Source: Thioalkalivibrio nitratireducens DSM 14787 (GTDB lineage: Bacteria; Pseudomonadota; Gammaproteobacteria; Ectothiorhodospirales; Ectothiorhodospiraceae). From it: 64,000 nt of DNA. The translations under genes were made by a program, and so were the position numbers. The stretch lies in assembly GCF_000321415.2 (NCBI RefSeq), contig NC_019902.2, positions 1,736,001-1,800,000 on the forward strand, read 5' to 3'. The notes under the pieces were generated by a model. That model was given only the letters and a program-made list of their open reading frames with translations, made no database searches and was not told where the DNA came from. This document shows, piece by piece, positions 1 through 64,000 of this stretch. The first letter of the stretch is position 1. Each line of letters opens with the position of its first letter.

Positions 1-877
1 CCCGGTTCCCGATCCGCCCCCGGCAGAGCAATTCCCCGACCAGGCCGCCGCGCGAATGCGAGATCAGATGCAGCGGCTGGTCCGGCGCCAGGTGTTCCAG
101 CACCGTGCAGGCATTCAGGATCGGGCTCTCGCTCAGACTGCAATGCTCCAGCGCGAACACGTTGCCGCCGTACAGGGCGTTCACCTTTTCCCGCCAGGCG
201 TTCCACCGCTCCCGAGCCTTCCCGCCCCCCTTGCTGCTCTTCGCGCCCCAGAGCCCACTGAAACTCCCGAGCGTCGACGAGGCCGTGCCGTGCAGCAGAA
301 CCAGGATCGGGGTGTCGGAACGCGGAAACGCCCCCCGAACCGCATCGAACAACGGGGCCTCCGCGTTACCGGGGAATAAGCAGCGATAAAGGCCCGTGCG
401 CCCCTCGAGCAACTGCCCCTCGATCTTCCGGATCCCCGTCAGCACCGCCTGCGTCGCTGCTGCATCCTTCAGTTCGTCCTTCCAGCGCACCCGCACGATC
501 GACAGGCGCCTCAGCCACCGCCGAATCCCGCGCGAAGGCGCGCCGCCACGTGCCAGCGGGGTTTCGGAACCCAGCACCAGATCCCCATCCGCCTGCCCGG
601 CAAGCTCCTGCAATCGCTCCACCGTCAGCCACAGCTCGCCGCCGTCGTCGAGCTCGACTCGCACGACATCGCCGGGGTCCAGGTCCCTGCTGACCACCTC
701 CCCGCCAGCTCGCGCAGCACCGACCTCGAAGCTCTCGATCGAATCGATCTCGAACAGCCCCGCCGAGCACTCGTTGATGGATTCGCGTTCGGACTCGGAA
801 GCCCGGTCGGAACGGGCCAGTCCACGACTCGCCCCAGGCTGCGTGGTAAAAGTCAGCGTGATGGTTGTTTGCAACAT
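1..877 (-). CDS. alpha/beta-hydrolase domain protein, C-terminus beyond window edge
   Basis: The minus-strand frame is open from the ATG at 877 to base 1, so at least 292 residues are present and the C-terminus is missing. A strong ribosome site (GGGAGGGG) lies just upstream of the start. After an N-terminal region of unknown function, a hydrolase core begins: an HGTASS oxyanion-type loop near residue 190 and a nucleophile elbow SHSRGG near residue 275. Such hydrolases are found in large bacterial proteins with C-terminal CHAT or other effector domains; that part cannot be seen here. The gene is divergent from the neighbouring DUF4062 gene and fits the conflict-gene island. The catalytic class is inferred from the motifs; the substrate is unknown. 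Confidence 0.75.
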   Translation of the reverse strand, partial: MLQTTITLTFTTQPGASRGLARSDRASESERESINECSAGLFEIDSIESFEVGAARAGGEVVSRDLDPGDVVRVELDDGGELWLTVERLQELAGQADGDLVLGSETPLARGGAPSRGIRRWLRRLSIVRVRWKDELKDAAATQAVLTGIRKIEGQLLEGRTGLYRCLFPGNAEAPLFDAVRGAFPRSDTPILVLLHGTASSTLGSFSGLWGAKSSKGGGKARERWNAWREKVNALYGGNVFALEHCSLSESPILNACTVLEHLAPDQPLHLISHSRGGLVGELLCRGRIGNR

Positions 878-1168
878 CGCATCCCCTCCCTGGTCTTGCT
901 GCTGTGACACCTACCTTATAGCAGAGCCTCGGCAGCCTCCTCGTCATTCCAAGGCCAATACAGGGCACACGCTTGCCGGAGTCCCCGAGAAACGACCCGC
1001 CGGTCGTTTACTCAAGACTATCGGCGAAAAACCAGGCAACAGTCGTCTCGCGGTGCGACCGGGCTTTGCCATGGGGTGGAACGCAATTGGTGTCATTGAC
1101 GGCTACGGGTAACATCTCGGAAGGAAGTTGCGAATTCGTGCGTTGCCAGCCTGCCGTAAACGGAACCC

Positions 1169-2140
1169 ATGGCCAGGATCTACATCTCCTCAACGAAGCT
1201 CGACCTGCAAGCCGAACGCCAAGCCGCGATGGACTGGCTGACCGCTGCCGGCCACCAGCCGGTGCACAGCTACACGGCGGCCAGCGAGACTGTGCGGCAT
1301 AGCTGCCTGGAGGACGTTTCCGAGTGCGATGTCGTCGTGCTGATCCTGGGGCACCGCTACGGATTTCGACCGGAGGACAACAACCCGGAGGGGCTGTCGA
1401 TCACCCACCTGGAGTTTCGTCGCGCCCGTTCCGCAGGCATCCCGGTGGTCGCGCTGTTCCGTACCACCATCCACAATACCCAAGTCTCGGTTATTCAGGA
1501 TCCGGAGCCGTTGGGGGCATTGGAGGATTTTCACCGAGAGGTTCGGCGTGCAGTTCGTCCGGCCGAGTTCGAGGACCTCACCGGTTTGCGCGATCATCTC
1601 AGGATGGGGGTGAACCGCGAGCTTGACAAGCAGAGCCGTCGCAACCGACTTTCGGCACCCGATCTGCGCGAGCGATTCCAGCGTGCTTCTCGGGATCTGC
1701 TTTCTTGGCCCACGACCCTGCCCCAAGACCGTTGGCTGGCTCGCCCCGAACTCGACGATCTGCTTCAACACATCGGGGAAGCAACTCATTCGGTGCACCT
1801 GCTGCTGGGTGAGCCGGGCTGCGGCAAGTCGGCACTGCTCGCGCGCCTCGGCGCTCTCCTCGAACAGCAATCGATTCCGGTGCTCGGTATCAAGGCGGAC
1901 TATCTGCCGCAACAACTGGCCGACGACATGGCTCTCGCAGACTACCTGGAGTTGCCCGGCAGCCCCGCGGCTTGTGTGCGAGTCCTCGCACAGGAAGGAC
2001 CGGTGGTGATGCTGCTCGACCAGCTTGATGCCCTGGCGGATCTGCTGGTGCAGCATTCCGATCGCCTGCGCGTGCCGCTGGAGCTGATTCGCGATCTCGC
2101 CGGAACCGAGAATGTGCATGTTCAAGTGGGGAAGCGCTGA
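1169..2140 (+). pseudogene. DUF4062-STAND NTPase, truncated
   Basis: The N-terminal ~95 residues (start MARIYISST) match the DUF4062 sensor/effector type. A P-loop (GEPGCGKSALL, about residue 215) and a Walker B-like stretch (VVMLLDQLDAL, about residue 280) follow, as in STAND/NACHT ATPases. Family members usually run to roughly 1000 residues with a long C-terminal sensor. This one stops at 323, immediately after the TENVHV stretch that normally precedes sensor-1. It ends in unrelated intergenic DNA. I therefore read it as a 3'-truncated remnant that keeps the nucleotide-binding motifs but has lost the arginine-finger and sensor parts. Activity is doubtful. Confidence 0.75.
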
Positions 2141-2432
2141 TTCATTCGTCATCGCGAGGAACGAAGCCTTTAGCCGCGAAGGATTCACCCCCATGCCTGC
2201 CCCGCATCTCCCCCAAGGGGAGCAGAGCGGGAACTGTTCCCCGACCAGCAATGGCTAACGACCTGCCCAGTGCCCCGTACCATACTGCCCCGCTTGGTTT
2301 TGGCAACGCTTGGTCTACTCTTGATACAGGGGTGACACGCGCGGATTCCCGAAAAGGGTTAGCGCCGCGGGGAACCGGACCCTGGGCGCGTCAACACAGG
2401 ATCGCGGCTCCCGGACGATGAGGAGACGCAGG
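2141..2432. other. non-coding scar after the truncated STAND gene
   Basis: No gene is supported here. The stretch opens with a chromosomal-repeat-like sequence (TCATCGCGAGGAACGAAGCC) and holds a short hairpin near 2210 (CTCCCCCAAGGGGAG). It is probably where the 3' part of the DUF4062-STAND gene was lost. Confidence 0.5.
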
Positions 2433-2552
2433 ATGTACGGTAACCCCACCGACGAGGTGAAGGATTCGTTGCTATCCGTGGTCGATCGGCAGCGGCGGCT
2501 TTTCGCATCCCCTCTCGCGGCAAACCGGTGGCACGAAGCGGGACTCCGGTGA
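2433..2552 (+). CDS. small ORF translationally coupled to the TIR gene
   Basis: A 39-codon ORF begins MYGNPTDEVKDSLL, with a good ribosome site (GAGGAGACGCAGG) directly before its ATG. Its TGA overlaps the GTG of the downstream TIR gene as GTGA. This arrangement suggests translational coupling and argues that the TIR protein starts at 2549. The peptide resembles nothing I recognise. It could be a small adaptor or antitoxin-like partner, a leader that only sets coupling, or the remains of an effector-associated domain. The spacing, ribosome site and overlap are seen; the function is open. Confidence 0.5.
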   Translation: MYGNPTDEVKDSLLSVVDRQRRLFASPLAANRWHEAGLR

Positions 2553-3655
2553 GCTACGTCGGTCCGCCTTTCTCGCACGACATCTTTGTCAGCTACAGCC
2601 ATGGCGACGATGGCAACGGCCAATCCTATCTGCAACCCTGGTCGGTGGCTTTCGCCGCTGAGTTGGAGCGGGAACTCAAGGTCGATCGCAGGTACCGGGA
2701 ACCGCTGCGGATCTTCCTCGACCAGCAGCACCGCCCGGGGCATGGCGTGGATCCCCTGGCGCCCCTCACCGATCAGCTACGCCGGGAAATCGAGGCCTCG
2801 GCCTTGCTGCTCGTATTGATGTCACCCGACTACCTGGCGTCCCCATGGTGCGAGGACGAAAGGGAATGGTGGTGCAAGCGCCAGACCGCCACGGGTTTGC
2901 CCATCGAGGGGCGCGTCGTCATCGTGCAGATCCTGCCCACCGAGGAGACGTGGCCCGATGTTTTTTCCGATCAGCGTGGACATCGGCTCAAGGGGTTCCG
3001 ATTCCACACCAGTGGCAAGATTCCTGCCCGGCCGCTCGGCTGGTCCGTACTCCCCGGCCCCCGCCCCTTCGGCCAGGATTTCGACGAAGCGCTACTCGAT
3101 ATCGTCGGGCGTCTTCACCTCAAACTCGACGATATGCAGCGCGTGCTCGAGGAACAGCTCAAGGCTCGGGCCGGGGCGGAACGACTGGCTCACACCGATG
3201 GACAGGTGTTGTACCTGCATGGCCGCGTCGACCAGGCCCGCAGATGGGAGGACACAGCGATCGCGCTGACGCAGGAGGGATTCGCGATTGTGCCCGGTGA
3301 ACCTGACACCGTTGAAAAAGATCCCGTGAAGCGCCAGGAGGCCCGCGAACGCCGCGTGGAGATCATGGCTGAGAGCGATGCTGTGTTGCTTCTGGGTACC
3401 GACGACGCCCGCGCCGTCGACACCGATCTCATCGTGATCGGCAAGCATGACCGGCAATCGGCGCGCGCGCGTTCCAGCCGTCCCCTCCCCTGCGGCCTTC
3501 TGAACACCGTCGGAGATGGCATCGTGACACCGGTGCGTCGGGCCACCGCACGCAATGTCCAGGCCGATTGGCTGGATGCAACCGACGACCCCTGGACGCC
3601 TGCCGTCCGACAGTGGCTTGCTGGCCACAGTGCACAACTGAGACACGACGAATGA
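2549..3655 (+). CDS. TIR-domain protein
   Basis: The N-terminal ~165 residues form a TIR domain: HDIFVSYSH at the first beta strand, and an SPWCEDEREWW segment that places an acidic residue where the catalytic Glu of TIR NADases sits. A second, weaker Rossmann-like segment (VLYLHGRVD, then VLLLGTDDA) occupies the C-terminal half. GTG 2549 is preferred to GTG 2528 because of the GTGA overlap with the small upstream ORF. The stop overlaps the ATG of the nSTAND1 gene (ATGA), so the two are probably made in stoichiometric amounts. Bacterial TIR domains commonly cleave NAD+ or make cyclic-ADP-ribose signals. Here that is inferred from the fold and context. Confidence 0.85.
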   Translation: MSYVGPPFSHDIFVSYSHGDDGNGQSYLQPWSVAFAAELERELKVDRRYREPLRIFLDQQHRPGHGVDPLAPLTDQLRREIEASALLLVLMSPDYLASPWCEDEREWWCKRQTATGLPIEGRVVIVQILPTEETWPDVFSDQRGHRLKGFRFHTSGKIPARPLGWSVLPGPRPFGQDFDEALLDIVGRLHLKLDDMQRVLEEQLKARAGAERLAHTDGQVLYLHGRVDQARRWEDTAIALTQEGFAIVPGEPDTVEKDPVKRQEARERRVEIMAESDAVLLLGTDDARAVDTDLIVIGKHDRQSARARSSRPLPCGLLNTVGDGIVTPVRRATARNVQADWLDATDDPWTPAVRQWLAGHSAQLRHDE

Positions 3656-5400
3656 GTGGCCGTACCACGGAGCCGGCGGGTACCCCCTTCGGTTCCGACC
3701 GCCCCCCGCGCCCTTATCCCGGGTTAAGACCGTTCGAGAAACACGAGTGGCTGATTTTCTTCGGTCGTGAGCGCATGGTCGATGCGGTCGTGAACCGCCT
3801 GATCCACAATCGCTTCGTCGTCGTGCACGGGGATTCGGGCTGCGGGAAGAGTTCCCTGATCCGCGCCGGTGTCCTCCCCTGGCTGGAGCAGGACAGTGCC
3901 CGCGGAGGTGCTGTCTGGCACGTCGGCATCATGCTCCCGGGTCACGCGCCCTTGTGGAACCTCGCCAAGGTCCTGGCGGCGACCCCTGACACCCCGAATT
4001 CGGGCGATGATTTCGAGGAACGGGTCGTCGCGATCCGGAGAATGCTGAATTTTGGGGCCGGCGCCGTGGCGGATCTCGCGGAGTTCCTGGGAGCGGATGC
4101 CGATCGCCCCTTCTGCTTGTTGGTCGACCAGTTCGAGGAGTTGTTCGAACACGCCCGTCGCCATGGTGACGAGCAGGCCCGTTTGCTCGCGGATCTGCTG
4201 GTGGGCCTGGCACAGAACCCACCGGCCGGTTTCTACACGGTTCTCACAATGCGCTCGGAATTCCTGGGTGCCTGCGCGCGATACCGTGGCCTTGCGGAAA
4301 CGGTCAATGCCAACCAGTACCTGTTACCACGGATGGAACACGCGGACCTGTTGCGCGCGATCCGCGAGCCGGCAAAGCTCTACTCAGGCTGGGTGAGCCG
4401 GGAATTGGCGAATCGCCTCATCGCCGATTCCGGAGGCGATCAGGACCAACTGCCTTTGATCCAGCACGGGCTGATGCGCCTGCATCAGAGGTTTGTCAGC
4501 ACAGACAGGCCCGCACCCGCCGACCCGCAGCCGGAACTCGATGGGGCTGAATCAACCTCTCCTCGCTGGCGTCTGGAGAGCGAGCACTACCAGGGGAAGC
4601 ACGGCCTCAATGGCCTCCTGTCGGATCACGCCGACGAGGTCATGGCGGTTGCGCAGGAGACTTGCATCCGTGGCGGCGATTCACCTCGCCTGATCGAAGA
4701 TCTGTTTCGAGCGCTCACGGAAATCAACGCCGATGGCCACGCCATCCGGCGGCCCTGCAGTCTGTCCGAGCTACTCGCCGTGACAGGAGCGACGGAGGGC
4801 ACGCTCCGCTGCGTACTCGAAGCCTTTCGCAAGGATGGCGTATCGTTCCTGAGGCCCTACGGTGAAGCTCCCCTGGAGGCCCAGGATCGGATTGATATCA
4901 GCCACGAGGCGCTGATCCGGTGTTGGCAACGAATCGCCGATCCCGAGAAGGGCTGGCTGATCCGGGAGTTCCGCAGTGGGTTGATCTGGCGTGCCCTGCT
5001 GGTTCAGGCCGACAGCTTCGAACGCGACCGCGCGAATCTCCTTGGCCCAGGTACCACCGAGGAGCGTGCGGCGTGGCTTGAACGTCGCAACCCCGCCTGG
5101 GCACAGCGCTACGGCGGCGGCTGGGAGCGGGTACAAAAGCTTCTGGCTGCAAGCATGCGCGAAAGCAAGCGTATCCAAGCCGTCGAACGCAGCCGGCGAA
5201 GATTGCAGAACGTCACCGCCGCTCTGATCATCCTTCCCGTCATTATGGGATTGCTGGGCTGGGGGTGGTGGCAGCAATCACAAGTACAGCAGGCCTCCTC
5301 GGAGGCGGAGGGTTTTCAACGCGAACTGGCACGTGAGCGGTTGTGGCAAGGCGAACCGGGAACGTATCCGTTCAGCCCCCCCTGGAGAAAGCTGCGATGA
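3652..5400 (+). pseudogene. nSTAND1 NTPase, N-terminal part of an IS-split gene
   Basis: The protein opens with the nSTAND1 signature (PYPGLRPF, FFGRE), a Walker A motif (GDSGCGKSSL, about residue 63) and Walker B (LLVDQFEELFE, about residue 160). A helical region follows, then a single transmembrane helix near residue 530 (LIILPVIMGLLGWGWW). An IS66-like element enters at 5364, so the final dozen codons come from the element. The native continuation lies at 7760-8216 in the same codon phase. Removing the element and one 8-bp duplicate gives a 722-residue protein. Family knowledge: nSTAND1 proteins are signal-transducing ATPases of biological-conflict systems. The ATGA overlap couples it to the TIR gene. 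Confidence 0.85.
5356..5363. repeat. 8-bp target-site duplication, left copy
   Basis: CCGGGAAC lies directly before the left inverted repeat and is repeated exactly at 7752-7759. Eight bases is the duplication length expected for IS66-family insertions. Confidence 0.9.
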
Positions 5401-5463
5401 CTTGACGGTATAGCGCGTCGCGGCTATGGTGGTCTCCATGATCACGGGGATGGGAGGCGTGCG

Positions 5464-6129
5464 ATGGGCGGCTATTTCGGTTCGAAGGCGACGGTCGGGT
5501 TGTGCCAATCGATCATTGCCTTGATGCCGCCGCACGACACCTACATCGAAACCCATCTCGGTGGTGGGGCGATCATGCAGCGCAAGCCGGCGGCGTTGCG
5601 CAATATTGGCATCGACCTGGACCCGCAAGCACTGCGGGAGTTTGCGGGCCCCTATCCGATCGAGAAGGTGAACGCCTGCGCGCATGCGTTTCTGGCCGGG
5701 TTCGATTTCCAGGGCCGGGAATTGGTCTACAGTGATCCGCCGTATCTGCATGCCACCCGCACCTCGCGGCGGCGCTATCGATTTGAATACCAGGAGGCCG
5801 ACCATCTCGAGCTGCTTGCGCTGCTCCAGTCGCTCCCCTGTTCGGTCATCCTGTCGGGCTACCCCTCGGCGCTGTACGACGAGCATCTGACGGGTTGGCG
5901 GAGCCTGGAAGTGCAGGTGATGATCCAGGGTCGGGTGCGCACCGAGAAACTCTGGTTCAACTTCACGCCCGATCGGGTGCATTGGCCGCGCTATGCGGGC
6001 AAGAACTTCACCGACCGGCAACGGATCAAGCGCAAGGCCGCGAGCTGGGGCGAGCGCTACCGGGCCATGCCCGCGGCGGAGCGCCTGGCGGTGCTCTCGG
6101 CCCTGATGGCGGTTGAGGCCGAGGATTGA
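5464..6129 (+). CDS. D12-class DNA adenine methylase, IS passenger
   Basis: The protein has 221 residues with a FGSK-type N-terminal motif, a SAM-binding motif I (ETHLGGGAI, about residue 30) and the catalytic SDPPY motif near residue 95. These mark an N6-adenine methyltransferase of the Dam/D12 group. The length is shorter than Dam (about 270), mainly through a small target-recognition region. GGGAGG precedes the ATG. No restriction endonuclease is nearby, so it is an orphan enzyme carried by the element. It might mark element DNA, regulate transposition as Dam does for IS10 and IS50, or protect from host restriction. Its role is inference. Confidence 0.85.
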   Translation: MGGYFGSKATVGLCQSIIALMPPHDTYIETHLGGGAIMQRKPAALRNIGIDLDPQALREFAGPYPIEKVNACAHAFLAGFDFQGRELVYSDPPYLHATRTSRRRYRFEYQEADHLELLALLQSLPCSVILSGYPSALYDEHLTGWRSLEVQVMIQGRVRTEKLWFNFTPDRVHWPRYAGKNFTDRQRIKRKAASWGERYRAMPAAERLAVLSALMAVEAED

Positions 6130-6144
6130 GGTGGGTCGCGGAGG

Positions 6145-7693
6145 ATGCGCCTGAGCCCACACGATCTTCGGCAGATCGACGAGGCGTTCATCGCGGCCCT
6201 GAGCGAAGCCGCGCTGCGCGTGCTTGCGGTGAATCTGCTGGTGGATTTGAAAGAGGCGCATGATCGCCTGGGGCAAAACCCGGCCAACAGTTCCCGGCCA
6301 TCGAGCAGCCAGCCCCCTTGGGAAGCCGCCAGCGCAGCAGAGACGGAGGACCCAACCGAAGATCCGACGGCACCCGCGTCAGAACCCCGTCATCTGCGGC
6401 GACCACGCCCGCCTCCGACAAGAACAAGGCGCCCGCCGGCAAACCCGGCAAGCGCCCGGCGCACCCGGTTGCGGCCGTCTGGTCACGTTGCCGGTGCAGG
6501 AGGAGATCCTGCACAGCCCCGATCGCTGCCGATGCTGCGGCACGCCCTTTCCCGCGGATGCTCCGACCAAGGGCTACAATGGTCGCTATGCACTCGATGT
6601 GGTCGCCCCCACTTCGGGTTCCCCAGGCCTTGAAGTCCGTCACACCAAGCACGTCTATCTGCAACGGCAATGTTCCTGCGGCCATTGGACGCATGCGGAA
6701 CCGGGACGCTGTGCAGAGAATACGGACTGGCAGGTCGAACTGACCGAATGGCACCTGGCCGGTCCGATGCTGGTGGCGCTGATCTGCGCCTTGTCGCTGC
6801 GCCAGCGCGTTTCGCGCCGGGGTGTCCAGGAGTTTCTGGCCGATTGGCTGGGCGTATCCCTGAGCATCGCGGCGATCCACCAATGCCTGCACGAAGCCGG
6901 TCGCGCGGTCGCGCCGGTGATCGAGCGCGATATCGTGCCGTTGATTCGCGAGGCCGAACTGCTGCATGTCGACGAAACCGGCTGGAAAGAGGGAAACCAG
7001 CTCTTGTGGCTGTGGGTCTTTACCTGCACCACCGCCACCCTGTTTGCCATCGGCAGGCGTTCCCGCAGGATGCTGCACAAGATCCTGGGCGAAGCGTTCG
7101 TTGGCTGGTTGATGAGCGATGGCTTCTGGGCCTATCGCGATTACGATCGCCGCTTGCGCTGCCTGGCGCATCTCATCCGCAAGGCCCATGGGCTGGACCA
7201 GAGCCTCGACCCACTGGCGCGACCGTTTGGTGCCGCCACCCTGGCCCTGTTCGAGGACCTGCTCCAGCAAGTCTACCAGGCCCGGGAAGGACCACAGCCT
7301 CCGGCCGATCTGTACCAGAAAAACCGCGGCAAGCTCGACGCCTTCAACGACCTATGCGTGGATCACTGGGACTGTGCGCACGAAAAGACGCGGCAACTGG
7401 CGCGCGAGTTCACCCATGACTGGGAGGCGATCTGGGCCGTTCTGGAGTTTCCGCGGTTGCCCATCACGAACAATTGGGCCGAACAGGCCTTGCGGCACTG
7501 GGTGATCAGCCGTCGCATCAGCCAGGGCACCCGGACCGAGCAGGGTTCTTTGGCCTTCGCGCTCCTCGTCAGCGTGATCGAAACCTGCCGCAAGCGCGGG
7601 GTCTCGCCCTGGCCCTACCTGGCTCAGGTGGTCCAGCAGCGGCGCAAAGGCGAGCCGGCCCCCGTTCTGCCTGAACCCGCCCCGGCACCATGA
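6145..7693 (+). pseudogene. IS66-type DDE transposase, two apparent frameshifts
   Basis: The true N-terminus (MRLSPHDLRQIDEAF) lies in one frame and the body in another. Reading moves to the -1 frame near 6392 (CCCC run) and again near 6460 (CCGG). Adding one C and one G restores a continuous IS66-type protein of about 515 residues. The body has a zinc-finger-like pair (CRCCG, CSCGHW) and the DDE triad contexts VDETGW, SDGFWAYRDY and NNWAEQALR. Either the enzyme is inactive or these are homopolymer sequencing errors; the second is plausible because similar losses occur in unrelated genes of this window. Confidence 0.85.
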
Positions 7694-7730
7694 CCTTTCG
7701 CCGCATGCGGTTGTAATACCAGCACTCAAG

Positions 7731-7751
7731 CCTGGGGGAGTGAACGCATAC
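7731..7751. repeat. right terminal inverted repeat of the IS66-like element
   Basis: The reverse complement begins GTATGCGTTCACTCCCCC and pairs with the left end at 5364-5385. It is followed immediately by the second copy of the 8-bp duplication (7752-7759). Confidence 0.85.
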
Positions 7752-7759
7752 CCGGGAAC

Positions 7760-8216
7760 GAGACCGTATACTTCCCCCGGCCACGAGGAGAGGATACTAC
7801 TTCCTCGGGATACAGCTTCAGATCAGGCTAATGCCTTAGAGATTCCCGCGCAGGCTGCAGAAGATTTTCCGCTGCGGGTATTCGTTCATATCGCCGAGGA
7901 TGCGCAACGCGTACCTGCTCAGGGACTCGAACGGCAACTCGAAGAACGGGGCTTGAAGGATGGTTCACGCATCCAAGCACCGGGAATTGAATTAGTGAAC
8001 GCCGCGCCGCGGCGCAGTGAACTGCGGTGCTTCCGGGCTGAGGAATGCGGCAACGAGGGCGATCAGCTGCTGGCGATCACCAACGAGATTCTTGCCGAAC
8101 CGCAGCTCCGGCTCAACGATCTGAGCCGCCGCTACGGCGACTCCACCGCGATCCGCCCGCGACATTTCGAGATCTGGTTCGCTGCGGGCGACGCCATCCA
8201 GTTGCGCTCTGAATGA
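7760..8216 (+). pseudogene. C-terminal part of the IS-split nSTAND1 protein
   Basis: This stretch continues the nSTAND1 frame in the exact codon phase after the insertion and ends at TGA 8214-8216. It encodes about 150 residues: a low-complexity linker, then a globular segment with the pattern LRVFVHIAEDAQR, IELVNAAPRRSELRCF. That pattern resembles the small C-terminal domain (LytR-C / SPOR-like fold) that closes some caspase- and TIR-linked proteins. A downstream ATG- or GTG-initiated fragment might still be made, but it would lack the NTPase. The next gene starts 38 bp later. Confidence 0.75.
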
Positions 8217-8254
8217 CTGGCATCAAAAAAGGAAACCCACCAGGAGGTGCAATC

Positions 8255-10024
8255 ATGTCCAAGATTCCCAAGACCTGGATGCCCAAAGTGCAGATGCGCC
8301 GCATCGTCTGTCACTGGACAGCCGGCACCTACCAAGCCTCCGCTCTTGATCGCAAGCACTACCACATCCTGGTTGAGGGTGACGGGAACCTGGTACGGGG
8401 CAAACACAGCATCGCAGACAACCAGTCCACTACCGATGGGAAATACGCCGCGCATACCGCGCGGCTCAACACCGGATCGATCGGCCTGACGGTTTGCTGT
8501 ATGGCGGGGGCGCGGGAACGCCCGTTCGATCCGGGACGATTTCCAATGACCGAACGGCAGTGGCGCACCATGGCTCAGGCCGCGGCAGATCTCTGCGTGG
8601 CCTACGAGATTCCCGTCACGTCACGCACGGTGCTCGGCCATGGTGAGGTCCAGCGCAATCTCGGTGTGGCACAGTCGGGAAAGTGGGACCCCATGGTCCT
8701 GCCCTGGGAACCACGGCTGCCCACCGAACAGGTGGGCGAACGCTTTCGCGAGCTGGTACGCGCTTTCATCGACGGGGTCGTCCCGGACGAATCGCTGGGT
8801 GCGGATCTGGATGCAAAAATACTGGGTGTGGCATTGAAGGGCTCGCTTCATGCTGACGAAGAGGCGTTCCTGAAGGTGGAAAGCCTGGTCCAGGATGTAG
8901 GCTGGCAACTCCTCAACGCCTCCCGCGACACTCTGGCCCTGCTGCCTTCCGGTCACACGATGCCGCTGTTCTTGAACGGCGTGTTTCTCGATGGCGAGAC
9001 GGTGGTCCCGGACGAGGCGACCGAGAGCGAGGTGGCCGAATTGATGATGTCCCACGGCTATGTGCGAGCAGCCGCGGCAGCGGCTGCTCTGGAGTTGCCG
9101 CTTGTGTTCGACCTGGAGAAGAATCGGATCGAGATCGGCGATAAGCCGCCCCGGCGCTCGACCAAGCCTCCGGAGCACCGCCGCTGGGTCGTGGAGCCTG
9201 GGGATACGCTCTACGCTCTTGCCGCCCGTCACTTGGGCAACGGAGCCCGCTGGCACGAGTTGCTTCAATCCGATGGTCAGCCTTTCGACGAGGCCAGTGC
9301 GCGCCTCCTCGCGCCAGGCGACGTGGTGCTGATCCCGGGCCTCGCCGGAGCGGCGGTATCCGAGGAGCTCGCGCCCCCCTCCATTGAAGCCTTGCCAGTC
9401 CCCGAGGAGCTAACATGGCTGGACGGTTCCACGATTCATGCCTTGGCGGCAGCTTGCGTCGGCAGTGTGGACGCAGGACTTCGCAGATTCGCTGAAGAGT
9501 CCATCCCCGTGATCCTGGCCGAGTGCCTGGCCAGCGGAGTGAATACGCGAACACAGATTGCCTACGTGCTGGCGACCTCTGAGCACGAATCGCAGTGCGG
9601 GAAGTTCATGGTTGAGATCTGGGGACCCACTCCTGATCAAAAGCGCTACGAGGGACGTAAGGATCTCGACAATACACAGAAAGGGGACGGCTTCCGCTTT
9701 CGTGGGAGGGGCTATGTGCAGATCACCGGCCGACACAACTACAGGTTCTGGTCGAAAAGGCTGGGAATCGACCTACTCTCCAGGCCAGACCTCACCTACC
9801 AGGATCCAAGCATCGCGGCCCGCATTCTGGTCCAGGGCATGCGCGACGGGACTTTCAGGCCGGCGCACAAGCTGCCGAGGTACGTCAACGACGACGTCGC
9901 GGACTTCTACAATGCTCGCGAAGTGATCAACGGCGACAAGGCCCGCGTGGACTCCGGGCACACCGACGATCGCGGCACCCGAATCGCGCGTATTGCCGAG
10001 CGCTACCTTTCCAGCATGAGCTGA
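8255..10024 (+). CDS. peptidoglycan hydrolase: amidase - LysM - GH19-like lytic domain
   Basis: The ATG at 8255 has an ideal ribosome site (AGGAGGTG), better than the upstream in-frame ATG at 8213. Residues ~10-150 form an Amidase_2/PGRP domain with zinc-ligand contexts VCHWTAG, LGHGEVQ and GKWDP. A LysM-type repeat (WVVEPGDTLYALA) lies near residue 315. The C-terminal ~200 residues resemble GH19 chitinase/lysozyme domains (TSEHESQ with the likely catalytic Glu, RGRGYVQITGRHNY). No signal peptide or holin is seen and no phage structural gene is near. The gene lies 38 bp after the nSTAND1 C-terminus, so it may be the lytic arm of that module. A secreted-effector role or a captured endolysin remain alternatives. 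Confidence 0.8.
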   Translation: MSKIPKTWMPKVQMRRIVCHWTAGTYQASALDRKHYHILVEGDGNLVRGKHSIADNQSTTDGKYAAHTARLNTGSIGLTVCCMAGARERPFDPGRFPMTERQWRTMAQAAADLCVAYEIPVTSRTVLGHGEVQRNLGVAQSGKWDPMVLPWEPRLPTEQVGERFRELVRAFIDGVVPDESLGADLDAKILGVALKGSLHADEEAFLKVESLVQDVGWQLLNASRDTLALLPSGHTMPLFLNGVFLDGETVVPDEATESEVAELMMSHGYVRAAAAAAALELPLVFDLEKNRIEIGDKPPRRSTKPPEHRRWVVEPGDTLYALAARHLGNGARWHELLQSDGQPFDEASARLLAPGDVVLIPGLAGAAVSEELAPPSIEALPVPEELTWLDGSTIHALAAACVGSVDAGLRRFAEESIPVILAECLASGVNTRTQIAYVLATSEHESQCGKFMVEIWGPTPDQKRYEGRKDLDNTQKGDGFRFRGRGYVQITGRHNYRFWSKRLGIDLLSRPDLTYQDPSIAARILVQGMRDGTFRPAHKLPRYVNDDVADFYNAREVINGDKARVDSGHTDDRGTRIARIAERYLSSMS

Positions 10025-10100
10025 TCCTATGGCCCATCGTCGCTTGAGCAGATGCTCCACGCTGCCTTACACCACCCCACTCTGACCGAGAAACCGCATC

Positions 10101-11432
10101 ATGCCCGCCGCTCAGCTTCCCCTCTGCTTCGTCCTGATGCCCTTCGGCAAGAAACCTACGGTCGGCGGCACCGTGGTGGACTTCGATGCCATCTACCGCG
10201 GTCTGATCGCGCCCGCGATCGAGCAGGCCGGGCTTGACCCGCTACGCGCGGACGAGGAAATGACCGGGGGCATCATCCACAAGCCGATGTTCGAGCGGCT
10301 GATTCTGTGCGAGTACGCGGTGGCGGACCTGACCACCGCCAACGCGAACGTGTTCTACGAGCTGGGTCTGCGGCACGCGGTGCGCCCGGCGAGCACGGTG
10401 ACTCTCTATGCCGAGGACACCGGGCAACTCCCGTTCGACGTCGCTCCGCTGCGCGCGATCCCCTACCGGCTGGGTCCCGACGGCATCCCGGTCGATACGG
10501 CGGTAATCCGTGAGGCACTGACTGAGCGGCTGCGCGAGGCCCGCCACGGGGCAACCGACAGCCCGGTGTTTCAACTGGTCGAGGGCTTCCCCGACATCCA
10601 GCGGCTCAAGACCGACGTATTCCGGGAGCGGGTGGCCTATTCCGAGTCGCTGAAGCAACGCCTGGCCGCCGCGCGCAACGAAGGCGTCGAAGCCGTACGT
10701 GGCGTGGAGAACCAACTCGGCGCTCTCGCCGATGTCGAGTCGGGGGTGGTGATCGACCTGTTTCTGTCGTATCGGGCGGTGAAGGCCTGGGAGGACATGA
10801 TCGCGCTGGTGCCGAAGATGGCGCCGCCACTGGCCGCCACCGTGCTCGTTCAGGAACAGCTTGGACTGGCGCTCAACCGCGCTGGTCGCGGCGACGAGGC
10901 CGAGCGCGTGCTGCTCGACCTGATCACCCGGCGCGGGCCCAGCAGCGAGACCTACGGCATCCTCGGACGCGTGTACAAGGATCGCTGGGAACGGGCACTG
11001 AAGGACGGCGATACCCTGCTCGCGCGGGGTCAGCTCAACCAGGCGATCGAGGCCTACCTGAAGGGTTTCGAGACCGACTGGCGGGATGCCTACCCGGGGG
11101 TCAACGCGGTCACGCTGATGGAGCTGCGCGAGTCGCCGGATCCGCGCCGCGAGCGTTTGCTCCCGGTCGTCGCCTATGCCGTCGAGCGGCGCATCGCCGC
11201 GGGCAAACCCGACTACTGGGATCACGCCACCCGGCTCGAACTCGCCGTGCTGGCCAAGGACGAGGACGCGGCGCAGGCCGCGCTCGCGGATGCGCTCGCC
11301 GCGATTCGGGAGCCCTGGGAGCCGGAAACCACCGCCCGCAACCTCCGGCTGATCCGCGAGGCACGCCTGCGCCGGGGCGAGAGCCCGTCCTGGACCGAGG
11401 AGATCGAGCGGGTACTGGGCCGCAGAACATGA
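10101..11432 (+). CDS. TRAFs-binding-type (DUF4071-like) protein with nucleotide-binding N-terminus
   Basis: The first ~125 residues carry an FVLMPFG start, a Rossmann-like alternation and ADLTTANANVFYELGLRHA. This is the pattern of the nucleoside 2-deoxyribosyltransferase-like / TIR-related fold found in bacterial conflict proteins. The remainder is helical, TPR-like, with RRGPSSETYGILGRVYKDRWE typical of the MAP3K-type TRAFs-binding region. No catalytic assignment is made. The stop overlaps the start of the patatin gene as ATGA, and that protein has the same GxxYKRRWE-type helical module at its N-terminus. The two probably form a complex or a sensor-effector pair. Confidence 0.7.
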   Translation: MPAAQLPLCFVLMPFGKKPTVGGTVVDFDAIYRGLIAPAIEQAGLDPLRADEEMTGGIIHKPMFERLILCEYAVADLTTANANVFYELGLRHAVRPASTVTLYAEDTGQLPFDVAPLRAIPYRLGPDGIPVDTAVIREALTERLREARHGATDSPVFQLVEGFPDIQRLKTDVFRERVAYSESLKQRLAAARNEGVEAVRGVENQLGALADVESGVVIDLFLSYRAVKAWEDMIALVPKMAPPLAATVLVQEQLGLALNRAGRGDEAERVLLDLITRRGPSSETYGILGRVYKDRWERALKDGDTLLARGQLNQAIEAYLKGFETDWRDAYPGVNAVTLMELRESPDPRRERLLPVVAYAVERRIAAGKPDYWDHATRLELAVLAKDEDAAQAALADALAAIREPWEPETTARNLRLIREARLRRGESPSWTEEIERVLGRRT

Positions 11433-14071
11433 ACAGGGGGAACGGGAACATGGACGAGTCCATCAAGCAAGCCAGAACCCTACTGCAGGGGGAACAGCCA
11501 TCACCGGAGGGGTCCGTGCTCCGGAAGCTCGTCAAGGAATTGAAGGGCGCTCTGGAGTTCGCTCTGGCAAGCCAGGTCCTGGCCCGGGCCAGGCACCACG
11601 CCCCGGGCGATATCTGGATCGTCCAGCAGTTGGCCCTGTGCGCCTACAAGGACGAGGAGCGGCCGCCAGCCACCCGATTTGCCGAGGCCCTGGCGTTGCT
11701 GGAGGGGATCGGCCTGCGCGATCCCGGGAACCGTAACGCCGAAACCCTGGCGCTGGGCGGAGCGGTATACAAGCGCCGGTGGGAGCAGTTCGGAAAGCTC
11801 GAGGACCTGCACGAAGCACTGGTCTTCTATCGGGCAGCCTACGAGCGCAACCCGGAAGAGGACATGGGTTATGGTGGCGTCAACGCGGCTTTCGTGCTCG
11901 ACCGGCTGGCGGCCCGCGCGGCGAGCGTGGCCGCGCGCACCGGCACGGATCCGGTCGAGGCCGAGGCCCTCCGCGCGAAGGCTCGAGCACTGCGCGAGGA
12001 CATGGCCGTCGAGCTACCGCGAGCCGCGGAAAGGAACCCTGCCCTTGAGGGGCAGTACTGGTACGTTGCAACGCTGGCGGAGATCCAGTTCGGCTTGGGA
12101 AACTACACCCAGGCGGGAGAGTGGCTGGCCAAGGCCAGAAACATCGAGACGAAGGAATGGGAGCGCCAGACCACGTTCCGGCAACTGGTCACCCTGGCCC
12201 GTCTCCAGGGCATCGAAGCACCCATCGAGAATCGGGACAGCGTGAAATGGCATCCCGCGTGGCAGGCGCTTGCCGAGCTGTTGGGAGAGGAGACCGAGCT
12301 GGCCCTTTCCTGCTACCGGGGCAAGGTTGGGCTCGCCCTGTCGGGCGGCGGCTTTCGCGCCTCGTTCTTCCATTTGGGAGTGCTGGCACGCCTGGCGGAA
12401 ACGGATGTGCTGCGCAGCGTCGAGGTGCTGTCCACGGTGTCCGGGGGCAGCATCGTCGGGGCGCACTATTACCTGGCCGTGCGTCATTGGCTTCAGAGCC
12501 ATCCGGACCGCGGGATTTCCCGTAGCGACTATTTGGCGATGGTAAGCGAGTTGCAAAAGCAGTTCCTCGCCGGCGTACAGCGCAATCCGCGCATGCAGGT
12601 ACTCGCGCGCCTGGGCGAGAATCTGCGCATGATCTTCCGCAAGGACCGCTCCCGGAGCCACCGACTCGGTGAGATCTTCGAAGAAGCGCTGTACGGCCGG
12701 GTGGCCGACGGGCACCTTCTGGACCAGCCGCGTGTCCTTGCCGAGTTGCTGATCAAACCGGCGGGTGAATCCGATCCGGACTCGTTCAAACCCAGGTTCT
12801 CGAACTGGCGGCGCCGCGCCAGGGTGCCGGCGCTGCTGCTGAACGCCACGTCTCTGAACACCGGACATGCCTGGCAGTTCAGCGCCCGCTGGATGGGCGA
12901 GCCGCCCGGGCTGATCGGCACGGAGGTGGACGTCAATGAGCGACTGCGCCGCCCGTACTACAGGGACATGCCCACCGAAGCCCTGCGCCAGTATCGCCTG
13001 GGCCACGCCGTGGCCGCGTCAGCCTGTGTGCCCGGCCTGTTCGAACCGCTGGTCATCGAGGGTCTGTACCCGGAACGAACCGTGCGTCTGGTGGACGGTG
13101 GGGTCCACGACAACCAGGGTGTGGCCGGCCTGCTCGACGAAGGCTGCACGCTGATCCTGTGCAGCGACGCCTCGGGCCAGATGGACGACCAGAGCAACCC
13201 GTCCGACAGGCTCGTCGGTGTCCCGTTACGGGCGAACAGCATCCTGATGAAGCGGGTGCGCGATATCCAGTACCAGGATCTCGTCGCCCGCCTCGACAGC
13301 CGCGCGATCGAAGGGCTGTTCTTCGTGCACCTGAAGAAGGATCTCGCGTCCGAACCCCTCGACTGGATCGGCTCCGACGAACCCAGGTCCGAGCCGCAAC
13401 ACACCGGTCAGCGCACCCCTTACGGCGTGGATCGTGACCTGCAATCCAAACTGGCCGCGCTGCGTACGGATCTGGACAGCTTCACCGAGGTCGAGGCACA
13501 CGCCCTGATGCTGAGCGGCTACCTGATGACGGAACACCAGTTCCGCGAACTGCAGCAAGGCCACGAGAAGGAAGGTCAGCCCGGCACCTGGGGGGACTAC
13601 GATGTCGGCGCGCCGCGCGGCGATTGGTCGTTTCTAGCGTTGGAGGAGTTGCTGGGGCAACCGCCCGACAGCCCGGATGTTCGCCGCAAGGATCTGGGGT
13701 TACAGCTCCAGGTCGGTGCGGCTCGCCTCTTCAAGGTCTGGAGGCTGGTCCCGGCATTTCGCGTGGCCGGCTGGGCGGCTCTGATTGCCGCTCTGCTGGC
13801 AATCGCGACGCTGACGGCAACGTTCTGGAACACCCCGCTACCGAGCCTGGCGCCTACCTTGGGAGCCCTTGTCCTGATACTCGCGCTGATCGCGGCTGGT
13901 CTCATGGTCCCGGCGCTGAAGTGGGTCCAGCCGGAGCGCGCAATGCGGGGGCACCTGCGCAAGGGACTGATCGCGGTCGCGGGATTTGTCGCCTCCAGGG
14001 TGCACCTGGCATTCTTTGACCGCCTGTATCTCGCGCGCGGCCGGGTCGGCCGCTTGCTCGGCCTGAAATGA
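11429..14071 (+). CDS. TPR/TRAFs-binding - patatin phospholipase with membrane tail
   Basis: The protein has 880 residues from ATG 11429 (a second ATG lies at 11450). Residues ~1-260 are helical repeats related to the preceding protein (YKRRWEQF). A patatin domain follows: glycine-rich oxyanion region LALSGGGFRASFFHLG near residue 305, nucleophile motif STVSGGS near 338, and the DGG of the Ser-Asp dyad near 550 (LVDGGVHDNQG). The C-terminal ~140 residues hold two transmembrane helices. Patatin domains hydrolyse membrane lipids and are known effectors of bacterial immunity. ATGA coupling to the upstream gene suggests joint control of a membrane-damaging enzyme; the trigger is unknown. Confidence 0.85.
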   Translation: MNRGNGNMDESIKQARTLLQGEQPSPEGSVLRKLVKELKGALEFALASQVLARARHHAPGDIWIVQQLALCAYKDEERPPATRFAEALALLEGIGLRDPGNRNAETLALGGAVYKRRWEQFGKLEDLHEALVFYRAAYERNPEEDMGYGGVNAAFVLDRLAARAASVAARTGTDPVEAEALRAKARALREDMAVELPRAAERNPALEGQYWYVATLAEIQFGLGNYTQAGEWLAKARNIETKEWERQTTFRQLVTLARLQGIEAPIENRDSVKWHPAWQALAELLGEETELALSCYRGKVGLALSGGGFRASFFHLGVLARLAETDVLRSVEVLSTVSGGSIVGAHYYLAVRHWLQSHPDRGISRSDYLAMVSELQKQFLAGVQRNPRMQVLARLGENLRMIFRKDRSRSHRLGEIFEEALYGRVADGHLLDQPRVLAELLIKPAGESDPDSFKPRFSNWRRRARVPALLLNATSLNTGHAWQFSARWMGEPPGLIGTEVDVNERLRRPYYRDMPTEALRQYRLGHAVAASACVPGLFEPLVIEGLYPERTVRLVDGGVHDNQGVAGLLDEGCTLILCSDASGQMDDQSNPSDRLVGVPLRANSILMKRVRDIQYQDLVARLDSRAIEGLFFVHLKKDLASEPLDWIGSDEPRSEPQHTGQRTPYGVDRDLQSKLAALRTDLDSFTEVEAHALMLSGYLMTEHQFRELQQGHEKEGQPGTWGDYDVGAPRGDWSFLALEELLGQPPDSPDVRRKDLGLQLQVGAARLFKVWRLVPAFRVAGWAALIAALLAIATLTATFWNTPLPSLAPTLGALVLILALIAAGLMVPALKWVQPERAMRGHLRKGLIAVAGFVASRVHLAFFDRLYLARGRVGRLLGLK

Positions 14072-14174
14072 GTGACAACGCACACTTCGGCGCTGTTCCT
14101 CCGTATCGGGTACGCTGGCGCGCCTGGCACGGAAACTTGCGCCGGTACCTCTCGGCGACCCACAAGAGGGCTCG

Positions 14175-14870
14175 GTGAAGATCTTTCTCGCGTTTTCCTT
14201 CCGGGACGACGACAAGGCCCTCGTCGGTTTCGTCGAGCAGCTCCTGGCCAGTCACCACGTGCAGGCGATCACAGGCGAACGTCTAGCCGGGGAGCAGCTT
14301 ACCCCGGCCGTACAAAGGAGAATCGACAGCAGCGACGCCCTCGTGGCCCTGCTCACGCGTCGAGACGAGTTGCTGGGTGGCGGCTGGACCACCCACCAAT
14401 GGGTGCTCGACGAACTGGCCTACGCCCGCGCCCACAACAAGCGGGCGATCGCCGTGGTCGAGGATGGAGTTAACAACGGCGGCATGTACCAGCCGCATGA
14501 GCGGATCGCGCTGAACCGCGACCAACCCGTCGAATCCCTGCTGATCCTCTCGGAAACCATCGGCCTGTGGAAGCGCGCCGTGGGTCGCACGGTCAAGGTA
14601 CAACTGCTTCCGGCAATGCTGGCCCGGCGGCTCGGAGCCGCCGGCAACAATAGCCGGTGCCGCTATCGGCTCTGGCTACGGGGCGAGTTCACTGACTGGC
14701 GGGAGAGTACTCCGGTGCCCGAGGGCGGCGGTACCTTCCTCTACATCAACGGTGTCGACGACGAGCATCTGATTCAGTTGGAGGTCCAAGAGTACAACAA
14801 GGTCTGGCAGTCCGTCGCCACGTCGCAATGGATGCACATCAAACTCTCTTCAGTGGGTAATCAGCCATGA
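14175..14870 (+). CDS. TIR-domain protein
   Basis: The gene starts at GTG 14175 with MKIFLAFSFRDDD, a typical first strand and box 1 of a TIR fold. The segment THQWVLDELAYARAHNKRAI supplies the helix that usually carries the catalytic Glu in TIR NADases. Residues ~150-231 form a separate small beta-rich region of unknown type. Its stop overlaps the start of the next gene (ATGA), which also ends in a TIR-like domain. The pair is therefore probably one functional unit. NAD+ cleavage is inferred from family knowledge only. Confidence 0.8.
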   Translation: MKIFLAFSFRDDDKALVGFVEQLLASHHVQAITGERLAGEQLTPAVQRRIDSSDALVALLTRRDELLGGGWTTHQWVLDELAYARAHNKRAIAVVEDGVNNGGMYQPHERIALNRDQPVESLLILSETIGLWKRAVGRTVKVQLLPAMLARRLGAAGNNSRCRYRLWLRGEFTDWRESTPVPEGGGTFLYINGVDDEHLIQLEVQEYNKVWQSVATSQWMHIKLSSVGNQP

Positions 14871-15694
14871 GCCTCCGCATCGCACAGGACGCCCATTACC
14901 AGGGCAAGAACTGGTGGCGCTGGTCCGTCTGGCTGGATGGATCTCCGGCGGAACTCGACGACGTGTCGCATGTGGTTTACACGCTGCACCCCACCTTCCC
15001 CACACCGGTTCGCCACACCGACGATCGCAGTTCGGACTTCCGGATCTCTTCGGCCGGCTGGGGAGAGTTCGAGATCTTTGCGGAAGTCACACTCAAGAGC
15101 GGTGAGACCCTGAAGCGGCATCATTGGCTCACGCTCGAACAGCCGCCTACGAAACCAGACCAAGGACTGCCCAGAATCAAATCAACACACTCGGAGGTTC
15201 CACGAAAAGCCCGGAAACGGGGCATGGCCACGAACGATCTGGTTGGCAGCAGCCCTCCGCGCCGCGCTGCCACGAGAGGCGTCGCGCCCAAGACGGAGAC
15301 GCTGCCTCTCACCGTGTTCCTGTCGGGCAGCGTCGGGGATATGCCGGCCATACGGAACATCAGGGCGGTGCTCGAACGTCACGGTGCCAAGGTCACCACA
15401 GCGGAGGACATCGCTTCCGGACTGCCGTGGGAACACGCCATACGTGAGCGCATCCGCAACGCAGACGTTGCGGTGTTCGTCCTCTCACGCCGCCCCAGCC
15501 TCTTCCTGATGCAGGAGATCGAGCTAACCCTTGAGATCGGCACCGGACTCGTGGTTCCCGTACTCATCGGCACCGAAGTTGAACCGCCGCAGCAACTCCA
15601 AGGGTGGCAGGCATTCCGGGTCTCGGATGACAAGGAACTTGAAACGGTGGCCCTGGATGTCCTCAAGAGTTCAGTGGCAAGAGAACGCGGGTGA
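14867..15694 (+). CDS. pYEATS-like domain fused to a TIR-like domain
   Basis: The first ~95 residues read as a prokaryotic YEATS domain: W-W-V strand pattern, VVYTLHPTFP, then SSAGWGEFEIFAEV and a closing LTLE strand. A basic linker follows, and from about residue 145 comes a TIR-like / nucleotide-binding fold (LTVFLSGSVGDMPAIRNI, DVAVFVLSRRPSLFLMQEIELTLEIG). Eukaryotic YEATS domains read acyl-lysine marks. Prokaryotic versions have been noted in conflict systems with TIR and STAND genes. The start overlaps the preceding TIR gene by four bases. What the pYEATS part senses is unknown. Confidence 0.75.
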   Translation: MSLRIAQDAHYQGKNWWRWSVWLDGSPAELDDVSHVVYTLHPTFPTPVRHTDDRSSDFRISSAGWGEFEIFAEVTLKSGETLKRHHWLTLEQPPTKPDQGLPRIKSTHSEVPRKARKRGMATNDLVGSSPPRRAATRGVAPKTETLPLTVFLSGSVGDMPAIRNIRAVLERHGAKVTTAEDIASGLPWEHAIRERIRNADVAVFVLSRRPSLFLMQEIELTLEIGTGLVVPVLIGTEVEPPQQLQGWQAFRVSDDKELETVALDVLKSSVARERG

Positions 15695-15759
15695 TGGCCG
15701 AGAGGTCGTGGCTATGACTGCAGCGCTCGAGCACGCAAGGGGAGCGCACAGGCGTGGGG

Positions 15760-16200
15760 CTACCAGGGGCCGAAACGCGGGGCCGGGGCGTTGGTGTAGA
15801 AGTCCTCGCGGGGTTGCGGGAGCGGGCCGCGGTACTCGGCGGGGTAACGGGTGATCTGTCCGCTCCGGGGGTCGATGCCGGTCCACGAAAACCAGCGCCA
15901 AAAATCGCCGCCGGCCTCGATGATCCGCTGAGTGTCGGGCTCCCAGACCACATGCCCGGCCGGCGCAATCGCACTCACGCGCAGGCAGGCCCCGCTCGCC
16001 GCATCCCATACCCGCAGCGTCCCCTCACCCCCCGCCGACACAAGCCGAGCGCCGTCCGGCGAATACGCGCAGAACAACACCCAGCCCTCGTGCCCGCACA
16101 GCGTCCGCAGACGCTCCCCGCTCGCCGCATCCCACACCCGCAGCGTGCCGTCACCCCCGGCCGAGACCAGTCTCCCACCCTCGGGCGAAATGGTCCCGGC
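15760..16200 (-). pseudogene. C-terminal fragment of a WD40-repeat protein
   Basis: Reading leftward from about 16200, two WD40 blades are clear: SPEGGRLVSAGGDGTLRVWD and SPDGARLVSAGGEGTLRVWD. A closing HVVWEPDTQRIIEAGGDFWRW segment and a stop near 15760 follow. This tail is typical of STAND-WD40 proteins. Everything upstream is missing: at ~16200 the sequence switches abruptly to a plus-strand gene fragment. It is a remnant, likely of a second STAND-type gene in the island. Confidence 0.75.
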
Positions 16201-16203
16201 TGG

Positions 16204-17067
16204 ATGGCGCGCCTGCTGCCCCTGCGCGAGGAACTGTTGCGCGGAGACACCCGCCCGCTCTATCTCGGGTGGCTTGCGCGCGTCAGCGAGGGCGAGTTCG
16301 ACGCGGAGGAGCCGGAACCGCCACGGCCGGCGGGTCTGGGCGCGCTCACCCCGGCACAACAGGCACTGGCCGAGTTTCTCCTGCTCGACCCAGACCTGGT
16401 TGCCGCAGCCGCTGTGGCAAGTCCCGAGCTGCGGTCGCCGCAAGCGGCAGAATCGGATGTCGACGCCTGGCTGGCCACGCAGACTGCCGACGCCCTGCGT
16501 GCCCCGCTGCGGCTGATGCTGCTGGGCCAGCCGCTGGCGGCGGAACGTAGGCTACACGGCGAGTTCCTCGCCTGGCAACGCAATCAGCACCCGATGATCC
16601 CCCGCTCGGATCGACGAACGCTGGCCGAGATCGAGGCCGGCGTGGAAGCGGCACGCAGCCTGCGCCTGGAACGCGAACGCGAAGCGCGTGCCGCCAAGGA
16701 GGCCAAGCGCCAGGCAGAACACGCACGCTATCTCTCGACTGTGGCCCAACAGGCGGATCGTGTCTGGGACGAGATCGACACCCTCCTGGAGCGCCGCACC
16801 GGTGCCGCCTACGACGAGGCCCTTCAACGCCTGCAGGACCTCGCCGAGGCCCTGCAGGCCGCCGAACGCGAACAGGAGTTTCGCCGCGATCTCGAAAAAC
16901 TGCTGGCGGCCCATGGCGGGCGTCCCGCATGGATGAAGCGGCTGGAAAAAGCGGCTGGAAAAAGCGGGATTTCTGCCCTGCCAGTCCGTGAACGCGGTCA
17001 CCATCGACTGGGACCGGATGCCAGGCCGCTCCGAAGCCGGCACTGGCTCGTGACGTCTATCTGCTAA
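16204..17067 (+). pseudogene. C-terminal fragment of a SWIM-neighbourhood hypothetical protein
   Basis: The sequence from MARLLPLREELL resembles the C-terminal half of a large hypothetical protein that in other genomes is paired with a SWIM zinc-finger gene (RLLPLREELLRGDTRPLYLGWLA). A charged coiled-coil region follows (residues ~155-240). The N-terminal half is absent because the fragment begins exactly at the junction with the WD40 remnant. Near 16935 a short tandem duplication (CGGCTGGAAAAAG twice) precedes an extended C-terminus that looks out of register. Family recognition is from memory of the motif and is not certain. Confidence 0.5.
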
Positions 17068-17142
17068 GCCGGCACAACGGCCATCCGTCCGGGAATCGGC
17101 GCCGGTGTCTGACCGAGGTACGACGCTGCGCCTCGCGCTACG

Positions 17143-17787
17143 TCAGTCCTCCGGACTCGCCTCGAGCGCACCGCTGTCCATGCGGCAGAGACAGTAGACG
17201 AACGGTTGTTCCTTGCCAGCCGGTGTCTGGTGCGCCTCGCGGTGGTGGCCGAGAAGCGTGAATGCGGCACCGAACTCGGCGTGAAGCGCCGACGGGCTGT
17301 AGCGCATCACCGGCAGTCCGCTGCACAGGGTCGGTCCGTCCTTGGCGAAGGTCGCGACGATGACCAGGCCGCCCGGTTTCACCGCGCGCAGCACCTGCCG
17401 CACGTAGGCTTGGCGACCCGAGGAGTCGGTCAGGAAATGGAACACGGCCCGGTCGTGCCAGACGTCGTAAGCATGAGCGGGCAGATCGGCATCGAGCACG
17501 TTGGCCTCCAGCCAGTGTACGTCCGACGCCCGCTTCCCCAGCCTTGCGCGGGCCGCGGCCAGCGCCGCTTTGGATACGTCCAGCACGGTGAGGTCGCGGT
17601 AGCCCTCGCGCAGGCAGTCGTCGACGAAGTGCGAGGCTCCTGCCCCAACGTCGATGATCGCGGCATCCCTGGGCACCCCGGCGTCCCGGAGGATCTGCAG
17701 GGACAGCCGGGCATGTTCCTGAAACCAGCTGACCTCGGTTTCGCTTTTCGAAGCGTAGACTTTTTCCCAGTGCTCTTTGGATTCCAT
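17143..17787 (-). CDS. class I SAM-dependent methyltransferase
   Basis: The protein has 214 residues from ATG 17787 (AGGAAC ribosome site); a longer start at 17817 is possible. Motif I is IIDVGAGASHFVDD near residue 45, followed by LTVLDVSKAALAAAR and DVWHDRAVFHFL, as in class I small-molecule methyltransferases. The start MESKEHWEKVYASK is typical of a frequently annotated but poorly characterised group. It lies downstream of the PpiC-like gene, on the same strand as the nar operon. The substrate is unknown. Confidence 0.85.
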   Translation of the reverse strand: MESKEHWEKVYASKSETEVSWFQEHARLSLQILRDAGVPRDAAIIDVGAGASHFVDDCLREGYRDLTVLDVSKAALAAARARLGKRASDVHWLEANVLDADLPAHAYDVWHDRAVFHFLTDSSGRQAYVRQVLRAVKPGGLVIVATFAKDGPTLCSGLPVMRYSPSALHAEFGAAFTLLGHHREAHQTPAGKEQPFVYCLCRMDSGALEASPED

Positions 17788-17897
17788 CGGAGTTCCTGGC
17801 CTGGCCGTCATTCGCACGAAAACGGGGGTGAATCCCTTTCACCTTCCGCGGCTTCCGTGTTCTTCCGTGGCTGCATTGTCGCGGTGCCAAGGCTTGG

Positions 17898-18671
17898 CTA
17901 TTGCACCAGCGGGGTGTCGGCGCCGTCCAGGTCGAGGCCGTCGATGCGGGCGTCGCCGACCAGGCGCTGCAGGTACTGGGCGACGGCGCGGCGCAGCACG
18001 TGCTGTTCCATGTACTCCGCCACCTGGGCCTGCACGGCCTCGAACGGCAGTTGTTCGCCACCCTCCCGACCCCGCAGGTAGACCAGGTGCACGCCGTAGC
18101 GGGTCTCGAGCGGGCGCGATGCGATCTTGCCGGGCTCCATGCGCTCCAGCGCTTTCTCGAACTCGGGCACGGTCTGGCCGCGGCCGATCGGACCCAGGTC
18201 GCCGCCCGCGTCGCGCGACGGGCAGGCGGAATGGGTCATCGCCGCCGCGGTGAACGCGCCGGGATCATCGCCGATCTCGGCCAGCAGTTCTTCAGCCCCG
18301 GCGATCGCTTCCCGTCGAGCTTCATGATCGTCCGGGGCCGCCGGGAGCAAGATATGTGACACGTGGTGCACGACGGGGCTGCGGAAGCGCTCCCGGTGCG
18401 TGTCGTAGTAGCGCCGGCAGGCCGCGTTATCGGCCTTCGGGACCTGGACTGCCCGAGCCATCAATGCCTGGATCAGGCTTTCCTCCGGATCGGTCGCATC
18501 AAGGGGCGGGCTCAACTCGCTGCGGCGGGCTTCCTGCAGCAGCAGTTCGCGGATCACCAGCGCCCGGGCCGCTTCGTACTGGGCGACATCGGCCGACGGG
18601 GCGGGGTGATATTGCATCTCGCGGTGGATCGCCTGTTCGGGGATCTCCACACCGTTCACGGTTATCGTCAT
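17898..18671 (-). CDS. PpiC-type (parvulin) peptidyl-prolyl isomerase of the nar operon
   Basis: The protein has 257 residues from ATG 18671. The N-terminal helical half precedes a parvulin core (residues ~110-210) with VSHILL, GGDLGPIGRGQTVPEFEKAL and YGVHLVYL, the conserved parvulin elements. No signal peptide is seen, so a cytoplasmic role such as folding of the nitrate reductase subunits fits. PpiC-like genes next to narGHJI are known in proteobacteria. It follows the DsrC-like gene, with a repeat-rich gap of about 370 bp. Confidence 0.85.
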   Translation of the reverse strand: MTITVNGVEIPEQAIHREMQYHPAPSADVAQYEAARALVIRELLLQEARRSELSPPLDATDPEESLIQALMARAVQVPKADNAACRRYYDTHRERFRSPVVHHVSHILLPAAPDDHEARREAIAGAEELLAEIGDDPGAFTAAAMTHSACPSRDAGGDLGPIGRGQTVPEFEKALERMEPGKIASRPLETRYGVHLVYLRGREGGEQLPFEAVQAQVAEYMEQHVLRRAVAQYLQRLVGDARIDGLDLDGADTPLVQ

Positions 18672-18730
18672 GGCATCGTCTCTCGTCTTTCCGTCGGGTT
18701 CCAAAAAGCCGCCGCCGGTTCATGTTCAGG

Positions 18731-18842
18731 TCAGGCGGAAAAGCGCGTCGTGATCCACGGTTCGCCCTCGGTGAATGCACACAGGCCCGGGTTCGCGCGG
18801 CGCCGCACGGCGGATGACGGCCTTCAGCCTCTTCCGCCCTAC
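18731..18842. repeat. palindromic intergenic repeat, diverged copy
   Basis: The unit has a left arm like AGGCGGAAAAGCG...GTGATCC and a right arm GGCGGATGACGGCCTTCAGC...CCGCCCTA, which together form a long imperfect inverted repeat. Same family as 18891-19002. Confidence 0.7.
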
Positions 18843-18890
18843 CCTGCTGTCCAGCGGGACCAAAACCACCGCCGGCGGTTCAAGCCGCTG

Positions 18891-19002
18891 TAGGGCGGAA
18901 AAGCGCAGCGTCATCCGCCTTTCAGCTTCGGGGTAGGCACACCCGCCGGGGTTCGCGCGGTGCCGCACGGCGGATGACGGCCTTCGGCCTCTTCCGCCCT
19001 AC
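18891..19002. repeat. palindromic intergenic repeat (112 bp)
   Basis: The left arm TAGGGCGGAAAAGCGCAGCG and right arm GCCTTCGGCCTCTTCCGCCC are largely complementary and enclose ~60 variable bases. The copy lies just downstream of the DsrC-like gene ending at 19044. Related copies are at 33683, 33816, 37727 and 48976. It may act as a REP-type or MITE-like element. Confidence 0.75.
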
Positions 19003-19043
19003 GCCCCTTGCGGGTCGGTGTCGTTCTGCATGGCCCGCGCCGT

Positions 19044-19382
19044 TCAGCCGGTGCTCCAGGCACGGGGGCGGCGCATGCCGGCGATCCGGCAGGCCTGCTT
19101 CACGTAGCCGTAGGGGAACAGCTCGAACAGGTGGTTGTGGGCCTTGTCGCCGTAGCCGAACTCCTCGTCGAGGAACTTGATCACGAAGCGGGCATCCACC
19201 GCGATCTGGTGCTCGTCGTAGTACTCGCGGATGAAGCGGATCACGGCCCAGTGTTCGTCAGTGAGGTCGATCCCCTCTTCCGCGGCGATGTGTTCCGCGA
19301 CGCCCGAGGTCCAGGCCTCGGGGTCGACGAGGTAGCCTTCCTCGTCGGTGGCGATGGTCGTGTCGTTGAATTCGATGGCCAT
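19044..19382 (-). CDS. DsrC/TusE-family protein lacking the penultimate Cys (RspA-like)
   Basis: The protein has 112 residues from ATG 19382 (TGGAGA ribosome site). The DsrC fold is clear: DEEGYLVDPEAW, HWAVIRFIREYYDEHQ, and the C-terminal arm YVKQACRIAGM. In DsrC the arm ends with a Cys eleven residues after this first Cys. Here that position is Trp (RPRAWSTG), so the trisulfide-forming pair is absent. Family knowledge separates such proteins from true DsrC and TusE as likely regulators. The gene sits directly after narI, linking a sulfur-family protein with nitrate reductase. A close paralog lies at 33965, identical at 92 of 112 positions by hand alignment. Confidence 0.9.
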   Translation of the reverse strand: MAIEFNDTTIATDEEGYLVDPEAWTSGVAEHIAAEEGIDLTDEHWAVIRFIREYYDEHQIAVDARFVIKFLDEEFGYGDKAHNHLFELFPYGYVKQACRIAGMRRPRAWSTG

Positions 19383-19499
19383 GGGGCATTCTCCAGTCGG
19401 TCTTTGCGTCATCGGTTGTCGGTCGTTGTGAAAGCTTCGGCCTTCGCCTCCGTCCCCCTCCCGCATGCGGGATCAAGGTCGGGTTCGGGGGTGCATGGT

Positions 19500-19672
19500 G
19501 CCGTGCACTTCCCCCTCCCCAGCCCTCCCCCGCAGGCGGGGAGGGCGTTTGCTCCCCCTCTCCCGCTTGCGGGGAGAGGGGCCGGGGGTGAGGGTTGAGT
19601 GCACGCGGGGATGACCATGCGCTTCCTCCTCCCCAACCCTCTCCCGCTCGTAGGGAGGGAGTTCCGGGGAGG
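19500..19672. repeat. hairpin-rich gap between narI and the DsrC-like gene
   Basis: Two GC-rich perfect stems are visible: GCCCTCCCC paired with GGGGAGGGC (19522-19546) and CCCCTCTCCC paired with GGGAGAGGGG (19555-19581). A looser third follows. None has a T-run, so these may be processing or attenuation sites that lower expression of downstream genes relative to narGHJI. Confidence 0.5.
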
Positions 19673-19674
19673 GT

Positions 19675-20352
19675 TCAGCGGCGGCGCACCAGCTGGTAGC
19701 TGCGGCCGAGGTACCAGACGGGGGCGCTCCAGATGTGCACCAGCCGGGTGAACGGGAACACCAGGAACATCGTCAGCCCGAGGACGATGTGCGCCTTGAA
19801 GATCCAGTGGGTGTCGACGATGAACGCGGCGGCACCCGGCTGGAAGGTCACGATGTGCTGCGCCCAGTTCGCCAGCGCCACCATGTTCGCGCCGTCCAGG
19901 TGGGTCATCGACAGCGGCAGCGTGGCAAGCCCGAGAATCAGCTGCACATACAGCAGGACCAGGATGAAGTGATCGGACCCGCTGCTGGTCGCCCGGATAC
20001 GGGCGTCGAACAGGCGGCGATAGAGCAGCATGCTCAGCCCCACGAAGGTCATCAGGCCGAAGATGCCGCCCGCGATGATCGCGATCAGCTGCTTGGCCGG
20101 CGTCGAGATCCCGATCGCCTTGTACGCCCACTCGGGCGTCAGCAGACCAAACAGGTGACCGAAGAACAGCAGCAGGATCCCGATGTGGAACAGGTTGCTC
20201 GCGAGACGCAGGTTCTTCGTGCGCAGCATCTGGCTCGAGCCGCTGCGCCAGGTGAACTGGTCGCGCTCGAAACGTACCAGGCTGCCCAGCAGGAACACGG
20301 CGAGCGCCAGATACGGGAAGTACCCGAAGACGAGTTCGTTCAGATAATCCAT
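19675..20352 (-). CDS. narI: respiratory nitrate reductase gamma subunit (cytochrome b)
   Basis: The protein has 225 residues from ATG 20352 (GGAGGT eight bases upstream, better than the TTG at 20361). Five hydrophobic helices are visible. His residues in SNLFHIGILLLFFGHLFG and in the HIVLGL...LVHIW helices match the bis-haem b ligands of NarI. The subunit takes electrons from quinol at the outer face and passes them to NarH. It is last of the narGHJI core and follows narJ by 5 bp. Confidence 0.97.
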   Translation of the reverse strand: MDYLNELVFGYFPYLALAVFLLGSLVRFERDQFTWRSGSSQMLRTKNLRLASNLFHIGILLLFFGHLFGLLTPEWAYKAIGISTPAKQLIAIIAGGIFGLMTFVGLSMLLYRRLFDARIRATSSGSDHFILVLLYVQLILGLATLPLSMTHLDGANMVALANWAQHIVTFQPGAAAFIVDTHWIFKAHIVLGLTMFLVFPFTRLVHIWSAPVWYLGRSYQLVRRR

Positions 20353-20357
20353 TGTAG

Positions 20358-21098
20358 TCAACCTCCGAAGACGGATTGCTTGGCGGGCACGGTGCCGGCG
20401 GGTTCCGGCTTCACCCAGTGGATCGGCTGTTCAGTCGCCTGCCCGCTGCCGCAGCCGCCCGGCGCGAGGAAGGTCACCGCCTCTTCTTCCCAGTACTTGT
20501 CCATGTTCACCACCGTTTCGTCGGGGCCCTCGGCAGCCGCCTGCTCTCGGATCTCGTCGAGGTTCTCGGGCGCACCCGCAAAGGCCAGCAGCGCGTCGAA
20601 CAGAACCCCATACCGGCTGCCCCGCAATGCCAGTCGTTCGCCAATCAGTGCAAGCACCGGCGCCGCGTCGCCGAGCAGTTCGCGGGCCTCGTTCACCGGC
20701 CGCTCGGAGGCGAACTCCAGGAACAGCGGCAGGTAGTCCGGCAGTTCCCGCGCGCTCAGCTCGAAGCCGTGACGGCGGTACAGGTCCACCAGGTCCACCA
20801 TCGCCTGGCCCCGGTCGCGCGACTCCCCGTGCACGTGCTCGAACAGGTGCAGGGACACCGCCCGGCCACGGTCGAACAGGTTCACATAGTCCTCCTGCAG
20901 CACGTAGAGGTCCGTGATACGCAATTCGGCGATCAGCGTTCCGATACGCCGCCGCAGCTCCGGAGGTAGCAGCCGTTCCTCTTCCACCGCCGCCGCCAGC
21001 TCCTCCAGCGCCCCGAGCAGGTCGGCTCGCGGGTAACACAACAGCCGGGAGATCACCTTCAGCGTTTTCATCGGTTCGATCCGATCCGTGTCGGTCAT
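20358..21098 (-). CDS. narJ: nitrate reductase assembly chaperone
   Basis: The protein has 246 residues from ATG 21098, whose ATGA overlaps the narH stop, with ribosome site GGAGGTG. The core (LKVISRLLCYPRADL, YVNLFDRGRAVSLHLFEHVHGESRDRGQAM) is the NarJ/NarW signature. NarJ binds apo-NarG, aids molybdenum-cofactor insertion and holds it from the membrane until it is complete. The ~55-residue C-terminus with a CGSGQ segment is variable in the family. Confidence 0.96.
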   Translation of the reverse strand: MTDTDRIEPMKTLKVISRLLCYPRADLLGALEELAAAVEEERLLPPELRRRIGTLIAELRITDLYVLQEDYVNLFDRGRAVSLHLFEHVHGESRDRGQAMVDLVDLYRRHGFELSARELPDYLPLFLEFASERPVNEARELLGDAAPVLALIGERLALRGSRYGVLFDALLAFAGAPENLDEIREQAAAEGPDETVVNMDKYWEEEAVTFLAPGGCGSGQATEQPIHWVKPEPAGTVPAKQSVFGG

Positions 21099-22642
21099 GA
21101 CTTCACCTCCACCCGGATCGGCTTGCCCTGACGGTCGGTCAGGCGCTTGGTGCCGAAAATGCTGGTCTTGGTCGCCCCGTCGGCGCAGGAGTTGCCGAAG
21201 CTGAAGCCGCAACCGCCGCGCTCGCCGTAGGCGTCGTAGGTCGCACTCGCGTACTCCCGGTGCGAACTCGGGATCACGAAACGGTCCTCGTAGTTCGCGA
21301 TCGCGAGATAGCGGTACATCACCTCGATCTGGTCCATGCGCAGACCGACGTCGTCGAGCACGGCCTGGTTGAACTCGCCGTCCACGGTCTTCGAGCGCAT
21401 GTAGGCGCGCATCGCAAGCATGCGTTTCAGCGCCAGCGTCACCGGCTTTTCGTCACCGGCCGTCAGCATGTTCGCGAGGTAGCGCACCGGGATGCGCAGC
21501 GAGTCGACGTCGGGGATGATGCCGTTCATACCCATCTTCCCGGACTCGGCGGCGGACTGGATCGGCGACAGCGGCGGGACGTACCACACCATCGGCAGCG
21601 TGCGGTACTCCGGGTGCAGCGGGAACGCGATCTTCCACTCCATTGCCATCTTGTAGATCGGCGACTGCTGGGCGGCGGTGAGCCAGGACTCGGGGATGCC
21701 TTCCTTGCGGGCGGCAGCGAGCACCTTCTCGTCGAACGGATCCAGGAACATTTCCAGCTGCTTCTCGTACAGATCCCGCTCGCTGGCAACGCTGGCAGCT
21801 TCCTCGATCTTGTCCGCGTCGTACAGCAAAACTCCGAGGTAGCGGATGCGTCCGACGCAGGTTTCCGAGCAGACCGTCGGCTGGCTCACCTCGATGCGCG
21901 GATAGCAGAAGATGCACTTCTCCGATTTCCCGGTGTTCCAGTTGTAGTAGATCTTCTTGTATGGGCAACCGGACACGCACATGCGCCAGCCGCGGCACTT
22001 GTCCTGATCGATCAGCACGATCCCGTCTTCCTCGCGCTTGTAGATCGCGCCACTCGGGCACGATGCGACGCAGGCCGGGTTCAGGCAGTGCTCGCACAGG
22101 CGCGGCAGGTACATCATGAAGGTGTTCTCGAACTGGCCGTAGATGTCCTTCTGCACCTGTTCGAAGTTGTAGTCCTTCGAGCGCTTGGAGAACTCGGTAC
22201 CCAGGATCTCCTCCCAGTTCGGCCCCCAGTGGATCTTCTCCATCCGCTTCCCGCTCACCAGCGAACGCGGGCGAGCGACTGGCATTGCCCTCGACTCCGG
22301 CGCGTCCTGCAGATGCGCGTAGTCGTAGTCCCAGGGCTCGTAGTAGTCGTCGATCTCGGGCAGGTCCGGGTTCGCGAAGATGTTCGCCAGGATCCGCCAC
22401 TTGCCGCCCATGCGCGGCTCGATATGCCCGTCCTCGCGGCGGCGCCAGCCGCCGTTCCAGCGGTCCTGGTTCTCCCACTCCTTCGGATAGCCGATGCCGG
22501 GCTTGGTCTCGACGTTGTTGAACCAGGCGTACTCCATCCCGTCGCGCGAGGTCCAGACGTTCTTGCAGGTGACCGAACAGGTGTGGCAACCGATGCACTT
22601 GTCCAGGTTCAGCACCATTGCGATCTGTGCACGAATCTTCAT
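21095..22642 (-). CDS. narH: nitrate reductase beta subunit (Fe-S)
   Basis: The protein has 515 residues, normal for NarH. Four Cys clusters are readable: CIGCHTCSVTC, CEHCLNPACVASC, CRGWRMCVSGC (Trp replacing one Cys, as in the [3Fe-4S] site) and CIFCYPRI...CSETC. These carry electrons from NarI haem to NarG. The start lies one base after the narG stop and the gene overlaps narJ. Confidence 0.98.
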   Translation of the reverse strand: MKIRAQIAMVLNLDKCIGCHTCSVTCKNVWTSRDGMEYAWFNNVETKPGIGYPKEWENQDRWNGGWRRREDGHIEPRMGGKWRILANIFANPDLPEIDDYYEPWDYDYAHLQDAPESRAMPVARPRSLVSGKRMEKIHWGPNWEEILGTEFSKRSKDYNFEQVQKDIYGQFENTFMMYLPRLCEHCLNPACVASCPSGAIYKREEDGIVLIDQDKCRGWRMCVSGCPYKKIYYNWNTGKSEKCIFCYPRIEVSQPTVCSETCVGRIRYLGVLLYDADKIEEAASVASERDLYEKQLEMFLDPFDEKVLAAARKEGIPESWLTAAQQSPIYKMAMEWKIAFPLHPEYRTLPMVWYVPPLSPIQSAAESGKMGMNGIIPDVDSLRIPVRYLANMLTAGDEKPVTLALKRMLAMRAYMRSKTVDGEFNQAVLDDVGLRMDQIEVMYRYLAIANYEDRFVIPSSHREYASATYDAYGERGGCGFSFGNSCADGATKTSIFGTKRLTDRQGKPIRVEVKS

Positions 22643-22643
22643 C

Positions 22644-25600
22644 TCAGCGAGCCTCCACGGCTTGAGCGGCTGGGGCGCGTTCTTCCATCCAGTCGATCTT
22701 GTTCATCTTGCGGACGATGATGAATTCGTCCCGGTTGGAACCGACGGTCCCGTAGTAGTTGAAGCCGTAGCTCAACTGGGCGTAGCCGCCGATCATGTGG
22801 GTGGGTTTCAGCACCGCGCGGGTCACCGAGTTGTGGATGCCGCCGCGCGTCTGGGTCGTCTCGGATCCGGGCGTGTTGGTGATCTTTTCCTGCGCGTGGT
22901 ACATCAGCGACATGCCTTCCGGCACCCGCTGGCTGACCACCGCGCGGGCGGCGATCGCGCCGTTCACGTTGTAGGCCTCGATCCAGTCGTTGTCCTCGAT
23001 GCCGACCTTCGCCGCGTCGACCTCGCTGATCCAGATGATCGGCCCACCCCGCGAGAGCGTGAGCATGATCAGGTTGTCGGTGTAGGTGCTGTGGATGCCC
23101 CATTTCTGGTGCGGAGTGATGAAGTTCAGCACCACCTCACCGTTGCCGTTCGGCTTGGTGCCGATGATCGGATCGACCGTCTTCATGTCCACCGGCGGGC
23201 GGTAGACACACAGCGGCTCGCCGAAGGCGCGCATCCAGGGGTGATCCTGGTAGAACTGCTGGCGCCCGGTCAGCGTGCGCCACGGGATGAGTTCGTGCAC
23301 GTTGGTGTAGCCGGCGTTGTAGGACACGTGCTCGTCCTCGAGTCCCGACCAGGTCGGCGAGGAGATAATCTTGCGCGGCTGCGCGACTACGTCGCGGAAG
23401 CGGATCTTCTCGTGCTCCTTCGGCAATGCTAGGTGCTTGTGATCGCGACCGGTAATCTGGCCCAGCGCGTCCCAGGCCTTCACCGCCACGTGGCCGTTGG
23501 TTTCCGGCGCGAGCATCAGGATCGTCTCGGCCGCGTCGACATCCGATTCGATCCGGGGCAGCCCCTGGCTGACGCCCTCTTCCGTCACCACGTAGTTGAT
23601 GTCGCCGAGCGCCTTGACCTCTTCCTCGGTGTTCCAGTTGATGCCCTTGCCGCCGTTGCCGGCCTTGACCATCAGCGGCCCCAGCGCCGTGAACTTCTTG
23701 TAGGTGTTGGGGAAGTCACGCTCGACCACCACCAGCCCCGGCATCGTCTTGCCGGGAACCAGGTCGCACTCGCCGCGCTTCCAGTCCTTTACCTCCAGCG
23801 GCTGACCCAGTTCGGCCGGCGTGTCGTGCAGCAGAGGCAACGCGACGAGGTCCTTCTCGACACCGAGGTGACCCTCGCAGACCTTCGAGAAGGTTTTCGC
23901 GATCCCCTTGAAGATGTCCCAGTCGGTCCGGGACTCCCAGGCCGGGTCCACCGCCGCCGTCAGCGGGTGGATGAACGGGTGCATGTCGGAGGTGTTCAGG
24001 TCGTGCTTCTCGTACCAGGTCGCGGTCGGAAGCACGATGTCCGAGTACATGCAGGTGGTGGACATCCGGAAGTCCAGCGTCACCAGCAGGTCGAGCTTGC
24101 CCTCGATCGGCTTGTCGGCCCAGACGACCTCCTCCGGCTTCTCGCGGCCCTCGCCGCCGAGGTCCTTGCCCTGCACCCCGTGGGTCGTGCCGAGGAGGTA
24201 CTTCAGCATGTACTCGTGGCCCTTGCCCGAAGAACCGAGCAGGTTCGAGCGCCAGACGAACAGGTTGCGCGGAATGTTCTTCGGATCGTCCGGGGCCTCG
24301 AACGCGAAGCCGAGCTTGCCGGCGCGCAGCTGCTCGACCGCGTACTCGGCGGGCGCCTTGCCCGCGGCGTCGGCCTCGCGGCACACCGCCAGCGGGTTTT
24401 CGGAAAGCTGCGGCGCGGCAGGCAGCCAGCCCATGCGCACCGAGCGCACGTTGTAGTCGATCTGGCTCCCGGTCCAGTCCTCCGGCTTCGCGGTCGGCGA
24501 CAGAATCTCCTGCATCGACAGCTTTTCGTAGCGCCACTGGCTCGAATGGATGTAGAAGAACGAGGTGCTGTTCATGTGCCGCGGCGGGCGGTGCCAGTCG
24601 AGCGCGAATGCCAGTGGCTGCCAGCCGGTCTGCGGACGCAGCTTCTCCTGCCCCACGTAATGCGACCAGCCGCCACCACTCTGGCCCACGCAGCCGCACA
24701 TCATCAGCATGTTGATGATGCCGCGGTAGTTCATGTCCATGTGGTACCAGTGGTTCATCGCCGCGCCGATGATCACCATGGACTTGCCATGGGTCTTGTC
24801 CGCGTTCTCCGCGAACTGGCGCGCGACGGTGATCACCTGATCACGCTTCACGCCGGTGATGCGTTCCTGCCAGGCCGGCGTGTAGGGCACGTCGTCGTCG
24901 TAGCTCGCGGCGACGTTCCCACCGCCGAGGCCACGGTCCACACCGTAGTTCGCGCAGGTCAGGTCGAACACGGTCGCAACCAGTGCTTCTGAACCGTCGG
25001 CCAGCTGGATCTTCTTCGCCGGCACGTTGCGAACCTGAAGCGTGTCATGGTCGGTGTGGGTGAAATGCGGATGCTTCGCGCCGCCGAAATACGGGAACGC
25101 GACCGGCACCACTTCATCGGAATCGCCGATCACCGTCAGTGCGAGCTGCACCTCCGCGCCGGTGGCCGAATCCTTCGCTTCCAGGTTCCAACGGCCGACA
25201 TCGTCGCCCGTCTCACCCCAGCGGAACCCTACGGAGCCGTTGGGCACGACCAGCCGGCCCGAGGTTTCGTCCAGGGACAGGGTCTTCCATTCGGCATTGG
25301 CCTTCTGGCCCAGCGAATCCTTCAGGTCGGAGGCGCGCAGGAAGCGGCCGTTCACGTAGTGGCCGTCCTGCTTGTCGAGCAGCACCAGCAGCGGGAAGTC
25401 GGTCTTCTCGCGCGCATACTGGGTGAAGTACTCGCTCTTGTTCTCGACGTGGAACTCTTTGAGGATCACGTGGCCCATCGCCATCGCGAGTGCGGCGTCA
25501 GTGCCCTGCTTCGGATGCAGCCAGATGTCGGCGAACTTGGTCGCCTCGGCGTAGTCGGGCGAGACCACGACGGTCTTCGTGCCCTTGTAGCGCACCTCGG

Positions 25601-26402
25601 TCATGAAATGGGCGTCCGGCGTGCGCGTCTGCGGCACGTTCGAACCCCACATCATCAGGAACGTCGAGTTGTACCAGTCCGCGGATTCGGGAACGTCGGT
25701 CTGCTCACCCCAGGTCTGCGGCGACGACGGCGGCAGGTCGCAGTACCAGTCGTAGAAGCTGCCGCAGGCGCCGCCGATCAGCGACAGGTACCGGGAACCC
25801 GCCGCGTAGGAAACCATCGACATCGCAGGAATCGGCGAGAACCCGTAGATGCGATCCGGCCCGTAGGCCTTGGCGGTGTAGACGTTCGCGGCGGCAATGA
25901 TCTCGTTGATCTCGTCCCATTCCGCGCGCACGAAACCGCCGAGGCCGCGCATCGACTTGTAGGAACGCGCCTTCGCCGGATCCTCGACGATGCTCTCCCA
26001 GGCCTCGACCGGGCCCAGCGTGCGCCGCGCGTCGCGCCAGAGCTTCACCAGCCGGCTGCGGACCAGCGGGTACTTCACCCGGTTCGCGCTGTAGATGTAC
26101 CAGGAGTAGCTCGCACCGCGCTGGCAGCCGCGGGGCTCGTGGTTGGGGAGATCCGGGCGAGTCCGGGGATAGTCGGTCTGCTGAGTCTCCCAGGTCACCA
26201 GCCCGTTTTTCACGTAGATCTTCCAGCTGCACGAACCGGTGCAGTTGGTTCCGTGGGTGGACCGCACGATCTTGTCATGCTGCCAGCGCTGGCGGTATCC
26301 GTCCTCCCAGCGGCGGTCTTCGCGGGTGACCTCTCCGTGCCCGCTGGAGAAATGGTCCTTGACCCGGTTGAAGAACGTCAGTCGGTCGAGAAAATGGCTC
26401 AT
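22644..26402 (-). CDS. narG: nitrate reductase alpha subunit (Mo-bisMGD)
   Basis: The protein has 1252 residues from ATG 26402 (AGGAGAG ribosome site). The N-terminal HGTNCTGSCSW region holds the FS0 [4Fe-4S] ligands. TRTPDAHFMTEVRYKG contains the Asp that binds molybdenum in E. coli NarG. No twin-arginine signal is present, consistent with the cytoplasm-facing enzyme. It reduces nitrate to nitrite with electrons from quinol through NarI and NarH. The large plus-strand open frames across this gene are codon-bias shadows. Confidence 0.98.
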   Translation of the reverse strand: MSHFLDRLTFFNRVKDHFSSGHGEVTREDRRWEDGYRQRWQHDKIVRSTHGTNCTGSCSWKIYVKNGLVTWETQQTDYPRTRPDLPNHEPRGCQRGASYSWYIYSANRVKYPLVRSRLVKLWRDARRTLGPVEAWESIVEDPAKARSYKSMRGLGGFVRAEWDEINEIIAAANVYTAKAYGPDRIYGFSPIPAMSMVSYAAGSRYLSLIGGACGSFYDWYCDLPPSSPQTWGEQTDVPESADWYNSTFLMMWGSNVPQTRTPDAHFMTEVRYKGTKTVVVSPDYAEATKFADIWLHPKQGTDAALAMAMGHVILKEFHVENKSEYFTQYAREKTDFPLLVLLDKQDGHYVNGRFLRASDLKDSLGQKANAEWKTLSLDETSGRLVVPNGSVGFRWGETGDDVGRWNLEAKDSATGAEVQLALTVIGDSDEVVPVAFPYFGGAKHPHFTHTDHDTLQVRNVPAKKIQLADGSEALVATVFDLTCANYGVDRGLGGGNVAASYDDDVPYTPAWQERITGVKRDQVITVARQFAENADKTHGKSMVIIGAAMNHWYHMDMNYRGIINMLMMCGCVGQSGGGWSHYVGQEKLRPQTGWQPLAFALDWHRPPRHMNSTSFFYIHSSQWRYEKLSMQEILSPTAKPEDWTGSQIDYNVRSVRMGWLPAAPQLSENPLAVCREADAAGKAPAEYAVEQLRAGKLGFAFEAPDDPKNIPRNLFVWRSNLLGSSGKGHEYMLKYLLGTTHGVQGKDLGGEGREKPEEVVWADKPIEGKLDLLVTLDFRMSTTCMYSDIVLPTATWYEKHDLNTSDMHPFIHPLTAAVDPAWESRTDWDIFKGIAKTFSKVCEGHLGVEKDLVALPLLHDTPAELGQPLEVKDWKRGECDLVPGKTMPGLVVVERDFPNTYKKFTALGPLMVKAGNGGKGINWNTEEEVKALGDINYVVTEEGVSQGLPRIESDVDAAETILMLAPETNGHVAVKAWDALGQITGRDHKHLALPKEHEKIRFRDVVAQPRKIISSPTWSGLEDEHVSYNAGYTNVHELIPWRTLTGRQQFYQDHPWMRAFGEPLCVYRPPVDMKTVDPIIGTKPNGNGEVVLNFITPHQKWGIHSTYTDNLIMLTLSRGGPIIWISEVDAAKVGIEDNDWIEAYNVNGAIAARAVVSQRVPEGMSLMYHAQEKITNTPGSETTQTRGGIHNSVTRAVLKPTHMIGGYAQLSYGFNYYGTVGSNRDEFIIVRKMNKIDWMEERAPAAQAVEAR

Positions 26403-26462
26403 TCGGACTCTCCTGTTACACCAGGGTGGGCACGGCGCGCCCACCGCATTCGTCGTCGAGGC

Positions 26463-27812
26463 TCACCAGTCGGGGTCCGACCGCGTACGGACGTGACACC
26501 ACCAGGTGAGCGCCATGCAAACCAGGTAAAACAACACGAACATCGTCAGTGCGCCGTGCACTCCCCCGGAGGTGCCCAGCGCCAGGGCCAACAACACCGG
26601 CACCGCGAACGCACCCAGCGCCCCAACCGCCGAGACCAGGCCGATGACCTGCCCCGACTCGCGGATCGAACGCCGCGGCGCCGGCTCCGGCCGCTCGCCC
26701 TCGATCAGGTCGGGCACGATGCGGAACATCGACCCGCTGCCCAGTCCCGCGGCCAGGAACAGCACCATGAACGCGGCCATCACCCCCCAGAAGCTCCCTG
26801 CCGTGGCCGACCCCGGGAGGAAATTCATGGACACCAGCACCGAGGACCCCATCAGCGCGAAGGCCCAGAACGTCACCGGCCCGCCGCCGTAGCGGTCCGC
26901 GAGCCAGCCGCCCAGCGGACGTGCGAGCGCACCGAACAACGGCCCCAGGAACACGTACTGCAGCACGTCGATCTCCGGGAATTGCGTGTGCGCAAACAGC
27001 GGGAAAGCGGCGGTGAAGCCGATGAACGAACCGAAGGTCCCCAGATACATCAGGGACAACACCCAGTACCGGCGCTGCGCGTACACCGACACACCGGCCT
27101 CCCGCGCGGGCGGGAACGGCACCTCGTGCATGCCGAAACGTGCAAACAGCGCGCACAGAAGGATCGCCGGAACCCAGACGAACCCCGCGTTCTGCAGCCA
27201 GAGCAGCTGCGCGTCGCCGCGCAACTCCACCGTCTGCGGCGCCCCGGCCAATGCCCCGAACACCGACAGCGTCACCACGATCGGCACCAGGAACTGCGCC
27301 ATACTGACGCCGAGGTTGCCCATTCCCGAGTTCAGGCCGAGAGCACTGCCGAGTTCCCAGCGGGGGAACAGCAGAGTCAGCGAGGTCATGCTCGACGCGA
27401 AGCTCCCGGCTCCCAGCCCACACAATCCGGCCAGCAGCAGCATCACCGGGTATGGCGTCTGCGGATCCTGCACCGCGACCCCGAGCCCGACCGCCGGGAC
27501 CAGCAGCGCGAGCGTCGTGATCATCGTCAGGCGCCGGCCTTCGACCCGTGTCGCCACCAGCCCGTAGGCAAGGCGCAGGACCGCCCCGCTCAGGCCCGGC
27601 ATTGCCGCCAGCAGGAACAACTCGGTGGTCGAGTAGCCAAACCCGGCCGGCGGCAGCAGCACCACGACCACACTCCAGATCGTCCACACCCCGAACGCGA
27701 CCAGCAGGTTCGGCACCGAGATCCAGAGGTTCCGGTGCGCGATCAGCTTGCCCCGGGACTGCCAGAAGGCGGGGTCGTCCGGGGCCCAGGAGTCGATGGC
27801 GCGGGCGTTCAT
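26463..27812 (-). CDS. NarK-family nitrate/nitrite transporter, third copy
   Basis: The protein has 449 residues with about 12 hydrophobic helices. NarK-type glycine-rich signatures are present (GLGAGSFASSMTSL, GLNSGMGNLGVSMAQFLVP) and a late FRIVPDLIEG motif. The soluble N-terminus (FWQSRGKLIAHRNLWISVPNLL) matches that of the next transporter, suggesting duplication. It is the last transporter before narG, about 60 bp upstream. Whether it imports nitrate or exports nitrite cannot be told from sequence alone. Confidence 0.88.
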   Translation of the reverse strand: MNARAIDSWAPDDPAFWQSRGKLIAHRNLWISVPNLLVAFGVWTIWSVVVVLLPPAGFGYSTTELFLLAAMPGLSGAVLRLAYGLVATRVEGRRLTMITTLALLVPAVGLGVAVQDPQTPYPVMLLLAGLCGLGAGSFASSMTSLTLLFPRWELGSALGLNSGMGNLGVSMAQFLVPIVVTLSVFGALAGAPQTVELRGDAQLLWLQNAGFVWVPAILLCALFARFGMHEVPFPPAREAGVSVYAQRRYWVLSLMYLGTFGSFIGFTAAFPLFAHTQFPEIDVLQYVFLGPLFGALARPLGGWLADRYGGGPVTFWAFALMGSSVLVSMNFLPGSATAGSFWGVMAAFMVLFLAAGLGSGSMFRIVPDLIEGERPEPAPRRSIRESGQVIGLVSAVGALGAFAVPVLLALALGTSGGVHGALTMFVLFYLVCMALTWWCHVRTRSDPDW

Positions 27813-27845
27813 CACGGTCGACGCAGCAATGGTCGTCTTTGCGGA

Positions 27846-29447
27846 TCACGGGTTCTTCACGTAGGCGTTGCGGCGCAGGTAGAACCACCAGTTCAGCACC
27901 ATGCACAGCGCGTAGAAGACCGCGAAGCCGTACATCGCCATCTCCGGCGTGCCGCCGCGGATCTGTTCACCGATGACCAGCGGAGCGACGAACGCGCCGT
28001 AGGCGGCGACCGCCGAGGTCCAGCCGAGCACCGGGCCGGCCTGTTCGCGGTTGTAGATCACGCCGATCGTGCGGAACGTCGACCCGTTGCCGATGCCGGT
28101 CGCCGCGAAGATCACGATGAACAGCGCGATGAAGGCAAAGAAGTACTGCTCCGGGTTGGGCGAGTTGTACGCCAGCATCATCATGTAGCCGACCGCGGCA
28201 GAGGCGATCACCATCACCCCAGCGATGATCTGGGTCACGATCGAACCGCCGACCTTGTCGGAGACCCAGCCACCCACCGGGCGGATCAGCGCGCCGACGA
28301 ACGGCCCGATCCAGGCGTAGGTGAGCGCCGACGGGGCGTTCGGGTTCGCGACCCGTTCCATCACCCCGTCCACCTCGACGCTGCTGAAGCCGAAGATGAC
28401 CGTGATCGACAGGGGCAATGCCATCGAGAAGCCGATGAACGATCCGAAGGTCAGGATGTACAGCACCGTCATCGACCAGGTGTGCTTGTCCTTGAAGATC
28501 GTGAACTGGCGTTTGGAGTTGGCCCCGATCTTTCCGGGCATGATGCGCATCAGGAACAGCGTCGCGACGATGATCAGCAGCATCGCGATCCACATGTTCA
28601 GGATGCCGAGGCCGGTCGGGGGTGGCAGGTACAGGTACAGGCCGACGCCGGCGGTCAGGAAACCGATCAGGTACAGGCTGAGAATCTTGCCGAATGCCGT
28701 GATCGCGTGACCGGGTTCCGGGGTGATCGGCCGCAGGTTGTTCATCCCGAACCAGGCCAGCACCACCAGCGGGATCATGATCGCCGCCCAGATGAAGCCG
28801 GCGTTCTGGATCCAGGTTTCGGAGCCCGCCGGGATCCTGCCGATCAGCGTGCCGCTGTCCTTCAGCAGGGTCATTGGATCCCCGGCGATCACCCCGAACA
28901 GGCCGACGGTCATCACGGCCGGGATCAGGATCTGCATCGTGGTCACGCCGAAGTTGCCGAGACCGGCGTTCAATCCCAGCGCCAGACCCTGCCGGTTCTT
29001 CGGAAAGAAGGTGCTGATGTTGCTCATCGACGCCGCGAAGTTGCCGCCGCCGACGCCGGAGAGCAGCGCGAGCAGCTGGAACACCCACAGCGGTGTGTCC
29101 TGGGTCTGCAAGGCAAAGCCAGCCCCGAGCGCGGGCAGAATCAGCAGCAGCGAGGTCAGGAAGATCGTATTGCGCCCGCCGGCGACGCGGATCATGAACG
29201 AGGCGGGGATGCGCAGCGTCGCACCGGTCAGGCCGGCGATCGCGGTCAGGGTGAACAGTTCGGCCTGGGAAAACGGAAACCCCAGGTTGATCATCTGCAC
29301 CGTGATCATGCCCCACATCAGCCAGATGGCGAAGGCACCGAGCAGGTTCGGGATCGAGATCCAGAGATTGCGGTTCGCAATACGTTTGCCCTTCGATTCC
29401 CAGAACGCCTTGTCCTCGACGTCCCATTCTTTGATATCAGCGGCCAT
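27846..29447 (-). CDS. narK: NarK-family nitrate/nitrite transporter, second copy
   Basis: The protein has 533 residues from ATG 29447, with 12 or more helices. NarK signatures: FALQTQDTP, GGGNFAASMSNISTFFP, GLNAGLGNFGVTTMQ and GNGSTFRTIGVIYNREQAGP. It begins with the same EDKAFWESKGKRIANRNLWIS segment as the 26463 copy, then has an extra central extension around residue 230. It moves nitrate in and nitrite out in support of NarGHI. It shares the operon with the two other MFS genes. Confidence 0.9.
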   Translation of the reverse strand: MAADIKEWDVEDKAFWESKGKRIANRNLWISIPNLLGAFAIWLMWGMITVQMINLGFPFSQAELFTLTAIAGLTGATLRIPASFMIRVAGGRNTIFLTSLLLILPALGAGFALQTQDTPLWVFQLLALLSGVGGGNFAASMSNISTFFPKNRQGLALGLNAGLGNFGVTTMQILIPAVMTVGLFGVIAGDPMTLLKDSGTLIGRIPAGSETWIQNAGFIWAAIMIPLVVLAWFGMNNLRPITPEPGHAITAFGKILSLYLIGFLTAGVGLYLYLPPPTGLGILNMWIAMLLIIVATLFLMRIMPGKIGANSKRQFTIFKDKHTWSMTVLYILTFGSFIGFSMALPLSITVIFGFSSVEVDGVMERVANPNAPSALTYAWIGPFVGALIRPVGGWVSDKVGGSIVTQIIAGVMVIASAAVGYMMMLAYNSPNPEQYFFAFIALFIVIFAATGIGNGSTFRTIGVIYNREQAGPVLGWTSAVAAYGAFVAPLVIGEQIRGGTPEMAMYGFAVFYALCMVLNWWFYLRRNAYVKNP

Positions 29448-29502
29448 TGCAGTTGGCTCCCATGTCAGTCGCTATCTTTGTCGTTGTTTTCCGGCACGGC
29501 CG

Positions 29503-30750
29503 TCACCGGGTACCCACCGCCGCCGGGGCGGCCGGCTTGCGTTCGGTCCACCACATCCAGATCAGCGACACGCCGGTGGCACCGAACAGCAACCACCAGA
29601 CGATCTGGTTGAACTGGAAGACGTCCACGAGGGCGCCGAACATGATCGGCAGCAGGAATCCGCCGAGGCCGCCGATCAATCCGACGATCCCGGAAATCAC
29701 ACCGATATTCTGCGGATACTCGTTGGCGATGTACTTGAACACCGAGGCCTTGCCGAAGCCCCAGGCGATGCCCATCACGAACAGGGCCGCGGTGAAGAGG
29801 TAGATGTTGCCGCCGAAGCTGAAGGTCAGCGTCCCGCCGTCGACCGTGCGGATCGCCAGCTCGGTTTGCGGATAGGCCATGTAGAACAGGCATATCAGGC
29901 TGGTCCACATCACCCACCAGGTCACGGTGTGGGCGCCGAAACGGTCGGACAGCCAACCGCCGAGAGCGCGAATCACCCCCGACGGCAGTACGAATATCGC
30001 GGCGAGCAGCGCGGCAACCTGGATACCGATGCCGTATTCGCTGATGTAGTACTTGGTCATCCACAGCGAGACGCCGACGTAGCCGCCGAACACCAGCGAG
30101 TAGTACTGGCTGTACTTCCAGACTTTCGGATCCTTCAGCGCCGCGAGCTGCTCGCGGATCGTCACGGACTTGTCGACCAGGTGGCTGACCGGTTCCTTGA
30201 ACGTGAAGAACCAGTAGAGAACCACCATCACCGCCATTGCCACCGCATAGACACGCGGTACCATGGTCCAGCCGTAGGCCACGACCAGCGTCGGTGCGAC
30301 GAATTTGGTGACCGCCGCCCCCGCATTGCCCGCGCCGAAGATCCCCATCGCGAAACCCTGGTTCTTCTTTTCGAACCAGCGCGCGGTACCGGAGATGCCG
30401 ACCGCGAACGAACCGCCGGCCATGCCGACGAACAGGCCCGCGACCAGCAGCGCCCAGTACTGCTCGAGGGTCGACACCATCCAGATCGGAACGATGGTGA
30501 CCGCCATCAGCACGGTGAACACAATCCGCGCCCCGTAGCGGTCGGTCAGCATGCCCAGGGGCAGCCGGATCAGCGAACCCGTCAGGATGGGCATCGCGAC
30601 CAGGATGCCGAACTCGGTCTCTGAAAGTCCCAGGTCTTCCTTTAACGGGATGCCGATGATCGAGAACATGGTCCACACGGCGAAACACACCGTGAAGGCC
30701 AGGGTGTTCATCGTGAGTACGGAGATCTGCTGGTAGCGGGGGGTCGCCAC
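29503..30750 (-). CDS. NarK1-like MFS nitrate transporter, first gene of the nar operon
   Basis: The protein has 415 residues from GTG 30750 (AGGGGAAC ribosome site) and about 12 helices. FVGMAGGSFAVGISGTARWFEKKNQGFAMGI and GAGNAGAAVTKFVAP match the NarK1/NasA-type proton-linked nitrate importers, a different clade from the two downstream copies. As the promoter-proximal gene it is likely the main importer when nitrate respiration is induced. It is divergent from narX. Confidence 0.88.
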   Translation of the reverse strand: MATPRYQQISVLTMNTLAFTVCFAVWTMFSIIGIPLKEDLGLSETEFGILVAMPILTGSLIRLPLGMLTDRYGARIVFTVLMAVTIVPIWMVSTLEQYWALLVAGLFVGMAGGSFAVGISGTARWFEKKNQGFAMGIFGAGNAGAAVTKFVAPTLVVAYGWTMVPRVYAVAMAVMVVLYWFFTFKEPVSHLVDKSVTIREQLAALKDPKVWKYSQYYSLVFGGYVGVSLWMTKYYISEYGIGIQVAALLAAIFVLPSGVIRALGGWLSDRFGAHTVTWWVMWTSLICLFYMAYPQTELAIRTVDGGTLTFSFGGNIYLFTAALFVMGIAWGFGKASVFKYIANEYPQNIGVISGIVGLIGGLGGFLLPIMFGALVDVFQFNQIVWWLLFGATGVSLIWMWWTERKPAAPAAVGTR

Positions 30751-31051
30751 GGTTGTTCCCCTTGTTTTGAAGCTGGGCTTGCAGCCTTTTCTACGCCCCG
30801 TACACCGGGCGGTAAATGCGCATTCGGGTACCGGTGCGGGGGGTTCCCTGCTCGACTAACCCGTTGTGGGTACTCCTGACCACATCCTGCAAAACTTTGA
30901 ATCTGCGTTATTCTTTACTCAGGCCACGCGCGCGTCCCGGCGCCTGCACAGCACGAAAAATCCGGTATGGGTATGCCGGAAAACCCCGGTGAGAACCCAC
31001 TGGCTGGGCTCGTGCGGGGGCTTTGTGCGCGGCCCGGGCCAGAGGGTTACT
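30751..31051. promoter_or_regulatory. divergent narK / narX control region
   Basis: This 301-bp gap separates the nar operon from narXL. One heptamer fitting the NarL consensus TACYYMT is seen (TACTCCT, 30871-30877). I found no clear FNR box. Regulation by the adjacent NarXL pair is expected from known systems, but the sites need footprinting. Confidence 0.4.
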
Positions 31052-32995
31052 ATGGTGCGCGACATGAAACGTTCCCTGATGCTGCGTCTCGGCCTCGCGT
31101 TCACACTGATCGCGGTGCTGGCATTGTTCGGGATCATCTCCTCGGTGATCATCGCCGAGACGCTGCGCGGCGAGGCGACCGCCATCAACCGCGCCGGTGC
31201 GCTGCGCATGCAGACGTACATCATCAGCACCGAGTTGCTGGAACCCCGTGCCGAGACATCCGACGCCCGCCGTGCACGGGTCGAGAGCGCCCTCGACCGG
31301 TTCGACTCGCGCTACCGTAGTGAGGCGCTGACCCGCATCGTGCCCAGACGCCAGACGGAGCCCGCCCGCCAGGCCTACGACGAGGTGGGTCGCGTCTGGC
31401 ACCAGGCGATACGACCCGGAATACTCGCTGCCGTCGACGGTCCACTGATCCCGGAAGAAGTCGCCGATCTGCGGGAGCAGGTCGACGCATTCGTGGGGCA
31501 GATCGACGAACTGGTGCGCCTGCTCGAACAGAAGACCGAATCCAAGGTGCAGCTGCTGCGCTTCACGCAGGGCCTGTCATTGTTCCTGACTCTTGTGGTG
31601 ATTTTCATCACGATGTACTTCGTACGGACCGAGGTGCTGCAACCCCTGCGCGAGTTGCTGCGTGCCGCCGAGGCAGTGCGGCGCCGCGATTTCGGCTGGC
31701 GGACCCTGCACACCGGTGACGACGAGCTCGGTCGTCTCGGCACGACCTTCAACCTCATGGCTGAAGACCTGTCCCAGACCTACGAGGAACTGGAGGCGCG
31801 GGTCCGCGAGAAGACCGGGGCGCTCGAGCGCAGCAACCGCTCGCTCGCGCTGATGTACCGGTCGCTGATGCACCTGCAGGATGCTCATCCCGCGGACGCC
31901 AGTTATTCGCGCACGCTGCGGGAGCTCGAGCGGTTTCTCGGGCTGGGTGCGGGCAGCGTCTGCGTGGTCGAGCCCGACGGCCGCAAGGGCTTCCGCATGG
32001 CGACATCGGAATCCTCTGCCGGACGGCCCGAGGTGTTCTGCACCCTCGAGTCCTGCCGCGACTGCCTCGAGGACGGGCGGACGCGTCTCAACCGCCCCGC
32101 CCGAAGCCAGGCCGAGAACGGGCGCGTGCTGACCGTGCCGCTGCGCGACGGCGAGCGCACCCACGGGTTGCTGCGGATGCAGGTTCCCGATGGCATCACG
32201 CTCGAACCTTGGCAGATCCAGCTCGCGGAGGGTGTCGCACAGCACCTCGGGACCGCGATCGGCCGGCAACTCCGCGCGGATCAGCTCAACCGCCTGGCGC
32301 TGCTCGAGGAACGCGCGACCATCGCGCGTGAGCTGCACGACTCGCTCGCTCAGGCGCTGACGTACATGAAGATCCAGGTGAGCCGCCTGCAGGGGATGCT
32401 GAAGACCCCGGGGCGCGAGTTCCAAATGGAGTCTACGCTGCGCGACCTGCGTGAAGGACTGAACAGCGCCTACGGCGAACTGCGCGAACTGCTGACCACA
32501 TTCCGCATCCGCATGGACGAACAGGGCCTGAACCGGGCACTCGAGGCAACGGTACGCGAGTTCGCCGACCGCGGGGAGCTGTCGATCCGCCTGGACAACC
32601 GGGTGGCGGACGGACAGATCGGGGTGAACGAGGAAATCCACGTGCTGCAAATCGTGCGCGAAGCGCTTTCGAACGTGATCAAGCATTCCGGTGCACGTTC
32701 CGCAACCGTCGGCCTGGAGACCGCAACTGATGGCAGAATACGGGTGACGCTCGAGGACGACGGCCGCGGCATGCCCCAGCCTGCCGGAAGACGCGGCCAC
32801 TACGGCCTCGCGATCATGCGCGAGCGCGCCCGGAACCTGAACGGAGAATTCGACATTCTGCCGCGGGCAGATGGCGGCACCATCGTGACGGTGCTGTTCG
32901 AACCCGCCGCGCTTCCCGCGGCCTATACTGAACCCTTGCACGAGACCACCACGGATGATGCCACAGCACTCCCGAAAGCCCAGTCCCAAACCTGA
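31052..32995 (+). CDS. narX: nitrate/nitrite sensor histidine kinase
   Basis: The start is ATG 31052 (AGAGGG ribosome site). Two membrane helices (residues ~10-35 and ~165-190) flank a periplasmic helical sensor with the P-box INRAGALRMQTY that binds nitrate in NarX. HAMP, a central region with a Cys cluster (CTLESCRDC), a HisKA_3 segment (ERATIARELHDSLAQALTYMK, phosphoacceptor His) and an HATPase domain (DDGRGMP, GHYGLAIMRERA) follow. It phosphorylates NarL, whose gene overlaps the 3' end by 41 bp. Confidence 0.93.
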   Translation: MVRDMKRSLMLRLGLAFTLIAVLALFGIISSVIIAETLRGEATAINRAGALRMQTYIISTELLEPRAETSDARRARVESALDRFDSRYRSEALTRIVPRRQTEPARQAYDEVGRVWHQAIRPGILAAVDGPLIPEEVADLREQVDAFVGQIDELVRLLEQKTESKVQLLRFTQGLSLFLTLVVIFITMYFVRTEVLQPLRELLRAAEAVRRRDFGWRTLHTGDDELGRLGTTFNLMAEDLSQTYEELEARVREKTGALERSNRSLALMYRSLMHLQDAHPADASYSRTLRELERFLGLGAGSVCVVEPDGRKGFRMATSESSAGRPEVFCTLESCRDCLEDGRTRLNRPARSQAENGRVLTVPLRDGERTHGLLRMQVPDGITLEPWQIQLAEGVAQHLGTAIGRQLRADQLNRLALLEERATIARELHDSLAQALTYMKIQVSRLQGMLKTPGREFQMESTLRDLREGLNSAYGELRELLTTFRIRMDEQGLNRALEATVREFADRGELSIRLDNRVADGQIGVNEEIHVLQIVREALSNVIKHSGARSATVGLETATDGRIRVTLEDDGRGMPQPAGRRGHYGLAIMRERARNLNGEFDILPRADGGTIVTVLFEPAALPAAYTEPLHETTTDDATALPKAQSQT

Positions 32996-33647
32996 CGAGC
33001 CCCGAGCCGACGCCCGGGTGGTGATCATCGACGACCATCCCCTGTTCCGGAAAGGCGCGCGTGAACTGCTGGAGCCAGGCACCGGCTTCGAGGTCGTCGG
33101 CGAGGCCAGTTCCGGCGCCGAAGGTCTGCGCCGGGTAGGCGAGATCAGGCCGGACCTCGTCCTGCTGGATTTGAACATGGCCGAGATGGACGGCCTCGAA
33201 ACGCTCCGGCGGTTGCATCAGGCCGATCCGGATATGCGGGTCGTGATGCTGACCGTCTCCGACCGCGAGGAGGATCTCGTCGAAGCGCTGCGGGCCGGGG
33301 CGTCCGGCTACCTGCTGAAGGACATGGAGCCGGAGGACCTGCTCGACCGCCTGCGCCAGGTGCTCGAAGGGCATCTGGTGCTGAGCGAAGGGCTGACCGA
33401 GCATCTCGCGCGCGCCGTGCGTCGGGAACACGAGCCCACGCCGCTGGACCGGGCCGGGTTGACCGAACGCGAGACTGAGATCCTGAATCAGATCGCCGAC
33501 GGCCTGAGCAACAAGCACATCGCCCGCAACCTCGACATCACCGAGGGCACGGTGAAGGTGCACGTGAAGAACCTGCTGCGCAAGCTGAATCTGCGCTCGC
33601 GGGTCGAAGCCGCGGTCTGGATGGTCGAACAGCGGCGGCCACACTGA
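32955..33647 (+). CDS. narL: NarL-type response regulator
   Basis: The protein has 230 residues. The receiver domain contains IDDHPLFRKG and LVLLDLNMAEMDG with the phospho-Asp. A LuxR-type HTH follows (LTERETEILNQIADGLSNKHIARNL, EGTVKVHVKNLLRKL). It overlaps narX, so the pair is co-translated. The likely targets are the divergent narK-narGHJI promoter and other anaerobic genes. A palindromic repeat pair follows it. Confidence 0.93.
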   Translation: MMPQHSRKPSPKPDEPRADARVVIIDDHPLFRKGARELLEPGTGFEVVGEASSGAEGLRRVGEIRPDLVLLDLNMAEMDGLETLRRLHQADPDMRVVMLTVSDREEDLVEALRAGASGYLLKDMEPEDLLDRLRQVLEGHLVLSEGLTEHLARAVRREHEPTPLDRAGLTERETEILNQIADGLSNKHIARNLDITEGTVKVHVKNLLRKLNLRSRVEAAVWMVEQRRPH

Positions 33648-33682
33648 CGCGATAACCGCGCCACCGCCCGCGCGGCCCACCT

Positions 33683-33798
33683 GTAGGGCGGAAAAGCGTC
33701 AGCGTCATCCGTCGGTCGGCGCGTGCCGGAGCCCGAAGGTCTGTGCCACCCCCAACGCCCGGATGGCGGATGACGGCCTTCGGCCTCTTCCGCCCTAC
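33683..33798. repeat. palindromic intergenic repeat, tandem copy 1
   Basis: Arms TAGGGCGGAAAAGCG and CTTCCGCCCTA enclose a ~60-bp spacer. The spacer is nearly identical to that of the copy starting at 33816, so the pair arose by recent tandem duplication. Confidence 0.75.
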
Positions 33799-33815
33799 CT
33801 TGCCGTGGCGATCTG

Positions 33816-33930
33816 TAGGGCGGAAAAGCGTCAGCGTCATCCGCCGGTCGGCGCGTGCCGGAGCCCGAAGGTCTGTGCCACCCCCAACGCCCGGATGGCG
33901 GATGACGGCCTTCGGCCTCTTCCGCCCTAC
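33816..33930. repeat. palindromic intergenic repeat, tandem copy 2
   Basis: Same unit and almost the same spacer as 33683-33798, ending 35 bp from the stop of the second DsrC-like gene. It probably folds into a long hairpin between the convergent narL and DsrC-like genes. Confidence 0.75.
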
Positions 33931-33964
33931 AGCGGGGACTCGTGTGGGGCGGCAGATGCGAGTC

Positions 33965-34303
33965 TCAGCCGGTGCTCCAGGCGCGCGGGCGGCGCATGCC
34001 GGCGATCCGGCAGGCCTGCTTCACATAGCCGTAGGGGAACAATTTGAACAAGTAATTGTGGGCCTTGGCGCCGTAGCCAAATTCGTCGTCGAGGAACTTG
34101 ATCACGAAGCGGGCATCCACCGCGATCTGGTGCTCGTCGTAGTACTCGCGGATGAAGCGGATCACGGCCCAGTGCTCGTCGCTGAGCGCGATGCCCTCCT
34201 GCTCGGCGAACTGCTCCGCCACTTCGGGCGTCCAGGACTCCGGATCGACGAGGTAACCCTCTTCGTCGGTCACGTAGGTTCTTTCGATCGTCTCGGTTGC
34301 CAT
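33965..34303 (-). CDS. second DsrC/TusE-family protein lacking the penultimate Cys
   Basis: The protein has 112 residues from ATG 34303 (GAGGAGG ribosome site). It shares the central and C-terminal sequence of the 19044 copy almost without change (ending QACRIAGMRRPRAWSTG), while the first ~40 residues differ more. One Cys remains on the C-terminal arm and Trp replaces the terminal one. It is the last gene of a CBS - HPP - Cys-rich protein cluster. That makes a nitrite- or sulfur-responsive accessory role more likely than sulfur relay by persulfide transfer. Confidence 0.9.
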   Translation of the reverse strand: MATETIERTYVTDEEGYLVDPESWTPEVAEQFAEQEGIALSDEHWAVIRFIREYYDEHQIAVDARFVIKFLDDEFGYGAKAHNYLFKLFPYGYVKQACRIAGMRRPRAWSTG

Positions 34304-34390
34304 CTCGGCCTCCTCTTGTCGGTATGTCGAATCAATGCAGGGATCGGGTTGGTGCCAAGGGCAGACAGGCACCCTGCCCTGCGGCAAATC

Positions 34391-34747
34391 TCAGGCTTCC
34401 ACCGTTTCCGGAAGCCATGCGCAGACCCGATCCTCGAGCTTCTCGCACAGCCCGCAGTCGCGGCAGGCGGGTCCGTCGCGGGCGGGCAACGGCATGCGCT
34501 CGGCGAGAAACTCCCGGATCTCTTCGTCGGCCTCGGGAACGTCGAGGGTGCCAGCCGCCGCTGCGTCGAAACGCTGCTCCGCCAGGTCCACGAGGTCGTC
34601 GTAGAACTCGTTCATGTCCTGGCAGTGTTCGGTCGCGCGAAGCTCGTCACCCATGTCGAACAGGATCCGCGACAACGCCTGGTTCTGGCGGTCGATGACC
34701 GGATCCCCCGATGTCGGGTTGCGGCTGGATCGGCGCAGGCGGCGCAT
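34391..34747 (-). CDS. small hypothetical protein with CX2CX2CX7C tail
   Basis: The protein has 118 residues from ATG 34747 (AAGGAGAA ribosome site). The helical centre (VIDRQNQALSRILFDMGDEL, EFYDDLVDLAEQRFDAA) loosely recalls the first helices of hemerythrin, but the metal-binding His pattern is absent. The C-terminus carries CRDCGLCEKLEDRVC, a CX2CX2CX7C array that could bind a metal or Fe-S cluster. It lies between the HPP and DsrC-like genes. I do not recognise the family. Confidence 0.75.
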   Translation of the reverse strand: MRRLRRSSRNPTSGDPVIDRQNQALSRILFDMGDELRATEHCQDMNEFYDDLVDLAEQRFDAAAAGTLDVPEADEEIREFLAERMPLPARDGPACRDCGLCEKLEDRVCAWLPETVEA

Positions 34748-34765
34748 GTCATTTTCTCCTTGTCG

Positions 34766-35305
34766 TTACAGCCAGACCTCGGGATAACGCCGGGTCTTGG
34801 GCAGGTTGTTGAACAGAACGGCCACGGCGAGCAGGATCAGCGCGCCTGCGGCCACCGGAAGCAGTACGAACAGGAATCCGAGGCTGTGGACCTGTTCGCC
34901 TCCCATCACCGCGAGCAGGGCCGTCGCCCCGCCCGGCGGGTGCAGCGTGCGCGTCAGGTGCATTGCCGCGATCGCGGTCGCCACCGCGCCCGCCTCGGCG
35001 AGCCAGATCTGGCCTCCCAGTAGCTTGAACGCGGCAACACCGATCAATGCCGACAGCAGGTGCCCGCCGACCAGGTTGCGGGGCTGCGCCAGCGGGCTTC
35101 GCGGTGCCCCGAACAGCAGCACGGCCGAGGCACCGAAGGAACTGATCAGTAGCAGGTAGGCAGTGCCCTCGAAGAACTGTTGATGCAGCAGCCCGACCAC
35201 CGCGATCCCGATGAACGCCCCGCACCAGGACCAGAACACCTCGGTGTTCGAGACCCTCGGCAGGTTGCCGCGGGTGGTGCCCAGCATCTTGCGCAAGTAG
35301 TTCAT
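34766..35305 (-). CDS. HPP-family integral membrane protein (putative nitrite transporter)
   Basis: The protein has 179 residues and four hydrophobic helices. The family signature HLTRTLHPPGGATALLAV contains the HPP motif. HPP proteins of plastids and cyanobacteria transport nitrite, which fits a site beside the nitrate reductase block. The ATG overlaps the stop of the CBS gene (ATGA). In many bacteria HPP and CBS domains are fused; here they are adjacent coupled genes. Confidence 0.88.
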   Translation of the reverse strand: MNYLRKMLGTTRGNLPRVSNTEVFWSWCGAFIGIAVVGLLHQQFFEGTAYLLLISSFGASAVLLFGAPRSPLAQPRNLVGGHLLSALIGVAAFKLLGGQIWLAEAGAVATAIAAMHLTRTLHPPGGATALLAVMGGEQVHSLGFLFVLLPVAAGALILLAVAVLFNNLPKTRRYPEVWL

Positions 35306-35910
35306 ACCAGGCCCTCGAGGTGGAAGGCGTGGATGAAATCCTTGCGCGACAGCACGCCGACCAGCACGCCATTGCGGTCGACCACCGGCAGCCGGTTCGA
35401 GTGTTTCGCATGAAACTGCTCGACGATCCGGCTGAAGCGCGCATCGACCTCGACGGTGAGCACCGGGCTGGTCATGATCGCCGACACCGGGGTCTCGTAC
35501 AGCGAGTGCTCCAGTATGTCGGGATCGGCCAGGTATCGGTGCAGGAACTGGGTGAAAGTCGCCACGCCGAAATGACGCAGCAGGTCCGTCTCGGTCAGCA
35601 CCCCGACGACACGGCGCTTGTCGTCGAGCACCGGCAACCCCTTGAGCGCCCGTTCCGCCATGCCGTGAATGACCTCGTCGAGCAGCATGTGGGGACCGAC
35701 CGTCCAGGTCGGCTGGACCATCATCTGCCCGGCCGTGGTACAGCCGGAAAGCCGTTCCAACGCGTGCCGGAACGCGTGCTGGTACAGCTCGCGGAAGTCT
35801 CCCATGCTGATGTCGAGGTAGCCGGGAATCTCGTTCATCGCGGCCCGGATATCCTCGTCGGACAGGTCGATCTGCGTCTGCCTGGGGAATCCTGTGTCCT
35901 CGTGCAACAT
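35302..35910 (-). CDS. tandem CBS-domain protein coupled to HPP
   Basis: The protein has 202 residues from ATG 35910 (GGGAGAAAC ribosome site); an in-frame GTG at 36045 would add 45 residues. Two CBS motifs are seen: VGPHMLLDEVIHGMAE...LPVLDDKRRVVGVLTETDLLR and VEVDARFSRIVEQF...LPVVDRNGVLVGVLSRKDFI. CBS pairs bind adenine nucleotides and gate transporters. Coupling suggests it regulates the HPP channel. Confidence 0.88.
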   Translation of the reverse strand: MLHEDTGFPRQTQIDLSDEDIRAAMNEIPGYLDISMGDFRELYQHAFRHALERLSGCTTAGQMMVQPTWTVGPHMLLDEVIHGMAERALKGLPVLDDKRRVVGVLTETDLLRHFGVATFTQFLHRYLADPDILEHSLYETPVSAIMTSPVLTVEVDARFSRIVEQFHAKHSNRLPVVDRNGVLVGVLSRKDFIHAFHLEGLV

Positions 35911-36650
35911 GTTTCTCCCGATCGCATTTAGCCTGAATCTGGTCGGCGCCTGCAGCTCGGTCAGTGCGGCATCGGGTGCGGAATCTCGGTCGGCTGGAGC
36001 TGCACCGAGAATCTGCGGGCGGATGACCAATTCCTTGCGTGACACTCAGGATATCGATCACCCTAGGATATGACAAACGAATTTTATCTGTGCTTGATAT
36101 TCGACAATTCGATGCTTGAGGTCGCAGATCCCGCACATCACTTGCCATTTCGTGCCCGGTGGGGAGCCCGCCTCGCGGCCGCTGCTCAGGCACTGGACAA
36201 CTGCCGAGCCCGTGACCGTTCGCGCGTTCGCACACAATTCTTTCCTTCCCTCAGAGAGTGCTCATCAATGCGCCATCGCGACGAGCGCAGGCTTTAGCCG
36301 CGCGTGCAGCGCGGCGGGACGCGGTGATCCATAAGGCACGGATGTTGCCTTCTGCGACTGGATTACTCGCTGCGCTTGCCCTGCGGGCCAGCCTGCGACT
36401 GTTCAATTCAACGCGCTACGCGCGTAAGACCTGCGCCTCGCTCGCAATGACGAACCCCTTTGTTCAGCGTTTCCCTCACGGATTTCCATGCCCCGGTGGG
36501 CAATTTTTCTTGCAACCGAATTGCGCCAGAGCAGCGGAGCACGCCTGTCGACAGATCAACCCAACCAATCCCTGATGGAAATCTTGATCCAACCGGCCTT
36601 ACCATCACTGTTCCCGATATCACCGCACCCACAGTTCACACGGAGAGGGC
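35911..36650. other. non-coding stretch upstream of the CBS-HPP operon and LysR gene
   Basis: About 740 bp without a supported gene, apart from the possible 45-residue N-terminal extension of the CBS protein (to 36045). It is more AT-rich around 36060-36120, which suits a promoter, and contains chromosomal-repeat-like sequence around 36290-36460 (TTTAGCCGCGCGTGCAGCGC; CCTCGCTCGCAATGACG). Confidence 0.5.
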
Positions 36651-37493
36651 ATGGAAACCGAACAGATCCGGACCTTTCTCGCGGTTGCGGCACACGGCAG
36701 CTTCGTCGACGCCGCGTCGCGGCTGCATGTCACACAGTCCACGGTGAGCACCCGCATCCAGGGGCTGGAACATTACCTGGGCGTCCGCCTGTTCGTTCGC
36801 AACCGGTCCGGTGCCACGCTGACCCCGGCAGGGCGCCAGCTCCTGCGGCATGCGAAAGCCCTGATGCTGACGCTCGAACAGGCGCGTCACGACGTCGGGC
36901 TGCCAAGCCGGTTCACCAGCTCGATCAGCATCGGCGCGCGCATTGCCCTTTGGGAAGGCTACCTGCCGGCCTGGGTCGGACACATGCGCCGGATTGCTCC
37001 CGAGCTTTCCATACGCACCGAGATCGGCTTCGAGGAAGACCTGATGCGCCGGGCGGTGGAGGGGACGCTGGACCTCGCTCTGATGTACACCCCGCAGCAC
37101 AGCCCCGGGCTCCACGTCGAGCACCTGTTCGACGAGAAGCTGGTGCTGCTGAGCACGGACCCGGAGCAACGCCAGCTCGACGAGAACTACGTGCACGTCG
37201 ACTGGGGACCGGCGTTCTTCGCCCAGCACAGCGCAAGCTTCCCCGACACCGAACGGCCGGCATTGACCGCGAACATCGGCTGGCTGGGGCTGCAGATCAT
37301 TCTCGAGAACGGCGGATCCTGCTTCGTTCCCGAACGCATGGCCGCGCCCCGGATCGCCGCTGGCGAGCTGTTCATCCCGCCTGGAAGTCCCCGCTTCAGC
37401 CTCCCTGCCTACGTGGTCTACGCACTCGACAGCGATTCCCCGATGCTGCAGCCCGCGCTCGAGGGCCTGCGGGAGCTCTGCGCCAGCTACTGA
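36651..37493 (+). CDS. LysR-family transcriptional regulator
   Basis: The protein has 280 residues, slightly short for LysR. The winged HTH is at the N-terminus (TFLAVAAHGSFVDAASRLHVTQSTVSTRIQGLEHYLG). An effector domain follows from ~residue 90 (SISIGARIALWEGYLP, MRRAVEGTLDLALMY). No adjacent divergent target is obvious. A DGC-domain gene lies convergent downstream. Confidence 0.92.
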   Translation: METEQIRTFLAVAAHGSFVDAASRLHVTQSTVSTRIQGLEHYLGVRLFVRNRSGATLTPAGRQLLRHAKALMLTLEQARHDVGLPSRFTSSISIGARIALWEGYLPAWVGHMRRIAPELSIRTEIGFEEDLMRRAVEGTLDLALMYTPQHSPGLHVEHLFDEKLVLLSTDPEQRQLDENYVHVDWGPAFFAQHSASFPDTERPALTANIGWLGLQIILENGGSCFVPERMAAPRIAAGELFIPPGSPRFSLPAYVVYALDSDSPMLQPALEGLRELCASY

Positions 37494-37881
37494 TCGGGGC
37501 TGCAGGCCGCGCCCATCGACCCCGCACACGCCGCCCCACCCGATATCGTCGCCCGTAGCGTGAAATCCAGCCACGGAAGAGCACGGAAATCACGGAAGAT
37601 GAAACGGATCAAATCCTTTTTCCGTGTCTGTCCGTGCTTTCCGTGGCTCGCCTTTTCATCTTGCAGGGTGGCCGCTGGCCATGACAGTTGACGTGAAACA
37701 ACACGACTGGTTTCCGAAGCGACGGGTAGGGCGGAAGAGCGCAGCGTCATCCGCCGTGCGACGTTCGGAGCGGCGTAGCGCCCGCGGCACCCCTGGTGCT
37801 CGATGGCGGATGACGGCCTTCGGCCTGTCCCGCCCGCCGCTGTCATGCTTCGGGATCCCTCGCGCCCGAGGCCATGGAGGG
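37494..37881. repeat. inverted repeat and palindromic repeat between lysR and DGC genes
   Basis: Two structures fill this gap. CCACGGAAGAGCACGGA (from 37571) pairs imperfectly with TCCGTGCTTTCCGTGG (to 37645), a terminator-like hairpin; similar TTCCGTG-rich sequence occurs near 17850. A member of the TAGGGCGGAA...CCGCCC palindromic family covers 37727-37837. Confidence 0.6.
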
Positions 37882-38262
37882 TCAGGAGTCGAGCGCCGCG
37901 ATCCTCTCGGCAAGCTCTGCGACCACATGCTCCGCATCGGCTTCGGAATAGCGCAGCCCCCGGCGTTTTCGGTAGCCCCGCTCGTACAGCCGGACGTGCT
38001 CGGACGGCTGTACGCCGACGCGTTCCAGACTCGCTAGCACGCAGTGCAGACGACAGCCGTCGATCGCCATGATCGGGCGCCCCGAGCGTGCAGTCTTGAC
38101 CAGTGCCGGCACGCCGCCGCCGACGCCCGCGATGCACGACATCTCCGCGACCCCGGCATGGTCCAGCCGCAGAGCGGCCTCATTGGCAAGCTGTGCCACG
38201 TCCGAGCAACCCGAGCAGGAATAGACCAGCACCCGTGGCTTCGCATCTCTTTTCGCGTTCAA
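37882..38262 (-). CDS. DGC-domain putative zinc-binding protein
   Basis: The protein has 126 residues from ATG 38262. The N-terminal CSGCSDVAQLANEAALRL and the central AIDGCRLHC match the DGC domain, a small protein with conserved metal-binding Cys residues. Such genes often neighbour sulfur or selenium metabolism genes. Function is not established. It is convergent with lysR and divergent from the cytochrome gene upstream of dsrA. Confidence 0.85.
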   Translation of the reverse strand: MNAKRDAKPRVLVYSCSGCSDVAQLANEAALRLDHAGVAEMSCIAGVGGGVPALVKTARSGRPIMAIDGCRLHCVLASLERVGVQPSEHVRLYERGYRKRRGLRYSEADAEHVVAELAERIAALDS

Positions 38263-38513
38263 GGCTCCTCCCCCGTTCCCAAAACGTGCATCATCGAACT
38301 ACTTGGACGGCCACAGCCATCTGCCCCCGCTGACACGCTGGCACTAGAGCTGCATGCAAGGTCAGGAGTCCGTACCGGCAGACCTTTTACGTCACCGCAG
38401 CCACCCGGCCGTGATCGAGCGCACCGCCTTGCCTGAACCACCCGCTCCGGCTACCTTCATGGTACATGGCCGCCTCCACCCTCGATGTGCCCGCCTCCAG
38501 GGAGACAGGATCG

Positions 38514-38924
38514 ATGAATCGAAACGAAACGACCCTGCCGCACCGCTCACCGCGCACTGTGCTGAACGCGGTTGGCATCACCCTCGCGGGTGCCGTGCTC
38601 GTCATTGGCTGCGGCGAGCGGGTCGTCAGCTTCAGCGCCGACGTGAAGCCGATCCTCGACAAGCGCTGCGTCGAATGCCACGTTCCGGGCGAGCCAGGAT
38701 ACGAAGCCAGCGGTCTCGAGCTCACGAGTTACGCCGCGCTGATGGCTGGCACCCGGTACGGCCCCATCGTCGAGCCAGGCGATCCGCTGATCAGTGTGCT
38801 GAACCAACTGGTGGAAGGCCGCGCGGATCCCTCGATCGCGATGCCGCATGGCGGCCAGCGGCTTCCCGACTCCGAGATCGCCACTCTGCGCGACTGGGTC
38901 GCACAAGGCGCCCGCGACAACTGA
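38514..38924 (+). CDS. c-type cytochrome lipoprotein
   Basis: The protein has 136 residues from ATG 38514 (GGAGACAGG ribosome site). A hydrophobic signal ends in the lipobox LVIGC, so the protein should be anchored to a membrane and face the periplasm. One haem site CVECH lies near residue 55, and an AMPHGGQRLP segment offers a Met axial ligand near residue 118. It resembles single-haem domains annotated as planctomycete-type cytochrome c. Its place upstream of dsrAB suggests periplasmic electron transfer. Confidence 0.8.
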   Translation: MNRNETTLPHRSPRTVLNAVGITLAGAVLVIGCGERVVSFSADVKPILDKRCVECHVPGEPGYEASGLELTSYAALMAGTRYGPIVEPGDPLISVLNQLVEGRADPSIAMPHGGQRLPDSEIATLRDWVAQGARDN

Positions 38925-39409
38925 CGGCTCGCCAGAGACGAGCAATCCCTCCCGGCCGCACCACCGAAGTACCTCAACACCATCCGGCGGACGCGAAAGA
39001 CCTGCGCGTCGCACCCTTGCTCCCACGCTGGCATGAGCCAGGCAACCCCAGAGGCGTACCTGGCTGAACCGTCGATTGCGGTCCGTCCGCCATCGTTTGC
39101 CTCGCCTTTCAACAGGGCAGCGCCAGGCATGCCCCCTTTGGTTTTCTCAGGCCCACGCGATAACGCCGACCGATCACATCGAGTCTATCCGGATCACTGA
39201 TTCATTTTCTCAATCCTTGCAACATGACTTGCCGATAATGACGTGTTGCAAAGCGCTCAATGAGTACGCGTGGTACCTCCATCTGGCTATGCACACCGGG
39301 AAATGGATGCAGGAACTCACACTGTTAAGGTAGACGGGACCACACACCGGCATCAATCCGGTCTCTACACGTGCCTGGCAGGGCCCTGACTACAACGACG
39401 GAGTGACCC
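38925..39409. promoter_or_regulatory. dsrA upstream region with inverted repeat
   Basis: No gene is supported in this 485-bp stretch. It is AT-richer than its surroundings around 39180-39260. A perfect 8-bp inverted repeat, TTGCAACA (39217-39224) and TGTTGCAA (39244-39251), lies about 160 bp before dsrA and could be an operator. GGAGTGA precedes the dsrA ATG. Confidence 0.45.
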
Positions 39410-40642
39410 ATGGCAAAGAAACACGAAACGCCCAATCTCGACCAGTTGGAGAGTGGCCCATGGCCAAGCTTCGTCACGGGCCTGAAGCGGCTCGCCGAAC
39501 GCAGCGACATGATCGGCGATGTCCTCGGGCAGCTCGAACACTCCTACCAGACTCGCAAGGGCTACTGGAAAGGCGGCACCCTCACCGTGCGCGGCTACGG
39601 CGGCGGCGTGATCCCGCGCTTTTCGGAAGTGGCTGACCAGTTCCCCGATGCGGCCGAGTTCCACACCCTGCGCATCATGCCGGCCCCCGGAATGCACTAC
39701 AATACGGACATCCTGCGCAAGCTCTGCGATGTCTGGGACGAGCATGGGTCCGGCCTGCTCGCACTGCACGGCCAGAGCGGTGACATGATGTTCCAGGGTG
39801 CCCGCTCGGAACAGGTCCAGCCCGCGTTCGATGCGATCAACGAGCTGGGGTTCGACCTCGGCGGAGCCGGACCGTCGGTGCGCACTTCCATGTCCTGCGT
39901 CGGTAGCGCACGTTGTGAACATTCCTGTTACAGCGAAGCGAACGCGCATCGAAAAGTGATGAACTCGTTCGTTGACGATCTGCACCGTCCCTCGCTTCCC
40001 TACAAGTTCAAGTTCAAGTTTTCGGGCTGCCCGAACGATTGCATGAACTCGATCCAACGCGCCGACATGGCGGTGATCGGAACCTGGCGCGACGATATCC
40101 AGGTCAAGCAGGACGAAGTGCGCAAGTTCGTGCAGGAGCGCGGTCGGCATGAAGTCATCGACAACGTCATCACCCGCTGTCCCACGCGCTGCATCACGCT
40201 GAAGGACGATGACACGATCGAGATCGACAACCGCAACTGCGTGCGCTGTATGCACTGCATCAACGTGATGACCAAGGCGCTCTCACCGGGCCAGGACCGC
40301 GGTGCGACGATTCTCGTCGGTGGCAAGCGGACGCTGAAGATCGGTGACCTGTTCGGCACCGTGATCGTACCGTTCATGAAACTCGACACCGAGGAAGACC
40401 TCGACCGGCTGGTCGCACTGGGCGAAAGCATCATCGACTTCTGGGCCGAGAACGGGCTCGAGCACGAGCGCTGCGGCGAAATGATCGACCGGATCGGGCT
40501 CGCCAACTTCCTCGAGGGCATCGGCCTCGATGTGGATCCGTCGATGATCGTGCACCCACGCACCAGCTCCTACATCCGTACGGACAAGTGGGACGAAGAA
40601 GCCGAAAAATGGCGCGCCCGCCAGGCCGAAGGCGCGGCCTGA
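39410..40642 (+). CDS. dsrA: reverse-type dissimilatory sulfite reductase alpha subunit
   Basis: The protein has 410 residues. The sirohaem-[4Fe-4S] ligands appear as C163-X5-C169 and C207-X3-C211 (CVGSARC, SGCPNDC). A ferredoxin domain with CPTRC and NCVRCMHC follows. The overall sequence is of the sulfur-oxidiser type. With DsrB it forms an alpha2beta2 enzyme in the cytoplasm that oxidises DsrC-bound sulfur to sulfite. It starts a transcription unit after a regulatory gap. The usual downstream dsrEFHC genes are absent here. Confidence 0.95.
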   Translation: MAKKHETPNLDQLESGPWPSFVTGLKRLAERSDMIGDVLGQLEHSYQTRKGYWKGGTLTVRGYGGGVIPRFSEVADQFPDAAEFHTLRIMPAPGMHYNTDILRKLCDVWDEHGSGLLALHGQSGDMMFQGARSEQVQPAFDAINELGFDLGGAGPSVRTSMSCVGSARCEHSCYSEANAHRKVMNSFVDDLHRPSLPYKFKFKFSGCPNDCMNSIQRADMAVIGTWRDDIQVKQDEVRKFVQERGRHEVIDNVITRCPTRCITLKDDDTIEIDNRNCVRCMHCINVMTKALSPGQDRGATILVGGKRTLKIGDLFGTVIVPFMKLDTEEDLDRLVALGESIIDFWAENGLEHERCGEMIDRIGLANFLEGIGLDVDPSMIVHPRTSSYIRTDKWDEEAEKWRARQAEGAA

Positions 40643-40700
40643 CCGGCCCGAGCGGCGGTACACCATATCCCATTGGGTTCCAGATCAGGAGTCGAACATC

Positions 40701-41777
40701 ATGTCAGAACAGCAATTCCGTCAGGCGATCGAGAGCGGCGTCCCAGACGCGTTCCCTTACATGCACCCGCTGATGGCCAAGAACTACGGCCAGTGGGACT
40801 GGCACGACCGGCCGCGGCCGGGCGTTTTGCACCACGTTGCGAAGAACGGGGACGAAATCTGGACGGTGCGTGCCGGCACCCAGCGTCAGATGGATACCGG
40901 CACGATCCGCAAGCTCTGCGCAATCGCCGACGAGTACGCCGAGGGGCACGTCCGCTTCACGATCCGCAGCAACATCGAGTTCATGGTGAGCAGCGCGGCT
41001 CAGGTCGACCCGCTGGTCGCGAAGCTCGAGCAGGAAGGCTTCCCGGTCGGCGGCACCGGCAACTCGGTGTCGATGATCTCGCACACGCAGGGGTTTCTGC
41101 ACTGCGATATTCCCGCCACCGATGCCTCCGGCGTGGTGAAGTCGCTGATGGATGAGCTGTACGACGAGTTCGTGAATGAACGCATGCCCAACCGCGTGCG
41201 CATCTCCACCTCGTGCTGCCAGATCAACTGTGGCGGCCAGGCCGACATCTCGGTCAACGTGCAACACACGAAGCCGCCGAAAATCAGGCATGACCTCGTC
41301 GCCGGCGTCTGCGAACGCCCCGCGGTCGTCGCACGCTGCCCGGTTGCGGCGATCCGGCCGGCGCTGGTGAACGGGCAACCGACGCTCGAAGTGGACGAGC
41401 GCAAATGCATCTGCTGCGGCGCCTGCTTCCCGCCCTGCCCGCCGATGCAGATCAACGATCCCGAGCATTCCAAGCTCGCGATCTGGATCGGTGGCAAGAA
41501 CTCGAACGCGCGCTCCCGCCCGAGCTTCCAGAAGCTGGTCGCCGCCGGTCTGCCCAACAACCCCCCCCGCTGGCCGGAAGTCTCCGCGCTGGTAAAGAAG
41601 ATTCTCCGCGTCTACCAGGAAGATGCGAGGGACTGGGAACGGCTGGGCGAATGGGTGGAGCGCATCGGCTGGCCGCGGTTCTTCGAGCTGACCGGCCTGC
41701 CGTTCACGCGCTTTCACGTCGACACCTGGACCGGAGCCCGCTATACCTTTAACCATTCCACGCACATCCGGTTCTAG
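40701..41777 (+). CDS. dsrB: reverse-type dissimilatory sulfite reductase beta subunit
   Basis: The protein has 358 residues. The DsrB Cys pattern is intact: a Cys in GFLHCDIPATDASG and the CCQINC triad in RISTSCCQINCGGQ. A ferredoxin domain KCICCGACFPPCPP follows, and the C-terminus HSTHIRF is typical. NVQHTKPPKIRHDLVAGVCERPAVVARCP fits oxidative-type DsrB. The 58-bp spacing from dsrA indicates co-transcription. Confidence 0.95.
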   Translation: MSEQQFRQAIESGVPDAFPYMHPLMAKNYGQWDWHDRPRPGVLHHVAKNGDEIWTVRAGTQRQMDTGTIRKLCAIADEYAEGHVRFTIRSNIEFMVSSAAQVDPLVAKLEQEGFPVGGTGNSVSMISHTQGFLHCDIPATDASGVVKSLMDELYDEFVNERMPNRVRISTSCCQINCGGQADISVNVQHTKPPKIRHDLVAGVCERPAVVARCPVAAIRPALVNGQPTLEVDERKCICCGACFPPCPPMQINDPEHSKLAIWIGGKNSNARSRPSFQKLVAAGLPNNPPRWPEVSALVKKILRVYQEDARDWERLGEWVERIGWPRFFELTGLPFTRFHVDTWTGARYTFNHSTHIRF

Positions 41778-41808
41778 GCCGCGTCCCGGACGCGCCAGCC
41801 CTGTAACC

Positions 41809-41835
41809 CCCCTCCCGGTCCCCGGCCGGGAGGGG
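41809..41835. terminator. GC-rich hairpin after dsrB
   Basis: CCCCTCCCGG pairs with CCGGGAGGGG around a 7-base loop. No T-run follows, so partial termination or mRNA processing between dsrAB and the haem-protein genes is as likely as full termination. Confidence 0.5.
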
Positions 41836-41896
41836 CGCAGCGCCAGTTCCGACCGGCGCCTGAACGGAAGGGCCCGAAGGCCCAAGGAGGTCGTCC

Positions 41897-43294
41897 ATGC
41901 TCCGGCGCCGATCCGCGCTGCTCGCCGTCTCCCTGCTGTTCGTGGGCGTGATGCTCCTGTCGCTGTACGTGCACGGGACTGGCGTGGTCCACAACGATCC
42001 GGAGCGGAACATCTGGATTCCGGAACGGTTGACCGTCCCGCTGCAGCTTCAGGTTGCGTTCAACGAAGAGGAAATCCTTTTCCGTTACCGCTGGCCGGCG
42101 GACCGTCCGCACCGCTTCGCCGACCTGCTGCACTACACCGACGGCCGCTGGCAGCGCGTTGACCGCCCCCCGGTCGGTCCGGATCCGCACGGCCTGACCG
42201 AAGATCGCCTGACGATGATGGTCGACGACGGCAGCGTGCCCGAATTCCAGCGTTACGGCGGCTACATCACGGTCGGCGCCGACATGCGCGACTTCACGCG
42301 CCACGATCCCGCCCTCGGCGAAGACGACGGATACCGGCGCAAGTACCTCCCTGCGACCCGAACCGACGCGAACGACTGGTACTCGATCGCCGATGCCGCC
42401 ACGCTGGACGGCCTGCACGGCGCCGGCTATTTCCTCGATCTCTGGCATTGGCGGGCGCAGCTGTCGAACCCGATCGGCCGCTCGGACGACCAGCACATCT
42501 CCTGGTACCGTCTCTACGACTCGGGCGACGGGCCGTTCACCAGCAACTGGGACGGCACGGCTGAGCAGCCACGGCTGATGTTCGACCCGGAGCGCACCGG
42601 CATCCGTGCGCTACGCTGGGAGGACGTGACCTCCGGCCGCACCGACGACGCCACACCCTACTACCTTGAAGAGCAATCCGCGGTCCGGTTCGATTCCCGG
42701 CACGAGTGGCGCGAAGGCACCGTGATCCCGGGCCAGGTCCTGCGCGAACCGACCGGGGCGCGCGCCGCGATCCGCGTCCAGGGTGAAGGCCGCTGGGCCG
42801 ACGGGCATTGGGACGTGACGCTGCGCCGCGCCCTCGATACCGGCTACCCCCTGGAAGACAAGATCCTGCATCCGAAAGGCATCTACGATGTCGCGGTCGC
42901 GGTGCACCGGGACGGGACCGCGAGCCGCTGGCACTACGTGTCGATGCCGCTGCAGATCGGGCTCGAGCGGCCCGCGGAATGGGTCGCGACCCGATTCGAC
43001 GGCGAGCTACCGGACTGGGATCGCGTCGACGTTCGCGAGATCACCCTGTTTTACCCCGGCCAGGTCAGCTGGCCGCGGCTGACCAGCGAGATCCACGCCG
43101 GCGCACCCTACATCGCGGAGGGCGTGCCGGTGAAATTCCGGCACAAGGAGGCACAGCTCGCACAGTACGGAGTCGAGATCGAGTTCGAAAACGAGATCCG
43201 CCGGCAATGGTGGATCAGCCTCGTGGCCGGCCTGTTGCTGATCGCCAGTTTCGTGCTTTCGGTCAGCCTGATTCTCGGCCGCGACAGGAGCTGA
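41897..43294 (+). CDS. ethylbenzene-dehydrogenase-type haem-binding protein
   Basis: The protein has 465 residues with ribosome site AAGGAGG. An N-terminal membrane anchor (residues ~5-25) and a C-terminal helix (~435-455) bracket a large periplasmic beta-rich domain. Sequence features (FRYRWP, HWRAQLSNPIGRSDDQH, WDVTLRRAL) match the EB_dh haem-b domain found as the gamma subunit of DMSO-reductase-type periplasmic enzymes and in tethered cytochromes. No CXXCH is present. It is the first of three genes after dsrB, spaced 4 bp from the next, and probably carries electrons at the periplasmic face. Confidence 0.75.
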   Translation: MLRRRSALLAVSLLFVGVMLLSLYVHGTGVVHNDPERNIWIPERLTVPLQLQVAFNEEEILFRYRWPADRPHRFADLLHYTDGRWQRVDRPPVGPDPHGLTEDRLTMMVDDGSVPEFQRYGGYITVGADMRDFTRHDPALGEDDGYRRKYLPATRTDANDWYSIADAATLDGLHGAGYFLDLWHWRAQLSNPIGRSDDQHISWYRLYDSGDGPFTSNWDGTAEQPRLMFDPERTGIRALRWEDVTSGRTDDATPYYLEEQSAVRFDSRHEWREGTVIPGQVLREPTGARAAIRVQGEGRWADGHWDVTLRRALDTGYPLEDKILHPKGIYDVAVAVHRDGTASRWHYVSMPLQIGLERPAEWVATRFDGELPDWDRVDVREITLFYPGQVSWPRLTSEIHAGAPYIAEGVPVKFRHKEAQLAQYGVEIEFENEIRRQWWISLVAGLLLIASFVLSVSLILGRDRS

Positions 43295-43298
43295 TGCA

Positions 43299-43880
43299 AT
43301 GGGTCCCTATCACGCATTGATGGTGCACTTTCCGGTGGCGTTCTGGACCGCCGCAGCCGTGATTCTCATCGTCCGCGCGCTGTCGCAAGGACCGCTGGCC
43401 AAGGCCTTTGACCGAGTGCTGGTGCCGTTCCTGGTGCTCGGCGTGATCACCGGCGTGCTCGCCTACGCGATCGGCCTGATGGTCTGGCCGCCCGACACGC
43501 TGCAGACCACCCCGCTCGGGCGCAACCACATGATGGCGGCGACCTGGTCGCTGTTCTACTGGGCCGCCGTGCTGGTGCTGCGCTGGTGGGCCGGCGAACG
43601 GGTCTGGGACGGGCTGCTCAACCGCCTGATCATGCTCGGCCTGGGCGCGCTGGGCGCGGGACTGCTGACCATCACCGGCACGCTGGGCGGCCACCTCCAC
43701 GGCGCCCCTACCTACCTCAGTGACATCCTGCGCGAGGTCGGCTGGGAGGTCTACGCGACCTTCTATTTCCCGAGCTGGGTTTTCGTGGTCCAGGCCATCG
43801 TCGTGGTTGCGATGCTGGCCATCGCAATCCTCGCCCGCCGGGCGCCAGCAGGCACCCCGTTCAGGGAGGCTGACCGATGA
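43299..43880 (+). CDS. DUF2231-like integral membrane protein
   Basis: The protein has 193 residues and about five hydrophobic helices. It begins MGPYHALMVHFPVAFWTAAAV; the H-x(4-5)-HFP motif at the first helix is typical of DUF2231-type membrane proteins, which are suspected haem or electron-transfer partners. Further His residues (GGHLHGAP) could bind haem. The stop overlaps the ATG of the triheme cytochrome (ATGA). Confidence 0.75.
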   Translation: MGPYHALMVHFPVAFWTAAAVILIVRALSQGPLAKAFDRVLVPFLVLGVITGVLAYAIGLMVWPPDTLQTTPLGRNHMMAATWSLFYWAAVLVLRWWAGERVWDGLLNRLIMLGLGALGAGLLTITGTLGGHLHGAPTYLSDILREVGWEVYATFYFPSWVFVVQAIVVVAMLAIAILARRAPAGTPFREADR

Positions 43881-44191
43881 AAACCGCCGTGTTCCTGTCC
43901 CTGCTCGCCCTGCTCGCCACCGTTGCCGGTCCCCTACAGGCGGTGCCGCCGGGCCTGACGCTCGACTTCCTGAACGACGACGCGGGCGACGTGACCTTCT
44001 CTGGCACCACCCACGCCGACGCCGATCTGCGCTGCGCAAACTGTCACCTGTCGATCTTCGACGTCAGCCGCTCCGCGCGCATCAGCCGCGCCGACCACCG
44101 CAGCGACCAATTCTGCTTCGGCTGCCACGACGGCGAGACCGCATTCGCAGCCCGCGGGAATTGCGACAGCTGCCACCAGGACGATTGGTGA
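43877..44191 (+). CDS. small periplasmic triheme cytochrome c
   Basis: The protein has 104 residues with a signal peptide (cleavage expected near residue 22, after LQA). Three haem-binding CXXCH sites are seen: CANCH, CFGCH and CDSCH, with additional His for axial ligation, as in c7-type cytochromes. Coupling to the DUF2231-like gene and the proximity of dsrAB suggest a membrane-to-periplasm electron chain. Confidence 0.85.
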   Translation: MKTAVFLSLLALLATVAGPLQAVPPGLTLDFLNDDAGDVTFSGTTHADADLRCANCHLSIFDVSRSARISRADHRSDQFCFGCHDGETAFAARGNCDSCHQDDW

Positions 44192-44655
44192 GTTGCCGGG
44201 TGTTCCCCGGAAAGGTTGTGCCGATGATGAAGTCACCCAATATTGCCTGCGCCGTGCGCCGCCGAGTGGCGCCTGAAGCGCGTCGGAGAACTCCTGCGCC
44301 CCTTGTCGCGTACCCGCGCTCGGTGAACATCCTCTCTACCGCACAGATCCGGCCGGCGCACGGACTGCCAGATGATGTGGTGCCCAGGGGGTTTTCCCGC
44401 AGACTGACCAGACTCGGACGCTCCACAGGTAGCGTAGGTTGTGCCGGCAGGCACAACAGAGGCGGGGACCAGGTCCGGATACCGGCCCCGGCTGCGTGCC
44501 GGGCCCGAATGTCACGTGGTAACGGAAAGCGGGTCAAACGTGCTCCCTACCCGCTTTAGCTTTCGCGGCTCATACGTCGCTCAGGGCCTTGATGATCTCG
44601 CTGCCAAGCTACCGGGTACCCAAGGGATCCCCCTTGCTGCTCAGCTCGTTGGAGT
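44192..44655. other. non-coding gap between triheme cytochrome and YkgJ genes
   Basis: I see no supportable gene here. The short open frames lack ribosome sites and known motifs. The genes on either side converge. Confidence 0.5.
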
Positions 44656-45273
44656 TCAGCTTCGTTGCGTGCTGTCGCAGCGTGCGACCAGCACGGCCAC
44701 GTGGTGCTGCACGCGCTCCTCGAGCGTCGCCGGCGGCGCTACACCGCGGCGCTTGCAGTCCGCGACGACCGTGGCGTCCAGATCCAGCAGTTCCATGCGG
44801 TCGATATCCGCTGCCGCGTCGGCAGCAAGATCGGCCAACTGCAGGTAAAGCGCATAGTAGGCGTCCGCCGCGGCCATGAACGGCGCCGCACCCTGGTCGA
44901 CGAGGTAGTCGGCCACGCGGCCGTGCTCACCGTGGATGCCTTCGGACCGCGGGTGCGGCTGCACCGGAACGAAACGCTCCCCTTCCGGATTTACGATTCG
45001 CCCCAGCGGGTAGAGGCGGCAGACCAGCGGGCGATGCCGATGAACGGAACAGCCGCGGGGTCCCAGAAACACGCAGGTACCCTTTGGCCGTTGCTGCAGA
45101 TGGACGCCGTCCATGGTGAATCGCTCGATCAGTTCGACGACCGGCAACTCGAGTGCGAATGCGAGCCGTGCCAGTTCGTACGGATTCAACTGGATCTTCT
45201 TGTCGCGGCAGCAGCGGTTACAGGCCTTGCATTCGTACGAAAACGCCGAGGTGCGGGACAACTCGCCGGTCAT
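44656..45273 (-). CDS. YkgJ-family cysteine-cluster protein
   Basis: The protein has 205 residues. The Cys cluster CKACNRCCRDKK near residue 15, and CVFLGPRGCSVHRHRPLVCRLYPLG near residues 65-95, define the YkgJ/CxxCxxCC family, presumed metal or Fe-S binding. The C-terminal half is helical and unassigned. It lies convergent with the dsr-associated cytochrome genes. Confidence 0.85.
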   Translation of the reverse strand: MTGELSRTSAFSYECKACNRCCRDKKIQLNPYELARLAFALELPVVELIERFTMDGVHLQQRPKGTCVFLGPRGCSVHRHRPLVCRLYPLGRIVNPEGERFVPVQPHPRSEGIHGEHGRVADYLVDQGAAPFMAAADAYYALYLQLADLAADAAADIDRMELLDLDATVVADCKRRGVAPPATLEERVQHHVAVLVARCDSTQRS

Positions 45274-45391
45274 CGTTCACCCTGCCGGTTCGTCGCCGGC
45301 CCTGCCCGCCGCGCAGATCGCCCGTGCCACCTGGGAGCCGGCCGGAAACGCCGGCACGTGCTCGCGCCACCGCGACCGAAACGCCTCCGCG

Positions 45392-45694
45392 TCAACGATC
45401 GAGCTTGAGCTGGTGCCGCTCGCGGTGAGGTGCATACTCCCACTTGATCTGGTTCGACTCGCGAGGTGCCACAACGTCGATCCTCGGCTGGCGCGATGCG
45501 GGAACACCCACGCCGTCGACTCCGTCGATCTTGATCTGACGCGAATCCGGAGCTGGCACCTGTGCCGTGTGCAGCGAATCCGGCTTCTCACTCGACAGAC
45601 CCGGCGTCACGCCTGCCTGCGCCGTTGAAATCCCGATACCGGCTCCCAGAAGCGCCAGCACCGCCGTCATGCCCTGCGCAGTCCTTCCTTTCAT
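45392..45694 (-). CDS. small exported hypothetical protein
   Basis: The protein has 100 residues from ATG 45694. A signal peptide (MKGRTAQGMTAVLALLGAG, cleavage after AQA) is followed by ~75 polar residues without Cys or a known motif (ESNQIKWEYAPHRERHQLKL at the end). The ribosome site is weak. No family is recognised; periplasmic location is inferred from the signal alone. Confidence 0.55.
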   Translation of the reverse strand: MKGRTAQGMTAVLALLGAGIGISTAQAGVTPGLSSEKPDSLHTAQVPAPDSRQIKIDGVDGVGVPASRQPRIDVVAPRESNQIKWEYAPHRERHQLKLDR

Positions 45695-45816
45695 CGTCAG
45701 ATCCGTGGTCCCGTGGCAACGAGCTGGACTATAGCGGCATCCACGCTGGAATTGCACCTCGACGCGCAATCCTTCCCGATACACCCGCGATGCTTCCCGA
45801 TGCCGTCACGCACTCA

Positions 45817-45944
45817 CTACGAAAGCCCCGGAGCCTTGCGCAGGTATGTCCGATCCGTCAACTGCTTCAGTATGAAGTCGGCGACGTCGGCCCGTGGGAT
45901 CTTGAGGGTGAGATCCTTGTCCGTGCCCGGGAAGCCGCATGCAC
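45817..45944 (-). pseudogene. C-terminal scrap of an SDR-type NAD(P)-binding protein
   Basis: Read leftward, this piece encodes DLTLKIPRADVADFILKQLT, then DRTYLRKAPGLS and a stop at 45817-45819. That is the usual C-terminus of atypical SDR oxidoreductases of the YwnB kind. The rest of the gene is gone. Confidence 0.6.
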
Positions 45945-46112
45945 GGCCCCATTCGTTTCAGCCGCTCAAGCGGCCATTTCCTCAGAACGATACTCCTTCC
46001 TCCGAACGATACTCCGGAAATCCCGAAGCGCCTGTTACCAATTCGGCCGCCAAGTGGCTGCCGAGGCTGAACCCACCACCGGTGCATGGGATAATGGGCG
46101 GGAGGCAAGTGC

Positions 46113-46206
46113 ATGACCCAGATGGGCTTTTCCGCCATGGAATTCGCGGCGACTCGGTGTGAACGCGGTGTCCGGTCTGGTGCACACCGTGGTGGGGACG
46201 CAGCAG
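46113..46206 (+). pseudogene. IS5-family transposase scraps
   Basis: An N-terminal-like piece (MTQMGFSAMEFAATR) and, in another frame, SGLVHTVVGT at 46171-46200 are characteristic of IS5-group transposases. Most of the gene is deleted. Confidence 0.5.
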
Positions 46207-46316
46207 TTGGACGAAGCCGCTGCGCGGCGAAGGGCGGCCGCGCCGGGTAACATCCAGAATGCAGCCCCCTCATTGCTGACGGGCCGTTCCGGGAAGAACC
46301 GTGAGACTGCACGACC

Positions 46317-46436
46317 ATGAGACCAGCAACTCCGTCCGACTTCAACCGGATGTACGGGAACCACCTCGAGCGCCTCAAGCTCCAAGGCCTGCAACCAGAG
46401 ATCATCGATGCCTACGTCCCCATCGCCCGCGGCATT
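46317..46436 (+). pseudogene. integrase N-terminal (SAM-like) scrap
   Basis: The frame encodes YGNHLERLKLQGLQPEIIDAY, like the SAM-like N-terminus of tyrosine-recombinase or IS91-type integrases (LxLQGxxxxTIDAY). Continuity with ubiU in the same frame is accidental; ubiU starts at 46506. Confidence 0.5.
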
Positions 46437-46505
46437 GATGCAGATCAAGGTTTCTTGGAACCACCCCTCGCAGACTGCGGGATCGTTCGAACGGAGTCTT
46501 GCTGT

Positions 46506-47504
46506 ATGGAACTGGTCTGTCCGGCGGGGAGCCTGCCCGCGCTGCGCTCGGCGGTCGATGCCGGCGCGGACACGGTGTACACGGGGCTGAAGGATGCGAC
46601 GAACGCCCGACACTTTGCAGGGTTAAACTTTACTGCGAAATCGATCGCGCAAGGCGTGGAATATGCGCATTCTCGCGGGCGACGGGTGCTAATGGCGATC
46701 AACACCTATCCGCAGCCCAAGGGCTGGACGCAATGGACCGCGGCGGTCGACCATGCCGCGGCGCTGGGCGTGGACGGGGTGATCCTCGCGGACTCGGGGG
46801 TGCTCGGCTACGCGGCCGATCGACACCCGGAACTGCCGCGTCACCTCTCGGTCCAGGCGTCGGCAACCAGCGGCGAGGCGCTCGCGTTCTACCGGCAGCA
46901 GTTCGGGATCCGCCGGGCGGTACTGCCCCGGGTGCTGTCACTCGCCCAGGTGAAGGCGCTGGCACAGGACACGGACATCGAACTCGAGGTGTTCGGCTTC
47001 GGCTCGCTGTGCATCATGGCCGAGGGCCGTTGCCTGCTGTCGTCGTATGCCACTGGCGAATCCCCGAACACCGTCGGCGCCTGCTCGCCCGCCGCGCACG
47101 TGCGCTGGCAGGACCTGCCCGACGGCAGGCTCGAGACGCGTCTGAACGGGGTGCTGATCGACCGCTTCCAGGCCGGCGAGCGGGCCGGTTACCCGACACT
47201 GTGCAAGGGCCGCTTCCAGGTCCGGGACCATGTTGGCCACATCCTCGAGGAACCGACCAGCCTGAACACGCTCGAGCTGCTACCGGAGCTACTGGATACC
47301 GGGATCACCGCGATCAAGATCGAGGGCCGGCAACGCAGCCCAGCCTATGTGGCGCAGGTGACCGCGATCTGGCGCGCGGCGATCGACACCTGCCTGGCAA
47401 ATCGCGAGGCGTACCGCGCGCGCCCGGAATGGCAAAGCACGCTGGCCGATCTCTCCGAGGGTAGCCAGACCACGCTGGGCGCCTACCACCGCCCCTGGCA
47501 CTGA
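46506..47504 (+). CDS. ubiU: O2-independent ubiquinone hydroxylase subunit (U32 family)
   Basis: The protein has 332 residues from ATG 46506 (GGAG ribosome site); the longer in-frame extension is a mobile-element scrap. The U32 signature is MELVCPAGSLPAL and SVQASATSGEA. Four Cys for the [4Fe-4S] cluster are in place: CIMAEGRC, GACSP and LCKGRF. With UbiV it hydroxylates the ubiquinone ring without oxygen, needed for ubiquinone-dependent nitrate respiration. ubiV follows after 16 bp. Confidence 0.95.
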   Translation: MELVCPAGSLPALRSAVDAGADTVYTGLKDATNARHFAGLNFTAKSIAQGVEYAHSRGRRVLMAINTYPQPKGWTQWTAAVDHAAALGVDGVILADSGVLGYAADRHPELPRHLSVQASATSGEALAFYRQQFGIRRAVLPRVLSLAQVKALAQDTDIELEVFGFGSLCIMAEGRCLLSSYATGESPNTVGACSPAAHVRWQDLPDGRLETRLNGVLIDRFQAGERAGYPTLCKGRFQVRDHVGHILEEPTSLNTLELLPELLDTGITAIKIEGRQRSPAYVAQVTAIWRAAIDTCLANREAYRARPEWQSTLADLSEGSQTTLGAYHRPWH

Positions 47505-47520
47505 CGAGGAAGCCGCCGCG

Positions 47521-48444
47521 ATGAATCCGACCCCGCGCCTTTCGATCGGCCCCTGCCAGTACTTCTGGCCCCGCGACCGGGTCGAGGCCTTCTACGCCGC
47601 CGTCGCCGACAGCCCCGCCGACATCGTGTACCTGGGCGAGACCGTCTGCGCGAAGCGCCGGGAACTGCGCCCGGACGACTGGATCGCACTGGGGCGCGAG
47701 CTGGCTGCCGCCGGCAAGCAGGTGGTGCTGTCCACGCTGACGCTGATCGAGGCGCGCTCGGAAATGGGCGTGGTGCGCCGCTTGTGCAGCAACGGCGAAT
47801 TCCTGGTGGAAGCGAACGATGTGGCCGCGATGCAGGTGCTGCACGAACAGCGCTTGCCGTTCGCCACCGGCCCTTCGGTGAACATCTACAACGCCGCGAC
47901 GCTGCGGCACTACCACCGCCTGGGGCTGCGCCGCTGGGTGCTGCCGGTCGAGCTCGGGCGCGACGCGCTGCAGGACATCCTGGACGACGCCGCCCTGCCC
48001 TGGGTCGAGACCGAGGTGCTCGTGCACGGCCGGCTGCCGCTGGCCTGGTCGGCCCGCTGTTTCACCGCCCGCTACCATGACCTCCCGAAGGACCAGTGCG
48101 GGCTGCGCTGCCTCGATTACCCGGCGGGAATTACGGTGGCTACGCGCGAGGGCGAGGAGTTCCTGACCCTGAACGGAATCCAGACCCAGTCGGGCCGGGT
48201 ATGCGACCTGGTGCCGGCCTGGCGCGACCTGGTGGCTGCGGGCGCCGAGATCCTGCGCTTCAGCCCGCTTTCGGGCGGTACGCTGGAGGCCCTGGACGCG
48301 TTGCACCGGGCGCGCGAAGGGGATCCCGACGCCGCCGACGAACTTGGCCGGCAACCCGCCGTCAGCTGCAACGGCTACTGGTTCGGACAGCCCGGCATGA
48401 CGGCCGTGGCGCCTGCTCGCACACCTCTGGAGCGAACGCGATGA
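47521..48444 (+). CDS. ubiV: O2-independent ubiquinone hydroxylase partner (U32 family)
   Basis: The protein has 307 residues. Cluster ligands match UbiV: Cys in GETVCAKRREL, and the C-X12-C-X3-C set in SARCFTARYHDLPKDQCGLRC. The N-terminus LSIGPCQYFWPRD is typical. It forms a heterodimer with UbiU. Its stop overlaps the ubiT start (ATGA). Confidence 0.95.
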   Translation: MNPTPRLSIGPCQYFWPRDRVEAFYAAVADSPADIVYLGETVCAKRRELRPDDWIALGRELAAAGKQVVLSTLTLIEARSEMGVVRRLCSNGEFLVEANDVAAMQVLHEQRLPFATGPSVNIYNAATLRHYHRLGLRRWVLPVELGRDALQDILDDAALPWVETEVLVHGRLPLAWSARCFTARYHDLPKDQCGLRCLDYPAGITVATREGEEFLTLNGIQTQSGRVCDLVPAWRDLVAAGAEILRFSPLSGGTLEALDALHRAREGDPDAADELGRQPAVSCNGYWFGQPGMTAVAPARTPLERTR

Positions 48445-48950
48445 CCCTCCCGCTGCCGTACCTGCCCGCCCCCTCCACGGCCGTCCTGCTGTGGCCGCTC
48501 GGCGCGCTACCTCATCCCCTGGCGGAGGCGCTGGTCGCGCGTGCGACCCAGCAACTGCTGTCGGAGGCCCTGGAAGACGGTTCGCTGGAGCTGCTGGAGG
48601 GTCGGATCCTCGCGGTGACGGTCTCCGAGCCGACGCTGCGGATGCGTTTCACGCTCGACCGGGGTCGCCTGCACAGCGCCGGGGCAGGCCCAGCGGACGT
48701 GACGGTGACGGCGAGCGCGGACGACCTCCTGCTGCTGGTCGCGCGCCGGACCGACCCGGACACGCTGTTCTTCCACCGGCGCCTGCGCCTCTCCGGCGAC
48801 ACTGAGCTCGGTTTAGCTGTGAAAAATGTTCTTGATACCATTGATTTAACACGGATTCCAGCGCCACTGCAGGCGCTGGTTGACCACGCGGCCGACGGCG
48901 TCGAACGGCGACGAGCGCAATCAGTTTCCACGCCGGCCCTACCCCGTTGA
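48441..48950 (+). CDS. ubiT: SCP2-domain ubiquinone biosynthesis accessory protein
   Basis: The protein has 169 residues. A SCP2 sterol/lipid-carrier fold is indicated by LRMRFTLDRGRL, PADVTVTASADDLLLL and DTLFFHRRLRLSGDTELGLAVKN. UbiT binds hydrophobic quinone intermediates and works with UbiU and UbiV in the anaerobic pathway. Translation is coupled to ubiV. Confidence 0.92.
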   Translation: MTLPLPYLPAPSTAVLLWPLGALPHPLAEALVARATQQLLSEALEDGSLELLEGRILAVTVSEPTLRMRFTLDRGRLHSAGAGPADVTVTASADDLLLLVARRTDPDTLFFHRRLRLSGDTELGLAVKNVLDTIDLTRIPAPLQALVDHAADGVERRRAQSVSTPALPR

Positions 48951-48975
48951 CGTGACCATCGCACGAGTGACGTTT

Positions 48976-49094
48976 CGGGCTACCGGCGCAAGAGTGCAGC
49001 GTCATCCCCCGCAGCGTCTGGACCTTTACCGGTGATCGGTGCAACATCGGCACGGGAGCGGCAGATGACGGCCTTCGGCTTCTGCTGCCCTACG
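48976..49094. repeat. palindromic intergenic repeat, diverged copy
   Basis: CAAGAGTGCAGCGTCATCC on the left and GCAGATGACGGCCTTCGGC...CTGCCCTA on the right resemble the family at 18891 and 33683, with several changes. It lies between ubiT and nnrS. Confidence 0.5.
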
Positions 49095-49162
49095 CGTCTT
49101 TGATGGTCGGGGTGGCCGGAACCATGCCCTCTGCCGTCGGCGCCTCCTCAGGATTCCCGCGC

Positions 49163-50304
49163 ATGTTACGCACGCTGTTTTCGATCGGCTTTCGCCCGTT
49201 CTTCCTCGCTGCCGGCTGGTTCGGCGCCGCCTGGGTACTGCTCTGGGTAAGCTTCCTGCTCAAGGGCAGCCCTTCGCTGGGCAGCCTGCATCCGATCCTA
49301 TGGCACGGTCACGAGATGCTCTACGGCCTGGCCGCGGCGGTGATCGCCGGATTCCTGCTGACCGCATCGCAGAACTGGACCGGGCTTACGTCGACCACCC
49401 CCGCGAGCCTCGGCGCGCTGTTCGCGGTCTGGACGCTGGCCCGGCTCGGCTTCCTGTTTCCCGACTGGATCCCGCTGTGGCTCACCAGCGTGGCCGACCT
49501 TGCCTTTTTCCCGCTGCTGGCGCTGATCGTCGCGCGCGTGCTCTGGCGCGCCCGCAACCGGAATAACTACCTGCTGGTGCCGCTGCTGCTGGCCTTCGCG
49601 GCGCTGAATCTCGCGATCCATCTGGACTTTCACGGGCTGCTGCCAGGCATCGGGATGCCGGCACTGCATCTGACGGTGTACCTCGTGACCGGATTGCTGG
49701 TATTCATGGGCGGCCGGGTGATCCCCTACTTCACCGAGCGCCGGTTGCCGGAGCTGCGCGTGCGGCGCTGGCCGGCGGTGGACTGGGCCACGCTGCTGGC
49801 GACATTCGCGATTCTTCCAGGCTACCTCTGGCTCGGCCGCGATCCGGTGCTGGCGCCGCTGCTGCTTGCCGCCGCGGTGCTGAACCTGGTGCGGCTGGTC
49901 GCCTGGCGACCCTGGGGCACGGCGGGCGTGCCGCTGCTGTGGATCCTGCACGTCTCCTATTTCTGGATCCCGGTCGGCTTCCTGCTGCAGGGCCTCCACC
50001 TGCTGGGCGCCCCGGTACCGTGGTCGATCGGGATCCACGCGCTGATGGTCGGAGCCCTGGGCGGGCTGATCCTTGGGATGATGTCGCGAGTGTCGCTGGG
50101 CCACACCGGCCGGCCGCTGGAGCCCCCCCGGTGATCGTCCTTGTCTTCGCATTGATCGCACTGGCTGCGCTGGCCCGGCTGGCGATGGCTGCGTTCCCGG
50201 TGGCCGGCTGGCTGCTGCTGGCCACCGGGCTGCTCTGGTCCGGCGCGTTCGCGCTGTTCGCCCTGTACTACACGCCGATCCTGCTGACCCCCCGCAAGAC
50301 CTGA
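49163..50304 (+). CDS. nnrS: NnrS-family haem-copper membrane protein, apparent frameshift
   Basis: The NnrS N-terminus LFSIGFRPFFLAAG and WHGHEMLYGL are clear, with about 12 hydrophobic helices. An ATG at 49103 would give a longer N-terminus. The frame stops at 50134 in the run GAGCCCCCCCGG. One extra C would join it to the remaining helices (VLVFALIALAALARLA...LYYTPILL, to 50304), giving about 380 residues, the normal length. NnrS relieves nitric oxide stress in denitrifiers, consistent with the window. The frameshift may be a homopolymer error or a truncating mutation. Confidence 0.85.
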
Positions 50305-50328
50305 GCCCCGGTGCCGGGCCCGTGCCGG

Positions 50329-50868
50329 TTACTCCGGGGCCGGCGCGATCCCTCGCCGTGCCTGCATGGATGCGCCCAGTGCCGCCCGTTCGCGAGCTGA
50401 GAGCAGCTGCTCCGCGAACGGAAACACCCGCTCGTTCTCGAGCGCCATGTGTTGTCGGTAGGCGGCGATCACCGCCTCGCAGCGCAGATCCGCCGCAGAC
50501 TCGCCCCGGGCCAGCGCATCGAGCTCGGGGCGCAGCCGGGCCCAGTCCTGCGCGAGGGTGCCGTGCTCCGCGGCGAGGCGATCCAGCACCGCTGGCAGTT
50601 CCGCCTGCCAGCCCGGGCGTCCCGCCGCGCCACGCAGCAGCGGGAACAGGTCGTGCTCCTCGTCTTCGTGATGGTGGGCCGCGGCCTTGTCGAAATAGTC
50701 CAGCACGCGCCGGGCTGCGGCCTGGGCCGACGCATCCGGGCCATGGGTATCCAGGTACTCGGGCAGTCGCTCCAACAGGTCCAGGCGCTCGCTGATCCGC
50801 GCGTGGCAGGCACGCAGCAGGCCAATCGGATCGTCGAAGCCAGGCGCGGCTTTGGGCAGTTCCAGCAT
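50329..50868 (-). CDS. hemerythrin-like domain protein
   Basis: The protein has 179 residues from ATG 50868 (GGAGGA ribosome site). Four-helix hemerythrin HHE features are seen: LRACHARISERLDLLE, DYFDKAAAHHHEDEEHDLFPLL, LAAEHGTL and AYRQHMALENERVFPFAE. These supply the di-iron ligands. Such proteins bind O2 or NO or aid Fe-S repair. The site next to nnrS suggests a nitrosative-stress role. It converges with nnrS and diverges from the CobW gene. Confidence 0.9.
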   Translation of the reverse strand: MLELPKAAPGFDDPIGLLRACHARISERLDLLERLPEYLDTHGPDASAQAAARRVLDYFDKAAAHHHEDEEHDLFPLLRGAAGRPGWQAELPAVLDRLAAEHGTLAQDWARLRPELDALARGESAADLRCEAVIAAYRQHMALENERVFPFAEQLLSARERAALGASMQARRGIAPAPE

Positions 50869-50954
50869 GTTCGGTTTTCCTCCCGGTGACATGCACTCTA
50901 TCGTGCCATGCAGCCGGCACCTATGCCCTTGACCTTGGCCAGGATCCGGATGCG

Positions 50955-50996
50955 GATGCCGATGCCGATGCCGATGCCGATGCCGATGCCGATGCC
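50955..50996. repeat. hexanucleotide tandem repeat (GATGCC)x7
   Basis: Seven perfect GATGCC units, flanked by degenerate ones, lie between the divergent hemerythrin-like and CobW genes. Such tracts can change length by slippage and alter promoter spacing. Confidence 0.9.
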
Positions 50997-51109
50997 GATG
51001 CGGGACAGAGGCTGCGCCGGCCACACACGTGATAGGCTTGCGTCGGTGTCTGCTGCACCCGCTGCAGCGGTTACCGTGCGTCACCCCTCGCCCGTCCCCG
51101 GATTTCGCA

Positions 51110-52159
51110 ATGCCCGCACCGCCCCAGCGAACCTTCGTGTCCCGGCCGATCCCGGTGAACCTGATCACCGGTTTTCTCGGCGTGGGCAAGACCACCGCGA
51201 TCCGTCACCTGTTGCGGCTGCGGCCCCGAACGGAGCGCTGGGCGGTGCTGGTGAACGAGTTCGGCGAGGTCGGCGTCGACGAGTCCCTGCTGCAGGGGGA
51301 AGCAGACGCCGTGGCTGTGCGCCAGGTACCCGGGGGGTGCCTGTGCTGCGTATCGAGCCAGGCGTTTTCCGTCGGCCTGAACCGACTGGTTCGCGAGCAG
51401 CGCCCCGACCGCATCCTGATCGAGCCCACGGGCCTCGGGCATCCCGACCAGGTCATTGCGACGCTGACCGGAGATCGCTACCGGGGCGTGTTCGACCTGC
51501 GAGCCACGATCACGCTGGTCGATGCCCGCCACCTGTCGTCCCCGCGCCACCGCGAGCACGCCACCTGGCAGGATCAGGTACGCGTCGCCGACGTGCTGGT
51601 GGCCAGCAAGGCGGACCTGTACACGGAGGACGACCGGCAGGCATGGGCTCGGTTCACCGCACGGCAGCAGCCGGCCCCGCACCAGATCCCGATGGTCGTG
51701 AACGGCGCACTGGATCCGGAGTGGCTGAATCTGCCCCGGCGGCCGGGCGAGGCCGAGGGATCGGCGCCGGGGGCAGTGTTCGGGGTGCCACCGGAGCGCG
51801 GCGATGATACGCCTCCAGCGCCCGACGCCCCTGTCGCCGCCGGCGATTGGCAACGGGTCGAAGGTCGCAGCGACGGGTTTCACTCCTGCAGCTGGCGATT
51901 CGGGCCCGGTGTGTGTTTCGACCGGAAGCGCCTCGCACGATGGATCGCAGCGGCGAATTACGACCGCGTCAAGGGCGTGCTGCGCACCGATGACGGCTGG
52001 ATGCAGCTGAACCGCGTGGGCGCCGACGGCGACCTGGAACCCCGCGCGACGGGGGCCAGCGAGGGCCGTCTTGAAGTCGTGCATCGCGAGCCGCTGGACG
52101 GGCAGGCTCTCGACTACCGGCTGCGCTCGGCGGCCCGGGAACTCCCGGAAGGAGCATGA
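51110..52159 (+). CDS. CobW/COG0523 GTPase (metal chaperone family)
   Basis: The protein has 349 residues from ATG 51110. Walker A GFLGVGKTT, the metal-binding GGCLCC motif (CXCC), the Walker B / switch region EPTGLGHPDQV and the base-specificity NKxD variant ASKADL are present. The C-terminal CobW_C domain contains RIKGVL-like YDRVKGVLRTDDGW. The family loads zinc or cobalt into client proteins. The client is unknown here. The repeat-rich upstream region is shared with the divergent hemerythrin-like gene. Confidence 0.9.
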   Translation: MPAPPQRTFVSRPIPVNLITGFLGVGKTTAIRHLLRLRPRTERWAVLVNEFGEVGVDESLLQGEADAVAVRQVPGGCLCCVSSQAFSVGLNRLVREQRPDRILIEPTGLGHPDQVIATLTGDRYRGVFDLRATITLVDARHLSSPRHREHATWQDQVRVADVLVASKADLYTEDDRQAWARFTARQQPAPHQIPMVVNGALDPEWLNLPRRPGEAEGSAPGAVFGVPPERGDDTPPAPDAPVAAGDWQRVEGRSDGFHSCSWRFGPGVCFDRKRLARWIAAANYDRVKGVLRTDDGWMQLNRVGADGDLEPRATGASEGRLEVVHREPLDGQALDYRLRSAARELPEGA

Positions 52160-52177
52160 CCGCGACCCGTCATGCAC

Positions 52178-52209
52178 CCTGCCCGCGCCCGGCGACAGGC
52201 GCGGGCAGG
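52178..52209. terminator. bidirectional hairpin between convergent genes
   Basis: CCTGCCCGCGCC pairs perfectly with GGCGCGGGCAGG around an 8-base loop, between the CobW gene and the convergent small membrane-protein gene. No T-run is present. Confidence 0.6.
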
Positions 52210-52226
52210 CGGCTACCGGGGGAAGA

Positions 52227-52415
52227 CTAGACGGAGGCTACGAGCAGCCCGAGGCCGGCGCCGCCGAATGCACCGACGGTCCCGCATACCGAGGGGTGGT
52301 ACGCCAGCCAGCCCGCACGGATACCGACCGAGCAGGACGAATAAAAGGCGATGAAACCGATGACCGCAAGGATGAAGACCTGCGGATGCAGCACTGCAGT
52401 GGCGATTGCTTCCAT
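52227..52415 (-). CDS. small two-helix membrane protein
   Basis: The protein has 62 residues from ATG 52415 (GGAGGAG ribosome site). Two hydrophobic segments are seen, FILAVIGFIAFYSSCSVG and a Gly-rich GTVGAFGGAGLGLLVA, suggesting a hairpin in the membrane. No family is recognised. Confidence 0.65.
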   Translation of the reverse strand: MEAIATAVLHPQVFILAVIGFIAFYSSCSVGIRAGWLAYHPSVCGTVGAFGGAGLGLLVASV

Positions 52416-52487
52416 CACTCCTCCGGAGCTTTTGCTGGATAAGACCGACCCTGGAGACGAGCGAGGCACGCCGGCAGGCCCGGGAAC

Positions 52488-52521
52488 AAAGCCCTTCTAA
52501 AGCCCTTCGCTAAAGCCCTTC
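52488..52521. repeat. three copies of AAAGCCCTTC
   Basis: AAAGCCCTTC occurs at 52488, 52499 and 52512, about 75-105 bp upstream of the small membrane-protein gene. It could be clustered binding sites or a simple duplication. Confidence 0.5.
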
Positions 52522-52726
52522 TATGGTTCACGCGACCCTACTCCGCCTCCGCACAGCCGTCAAGAAAGGCGAGTGCCGCTCCCTGAGATGCCCTCCGGGA
52601 TGCAGCTCGGCGCACCAGCCGAAGCGCCGTTCCGCGAGCGGCGGCTTACGGACAGCGCTTGCGGTGGCCTTGCACCGAATGCGCTTGCTACTCTGAAACC
52701 CACTCACTCCGACGGGGGCCGTCCTG

Positions 52727-53545
52727 ATGCCCGGTGCGTCCGAAATCCGCAACATGGCCCTGTTCTGCGACTTCGAGAATATCGCCCTCGGGGTGCGCGA
52801 GGCCCACTACCCGCAGTTCGACATCCGCCGCGTGCTCGAACGGCTGCTGCTGAAGGGCAACATCGTGGTGCGCAAGGCCTACTGCGACTGGGACCGCTAC
52901 AAGGAGTTCAAGGCGCCGATGCACGAGGCGGCATTCGAGCTGATCGAAATCCCCCACGTGCGCCAGTCGGGCAAGAACTCGGCCGACATCCGCATGGTCG
53001 TGGACGCACTCGACCTCTGCTATACCAAAGGACATGTCGATGCGTTCGTGATCATCAGCGGCGACTCGGATTTCTCGCCCCTGGTCGCCAAGCTGCGCGA
53101 GAACAACAAGCTGGTGATCGGAGTCGGGGTCAAGAAATCGACTTCCGACCTGCTGACCGCGGCCTGCGACGAATTCATCTACTACGACGACCTGGTGCGC
53201 GAGGCAGCCCGCCAGAAACGCAAGGCGCGCAAGCCCGCGAAGGCCAGCGACCGCGACGAAGCAGCGTCCCGGCCGGCGGAACCGAACGGCGAGGACCGGC
53301 GGCAGGAGGCCCTCGACCTGGTCGTCGAGACCGCCGAGGCCCTGCACGCCGAGCGTGGCGAGGACGAGCCGGTCTGGGCCTCGATGGTCAAGCAGGCGAT
53401 CAAGCGCCGCAAACCCGGGTTCAACGAAAGCTACTACGGATTTCGCTCGTTCAGCGCACTGCTCGAGGAAGCCGGCCGATCCGGCTTGATCGGCCTCGAG
53501 CGCGACCAACGCTCCGGGGGCTACATCATCCTGACCGAGGACTGA
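52727..53545 (+). CDS. NYN-domain (LabA-like) putative ribonuclease with OST-HTH tail
   Basis: The protein has 272 residues. The NYN/PIN-like domain carries the acidic residues FCDFENIAL, DIRMVVDALDL and SGDSDFSPLV. A basic linker (RQKRKARKP) follows, then a LOTUS/OST-HTH-like C-terminus (WASMVKQAIKRRKPGFNESYYGFRSFSALLEEA). Such proteins are predicted to cut or bind RNA. No functional partner is evident nearby. Confidence 0.9.
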   Translation: MPGASEIRNMALFCDFENIALGVREAHYPQFDIRRVLERLLLKGNIVVRKAYCDWDRYKEFKAPMHEAAFELIEIPHVRQSGKNSADIRMVVDALDLCYTKGHVDAFVIISGDSDFSPLVAKLRENNKLVIGVGVKKSTSDLLTAACDEFIYYDDLVREAARQKRKARKPAKASDRDEAASRPAEPNGEDRRQEALDLVVETAEALHAERGEDEPVWASMVKQAIKRRKPGFNESYYGFRSFSALLEEAGRSGLIGLERDQRSGGYIILTED

Positions 53546-53633
53546 ATTCTGTGGCCCCGGTAGCGACGCATACACGATTCGAACCGGCCGGCGACCCGCC
53601 GGCCAGCACCCCCAGTGCCGGAGGACCCAGCCG

Positions 53634-55253
53634 ATGAAATCCGCGATGTATCGTGCGGCGCCGCCGCTGCTGCTGCTGCTGCTGTGCCTGTCCGTCCTGC
53701 TCTCCGTCCCGGGATCTCTGGCTGCAGATGCTGGCGTGCGCGCCGTCACCGTCTATCCGGACCGGGCCACCGTGATCCGCGAGCACCAGGCGGCGATCGT
53801 GGCCGGTGAGGGGACGATCCGCATTCACCCGCTCCCTCCCCGGCTGGTTCCGGACAGCCTGCGAGTGCGTGCCGAAGGCCCCGACGGTCTGATCCTCAGT
53901 CATGTCGAGACGCGGACCGTCCACGGCCGGGATCTGGCCCACCCCGAGGAACGTGCGCTGACCGAGGCCCTGCAGGTGGCTCGGGACGAGCGCCGCAGGC
54001 TCGCCGACGATCGGCAGGCCCAATCCATGACGCTGTCGTTCATCGAGCATCTGACCGAGCATGCCGGCGCGGTGGAACCCGGGCTGCCGCCCGATCAATG
54101 GCACCGTGCCTGGGGCCTGATCGGTGACGGCGCCCGCGACGTGCTCGAACAGATCGCGCGAATCGACATCGCCCTGCGCGATATCGATGCCGAGATCGAG
54201 CGCATCGAACGCGAGCTCAACAACCTGCGCACCGGGCGGCGCGACACCACAGAGGTCGCGATCCTTTACCAGGCCAACGCCGCGGGCGAGGCGCGGGTCA
54301 CGCTCGAGTACGAGATCCCCGGGGCAGGCTGGAAACCGGTCTACGAGGCGCGCCTCGATACCGCGGACGGGCTGCTGGAATTCGTCCAGCGTGCCGAGGT
54401 GCGCCAGAACACCGGCGAGGAATGGGACGACGTGATCCTGCATCTGGCGACCGCTCGTCCGGCGCTCGGCGGCCGCTTGCCCAGGTTGTCGCCCTGGTTC
54501 ATCGACATTCGGCCGCCGCCTCGGGCCCTGATGCGCGACGACACAGCCACACCGGAGACGATGGCCGTCCGTGCGCCCGCGGCGGTGAGCGAGGCAATGC
54601 TGGAAACGACCGGGTTCGCCACCCGTTACCGGGTACCGGGCCGCGTGAGCCTGCCGCCCGACGGCCGGCAGCAACGGTTCGTCCTCGCGAGCCACCGCCA
54701 CGAGGCGGCGATCTCGGGCCGCGCGGTGCCCGTGCTCTCGCCCCATGCCTACCTGTTCGCGGAAACCGAATTTGCCGGCGAGGCGCCTCTGCTGCCGGGG
54801 CCGTTGACGCTGTTCCAGGACGGGCAGCTTGCAGGACAGGCGCGCCTCGACGCGCTGGCGCCCGGTGCGCCCCTCAGGCTCGCCTTCGGCGTCGACGACC
54901 GGATCGAGGTTCACCGGGAGATCGAGCGTGACAGCATCGGCCGCGAGGGCCTTCTGCGCCGCCAGCAGCGGCTCGAACGGGGGTACCGGATCACGGTGGA
55001 CAATCGCCACGAGCGCGCGCTGGAGGTCACGGTGCTCGACCGCCTGCCGGTCCCCCGCGACCAGCGCATTACCGTCGAGCTGAGCCCGGCGGCGACGCCA
55101 CCCACCGAGCGCGACGTCGACGGCCGTCTCGGGGTGCTGGCCTGGACCGGGGACTGGGCTCCAGGCGAGTCGCGAACGATACTGTTCAGCTATGTGGTGT
55201 CCTGGCCCGAAGATGTCGAGTCGATCCACGGGTTCGACGACCCGCGGCCATGA
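53634..55253 (+). CDS. MuiA-like (DUF4139) exported protein
   Basis: The protein has 539 residues with a signal peptide (APPLLLLLLCLSVLLS, cleavage after LAA). The N-terminal DUF4140-like region (VRAVTVYPDRATVIRE) is followed by a helical section and a DUF4139 beta domain (ARVTLEYEIPGAGWKPVYEARLD, NTGEEWDDVILHLATARP). The family is called mucoidy-inhibitor-like; biochemical function is unknown. It is probably periplasmic. Confidence 0.88.
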   Translation: MKSAMYRAAPPLLLLLLCLSVLLSVPGSLAADAGVRAVTVYPDRATVIREHQAAIVAGEGTIRIHPLPPRLVPDSLRVRAEGPDGLILSHVETRTVHGRDLAHPEERALTEALQVARDERRRLADDRQAQSMTLSFIEHLTEHAGAVEPGLPPDQWHRAWGLIGDGARDVLEQIARIDIALRDIDAEIERIERELNNLRTGRRDTTEVAILYQANAAGEARVTLEYEIPGAGWKPVYEARLDTADGLLEFVQRAEVRQNTGEEWDDVILHLATARPALGGRLPRLSPWFIDIRPPPRALMRDDTATPETMAVRAPAAVSEAMLETTGFATRYRVPGRVSLPPDGRQQRFVLASHRHEAAISGRAVPVLSPHAYLFAETEFAGEAPLLPGPLTLFQDGQLAGQARLDALAPGAPLRLAFGVDDRIEVHREIERDSIGREGLLRRQQRLERGYRITVDNRHERALEVTVLDRLPVPRDQRITVELSPAATPPTERDVDGRLGVLAWTGDWAPGESRTILFSYVVSWPEDVESIHGFDDPRP

Positions 55254-55437
55254 ACCCGCGCACACCGGTGCACCACGGTCCGGCGCGCCGCGTCCGCTAT
55301 ACTCGACCCATGGATCGCACCGCGGCGCATCGACGCTTCCCGGGGCATGGCGGCGTCGCCCGGCCGCAGGGCAAGCCGGACCGGCCCACGGGCCATGCGC
55401 CGGATTGGAAACTCTCCGTCGAACGGGAGCAGGCACA

Positions 55438-55722
55438 ATGACATTCAAGGTCGGCGAACTCGTGATCATGCAGAACGCCAGCTACTACACGGAATGGAAC
55501 GGTGCGCTGGGAGTGATCGTAAGCCCGCTCGCCCCCCGGACTTCAATGGACCTGCTGTCCATGCGCTACCGCACCAGTCCCAGCTACCGGGTCAAGGTGC
55601 TGGCTTCCGAGGGCATCGTCGTCGATGCCCGCCCGCATCAACTGCGCCGCCTGCGCGGCCCGGACGAGCCAGTCGCAACGACGCGCCGGGCGCTCCGGCC
55701 CGTCGCCGGAGAGGCCTCCTGA
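55438..55722 (+). CDS. small hypothetical protein
   Basis: The protein has 94 residues from ATG 55438 (GGGAGCAGG ribosome site). A beta-rich SH3/KOW-like pattern is suggested by FKVGELVIMQNASYYTEWNGALGVIV and YRVKVLASEGIVVDARPHQLRRL. No catalytic residues are recognised. Confidence 0.65.
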   Translation: MTFKVGELVIMQNASYYTEWNGALGVIVSPLAPRTSMDLLSMRYRTSPSYRVKVLASEGIVVDARPHQLRRLRGPDEPVATTRRALRPVAGEAS

Positions 55723-55747
55723 TGCCCGGTCGCACCGAGTGCCGGTG

Positions 55748-55924
55748 ATGGCCGCCTGGCTGGTGGAACACTTCGTCTGGGTTGCGCTCGCGCTGGTCGT
55801 GGTGCTGGTGGGCCTGAAGTTCCTGATCGGTGGCCTGATGAAGCGGCTGATGGATGCCTCGGCGGCGGCCGAGGCCGCGGCCAAACACAACCCGGGCGAC
55901 GGCCCGGGTCCGGATCGCCGCTGA
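55748..55924 (+). CDS. small single-helix membrane protein
   Basis: The protein has 58 residues: one N-terminal membrane helix (VWVALALVVVLVGLKFLIGGL) and a charged Ala-rich tail. It follows the previous small gene by 25 bp and may be co-transcribed. No family is recognised. Confidence 0.5.
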   Translation: MAAWLVEHFVWVALALVVVLVGLKFLIGGLMKRLMDASAAAEAAAKHNPGDGPGPDRR

Positions 55925-56102
55925 CATCGCCCGGCCGCCCCCGGGGAGCCAGGCACAGCGGCGTCCGTGCGATCGCGCTGAAATCCTGGGGGTTCACCGG
56001 GGCGTTTCTTGCGCGCCGATTCCTCGCCGGTATGATGCTGCGCCAGCGCCGCCCCTTCCCACCCCGGAGAGGGATCCGGCAACCCGAATCCGGAGGAACC
56101 CC

Positions 56103-57119
56103 ATGGTCCAGCCCACGCAGTACGAAGAACATCCCTTCGCGCAGTATGTGCGCATCCTCGGCAAGGGCAAGAACGGTACCCGCCCGTTCACCGAGCAGGA
56201 GGCGTTCGACTCCATGCGCATGATCCTCGACGGGAAGGTCGAACCGGTCCAGCTCGGTGCCTACATGATGCTGATGCGGGTCAAGGAGGAAACGCGCGAG
56301 GAGCTGGTGGGCTTCGTGCGCGCCGTGCGCGACGCCATCCGGGTGCCTGCCGATGCCCCGGAGGTCGACCTGGACTGGTCCTCGTACGCCGGCAAGCGCC
56401 GCGTGCTGCCCTGGTACCTGCTGTCCACGCTGCTGCTGGCACAAAACGGGATCACCACGTTCATGCACGGGGCCAGCGGGCATACCAACGGCCGTATCTA
56501 TACCCGGGACGTGCTGGGCGCTCTGGGCATCCCCCCGTCGCGGTCGATCGAAGAGGCCTGCGAGCGCATGGGGCGGGAGAACTTCGCCTATCTCGACATC
56601 GAATACCTCTGTCCCCGACTGCACGAGATCATCGAACTGCGGCCACTGATGGGCCTGCGCTCGCCGGTGCACACCGTCGCTCGGAGCATCAACCCGTTCG
56701 GTGCACCCTACGTGATGCAGGGGATCTTCCACCCCGGCTACCGGCCGGTGCACCAGGAGGCGGCGATGCTGCTCGGAGAGGCCAATGTCGCGGTGATCAA
56801 GGGCGAAGGCGGCGAGATCGAGCGTAATCCCGATTCGCCCTGTCTGGTGCAGCGCGTGCGCGAGGGCGTGCTCGAGGAAGAAGAATGGCCGGCGATGTTC
56901 GCCCGGCGCCATCCCCGGGAAGACACGCTCGACATCGATCGGCTGGTCCGGTGCTGGCGCGGCGAGACCGAGGAGGAATACGGCGAGGCCGCGGTGGTCG
57001 GCACCGCGGCGATCGCGCTGCACCTGATGAACCGGGCGCCCACACCCGAGGCGGCGACCGCGCTGGCGCGCGAAATGTGGCAGGCGCGCCGCCGCGACCG
57101 CCTTCCGGCCGCAGCCTGA
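56103..57119 (+). CDS. TrpD2/YbiB-like protein (anthranilate phosphoribosyltransferase fold)
   Basis: The protein has 338 residues from ATG 56103 (CGGAGGA ribosome site). The N-terminal helical domain (RPFTEQEAFDSMRMILDGKVEPVQLGAYMMLMRVKEET) and glycosyltransferase-3 core (TFMHGASGHTNGRIYTRDVLGALG, VIKGEGGEIERNPD) match the TrpD2/YbiB group. Members bind nucleic acid and lack confirmed TrpD activity. No tryptophan genes are nearby. Confidence 0.88.
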   Translation: MVQPTQYEEHPFAQYVRILGKGKNGTRPFTEQEAFDSMRMILDGKVEPVQLGAYMMLMRVKEETREELVGFVRAVRDAIRVPADAPEVDLDWSSYAGKRRVLPWYLLSTLLLAQNGITTFMHGASGHTNGRIYTRDVLGALGIPPSRSIEEACERMGRENFAYLDIEYLCPRLHEIIELRPLMGLRSPVHTVARSINPFGAPYVMQGIFHPGYRPVHQEAAMLLGEANVAVIKGEGGEIERNPDSPCLVQRVREGVLEEEEWPAMFARRHPREDTLDIDRLVRCWRGETEEEYGEAAVVGTAAIALHLMNRAPTPEAATALAREMWQARRRDRLPAAA

Positions 57120-57135
57120 ACCCGGGGGATTTCGG

Positions 57136-57501
57136 GTGGAATGGCAGGAAATGGACGATCTGAAGCGGCGGATGCGCGACTTCGCCGAGCGCCGTGACTG
57201 GGACCAGTTCCATGCCCCGAAGAACCTCGCGATGGCGCTCGCCGGAGAGGCCGGCGAGCTGATCGAGCATTTCCAGTGGCTGACCGAGCAGCAAAGCGCC
57301 GAGCTCGATGCGCGCACACTGGAGAAGGTCGCCTCCGAGATCGCCGATATCCAGATCTACCTGGTACGGCTGGCGGACAAGCTCGGCGTCAGCATCGCCG
57401 ACGCGGTCGAAAACAAGATCGTGGTGAACGAACGCAAGTACCCGGTCGAGAAGGTCTACGGCAGCGCGCGCAAGTACACCGACTACGACCCCTCCAGGTA
57501 G
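57136..57501 (+). CDS. MazG-like nucleotide pyrophosphohydrolase
   Basis: The protein has 121 residues from GTG 57136 (an ATG at 57151 is possible). The EAGELIEHFQWL helix and EIADIQIYLVRLADKLG provide the EExxE/ExxD magnesium-binding set of the MazG/dCTPase (RS21-C6) group. It likely hydrolyses noncanonical nucleotides. It follows the TrpD2-like gene by 16 bp. Confidence 0.9.
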   Translation: MEWQEMDDLKRRMRDFAERRDWDQFHAPKNLAMALAGEAGELIEHFQWLTEQQSAELDARTLEKVASEIADIQIYLVRLADKLGVSIADAVENKIVVNERKYPVEKVYGSARKYTDYDPSR

Positions 57502-57508
57502 CACACGA

Positions 57509-57534
57509 GGCGCCGGCCCGCGACGGCCGGCGCC
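57509..57534. terminator. hairpin between convergent mazG-like and rdgC genes
   Basis: GGCGCCGGCC pairs perfectly with GGCCGGCGCC around a 6-base loop. It lacks a T-run but is well placed to end both transcripts. Confidence 0.55.
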
Positions 57535-57560
57535 TGGATCGGCGGTCCGCCGGCGCGTTG

Positions 57561-58484
57561 TCAGGCCGCTGCGCTCTCCGGCTCAGCCGCCTCGCCGAAC
57601 CACCCGACCAGCTGCGGCAGCAGGCGCTGCACCTCGAGGCTCAGCAGCGCGAAGCGCGCATCCAGCTGGACCAGTTCGTCGTCGCTGTCGACATCGTCGA
57701 GTGACTCGAGAACCTCGTCCTCGAAGCCGAGGCGGCGGATATTCAGCTCGTCGTCGAGCACGAAACGCATCCGATCCTCGAACACCAGCGCCAGGCGGGA
57801 CACACGGCGCCCGACGTCCAGGTGGGTCCGGATTTCGTCCGAGAGCAGATCGACCCGCTTGACACGGACCACGCCGGCATCGTCTCCGGCCTCCTTCAGT
57901 TCGCACTCGTCGCCGAGCGCCAGCCCGGCCGGCAATGTGGCACCGTTCAGCCAGGACGTCATCAAGTTCGCGGGATCGGTCCCGACCTTCGGCGGTGCCA
58001 CCGGCAGCGACCCGAGCGCCTTGCGCAGCAGGCTCAGCAGCTCCTCCGCACGGGCCTTGCTGGCCGTGTCGACCAGCAGCCAGTCATCCTGCGGCAGCAC
58101 CACCGCCGCGGTCACGCTGGACCGCGTGAACGCACGGGGCAGCAGTTCGTGCACGATCTGCTCGCGCAAGGTGCTCTTCTCCCTGCGTCCGATATCCCGC
58201 CCTTCGGCGGCCTCCAGCGTCTCGATCCGCTCCGCCAGTGTCTCGTTGATCACCGACGCGGGCAGCATGCGTGTCTCCCTGCGGGCGGAAACCAGAATGG
58301 CGTCTGCCGCGGCGTGCGCCAGCTGAGTCGCCTGCCGCCCCAGCGGCGGCACCCAGCCAACGGTTTCCGGTTCCAGGCTGCCGCAGGGACGGAACGCGGC
58401 GGCCTGCAGGGCCTCGTGCAACTCCTCGGGCGAGGTCGTGAACGGCTGGGCAAGCCGGTACAGCCGGAGATTCCTGAACCACAT
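57561..58484 (-). CDS. rdgC: recombination-associated protein RdgC
   Basis: The protein has 307 residues from ATG 58484. MWFRNLRLYRL at the start, FRPCGSLEPETVGWVPPLG, the REKSTLREQIVHELLPRAF stretch and FEDRMRFVLDDELNIRRL are the RdgC signatures. RdgC forms a ring around DNA and modulates RecA. Length is normal. It is convergent with the MazG-like gene. Confidence 0.95.
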   Translation of the reverse strand: MWFRNLRLYRLAQPFTTSPEELHEALQAAAFRPCGSLEPETVGWVPPLGRQATQLAHAAADAILVSARRETRMLPASVINETLAERIETLEAAEGRDIGRREKSTLREQIVHELLPRAFTRSSVTAAVVLPQDDWLLVDTASKARAEELLSLLRKALGSLPVAPPKVGTDPANLMTSWLNGATLPAGLALGDECELKEAGDDAGVVRVKRVDLLSDEIRTHLDVGRRVSRLALVFEDRMRFVLDDELNIRRLGFEDEVLESLDDVDSDDELVQLDARFALLSLEVQRLLPQLVGWFGEAAEPESAAA

Positions 58485-58594
58485 CGCAACCCCTTCCTGG
58501 GCAGTTTTGGGACGCGCAAGCCTACCCGATCCCGACCATCGCTTCAGCCCCCGATGCCGGGGCAGCAGGGTCATCCGATTCCCGGGTGAAAAAA

Positions 58595-58617
58595 AGCCCG
58601 GTCCAGAGGACCGGGCT
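58595..58617 (-). terminator. rho-independent terminator after the sulfur-globule-like gene
   Basis: AGCCCGGTCC pairs with GGACCGGGCT around a 3-base loop. An A-run on the left (58589-58595) and a T-run on the right make it bidirectional, but the only gene that runs into it is the minus-strand one ending at 58647. Confidence 0.85.
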
Positions 58618-58646
58618 TTTCCGTACGGCACCCCCGGGTCGGGAGC

Positions 58647-59006
58647 TTACTCGGACTCGTCCTGCTGCGGAGCGGGTGCCGCCCACGGAGCGGGATGGGC
58701 CGGACCGTAGTACGGCGCGTAACCGTAGCCGCGGTAGTAGGGGTGATAGTAGCCATAGCCGTCGCCGTAGCCGCGACCCAGACCACGGCCACTGCCGCGT
58801 ATCGAGAAACCGAAATCACCGAACAGGTCACCCAGACCGAACCAGTCCCCGATGCCGCGGCCCCAGCCCGGACCGTAGCCGTATCCCGGACCGTAGTACG
58901 GGCCATAACCATAGCCCGGCCCCCACCACTGGGCGCTGGACTGCATCGGTGCCGCAAAAGCCAGAACGAGAGCGGAGGCAGCGAGAACTTTCAGAGATTT
59001 GCGCAT
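58647..59006 (-). CDS. sulfur-globule-protein-like exported Gly/Tyr-rich protein
   Basis: The protein has 119 residues from ATG 59006 (AAAGGAGAA ribosome site). The signal peptide is cleaved near AQSSA/Q. The mature part is dominated by Gly, Tyr, Pro and Trp (QWWGPGYGYGPYYGPGYGYG), as in sulfur globule envelope proteins of purple sulfur bacteria. A terminator follows. The low-complexity composition makes homology hard to prove. It may coat periplasmic sulfur globules fed by the Dsr pathway. Confidence 0.7.
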   Translation of the reverse strand: MRKSLKVLAASALVLAFAAPMQSSAQWWGPGYGYGPYYGPGYGYGPGWGRGIGDWFGLGDLFGDFGFSIRGSGRGLGRGYGDGYGYYHPYYRGYGYAPYYGPAHPAPWAAPAPQQDESE

Positions 59007-59387
59007 GACGTTTCTCCTTTCTTGCGAAGATGCCCTTGCTGGATATCTTTCCCGCTTCGCCAAGGGCCGCACGTCGCGGGTTGAAGCAATGCCGGTTTTT
59101 CGTCCAGGGGGTTGGGACCCTTGATCGCGTTCCCGAACCATCCATTAGGAAAGAATTATATGGCAATCTTCAGAAAAGTGAAGCCCCACCCGCACCCACC
59201 GCCGCAAGTGGTGCCGAAGGCACGAAGTCAGTCGCGGGCGCCGCACAATGACCCTGGATCGGAGGCTGTGGGGGCGCGCGTTGTTGTGCCTCCTGCTCCT
59301 GCGTCGGCACCGCCAACCCCCGATGCGCTTGGTTCACCCTACCCCGATTCCTTCATTGCCCGGAGTAGCAGTCGCGCGCCTTCACCG
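59007..59387. other. gap upstream of the sulfur-globule-like gene
   Basis: About 380 bp. An AT-rich patch near 59145-59185 may hold promoter elements. A plus-strand open frame from ATG 59160 has a plausible ribosome site but runs 240 bp antisense into the rhodanese gene and is Pro/Ala/Ser-rich; I do not call it. Confidence 0.45.
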
Positions 59388-59750
59388 CTAGCCGGTTTCG
59401 CAGGGAAGCCCGGCGCGCCACCAGGCACGCATGCCGGCACGCAGTTGCCGAGCGTCATAGCCCTGCCGGCGCAGGATGCGCACCGCGGGGACGCTGCGAT
59501 GCGCGGTCAAACATACCGCGACGACCGGGCGCCCGGGATCGAGATCCAGGGAACGGAGGCCGGAACGGGTGAAATGCGTGATCGGAAGGCTCCGCGCCCC
59601 GGGTATACGGCTATACCGGAATTCTAGCCGGGTGCGGACGTCGACGATCTGGACGCCCCCGCGCGTGGACAGCTTGCGGAGTTCCTCCGCACTGACTTCC
59701 GGAACGGCCCCGAAGGGCCACCAGCTGCGAATCGTGTCGAGGATCATCAT
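59388..59750 (-). CDS. rhodanese-like sulfurtransferase
   Basis: The protein has 120 residues from ATG 59750 (GGAGGCG ribosome site). The fold is given by VQIVDVRTRLEFRYSRIPGARSLP. The active-site loop is CLTAHRS, with the catalytic Cys. It likely transfers persulfide sulfur, fitting the sulfur-oxidising setting. No transmembrane helix is clear. Confidence 0.9.
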   Translation of the reverse strand: MMILDTIRSWWPFGAVPEVSAEELRKLSTRGGVQIVDVRTRLEFRYSRIPGARSLPITHFTRSGLRSLDLDPGRPVVAVCLTAHRSVPAVRILRRQGYDARQLRAGMRAWWRAGLPCETG

Positions 59751-59856
59751 CAAGCGCCTCCAGCCATCGCGGGATACAGCCACCGACCGCGAAGGTCCGC
59801 GAGCCCCGGATCACCGCTGCCCGGGATCCGGCATTGCCGGCCTGCCGAACCCCCGC

Positions 59857-60633
59857 TTACCGTGTCGGGGCGCCATTGGCGTGGCGGTACAGCCACAGGA
59901 CATCGACCGCGAACGAGTAGCTCAGCGAGAGAAGCGCCGCCAACACCACGATGCTGGCGGCCTGCGCGGGCATCACCGGTGCCAGTGCCGCCAGCAACGC
60001 CAGGGACTGAAGCACGCAGACCGTCTGACGGCGGCGGCTTGGCGGCAACCTCGCGCTGAGCCAGGCCCAATACCAGCCACCCACAACAAAAGCGTAGCGC
60101 AGCAACCCGATCAGCAACACCCACGCACCCGCCTGCCCGGTACGCCAGACGAGCAGCGACAGTATCAGGATCAGCCATGCGTCCACCTCCATGTCGAAGC
60201 GGGCGCCGAACGCGCCCGTGCGCCGGGTACGCCGGGCCACCGCTCCATCGACCGCGTCCAGCGTCACGACCAGGGCCGAGATGCCGATCAGCCAGACCGT
60301 GGTGAGCGTATCCCATGAGCCGGGATGCAGCGCCACGATCGAGACTGGCGCTGCCAGCGCGGCGCGCAGCAGCGTGATGCCGTTGGCGGCGCCCGGGCCC
60401 TGTCGCAGGAACACGGGAGGCGACCGATACAGCAGCCCGCCCACCAGCAACGCGTACGCGAACAGCGAGTACGCAGCGACCGTCCCCGGCACGTCCGCAG
60501 CGTGGACCAGCAGCAGCGCCGTGCCTCCACAGGCCCCGAGTCCGATCGCCAGCTGCAGGCGCCAGGCGCTCGCCTGCGCGGGCAGCCGCCGCAGCGGCGT
60601 CGCGGGAAAGTCGTGTTCGTTGGGTGCGTTCAT
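59857..60633 (-). CDS. CDP-alcohol phosphatidyltransferase family membrane protein
   Basis: The protein has 258 residues and about six hydrophobic helices. The catalytic CDP-alcohol motif DGX2ARX8GX3DX3D is intact: DGAVARRTRRTGAFGARFDMEVD near residues 130-152. It joins an alcohol to a CDP-activated lipid or head group. It is divergent from the dehydrogenase - PTPS-like - glycosyltransferase gene set, which may share its pathway. Confidence 0.88.
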   Translation of the reverse strand: MNAPNEHDFPATPLRRLPAQASAWRLQLAIGLGACGGTALLLVHAADVPGTVAAYSLFAYALLVGGLLYRSPPVFLRQGPGAANGITLLRAALAAPVSIVALHPGSWDTLTTVWLIGISALVVTLDAVDGAVARRTRRTGAFGARFDMEVDAWLILILSLLVWRTGQAGAWVLLIGLLRYAFVVGGWYWAWLSARLPPSRRRQTVCVLQSLALLAALAPVMPAQAASIVVLAALLSLSYSFAVDVLWLYRHANGAPTR

Positions 60634-60788
60634 CTGTTTCCGGACGCGAAGAACCCGTCAGCAACTGCGCGGGCCGGGACGGGGCGGCGGTCCACTCGAT
60701 TTCGACCCCTGCGCGCTCAATTGGTTTGCTGGCACCCGGCAGCGGCGCCGATTACCATTCGACGAACTCAGGCATTCTTGGAACCCCC

Positions 60789-61772
60789 ATGCGCGCCGCC
60801 TCGAAAACCGCAAGAGCCTTCTGGGTGCTCGGCCCCGGCCGCGGTGAACTGCGCGAGGAGTCCCTGCCGGACGCCGGACCAGACGACGTGCTGGTTCGCA
60901 CCCTCTTCTCCGGGATCAGCCGGGGGACCGAAGCGCTGGTGTTCACCGGACGCGTTCCCGAGAGTCAGCGGACCGCAATGCGCGCGCCGTTCCAGGCCGG
61001 CGAATTCCCGGGGCCGGTCAAGTACGGCTACATCAATGTCGGGCGGATCGAGGAAGGCCCGGCCGAGCGTATCGGGGAACACGTCTTCTGTCTGTACCCG
61101 CACCAAGACCTGTACCGGGTGCCGGGAGCCGCGGCGATTCGGCTGCCCGAGGGCCTGCCTCCCGAACGCGCGGTACTGGCCGCAAACATGGAGACGGCGG
61201 TCAACGCGTTCTGGGATGCGGCGCCTCTGGCTGGAGACCGCATCCTGGTCATCGGCGGTGGTGTCCTCGGGCTGTTGACCGCCTGGCTATGCGGCCGCGT
61301 TCCCGGTACCGAGGTGACGCTGGTGGACACGAATCCGCGGCGGGATCGGTTCGCCGCGGCCCTCGGACTCGAGTTCCGCGATGCGCCGGTCGAGCACATG
61401 AACGCCGACCTCGTGATCCACGCCAGCGGGCAGCCGGAAGGGCTGGTCCAGGCGCTGGGCGCGGCCGCTATCGAGGCGACCGTACTGGAACTCAGCTGGT
61501 ACGGGGACCGCATGGTGGCCCTGCCGCTGGGTGAGGCCTTCCATTCCCGGCGCCTGGTGCTGCGCAGCAGCCAGGTCGGCCGGATCCCGGCGGCGCGCGC
61601 CGCACGCTGGGATCATGCGCGCCGGATACGGCTCGCTCTCGAACTGCTGCGCGACGAGCGCATCGACCCGTTGGTGACCGGCGAGGACGGGTTCGCGGAT
61701 CTGCCGTGGGTCATCGCACGGCTTGCCTCGGACCCCGGAGACACGCTCTGCCACCGGGTGCGGTACCCGTGA
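60789..61772 (+). CDS. medium-chain (zinc-type fold) dehydrogenase/reductase
   Basis: The protein has 327 residues from ATG 60789. SGISRGTEALVFTGRVPESQ, VKYGYINVGRIEEGP, GEHVFCLYPHQ and the Rossmann turn ILVIGGGVLGLL place it in the MDR superfamily. The structural-zinc Cys set is absent. It is probably NAD(P)H-dependent. It heads the gene set that continues to the window end. Confidence 0.82.
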   Translation: MRAASKTARAFWVLGPGRGELREESLPDAGPDDVLVRTLFSGISRGTEALVFTGRVPESQRTAMRAPFQAGEFPGPVKYGYINVGRIEEGPAERIGEHVFCLYPHQDLYRVPGAAAIRLPEGLPPERAVLAANMETAVNAFWDAAPLAGDRILVIGGGVLGLLTAWLCGRVPGTEVTLVDTNPRRDRFAAALGLEFRDAPVEHMNADLVIHASGQPEGLVQALGAAAIEATVLELSWYGDRMVALPLGEAFHSRRLVLRSSQVGRIPAARAARWDHARRIRLALELLRDERIDPLVTGEDGFADLPWVIARLASDPGDTLCHRVRYP

Positions 61773-61885
61773 ACCCGGGCGTCGACCCACCGCACTGGCC
61801 GCGCTCGGCGGGCCGAAACCGGTGCCACCGGGCTTCCTTTCGATGATCATGTTCCCCTTTCCCGGCTGGCCCCGAGGAGGCCCTC

Positions 61886-62284
61886 ATGTATAGCGTGAAC
61901 GTCCGTGACCATTTCATGATTGCCCACAGCTTCACCGGCGAAGCGTTCGGACCCGCCCAGCGGCTCCACGGCGCGACCTATGTCGTCGACGCGACCTTCC
62001 GTCGGAGGGAACTGGACGCGGACGGGGTGGTGGTCGACATCGCTCTGGCAGGCGCCCAGCTGGGGGCGGTGCTGGCCGGGATGAACTATCAGAACCTCGA
62101 CGATCACCCCGACTTCGAAGGCCGCAACACGACCACCGAGTTCCTGGCCCGCGAGATCCATCAGCGTCTTGCCGATGCGATCCAGCGCGGCAAACTCGGC
62201 CCATCCGCGTCGGGAATCGACGCCCTCTGCGTCACCCTGCACGAATCTCACGTGGCCTGGGCCAGTTTCGAAGGACCGCTTTGA
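61886..62284 (+). CDS. 6-carboxytetrahydropterin/6-pyruvoyltetrahydropterin synthase-like protein
   Basis: The protein has 132 residues. The PTPS fold is supported by [18 protein letters not shown], the LDDH segment and [11 protein letters not shown]. In QueD and PTPS the zinc site reads HGH with an upstream catalytic Cys. Here HGH is HGA and the Cys position is Ala, so one zinc ligand and the usual nucleophile are missing. The substrate may differ from classic pterin synthases. The stop overlaps the glycosyltransferase start (TTGA). Confidence 0.8.
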
Positions 62285-63347
62285 CGCCGGCTACCTCGAC
62301 CCTGCACCTGGTGGTTCCCGGCCCGCCGAATCAGCGAACCGGCGGCTACCTCTACGACGCACGCATGGCGGAAGGCCTGCGCGCGCTCGGGTGGCAGGTC
62401 TTCGTTCACGGACTCGGTGGGCGTTTCCCGGGTCCGGATCCGGAGGCCGAACGTGCGCTGTCACGACTTCTCGCCGCGTTGCCCGATGGAGCGCCGGTGC
62501 TGATCGACGGGCTGGCGCTCGGAGGTCTGCCCGACCCGCTGGCAGCGCACGCATCCAGGCTGCACCCGATCGCCCTGGTGCACCACCCCCTCCGTGACGA
62601 AACCGGTCTGTCGCCCGCGCGCGCTGCAGAGTTGGAGTCACTCGAGCGCCGCGCCCTCGCTCACTGCCGTGGCGTGATCGTCAGCAGCCCCTACACCGCC
62701 CGTCGGCTCCGGGCCTGGATACCGGACCGGATCGGTATTCGCTGCGTGCTGCCCGGTACCGCCGCGGCCATCGAGGCACCGGCCCCGGGTGCCCACGCGC
62801 CCCCGCGCATCCTCTGCGTCGGAACGGTGATCCCCGCAAGGGCCAGGACCTGCTGGTGCGCGCGCTCACTGCGCTGCGCGACATCCCCTGGCACTGCGTG
62901 ATTGCCGGCAGTCTGGAGAGGCACCCGGAATTTGCGCGCCAGGTACGGGAGCAGATCCGCCAGGCCGGGATCGACGACCGGGTGCACCTGGTCCGCGAAT
63001 GCACCTCGGCTCGACTCGAGTATCTGTACCACTCATCCGGTCTGTTCGTGCTGCCCTCCTGGTACGAGGGCTACGGCATGGCCTTTGCCGAGGCAATGGC
63101 TCACGGTCTGCCCGTGATCGGCACACATGGGGGCGCGATCCCGGATACCGTTCCGGCACACGCCGGAGTCCTTGTCGCCCCGGGGGATCTCGAAGCGCTG
63201 ACGCAGGCCCTTGCCGATCTCCTGCAGGATCCGTCGGCCCGCGCCCGTCTCGGCCAGGGGGCGCGGCGCCATGCCCGCACGCTGCCCGACTGGCCGGAGG
63301 TCGCGCAACGCCTCGCGTCGGCGATCCGGGAGCTGGCGGGACCATGA
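62281..63347 (+). CDS. family 4 glycosyltransferase, apparent frameshift
   Basis: The start is TTG 62281, overlapping the PTPS-like stop. The N-terminal donor/acceptor domain ([24 protein letters not shown]) runs to ILCVGTVIP, then the frame slips near 62835 at a CCCC run. One extra C restores [12 protein letters not shown] and the GT4 C-terminus ([33 protein letters not shown], with the E-x7-E motif), giving about 355 residues. The neighbours suggest it glycosylates a pterin-like or lipid acceptor. The frameshift may be a sequencing error. Confidence 0.82.
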
Positions 63348-64000
63348 GCAGCCGGTTCGAGGCGGACTGGCTGTCGCTGCGCGAACCCGCCGATCGACGC
63401 GCACGGTCGGCCAGATTGGTCGAGGGGTTCCGGGCCTGGAGTCGGGGCCGCGACCCCCTCCACGTCGTCGATCTCGGAGCGGGCACCGGCGCCAACCTGC
63501 GCTTTCTGGCCCCGCAGCTGCCGGTGCGACAATACTGGACGCTGATCGACCACGATCCTGCGCTGCTCGCGCGGGTGCATATCCCGGACCGAGGACCGAC
63601 CGTGCGCAGCGTTTGCGCCGACCTGCGCCAGTGGCGCGGCGTACTGGGCGAATCCCGGCTCCCGGACCTCGTCACCGCCGCCGCGCTATTGGATCTCGTG
63701 GGCGCGTCCTGGCTCGACGATCTGGTTCAGAGCTGCCGCGAAATGGGCGCGGCCGCCCTGTTCGCACTCAGCTACGACGGACGCCTGTGGGGGGCGCCGC
63801 CCGACCCCGACGACCGCGCCGTGAGGCGGGCGGTGAACGCCCACCAGCAGCGTGACAAGGGTCTGGGCCCCGCGCTGGGTCCCCGCGCCGCGGCGTGTGC
63901 CGCCGCAGGTTTCAGGGCCGCCGGATTTCGGGTTCTGATCGCGCGAAGCCCCTGGCATCTCGGCAGCGAGAGCGAAGAACTGGCCACCACGCTGATTCGC
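63344..64000 (+). CDS. class I SAM methyltransferase, cut by window end
   Basis: The start overlaps the glycosyltransferase stop (ATGA). At least 219 residues are visible. Motif I is VVDLGAGTGANLRF near residue 41, with LIDHDPALLARV after it and VTAAALLDLVGASWLDDL as the motif IV region. It belongs to the coupled pathway set. The substrate is unknown and the C-terminus lies outside the window. Confidence 0.85.
   Translation, partial: MSSRFEADWLSLREPADRRARSARLVEGFRAWSRGRDPLHVVDLGAGTGANLRFLAPQLPVRQYWTLIDHDPALLARVHIPDRGPTVRSVCADLRQWRGVLGESRLPDLVTAAALLDLVGASWLDDLVQSCREMGAAALFALSYDGRLWGAPPDPDDRAVRRAVNAHQQRDKGLGPALGPRAAACAAAGFRAAGFRVLIARSPWHLGSESEELATTLIR

What the first reader, a model, noticed from the sequence alone, without database searches (positions are those of the whole stretch)
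2433..10024. Candidate undescribed module: sORF - TIR - nSTAND1 - amidase/LysM/GH19
Four consecutive genes are linked by GTGA and ATGA overlaps and a 38-bp gap. A TIR enzyme and a membrane-anchored STAND ATPase could sense and signal, and a two-headed peptidoglycan hydrolase could execute lysis. I know of no named system with this set. The module may be a lytic abortive-infection device.
Basis: partly seen in the sequence, partly recalled or inferred. Interest (0 to 1): 0.75.

Follow-up and report, generated by a model that had tools for sequence, protein, structure and literature searches.

The report
TIR-STAND cassette beside endolysin-like hydrolase
A probable bacterial self-defence gene pair sits in one gene run with a cell-wall-cutting enzyme of viral type; the trio was seen only in two sister species, and in this genome a jumping gene has broken it.

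Summary
The anatomy is real. A 39-codon ORF, a TIR gene, an nSTAND1 gene and an Amidase_2-LysM-GH19 gene follow one another with GTGA and ATGA overlaps and a 38-bp gap. Here the nSTAND1 gene is split by a 2388-bp IS66-type element; a sister genome (G011) has the same order unsplit. TIR and full-length hydrolase occur in the same 2 of 30 genus genomes. Outside them the link was not found: 0 of 80 loci with hydrolase relatives showed TIR or nSTAND1, and 0 of 11 other nSTAND1-bearing genomes examined showed the hydrolase nearby; TIR lay near nSTAND1 in 4 of those 11. Two indirect results keep a link open. The STAND protein ends in a transmembrane helix plus an undescribed domain, and two free-standing homologues of that domain also lie near cell-wall hydrolase genes. 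And 3 of 8 full-length hydrolase relatives have a patatin gene nearby (about 0.15 expected). Best reading: a lineage-specific TIR-STAND conflict cassette that recruited a cytosolic endolysin-like hydrolase; new variant of a known kind.

The parts
2433..2552 (+). 39-codon ORF, GTGA overlap with TIR gene; perhaps only a leader for translational coupling
2549..3655 (+). TIR-domain protein, 368 aa (TIR_2 E 1e-6), with a C-terminal part that has no Pfam match
3652..5363 (+). nSTAND1 NTPase, N-terminal piece: nSTAND1 domain (residues 21-450) and one predicted transmembrane helix (residues 518-536)
5356..5363 (+). left 8-bp target-site duplication
5364..7751 (+). IS66-type element splitting the nSTAND1 gene; holds a Dam-like methyltransferase gene (5464-6129) and an IS66 transposase gene (6260-7693); 5 full copies in the genome, this one included
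7752..7759 (+). right 8-bp target-site duplication
7752..8216 (+). nSTAND1 C-terminal piece: undescribed tail domain; no Pfam, PADLOC or NCBIfam match at E 0.01 and no PDB match at E 1
8255..10024 (+). two-headed endolysin-like hydrolase: Amidase_2, LysM, GH19-like; no signal peptide seen (frame open from 8213)
10101..11432 (+). TPR-S / MAP3K_TRAF_bd protein, next gene on the same strand
11429..14071 (+). TPR-S-patatin protein with two predicted transmembrane segments; absent from the 34-kb G011 stretch compared

Best explanation
This is a TIR-nSTAND1 conflict (probably anti-phage, death-type) cassette of a variant form, with an endolysin-like hydrolase recruited into the same gene run in one lineage. 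Shown: gene order, overlaps, domains, unsplit sister copy, break by an IS66-type element. Inferred: the STAND NTPase sits at the inner membrane, with its tail outside the cytoplasm or against the membrane, in place of the WD40 or TPR repeats found in other TIR-nSTAND1 pairs. On sensing infection or envelope damage it assembles and switches on the TIR enzyme, which depletes NAD. The hydrolase accumulates in the cytosol because it has no export signal. It reaches the wall only once the inner membrane is breached, by the dying cell, a neighbouring phospholipase or the phage's own holin, and then completes lysis. In this genome the cassette is probably dead, because the NTPase gene is split.
For: Same-strand junctions with GTGA, ATGA and 38 bp, and no + strand terminator-like site in those junctions. 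Unsplit version in G011. TIR and full-length hydrolase in the same 2 of 30 genus genomes. The stretch from about 1751 to 10500, holding all these genes, is about 98.5% identical between the two species, while the 1.75 kb before it and the 0.9 kb after it are 87-94%, as if exchanged in one piece. Hydrolase dN/dS 0.17. TIR lies near nSTAND1 in 4 of 11 other genomes, overlapping it by 4 bp in G356 and G064, whose nSTAND1 proteins end in WD40 or TPR repeats. Two free-standing homologues of the tail also lie near cell-wall hydrolases: in G418 a GH108 endolysin gene followed by GTA_holin_3TM, about 106 bp after the tail gene; in S. fredii a PG_binding_1 protein with a sub-threshold CHAP match, 2.6 kb away. 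Published precedent: STAND systems with a TM followed by peptidoglycan-associating domains, and lysozyme or papain-like effectors (PMC7159879, passages).
Against: No independent genome was found to repeat the TIR-nSTAND1-hydrolase order. The tail was not found in any of the 80 hydrolase-relative loci. The tail-hydrolase adjacency rests on two outside cases; in G418 the tail gene has 45% GC against 63% for the endolysin gene, so they probably arrived separately, and in S. fredii the hydrolase-like gene is on the other strand with two ORFs between. The high-identity block ends inside neighbouring genes, and other stretches further downstream also reach 96-100% (16251-17000, 19751-21000), so it shows contiguity rather than function. 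NADase activity, membrane topology and lysis were not tested.
Confidence: 0.45

Rival explanations
1. The hydrolase is an independent, endolysin-derived gene that happens to lie after TIR-nSTAND1 in a conflict-gene island. The tight junction is accretion, not function.
For: 0 of 80 hydrolase-relative loci and 0 of 2 plasmid loci show TIR or nSTAND1. 0 of 11 other nSTAND1-bearing genomes examined show it nearby. In the Lamprocystis bin it lies beside flavodoxin-like, pyrophosphatase-like and moaC-like genes (labels by eye), in the Thiodictyon bin beside cbb3-oxidase-like genes (by eye). The viral contigs found match only its amidase part. The island is patchy: patatin, TIR2 and pYEATS-TIR are absent from the 34-kb G011 stretch compared.
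Against: Tight same-strand junctions, joint presence in 2 of 30 genus genomes, and the tail-near-hydrolase theme in two other genomes.
Confidence: 0.35
2. The hydrolase's true partner is a phospholipase: a lipase opens the inner membrane in the manner of a holin and lets the signal-less hydrolase out. The window's TPR-S-patatin gene (11429-14071) would fill that role, and TIR-STAND is a neighbour or a trigger.
For: Patatin within the held flanks of 3 of 8 full-length relatives (L017, L018, L020) and 0 of 72 others by my own profile. PF01734 matches at the same three places, by position. Expected from genome-wide PF01734 density in those 8 genomes 0.15, P about 0.0005 (post hoc). L020's patatin is 39% identical to the window's. 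G011 has a lipase-like alpha/beta-hydrolase gene upstream instead (by eye).
Against: The patatins are of different types; 5 of 8 full-length relatives have none in the held flanks; in the window a TPR-S gene lies between; patatin is absent from the G011 stretch compared. My profile was trained partly on those same patatins and sees two held-out patatins only weakly (2.5e-4 and 0.0036), so the 0 of 72 is soft.
Confidence: 0.12
3. The hydrolase is a weapon sent to other cells, with neighbouring lipoproteins as immunity proteins in relatives. TIR-STAND is unrelated.
For: No signal peptide seen in the hydrolase; lipoprotein-like ORFs upstream in the alphaproteobacterial loci and in L020 (lipobox by eye).
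Against: No lipoprotein or injection gene among the Pfam-scanned neighbours in the window; its domains match phage endolysins well.
Confidence: 0.05

Closest known systems
TIR-nSTAND1 conflict pairs; nSTAND1 clade named in Kaur et al. 2021 (PMC8195603, passages)
   Same: TIR gene directly upstream of and overlapping an nSTAND1 gene, as in G356 and G064
   Different: Those end in WD40 or TPR repeats; this one ends in a transmembrane helix plus an undescribed tail and is followed by a hydrolase
iSTAND and EAD1 systems with peptidoglycan-associated parts (Kaur et al. 2020, PMC7159879, passages)
   Same: STAND NTPase near the membrane with a domain after a TM; lysozyme or papain-like wall-attacking effectors in conflict operons
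   Different: No vWA domain among the Pfam hits of the cluster; the tail has no Pfam match; the hydrolase families differ
Phage endolysins (phrog_5867, phrog_181; PDB 9ms7)
   Same: Amidase_2 and GH19-like domains, no signal peptide seen
   Different: Two catalytic heads and LysM in one protein: 0 of 747 phage records with a match hold 80% of it in one place; it lies in a conflict-gene island
AVAST (Avs) STAND defence (recalled)
   Same: STAND NTPase with a death effector
   Different: Effector and NTPase are separate genes here; no PADLOC Avs model matched

Membership tests
TIR-nSTAND1 conflict pair | TIR domain protein | tested here: met
   TIR_2 E 1e-6, 29.7 vs cut-off 28 bits
TIR-nSTAND1 conflict pair | nSTAND1 NTPase encoded directly downstream and overlapping | tested here: met
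   E 3.6e-72; ATGA overlap at 3652-3655
TIR-nSTAND1 conflict pair | C-terminal repeat sensor (WD40, TPR) as in other pairs seen here | tested here: not met
   TM plus tail with no Pfam match; WD40 in L119 and TPR in L121. A habit of the pairs read here, not a strict defining feature
TIR-nSTAND1 conflict pair | anti-phage activity and NAD cleavage | not testable with these tools
   needs the bench
Conserved TIR-nSTAND1-hydrolase module | recurs in independent genomes | tested here: not met
   0 of 80 hydrolase loci; 0 of 11 nSTAND1-bearing genomes examined; only the sister genome G011
Phage endolysin | amidase and GH19 domains with conserved catalytic residues | tested here: met
   H34, H143, K157, D159 and H458, E459, E468 invariant in A1 (3 sequences) and, numbered 14 lower, in A4 (window and 8 relatives); that these are the catalytic ones is recalled
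Phage endolysin | part of a prophage or beside a holin | tested here: inconclusive
   no holin or phage domain among the 19 window proteins scanned; small ORFs and the rest of the window were not scanned
AVAST / Thoeris | match to curated defence models | tested here: not met
   at E 0.01 no PADLOC match for TIR, hydrolase or tail, only weak mad3/mad8 for nSTAND1; Thoeris III model 18.3 vs cut-off 220 bits for TIR
IS66 family element | IS66 transposase, inverted ends, 8-bp target duplication | tested here: met
   DDE_Tnp_IS66 2.6e-30; ends and duplication; that 8 bp is typical of IS66 is recalled

The most novel reading that the evidence does not exclude
The tail is a membrane-anchored control domain for cytosolic endolysins. 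On its own it holds or releases a neighbouring cell-wall hydrolase (as in G418 and S. fredii). Fused to a STAND NTPase here, it makes an inflammasome-like device that releases a two-headed endolysin on command: a sensor-controlled, programmed bacterial lysis system.
Probability: 0.13. Interest if true: 0.8.

Novelty: new variant of a known kind. Interest (0 to 1): 0.42.

Why it matters
If the hydrolase is truly wired to the STAND sensor, it would be a bacterial immune receptor whose output is an endolysin: the cell would use a phage's own type of exit tool as its death effector. Even without that, the undescribed STAND tail domain is a handle, a small findable domain with free-standing relatives near lysis enzymes.

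Tried and rejected
Rejected: the four genes as a conserved module. The 39-codon ORF as a well-conserved small protein. The 7740-8216 ORF as a gene of its own: G011 shows it is the nSTAND1 C-terminus. The Dam-like gene as part of the module: it travels with the IS in 5 full copies. The hydrolase as a plain copy of a phage gene: 0 of 747 phage records with a match hold 80% of it in one place, and the 20 viral-contig relatives match at most its first third. An RNA element: none at the gathering threshold in 1-20000.

Led nowhere: genome-contig scan with the single hydrolase sequence; TIR in plasmids; TIR at 1e-20 in 369 class genomes, own hit only; TIR C-terminal part in 398 phylum genomes, own hit only; tail in 340 class genomes, own hit only; tail in phages and viral contigs; tail profile in PDB; dN/dS for the tail (script error for that row). 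Papers: searches. I read passages of three papers (PMC7159879, PMC8195603, PMC10907252) and saw no description of this gene set there; the other papers listed I saw only as listings.

With held-out controls the nSTAND1 profile finds L131 and L132 strongly and the TIR profile finds L133 and L134 at about 1e-6, but that TIR profile misses the window's two other TIR-like genes and the G011 TIR-NACHT gene; a second profile seeded on those two also found nothing in the 80 loci. A strongly divergent TIR could still be missed. At E 0.01 the nSTAND1 profile touches only an ORF in L005 and L006 where the records name a MacB transporter (0.006). Flanks were at most 10 kb and shorter for several loci (L013 has only 0.14 kb upstream). 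The scan kept 80 of 88 confirmed relatives. Of 12 other nSTAND1-bearing genomes I fetched neighbourhoods for 11 (G399 not), three on contigs of 3-6 kb. PF20703 and PF13676 places were not mapped contig by contig. Gene bounds in unannotated loci are longest-ORF calls; the nSTAND1 of G064 lies in two frames. The three-of-three tail-near-hydrolase count includes the case that suggested it.
Full report
WHAT IS THERE. The window is G000:C1:1736001-1800000 of a 4.0-Mb genome. A 39-codon ORF (2433-2552), a TIR gene (2549-3655), an nSTAND1 gene (from 3652) and a hydrolase gene (8255-10024; frame open from 8213) lie on the + strand. Junctions are GTGA, ATGA and 38 bp. Pfam gives TIR_2 1e-6, nSTAND1 3.6e-72 and Amidase_2 1.5e-12; the GH19 match, 1e-4, is below the curated cut-off. 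PHROG endolysin families (2.7e-38 for the amidase part, 5.2e-30 for the C-terminal part) and a solved endolysin (1.8e-15) secure both heads as endolysin-like. Residues I take, from memory, to be the zinc ligands and the GH19 acids are invariant in the alignments. A hydropathy scan shows no hydrophobic segment in the hydrolase and one in nSTAND1, residues 518-536.

THE BREAK. Between the two nSTAND1 pieces lies a 2388-bp element, 5364-7751, with similar inverted ends and an 8-bp duplication. It carries an IS66 transposase gene and a Dam-like methyltransferase gene, and the genome holds 5 full copies, this one included. G011, a genome of the same genus, has the empty site and an unsplit nSTAND1 of 722 residues counted from the ATG. 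In this genome the STAND protein is therefore broken.

IS THE LINK CONSERVED? Within the genus, TIR is in 2 of 30 genomes. A full-length hydrolase is in the same two; two others have only a short match in the LysM stretch (58 genomes, 4 with any match). Outside the genus the link was not found. The hydrolase scan of genome contigs kept 80 of 88 confirmed relatives, 8 of them full length (L013-L020). Held-out controls show the nSTAND1 profile to be sensitive; the TIR profile finds two held-out TIRs but misses the window's two other TIR-like genes, so a divergent TIR could escape. A second TIR profile made from those two found none in the 80 loci either. From the other side, nSTAND1 is in 13 of 369 class genomes including this one. 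Of the 12 others I read neighbourhoods in 11: TIR lies nearby in 4 (G356, G064, G209, G320) and the hydrolase in 0. In G356 and G064 the TIR gene overlaps nSTAND1 by 4 bp, and the nSTAND1 tails are WD40 and TPR repeats. TIR-nSTAND1 is thus the recurring pair, the tail varies, and the hydrolase is not part of it.

WHAT STILL POINTS TO A LINK. (a) About 6.4 kb not counting the IS (about 1751-10500), with all these genes inside, is about 98.5% identical between G000 and G011, while the stretches directly before and after are 87-94%. It looks exchanged in one piece. Against that, its borders fall inside neighbouring genes, and places further downstream also reach 96-100%. (b) Hydrolase dN/dS is 0.17; TIR 0.38 and nSTAND1 0.43 rest on few changes. 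(c) The nSTAND1 tail has two outside homologues: a 224-aa protein on a Sinorhizobium fredii plasmid, 40% identical, the only match in 72,556 plasmid records, and a protein in G418, the only other hit in 398 phylum genomes. Both are free-standing with a hydrophobic N-terminus by eye. In S. fredii a PG_binding_1 protein with a sub-threshold CHAP match lies 2.6 kb away on the other strand, with a papain-type gene and a small ORF between. In G418 a GH108 endolysin gene starts about 106 bp after the tail gene and is followed by GTA_holin_3TM. Against this: the tail was not found in the 80 hydrolase-relative loci, and the G418 tail gene has 45% GC against 63% for the endolysin gene, so their meeting may be recent.

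THE HYDROLASE ELSEWHERE. Patatin lies within the held flanks of 3 of 8 full-length relatives and, by my own profile, 0 of the other 72. PF01734 matches at the same three places, and genome-wide density predicts about 0.15. This was noticed after the fact, and the profile is not blind and only moderately sensitive. In Alphaproteobacteria the full-length hydrolase ends a three-gene run in 6 of the 7 loci read: membrane protein, lipoprotein, hydrolase (L005, L006, L014, L016, L017, L018, of which L005, L006 and L018 are near-identical Paracoccus copies), with a variant in L015. In a Syntrophobacteraceae bin the run is patatin, unknown, lipoprotein, hydrolase (L020). The common thread is a signal-less hydrolase beside membrane-active proteins.

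MECHANISM. Shown: order, domains, break, sister copy. Inferred from families: STAND switch, TIR NAD cleavage, death of the infected cell. Inferred and weaker: tail at the membrane as sensor or docking site. Weakest: hydrolase as executor, released on membrane failure. Precedent for STAND proteins with TM plus wall-binding domains, and for wall-attacking effectors in such operons, is in Kaur et al. 2020 (PMC7159879; passages read). nSTAND1 is named in PMC8195603 (passages), and nSTAND1 targets of hypermutation are discussed in PMC10907252 (passages). The passages I read do not describe this gene set; searches brought up no paper that I saw to do so.

VERDICT. Real anatomy, not found as a module outside two sister species, broken here, unsplit in the sister. 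Best filed as a TIR-nSTAND1 conflict cassette of a new variant form with a recruited endolysin-like hydrolase. The part most worth following is the STAND tail, not the four-gene set.

Noticed in passing
window 5364-7751: IS66-type element with a Dam-like methyltransferase passenger gene (DPPY motif, TIGR00571 1.3e-6, below its cut-off), in 5 near-identical full copies in the genome.
   Followed up: partly
window 10101-15694: Run of conflict-type genes after the hydrolase: TPR-S, TPR-S-patatin, TIR-like, pYEATS-TIR; the last three are absent from the 34-kb G011 stretch compared.
   Followed up: partly
window 1169-2140 and 15751-16190: Remains of further conflict genes: a short DUF4062-AAA gene, and a WD40 fragment whose G011 counterpart lies in a 1404-aa ORF that reads by eye as TIR-NACHT-WD40.
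   Followed up: partly
L005, L006, L014, L016, L017, L018 (L015 variant): Recurring run in Alphaproteobacteria: membrane protein of about 640 aa (no Pfam match in the three tested), lipoprotein of about 210 aa, hydrolase.
   Followed up: partly
L137:8686-9966 and 13285-13788: Burkholderia stagnalis relative of that membrane protein with a lysozyme-like gene 3 kb away (lysozyme read by eye).
   Followed up: no
L024:9824-11041: Rhizobiales bin with the GH19-like and amidase heads as two adjacent genes instead of one.
   Followed up: no
L140:9505-11229: G418: tail-domain gene of 45% GC beside a GH108 endolysin and GTA_holin_3TM pair of about 62% GC.
   Followed up: partly
window 1751-10500 against L010/L011: Block of about 98.5% identity between two species with 87-94% directly on either side, as if recently exchanged.
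   Followed up: partly
G011 (L010/L011 joined and reversed, 12645-14246): Lipase-like alpha/beta-hydrolase gene upstream of the sister locus, not in the window's corresponding place (by eye).
   Followed up: no
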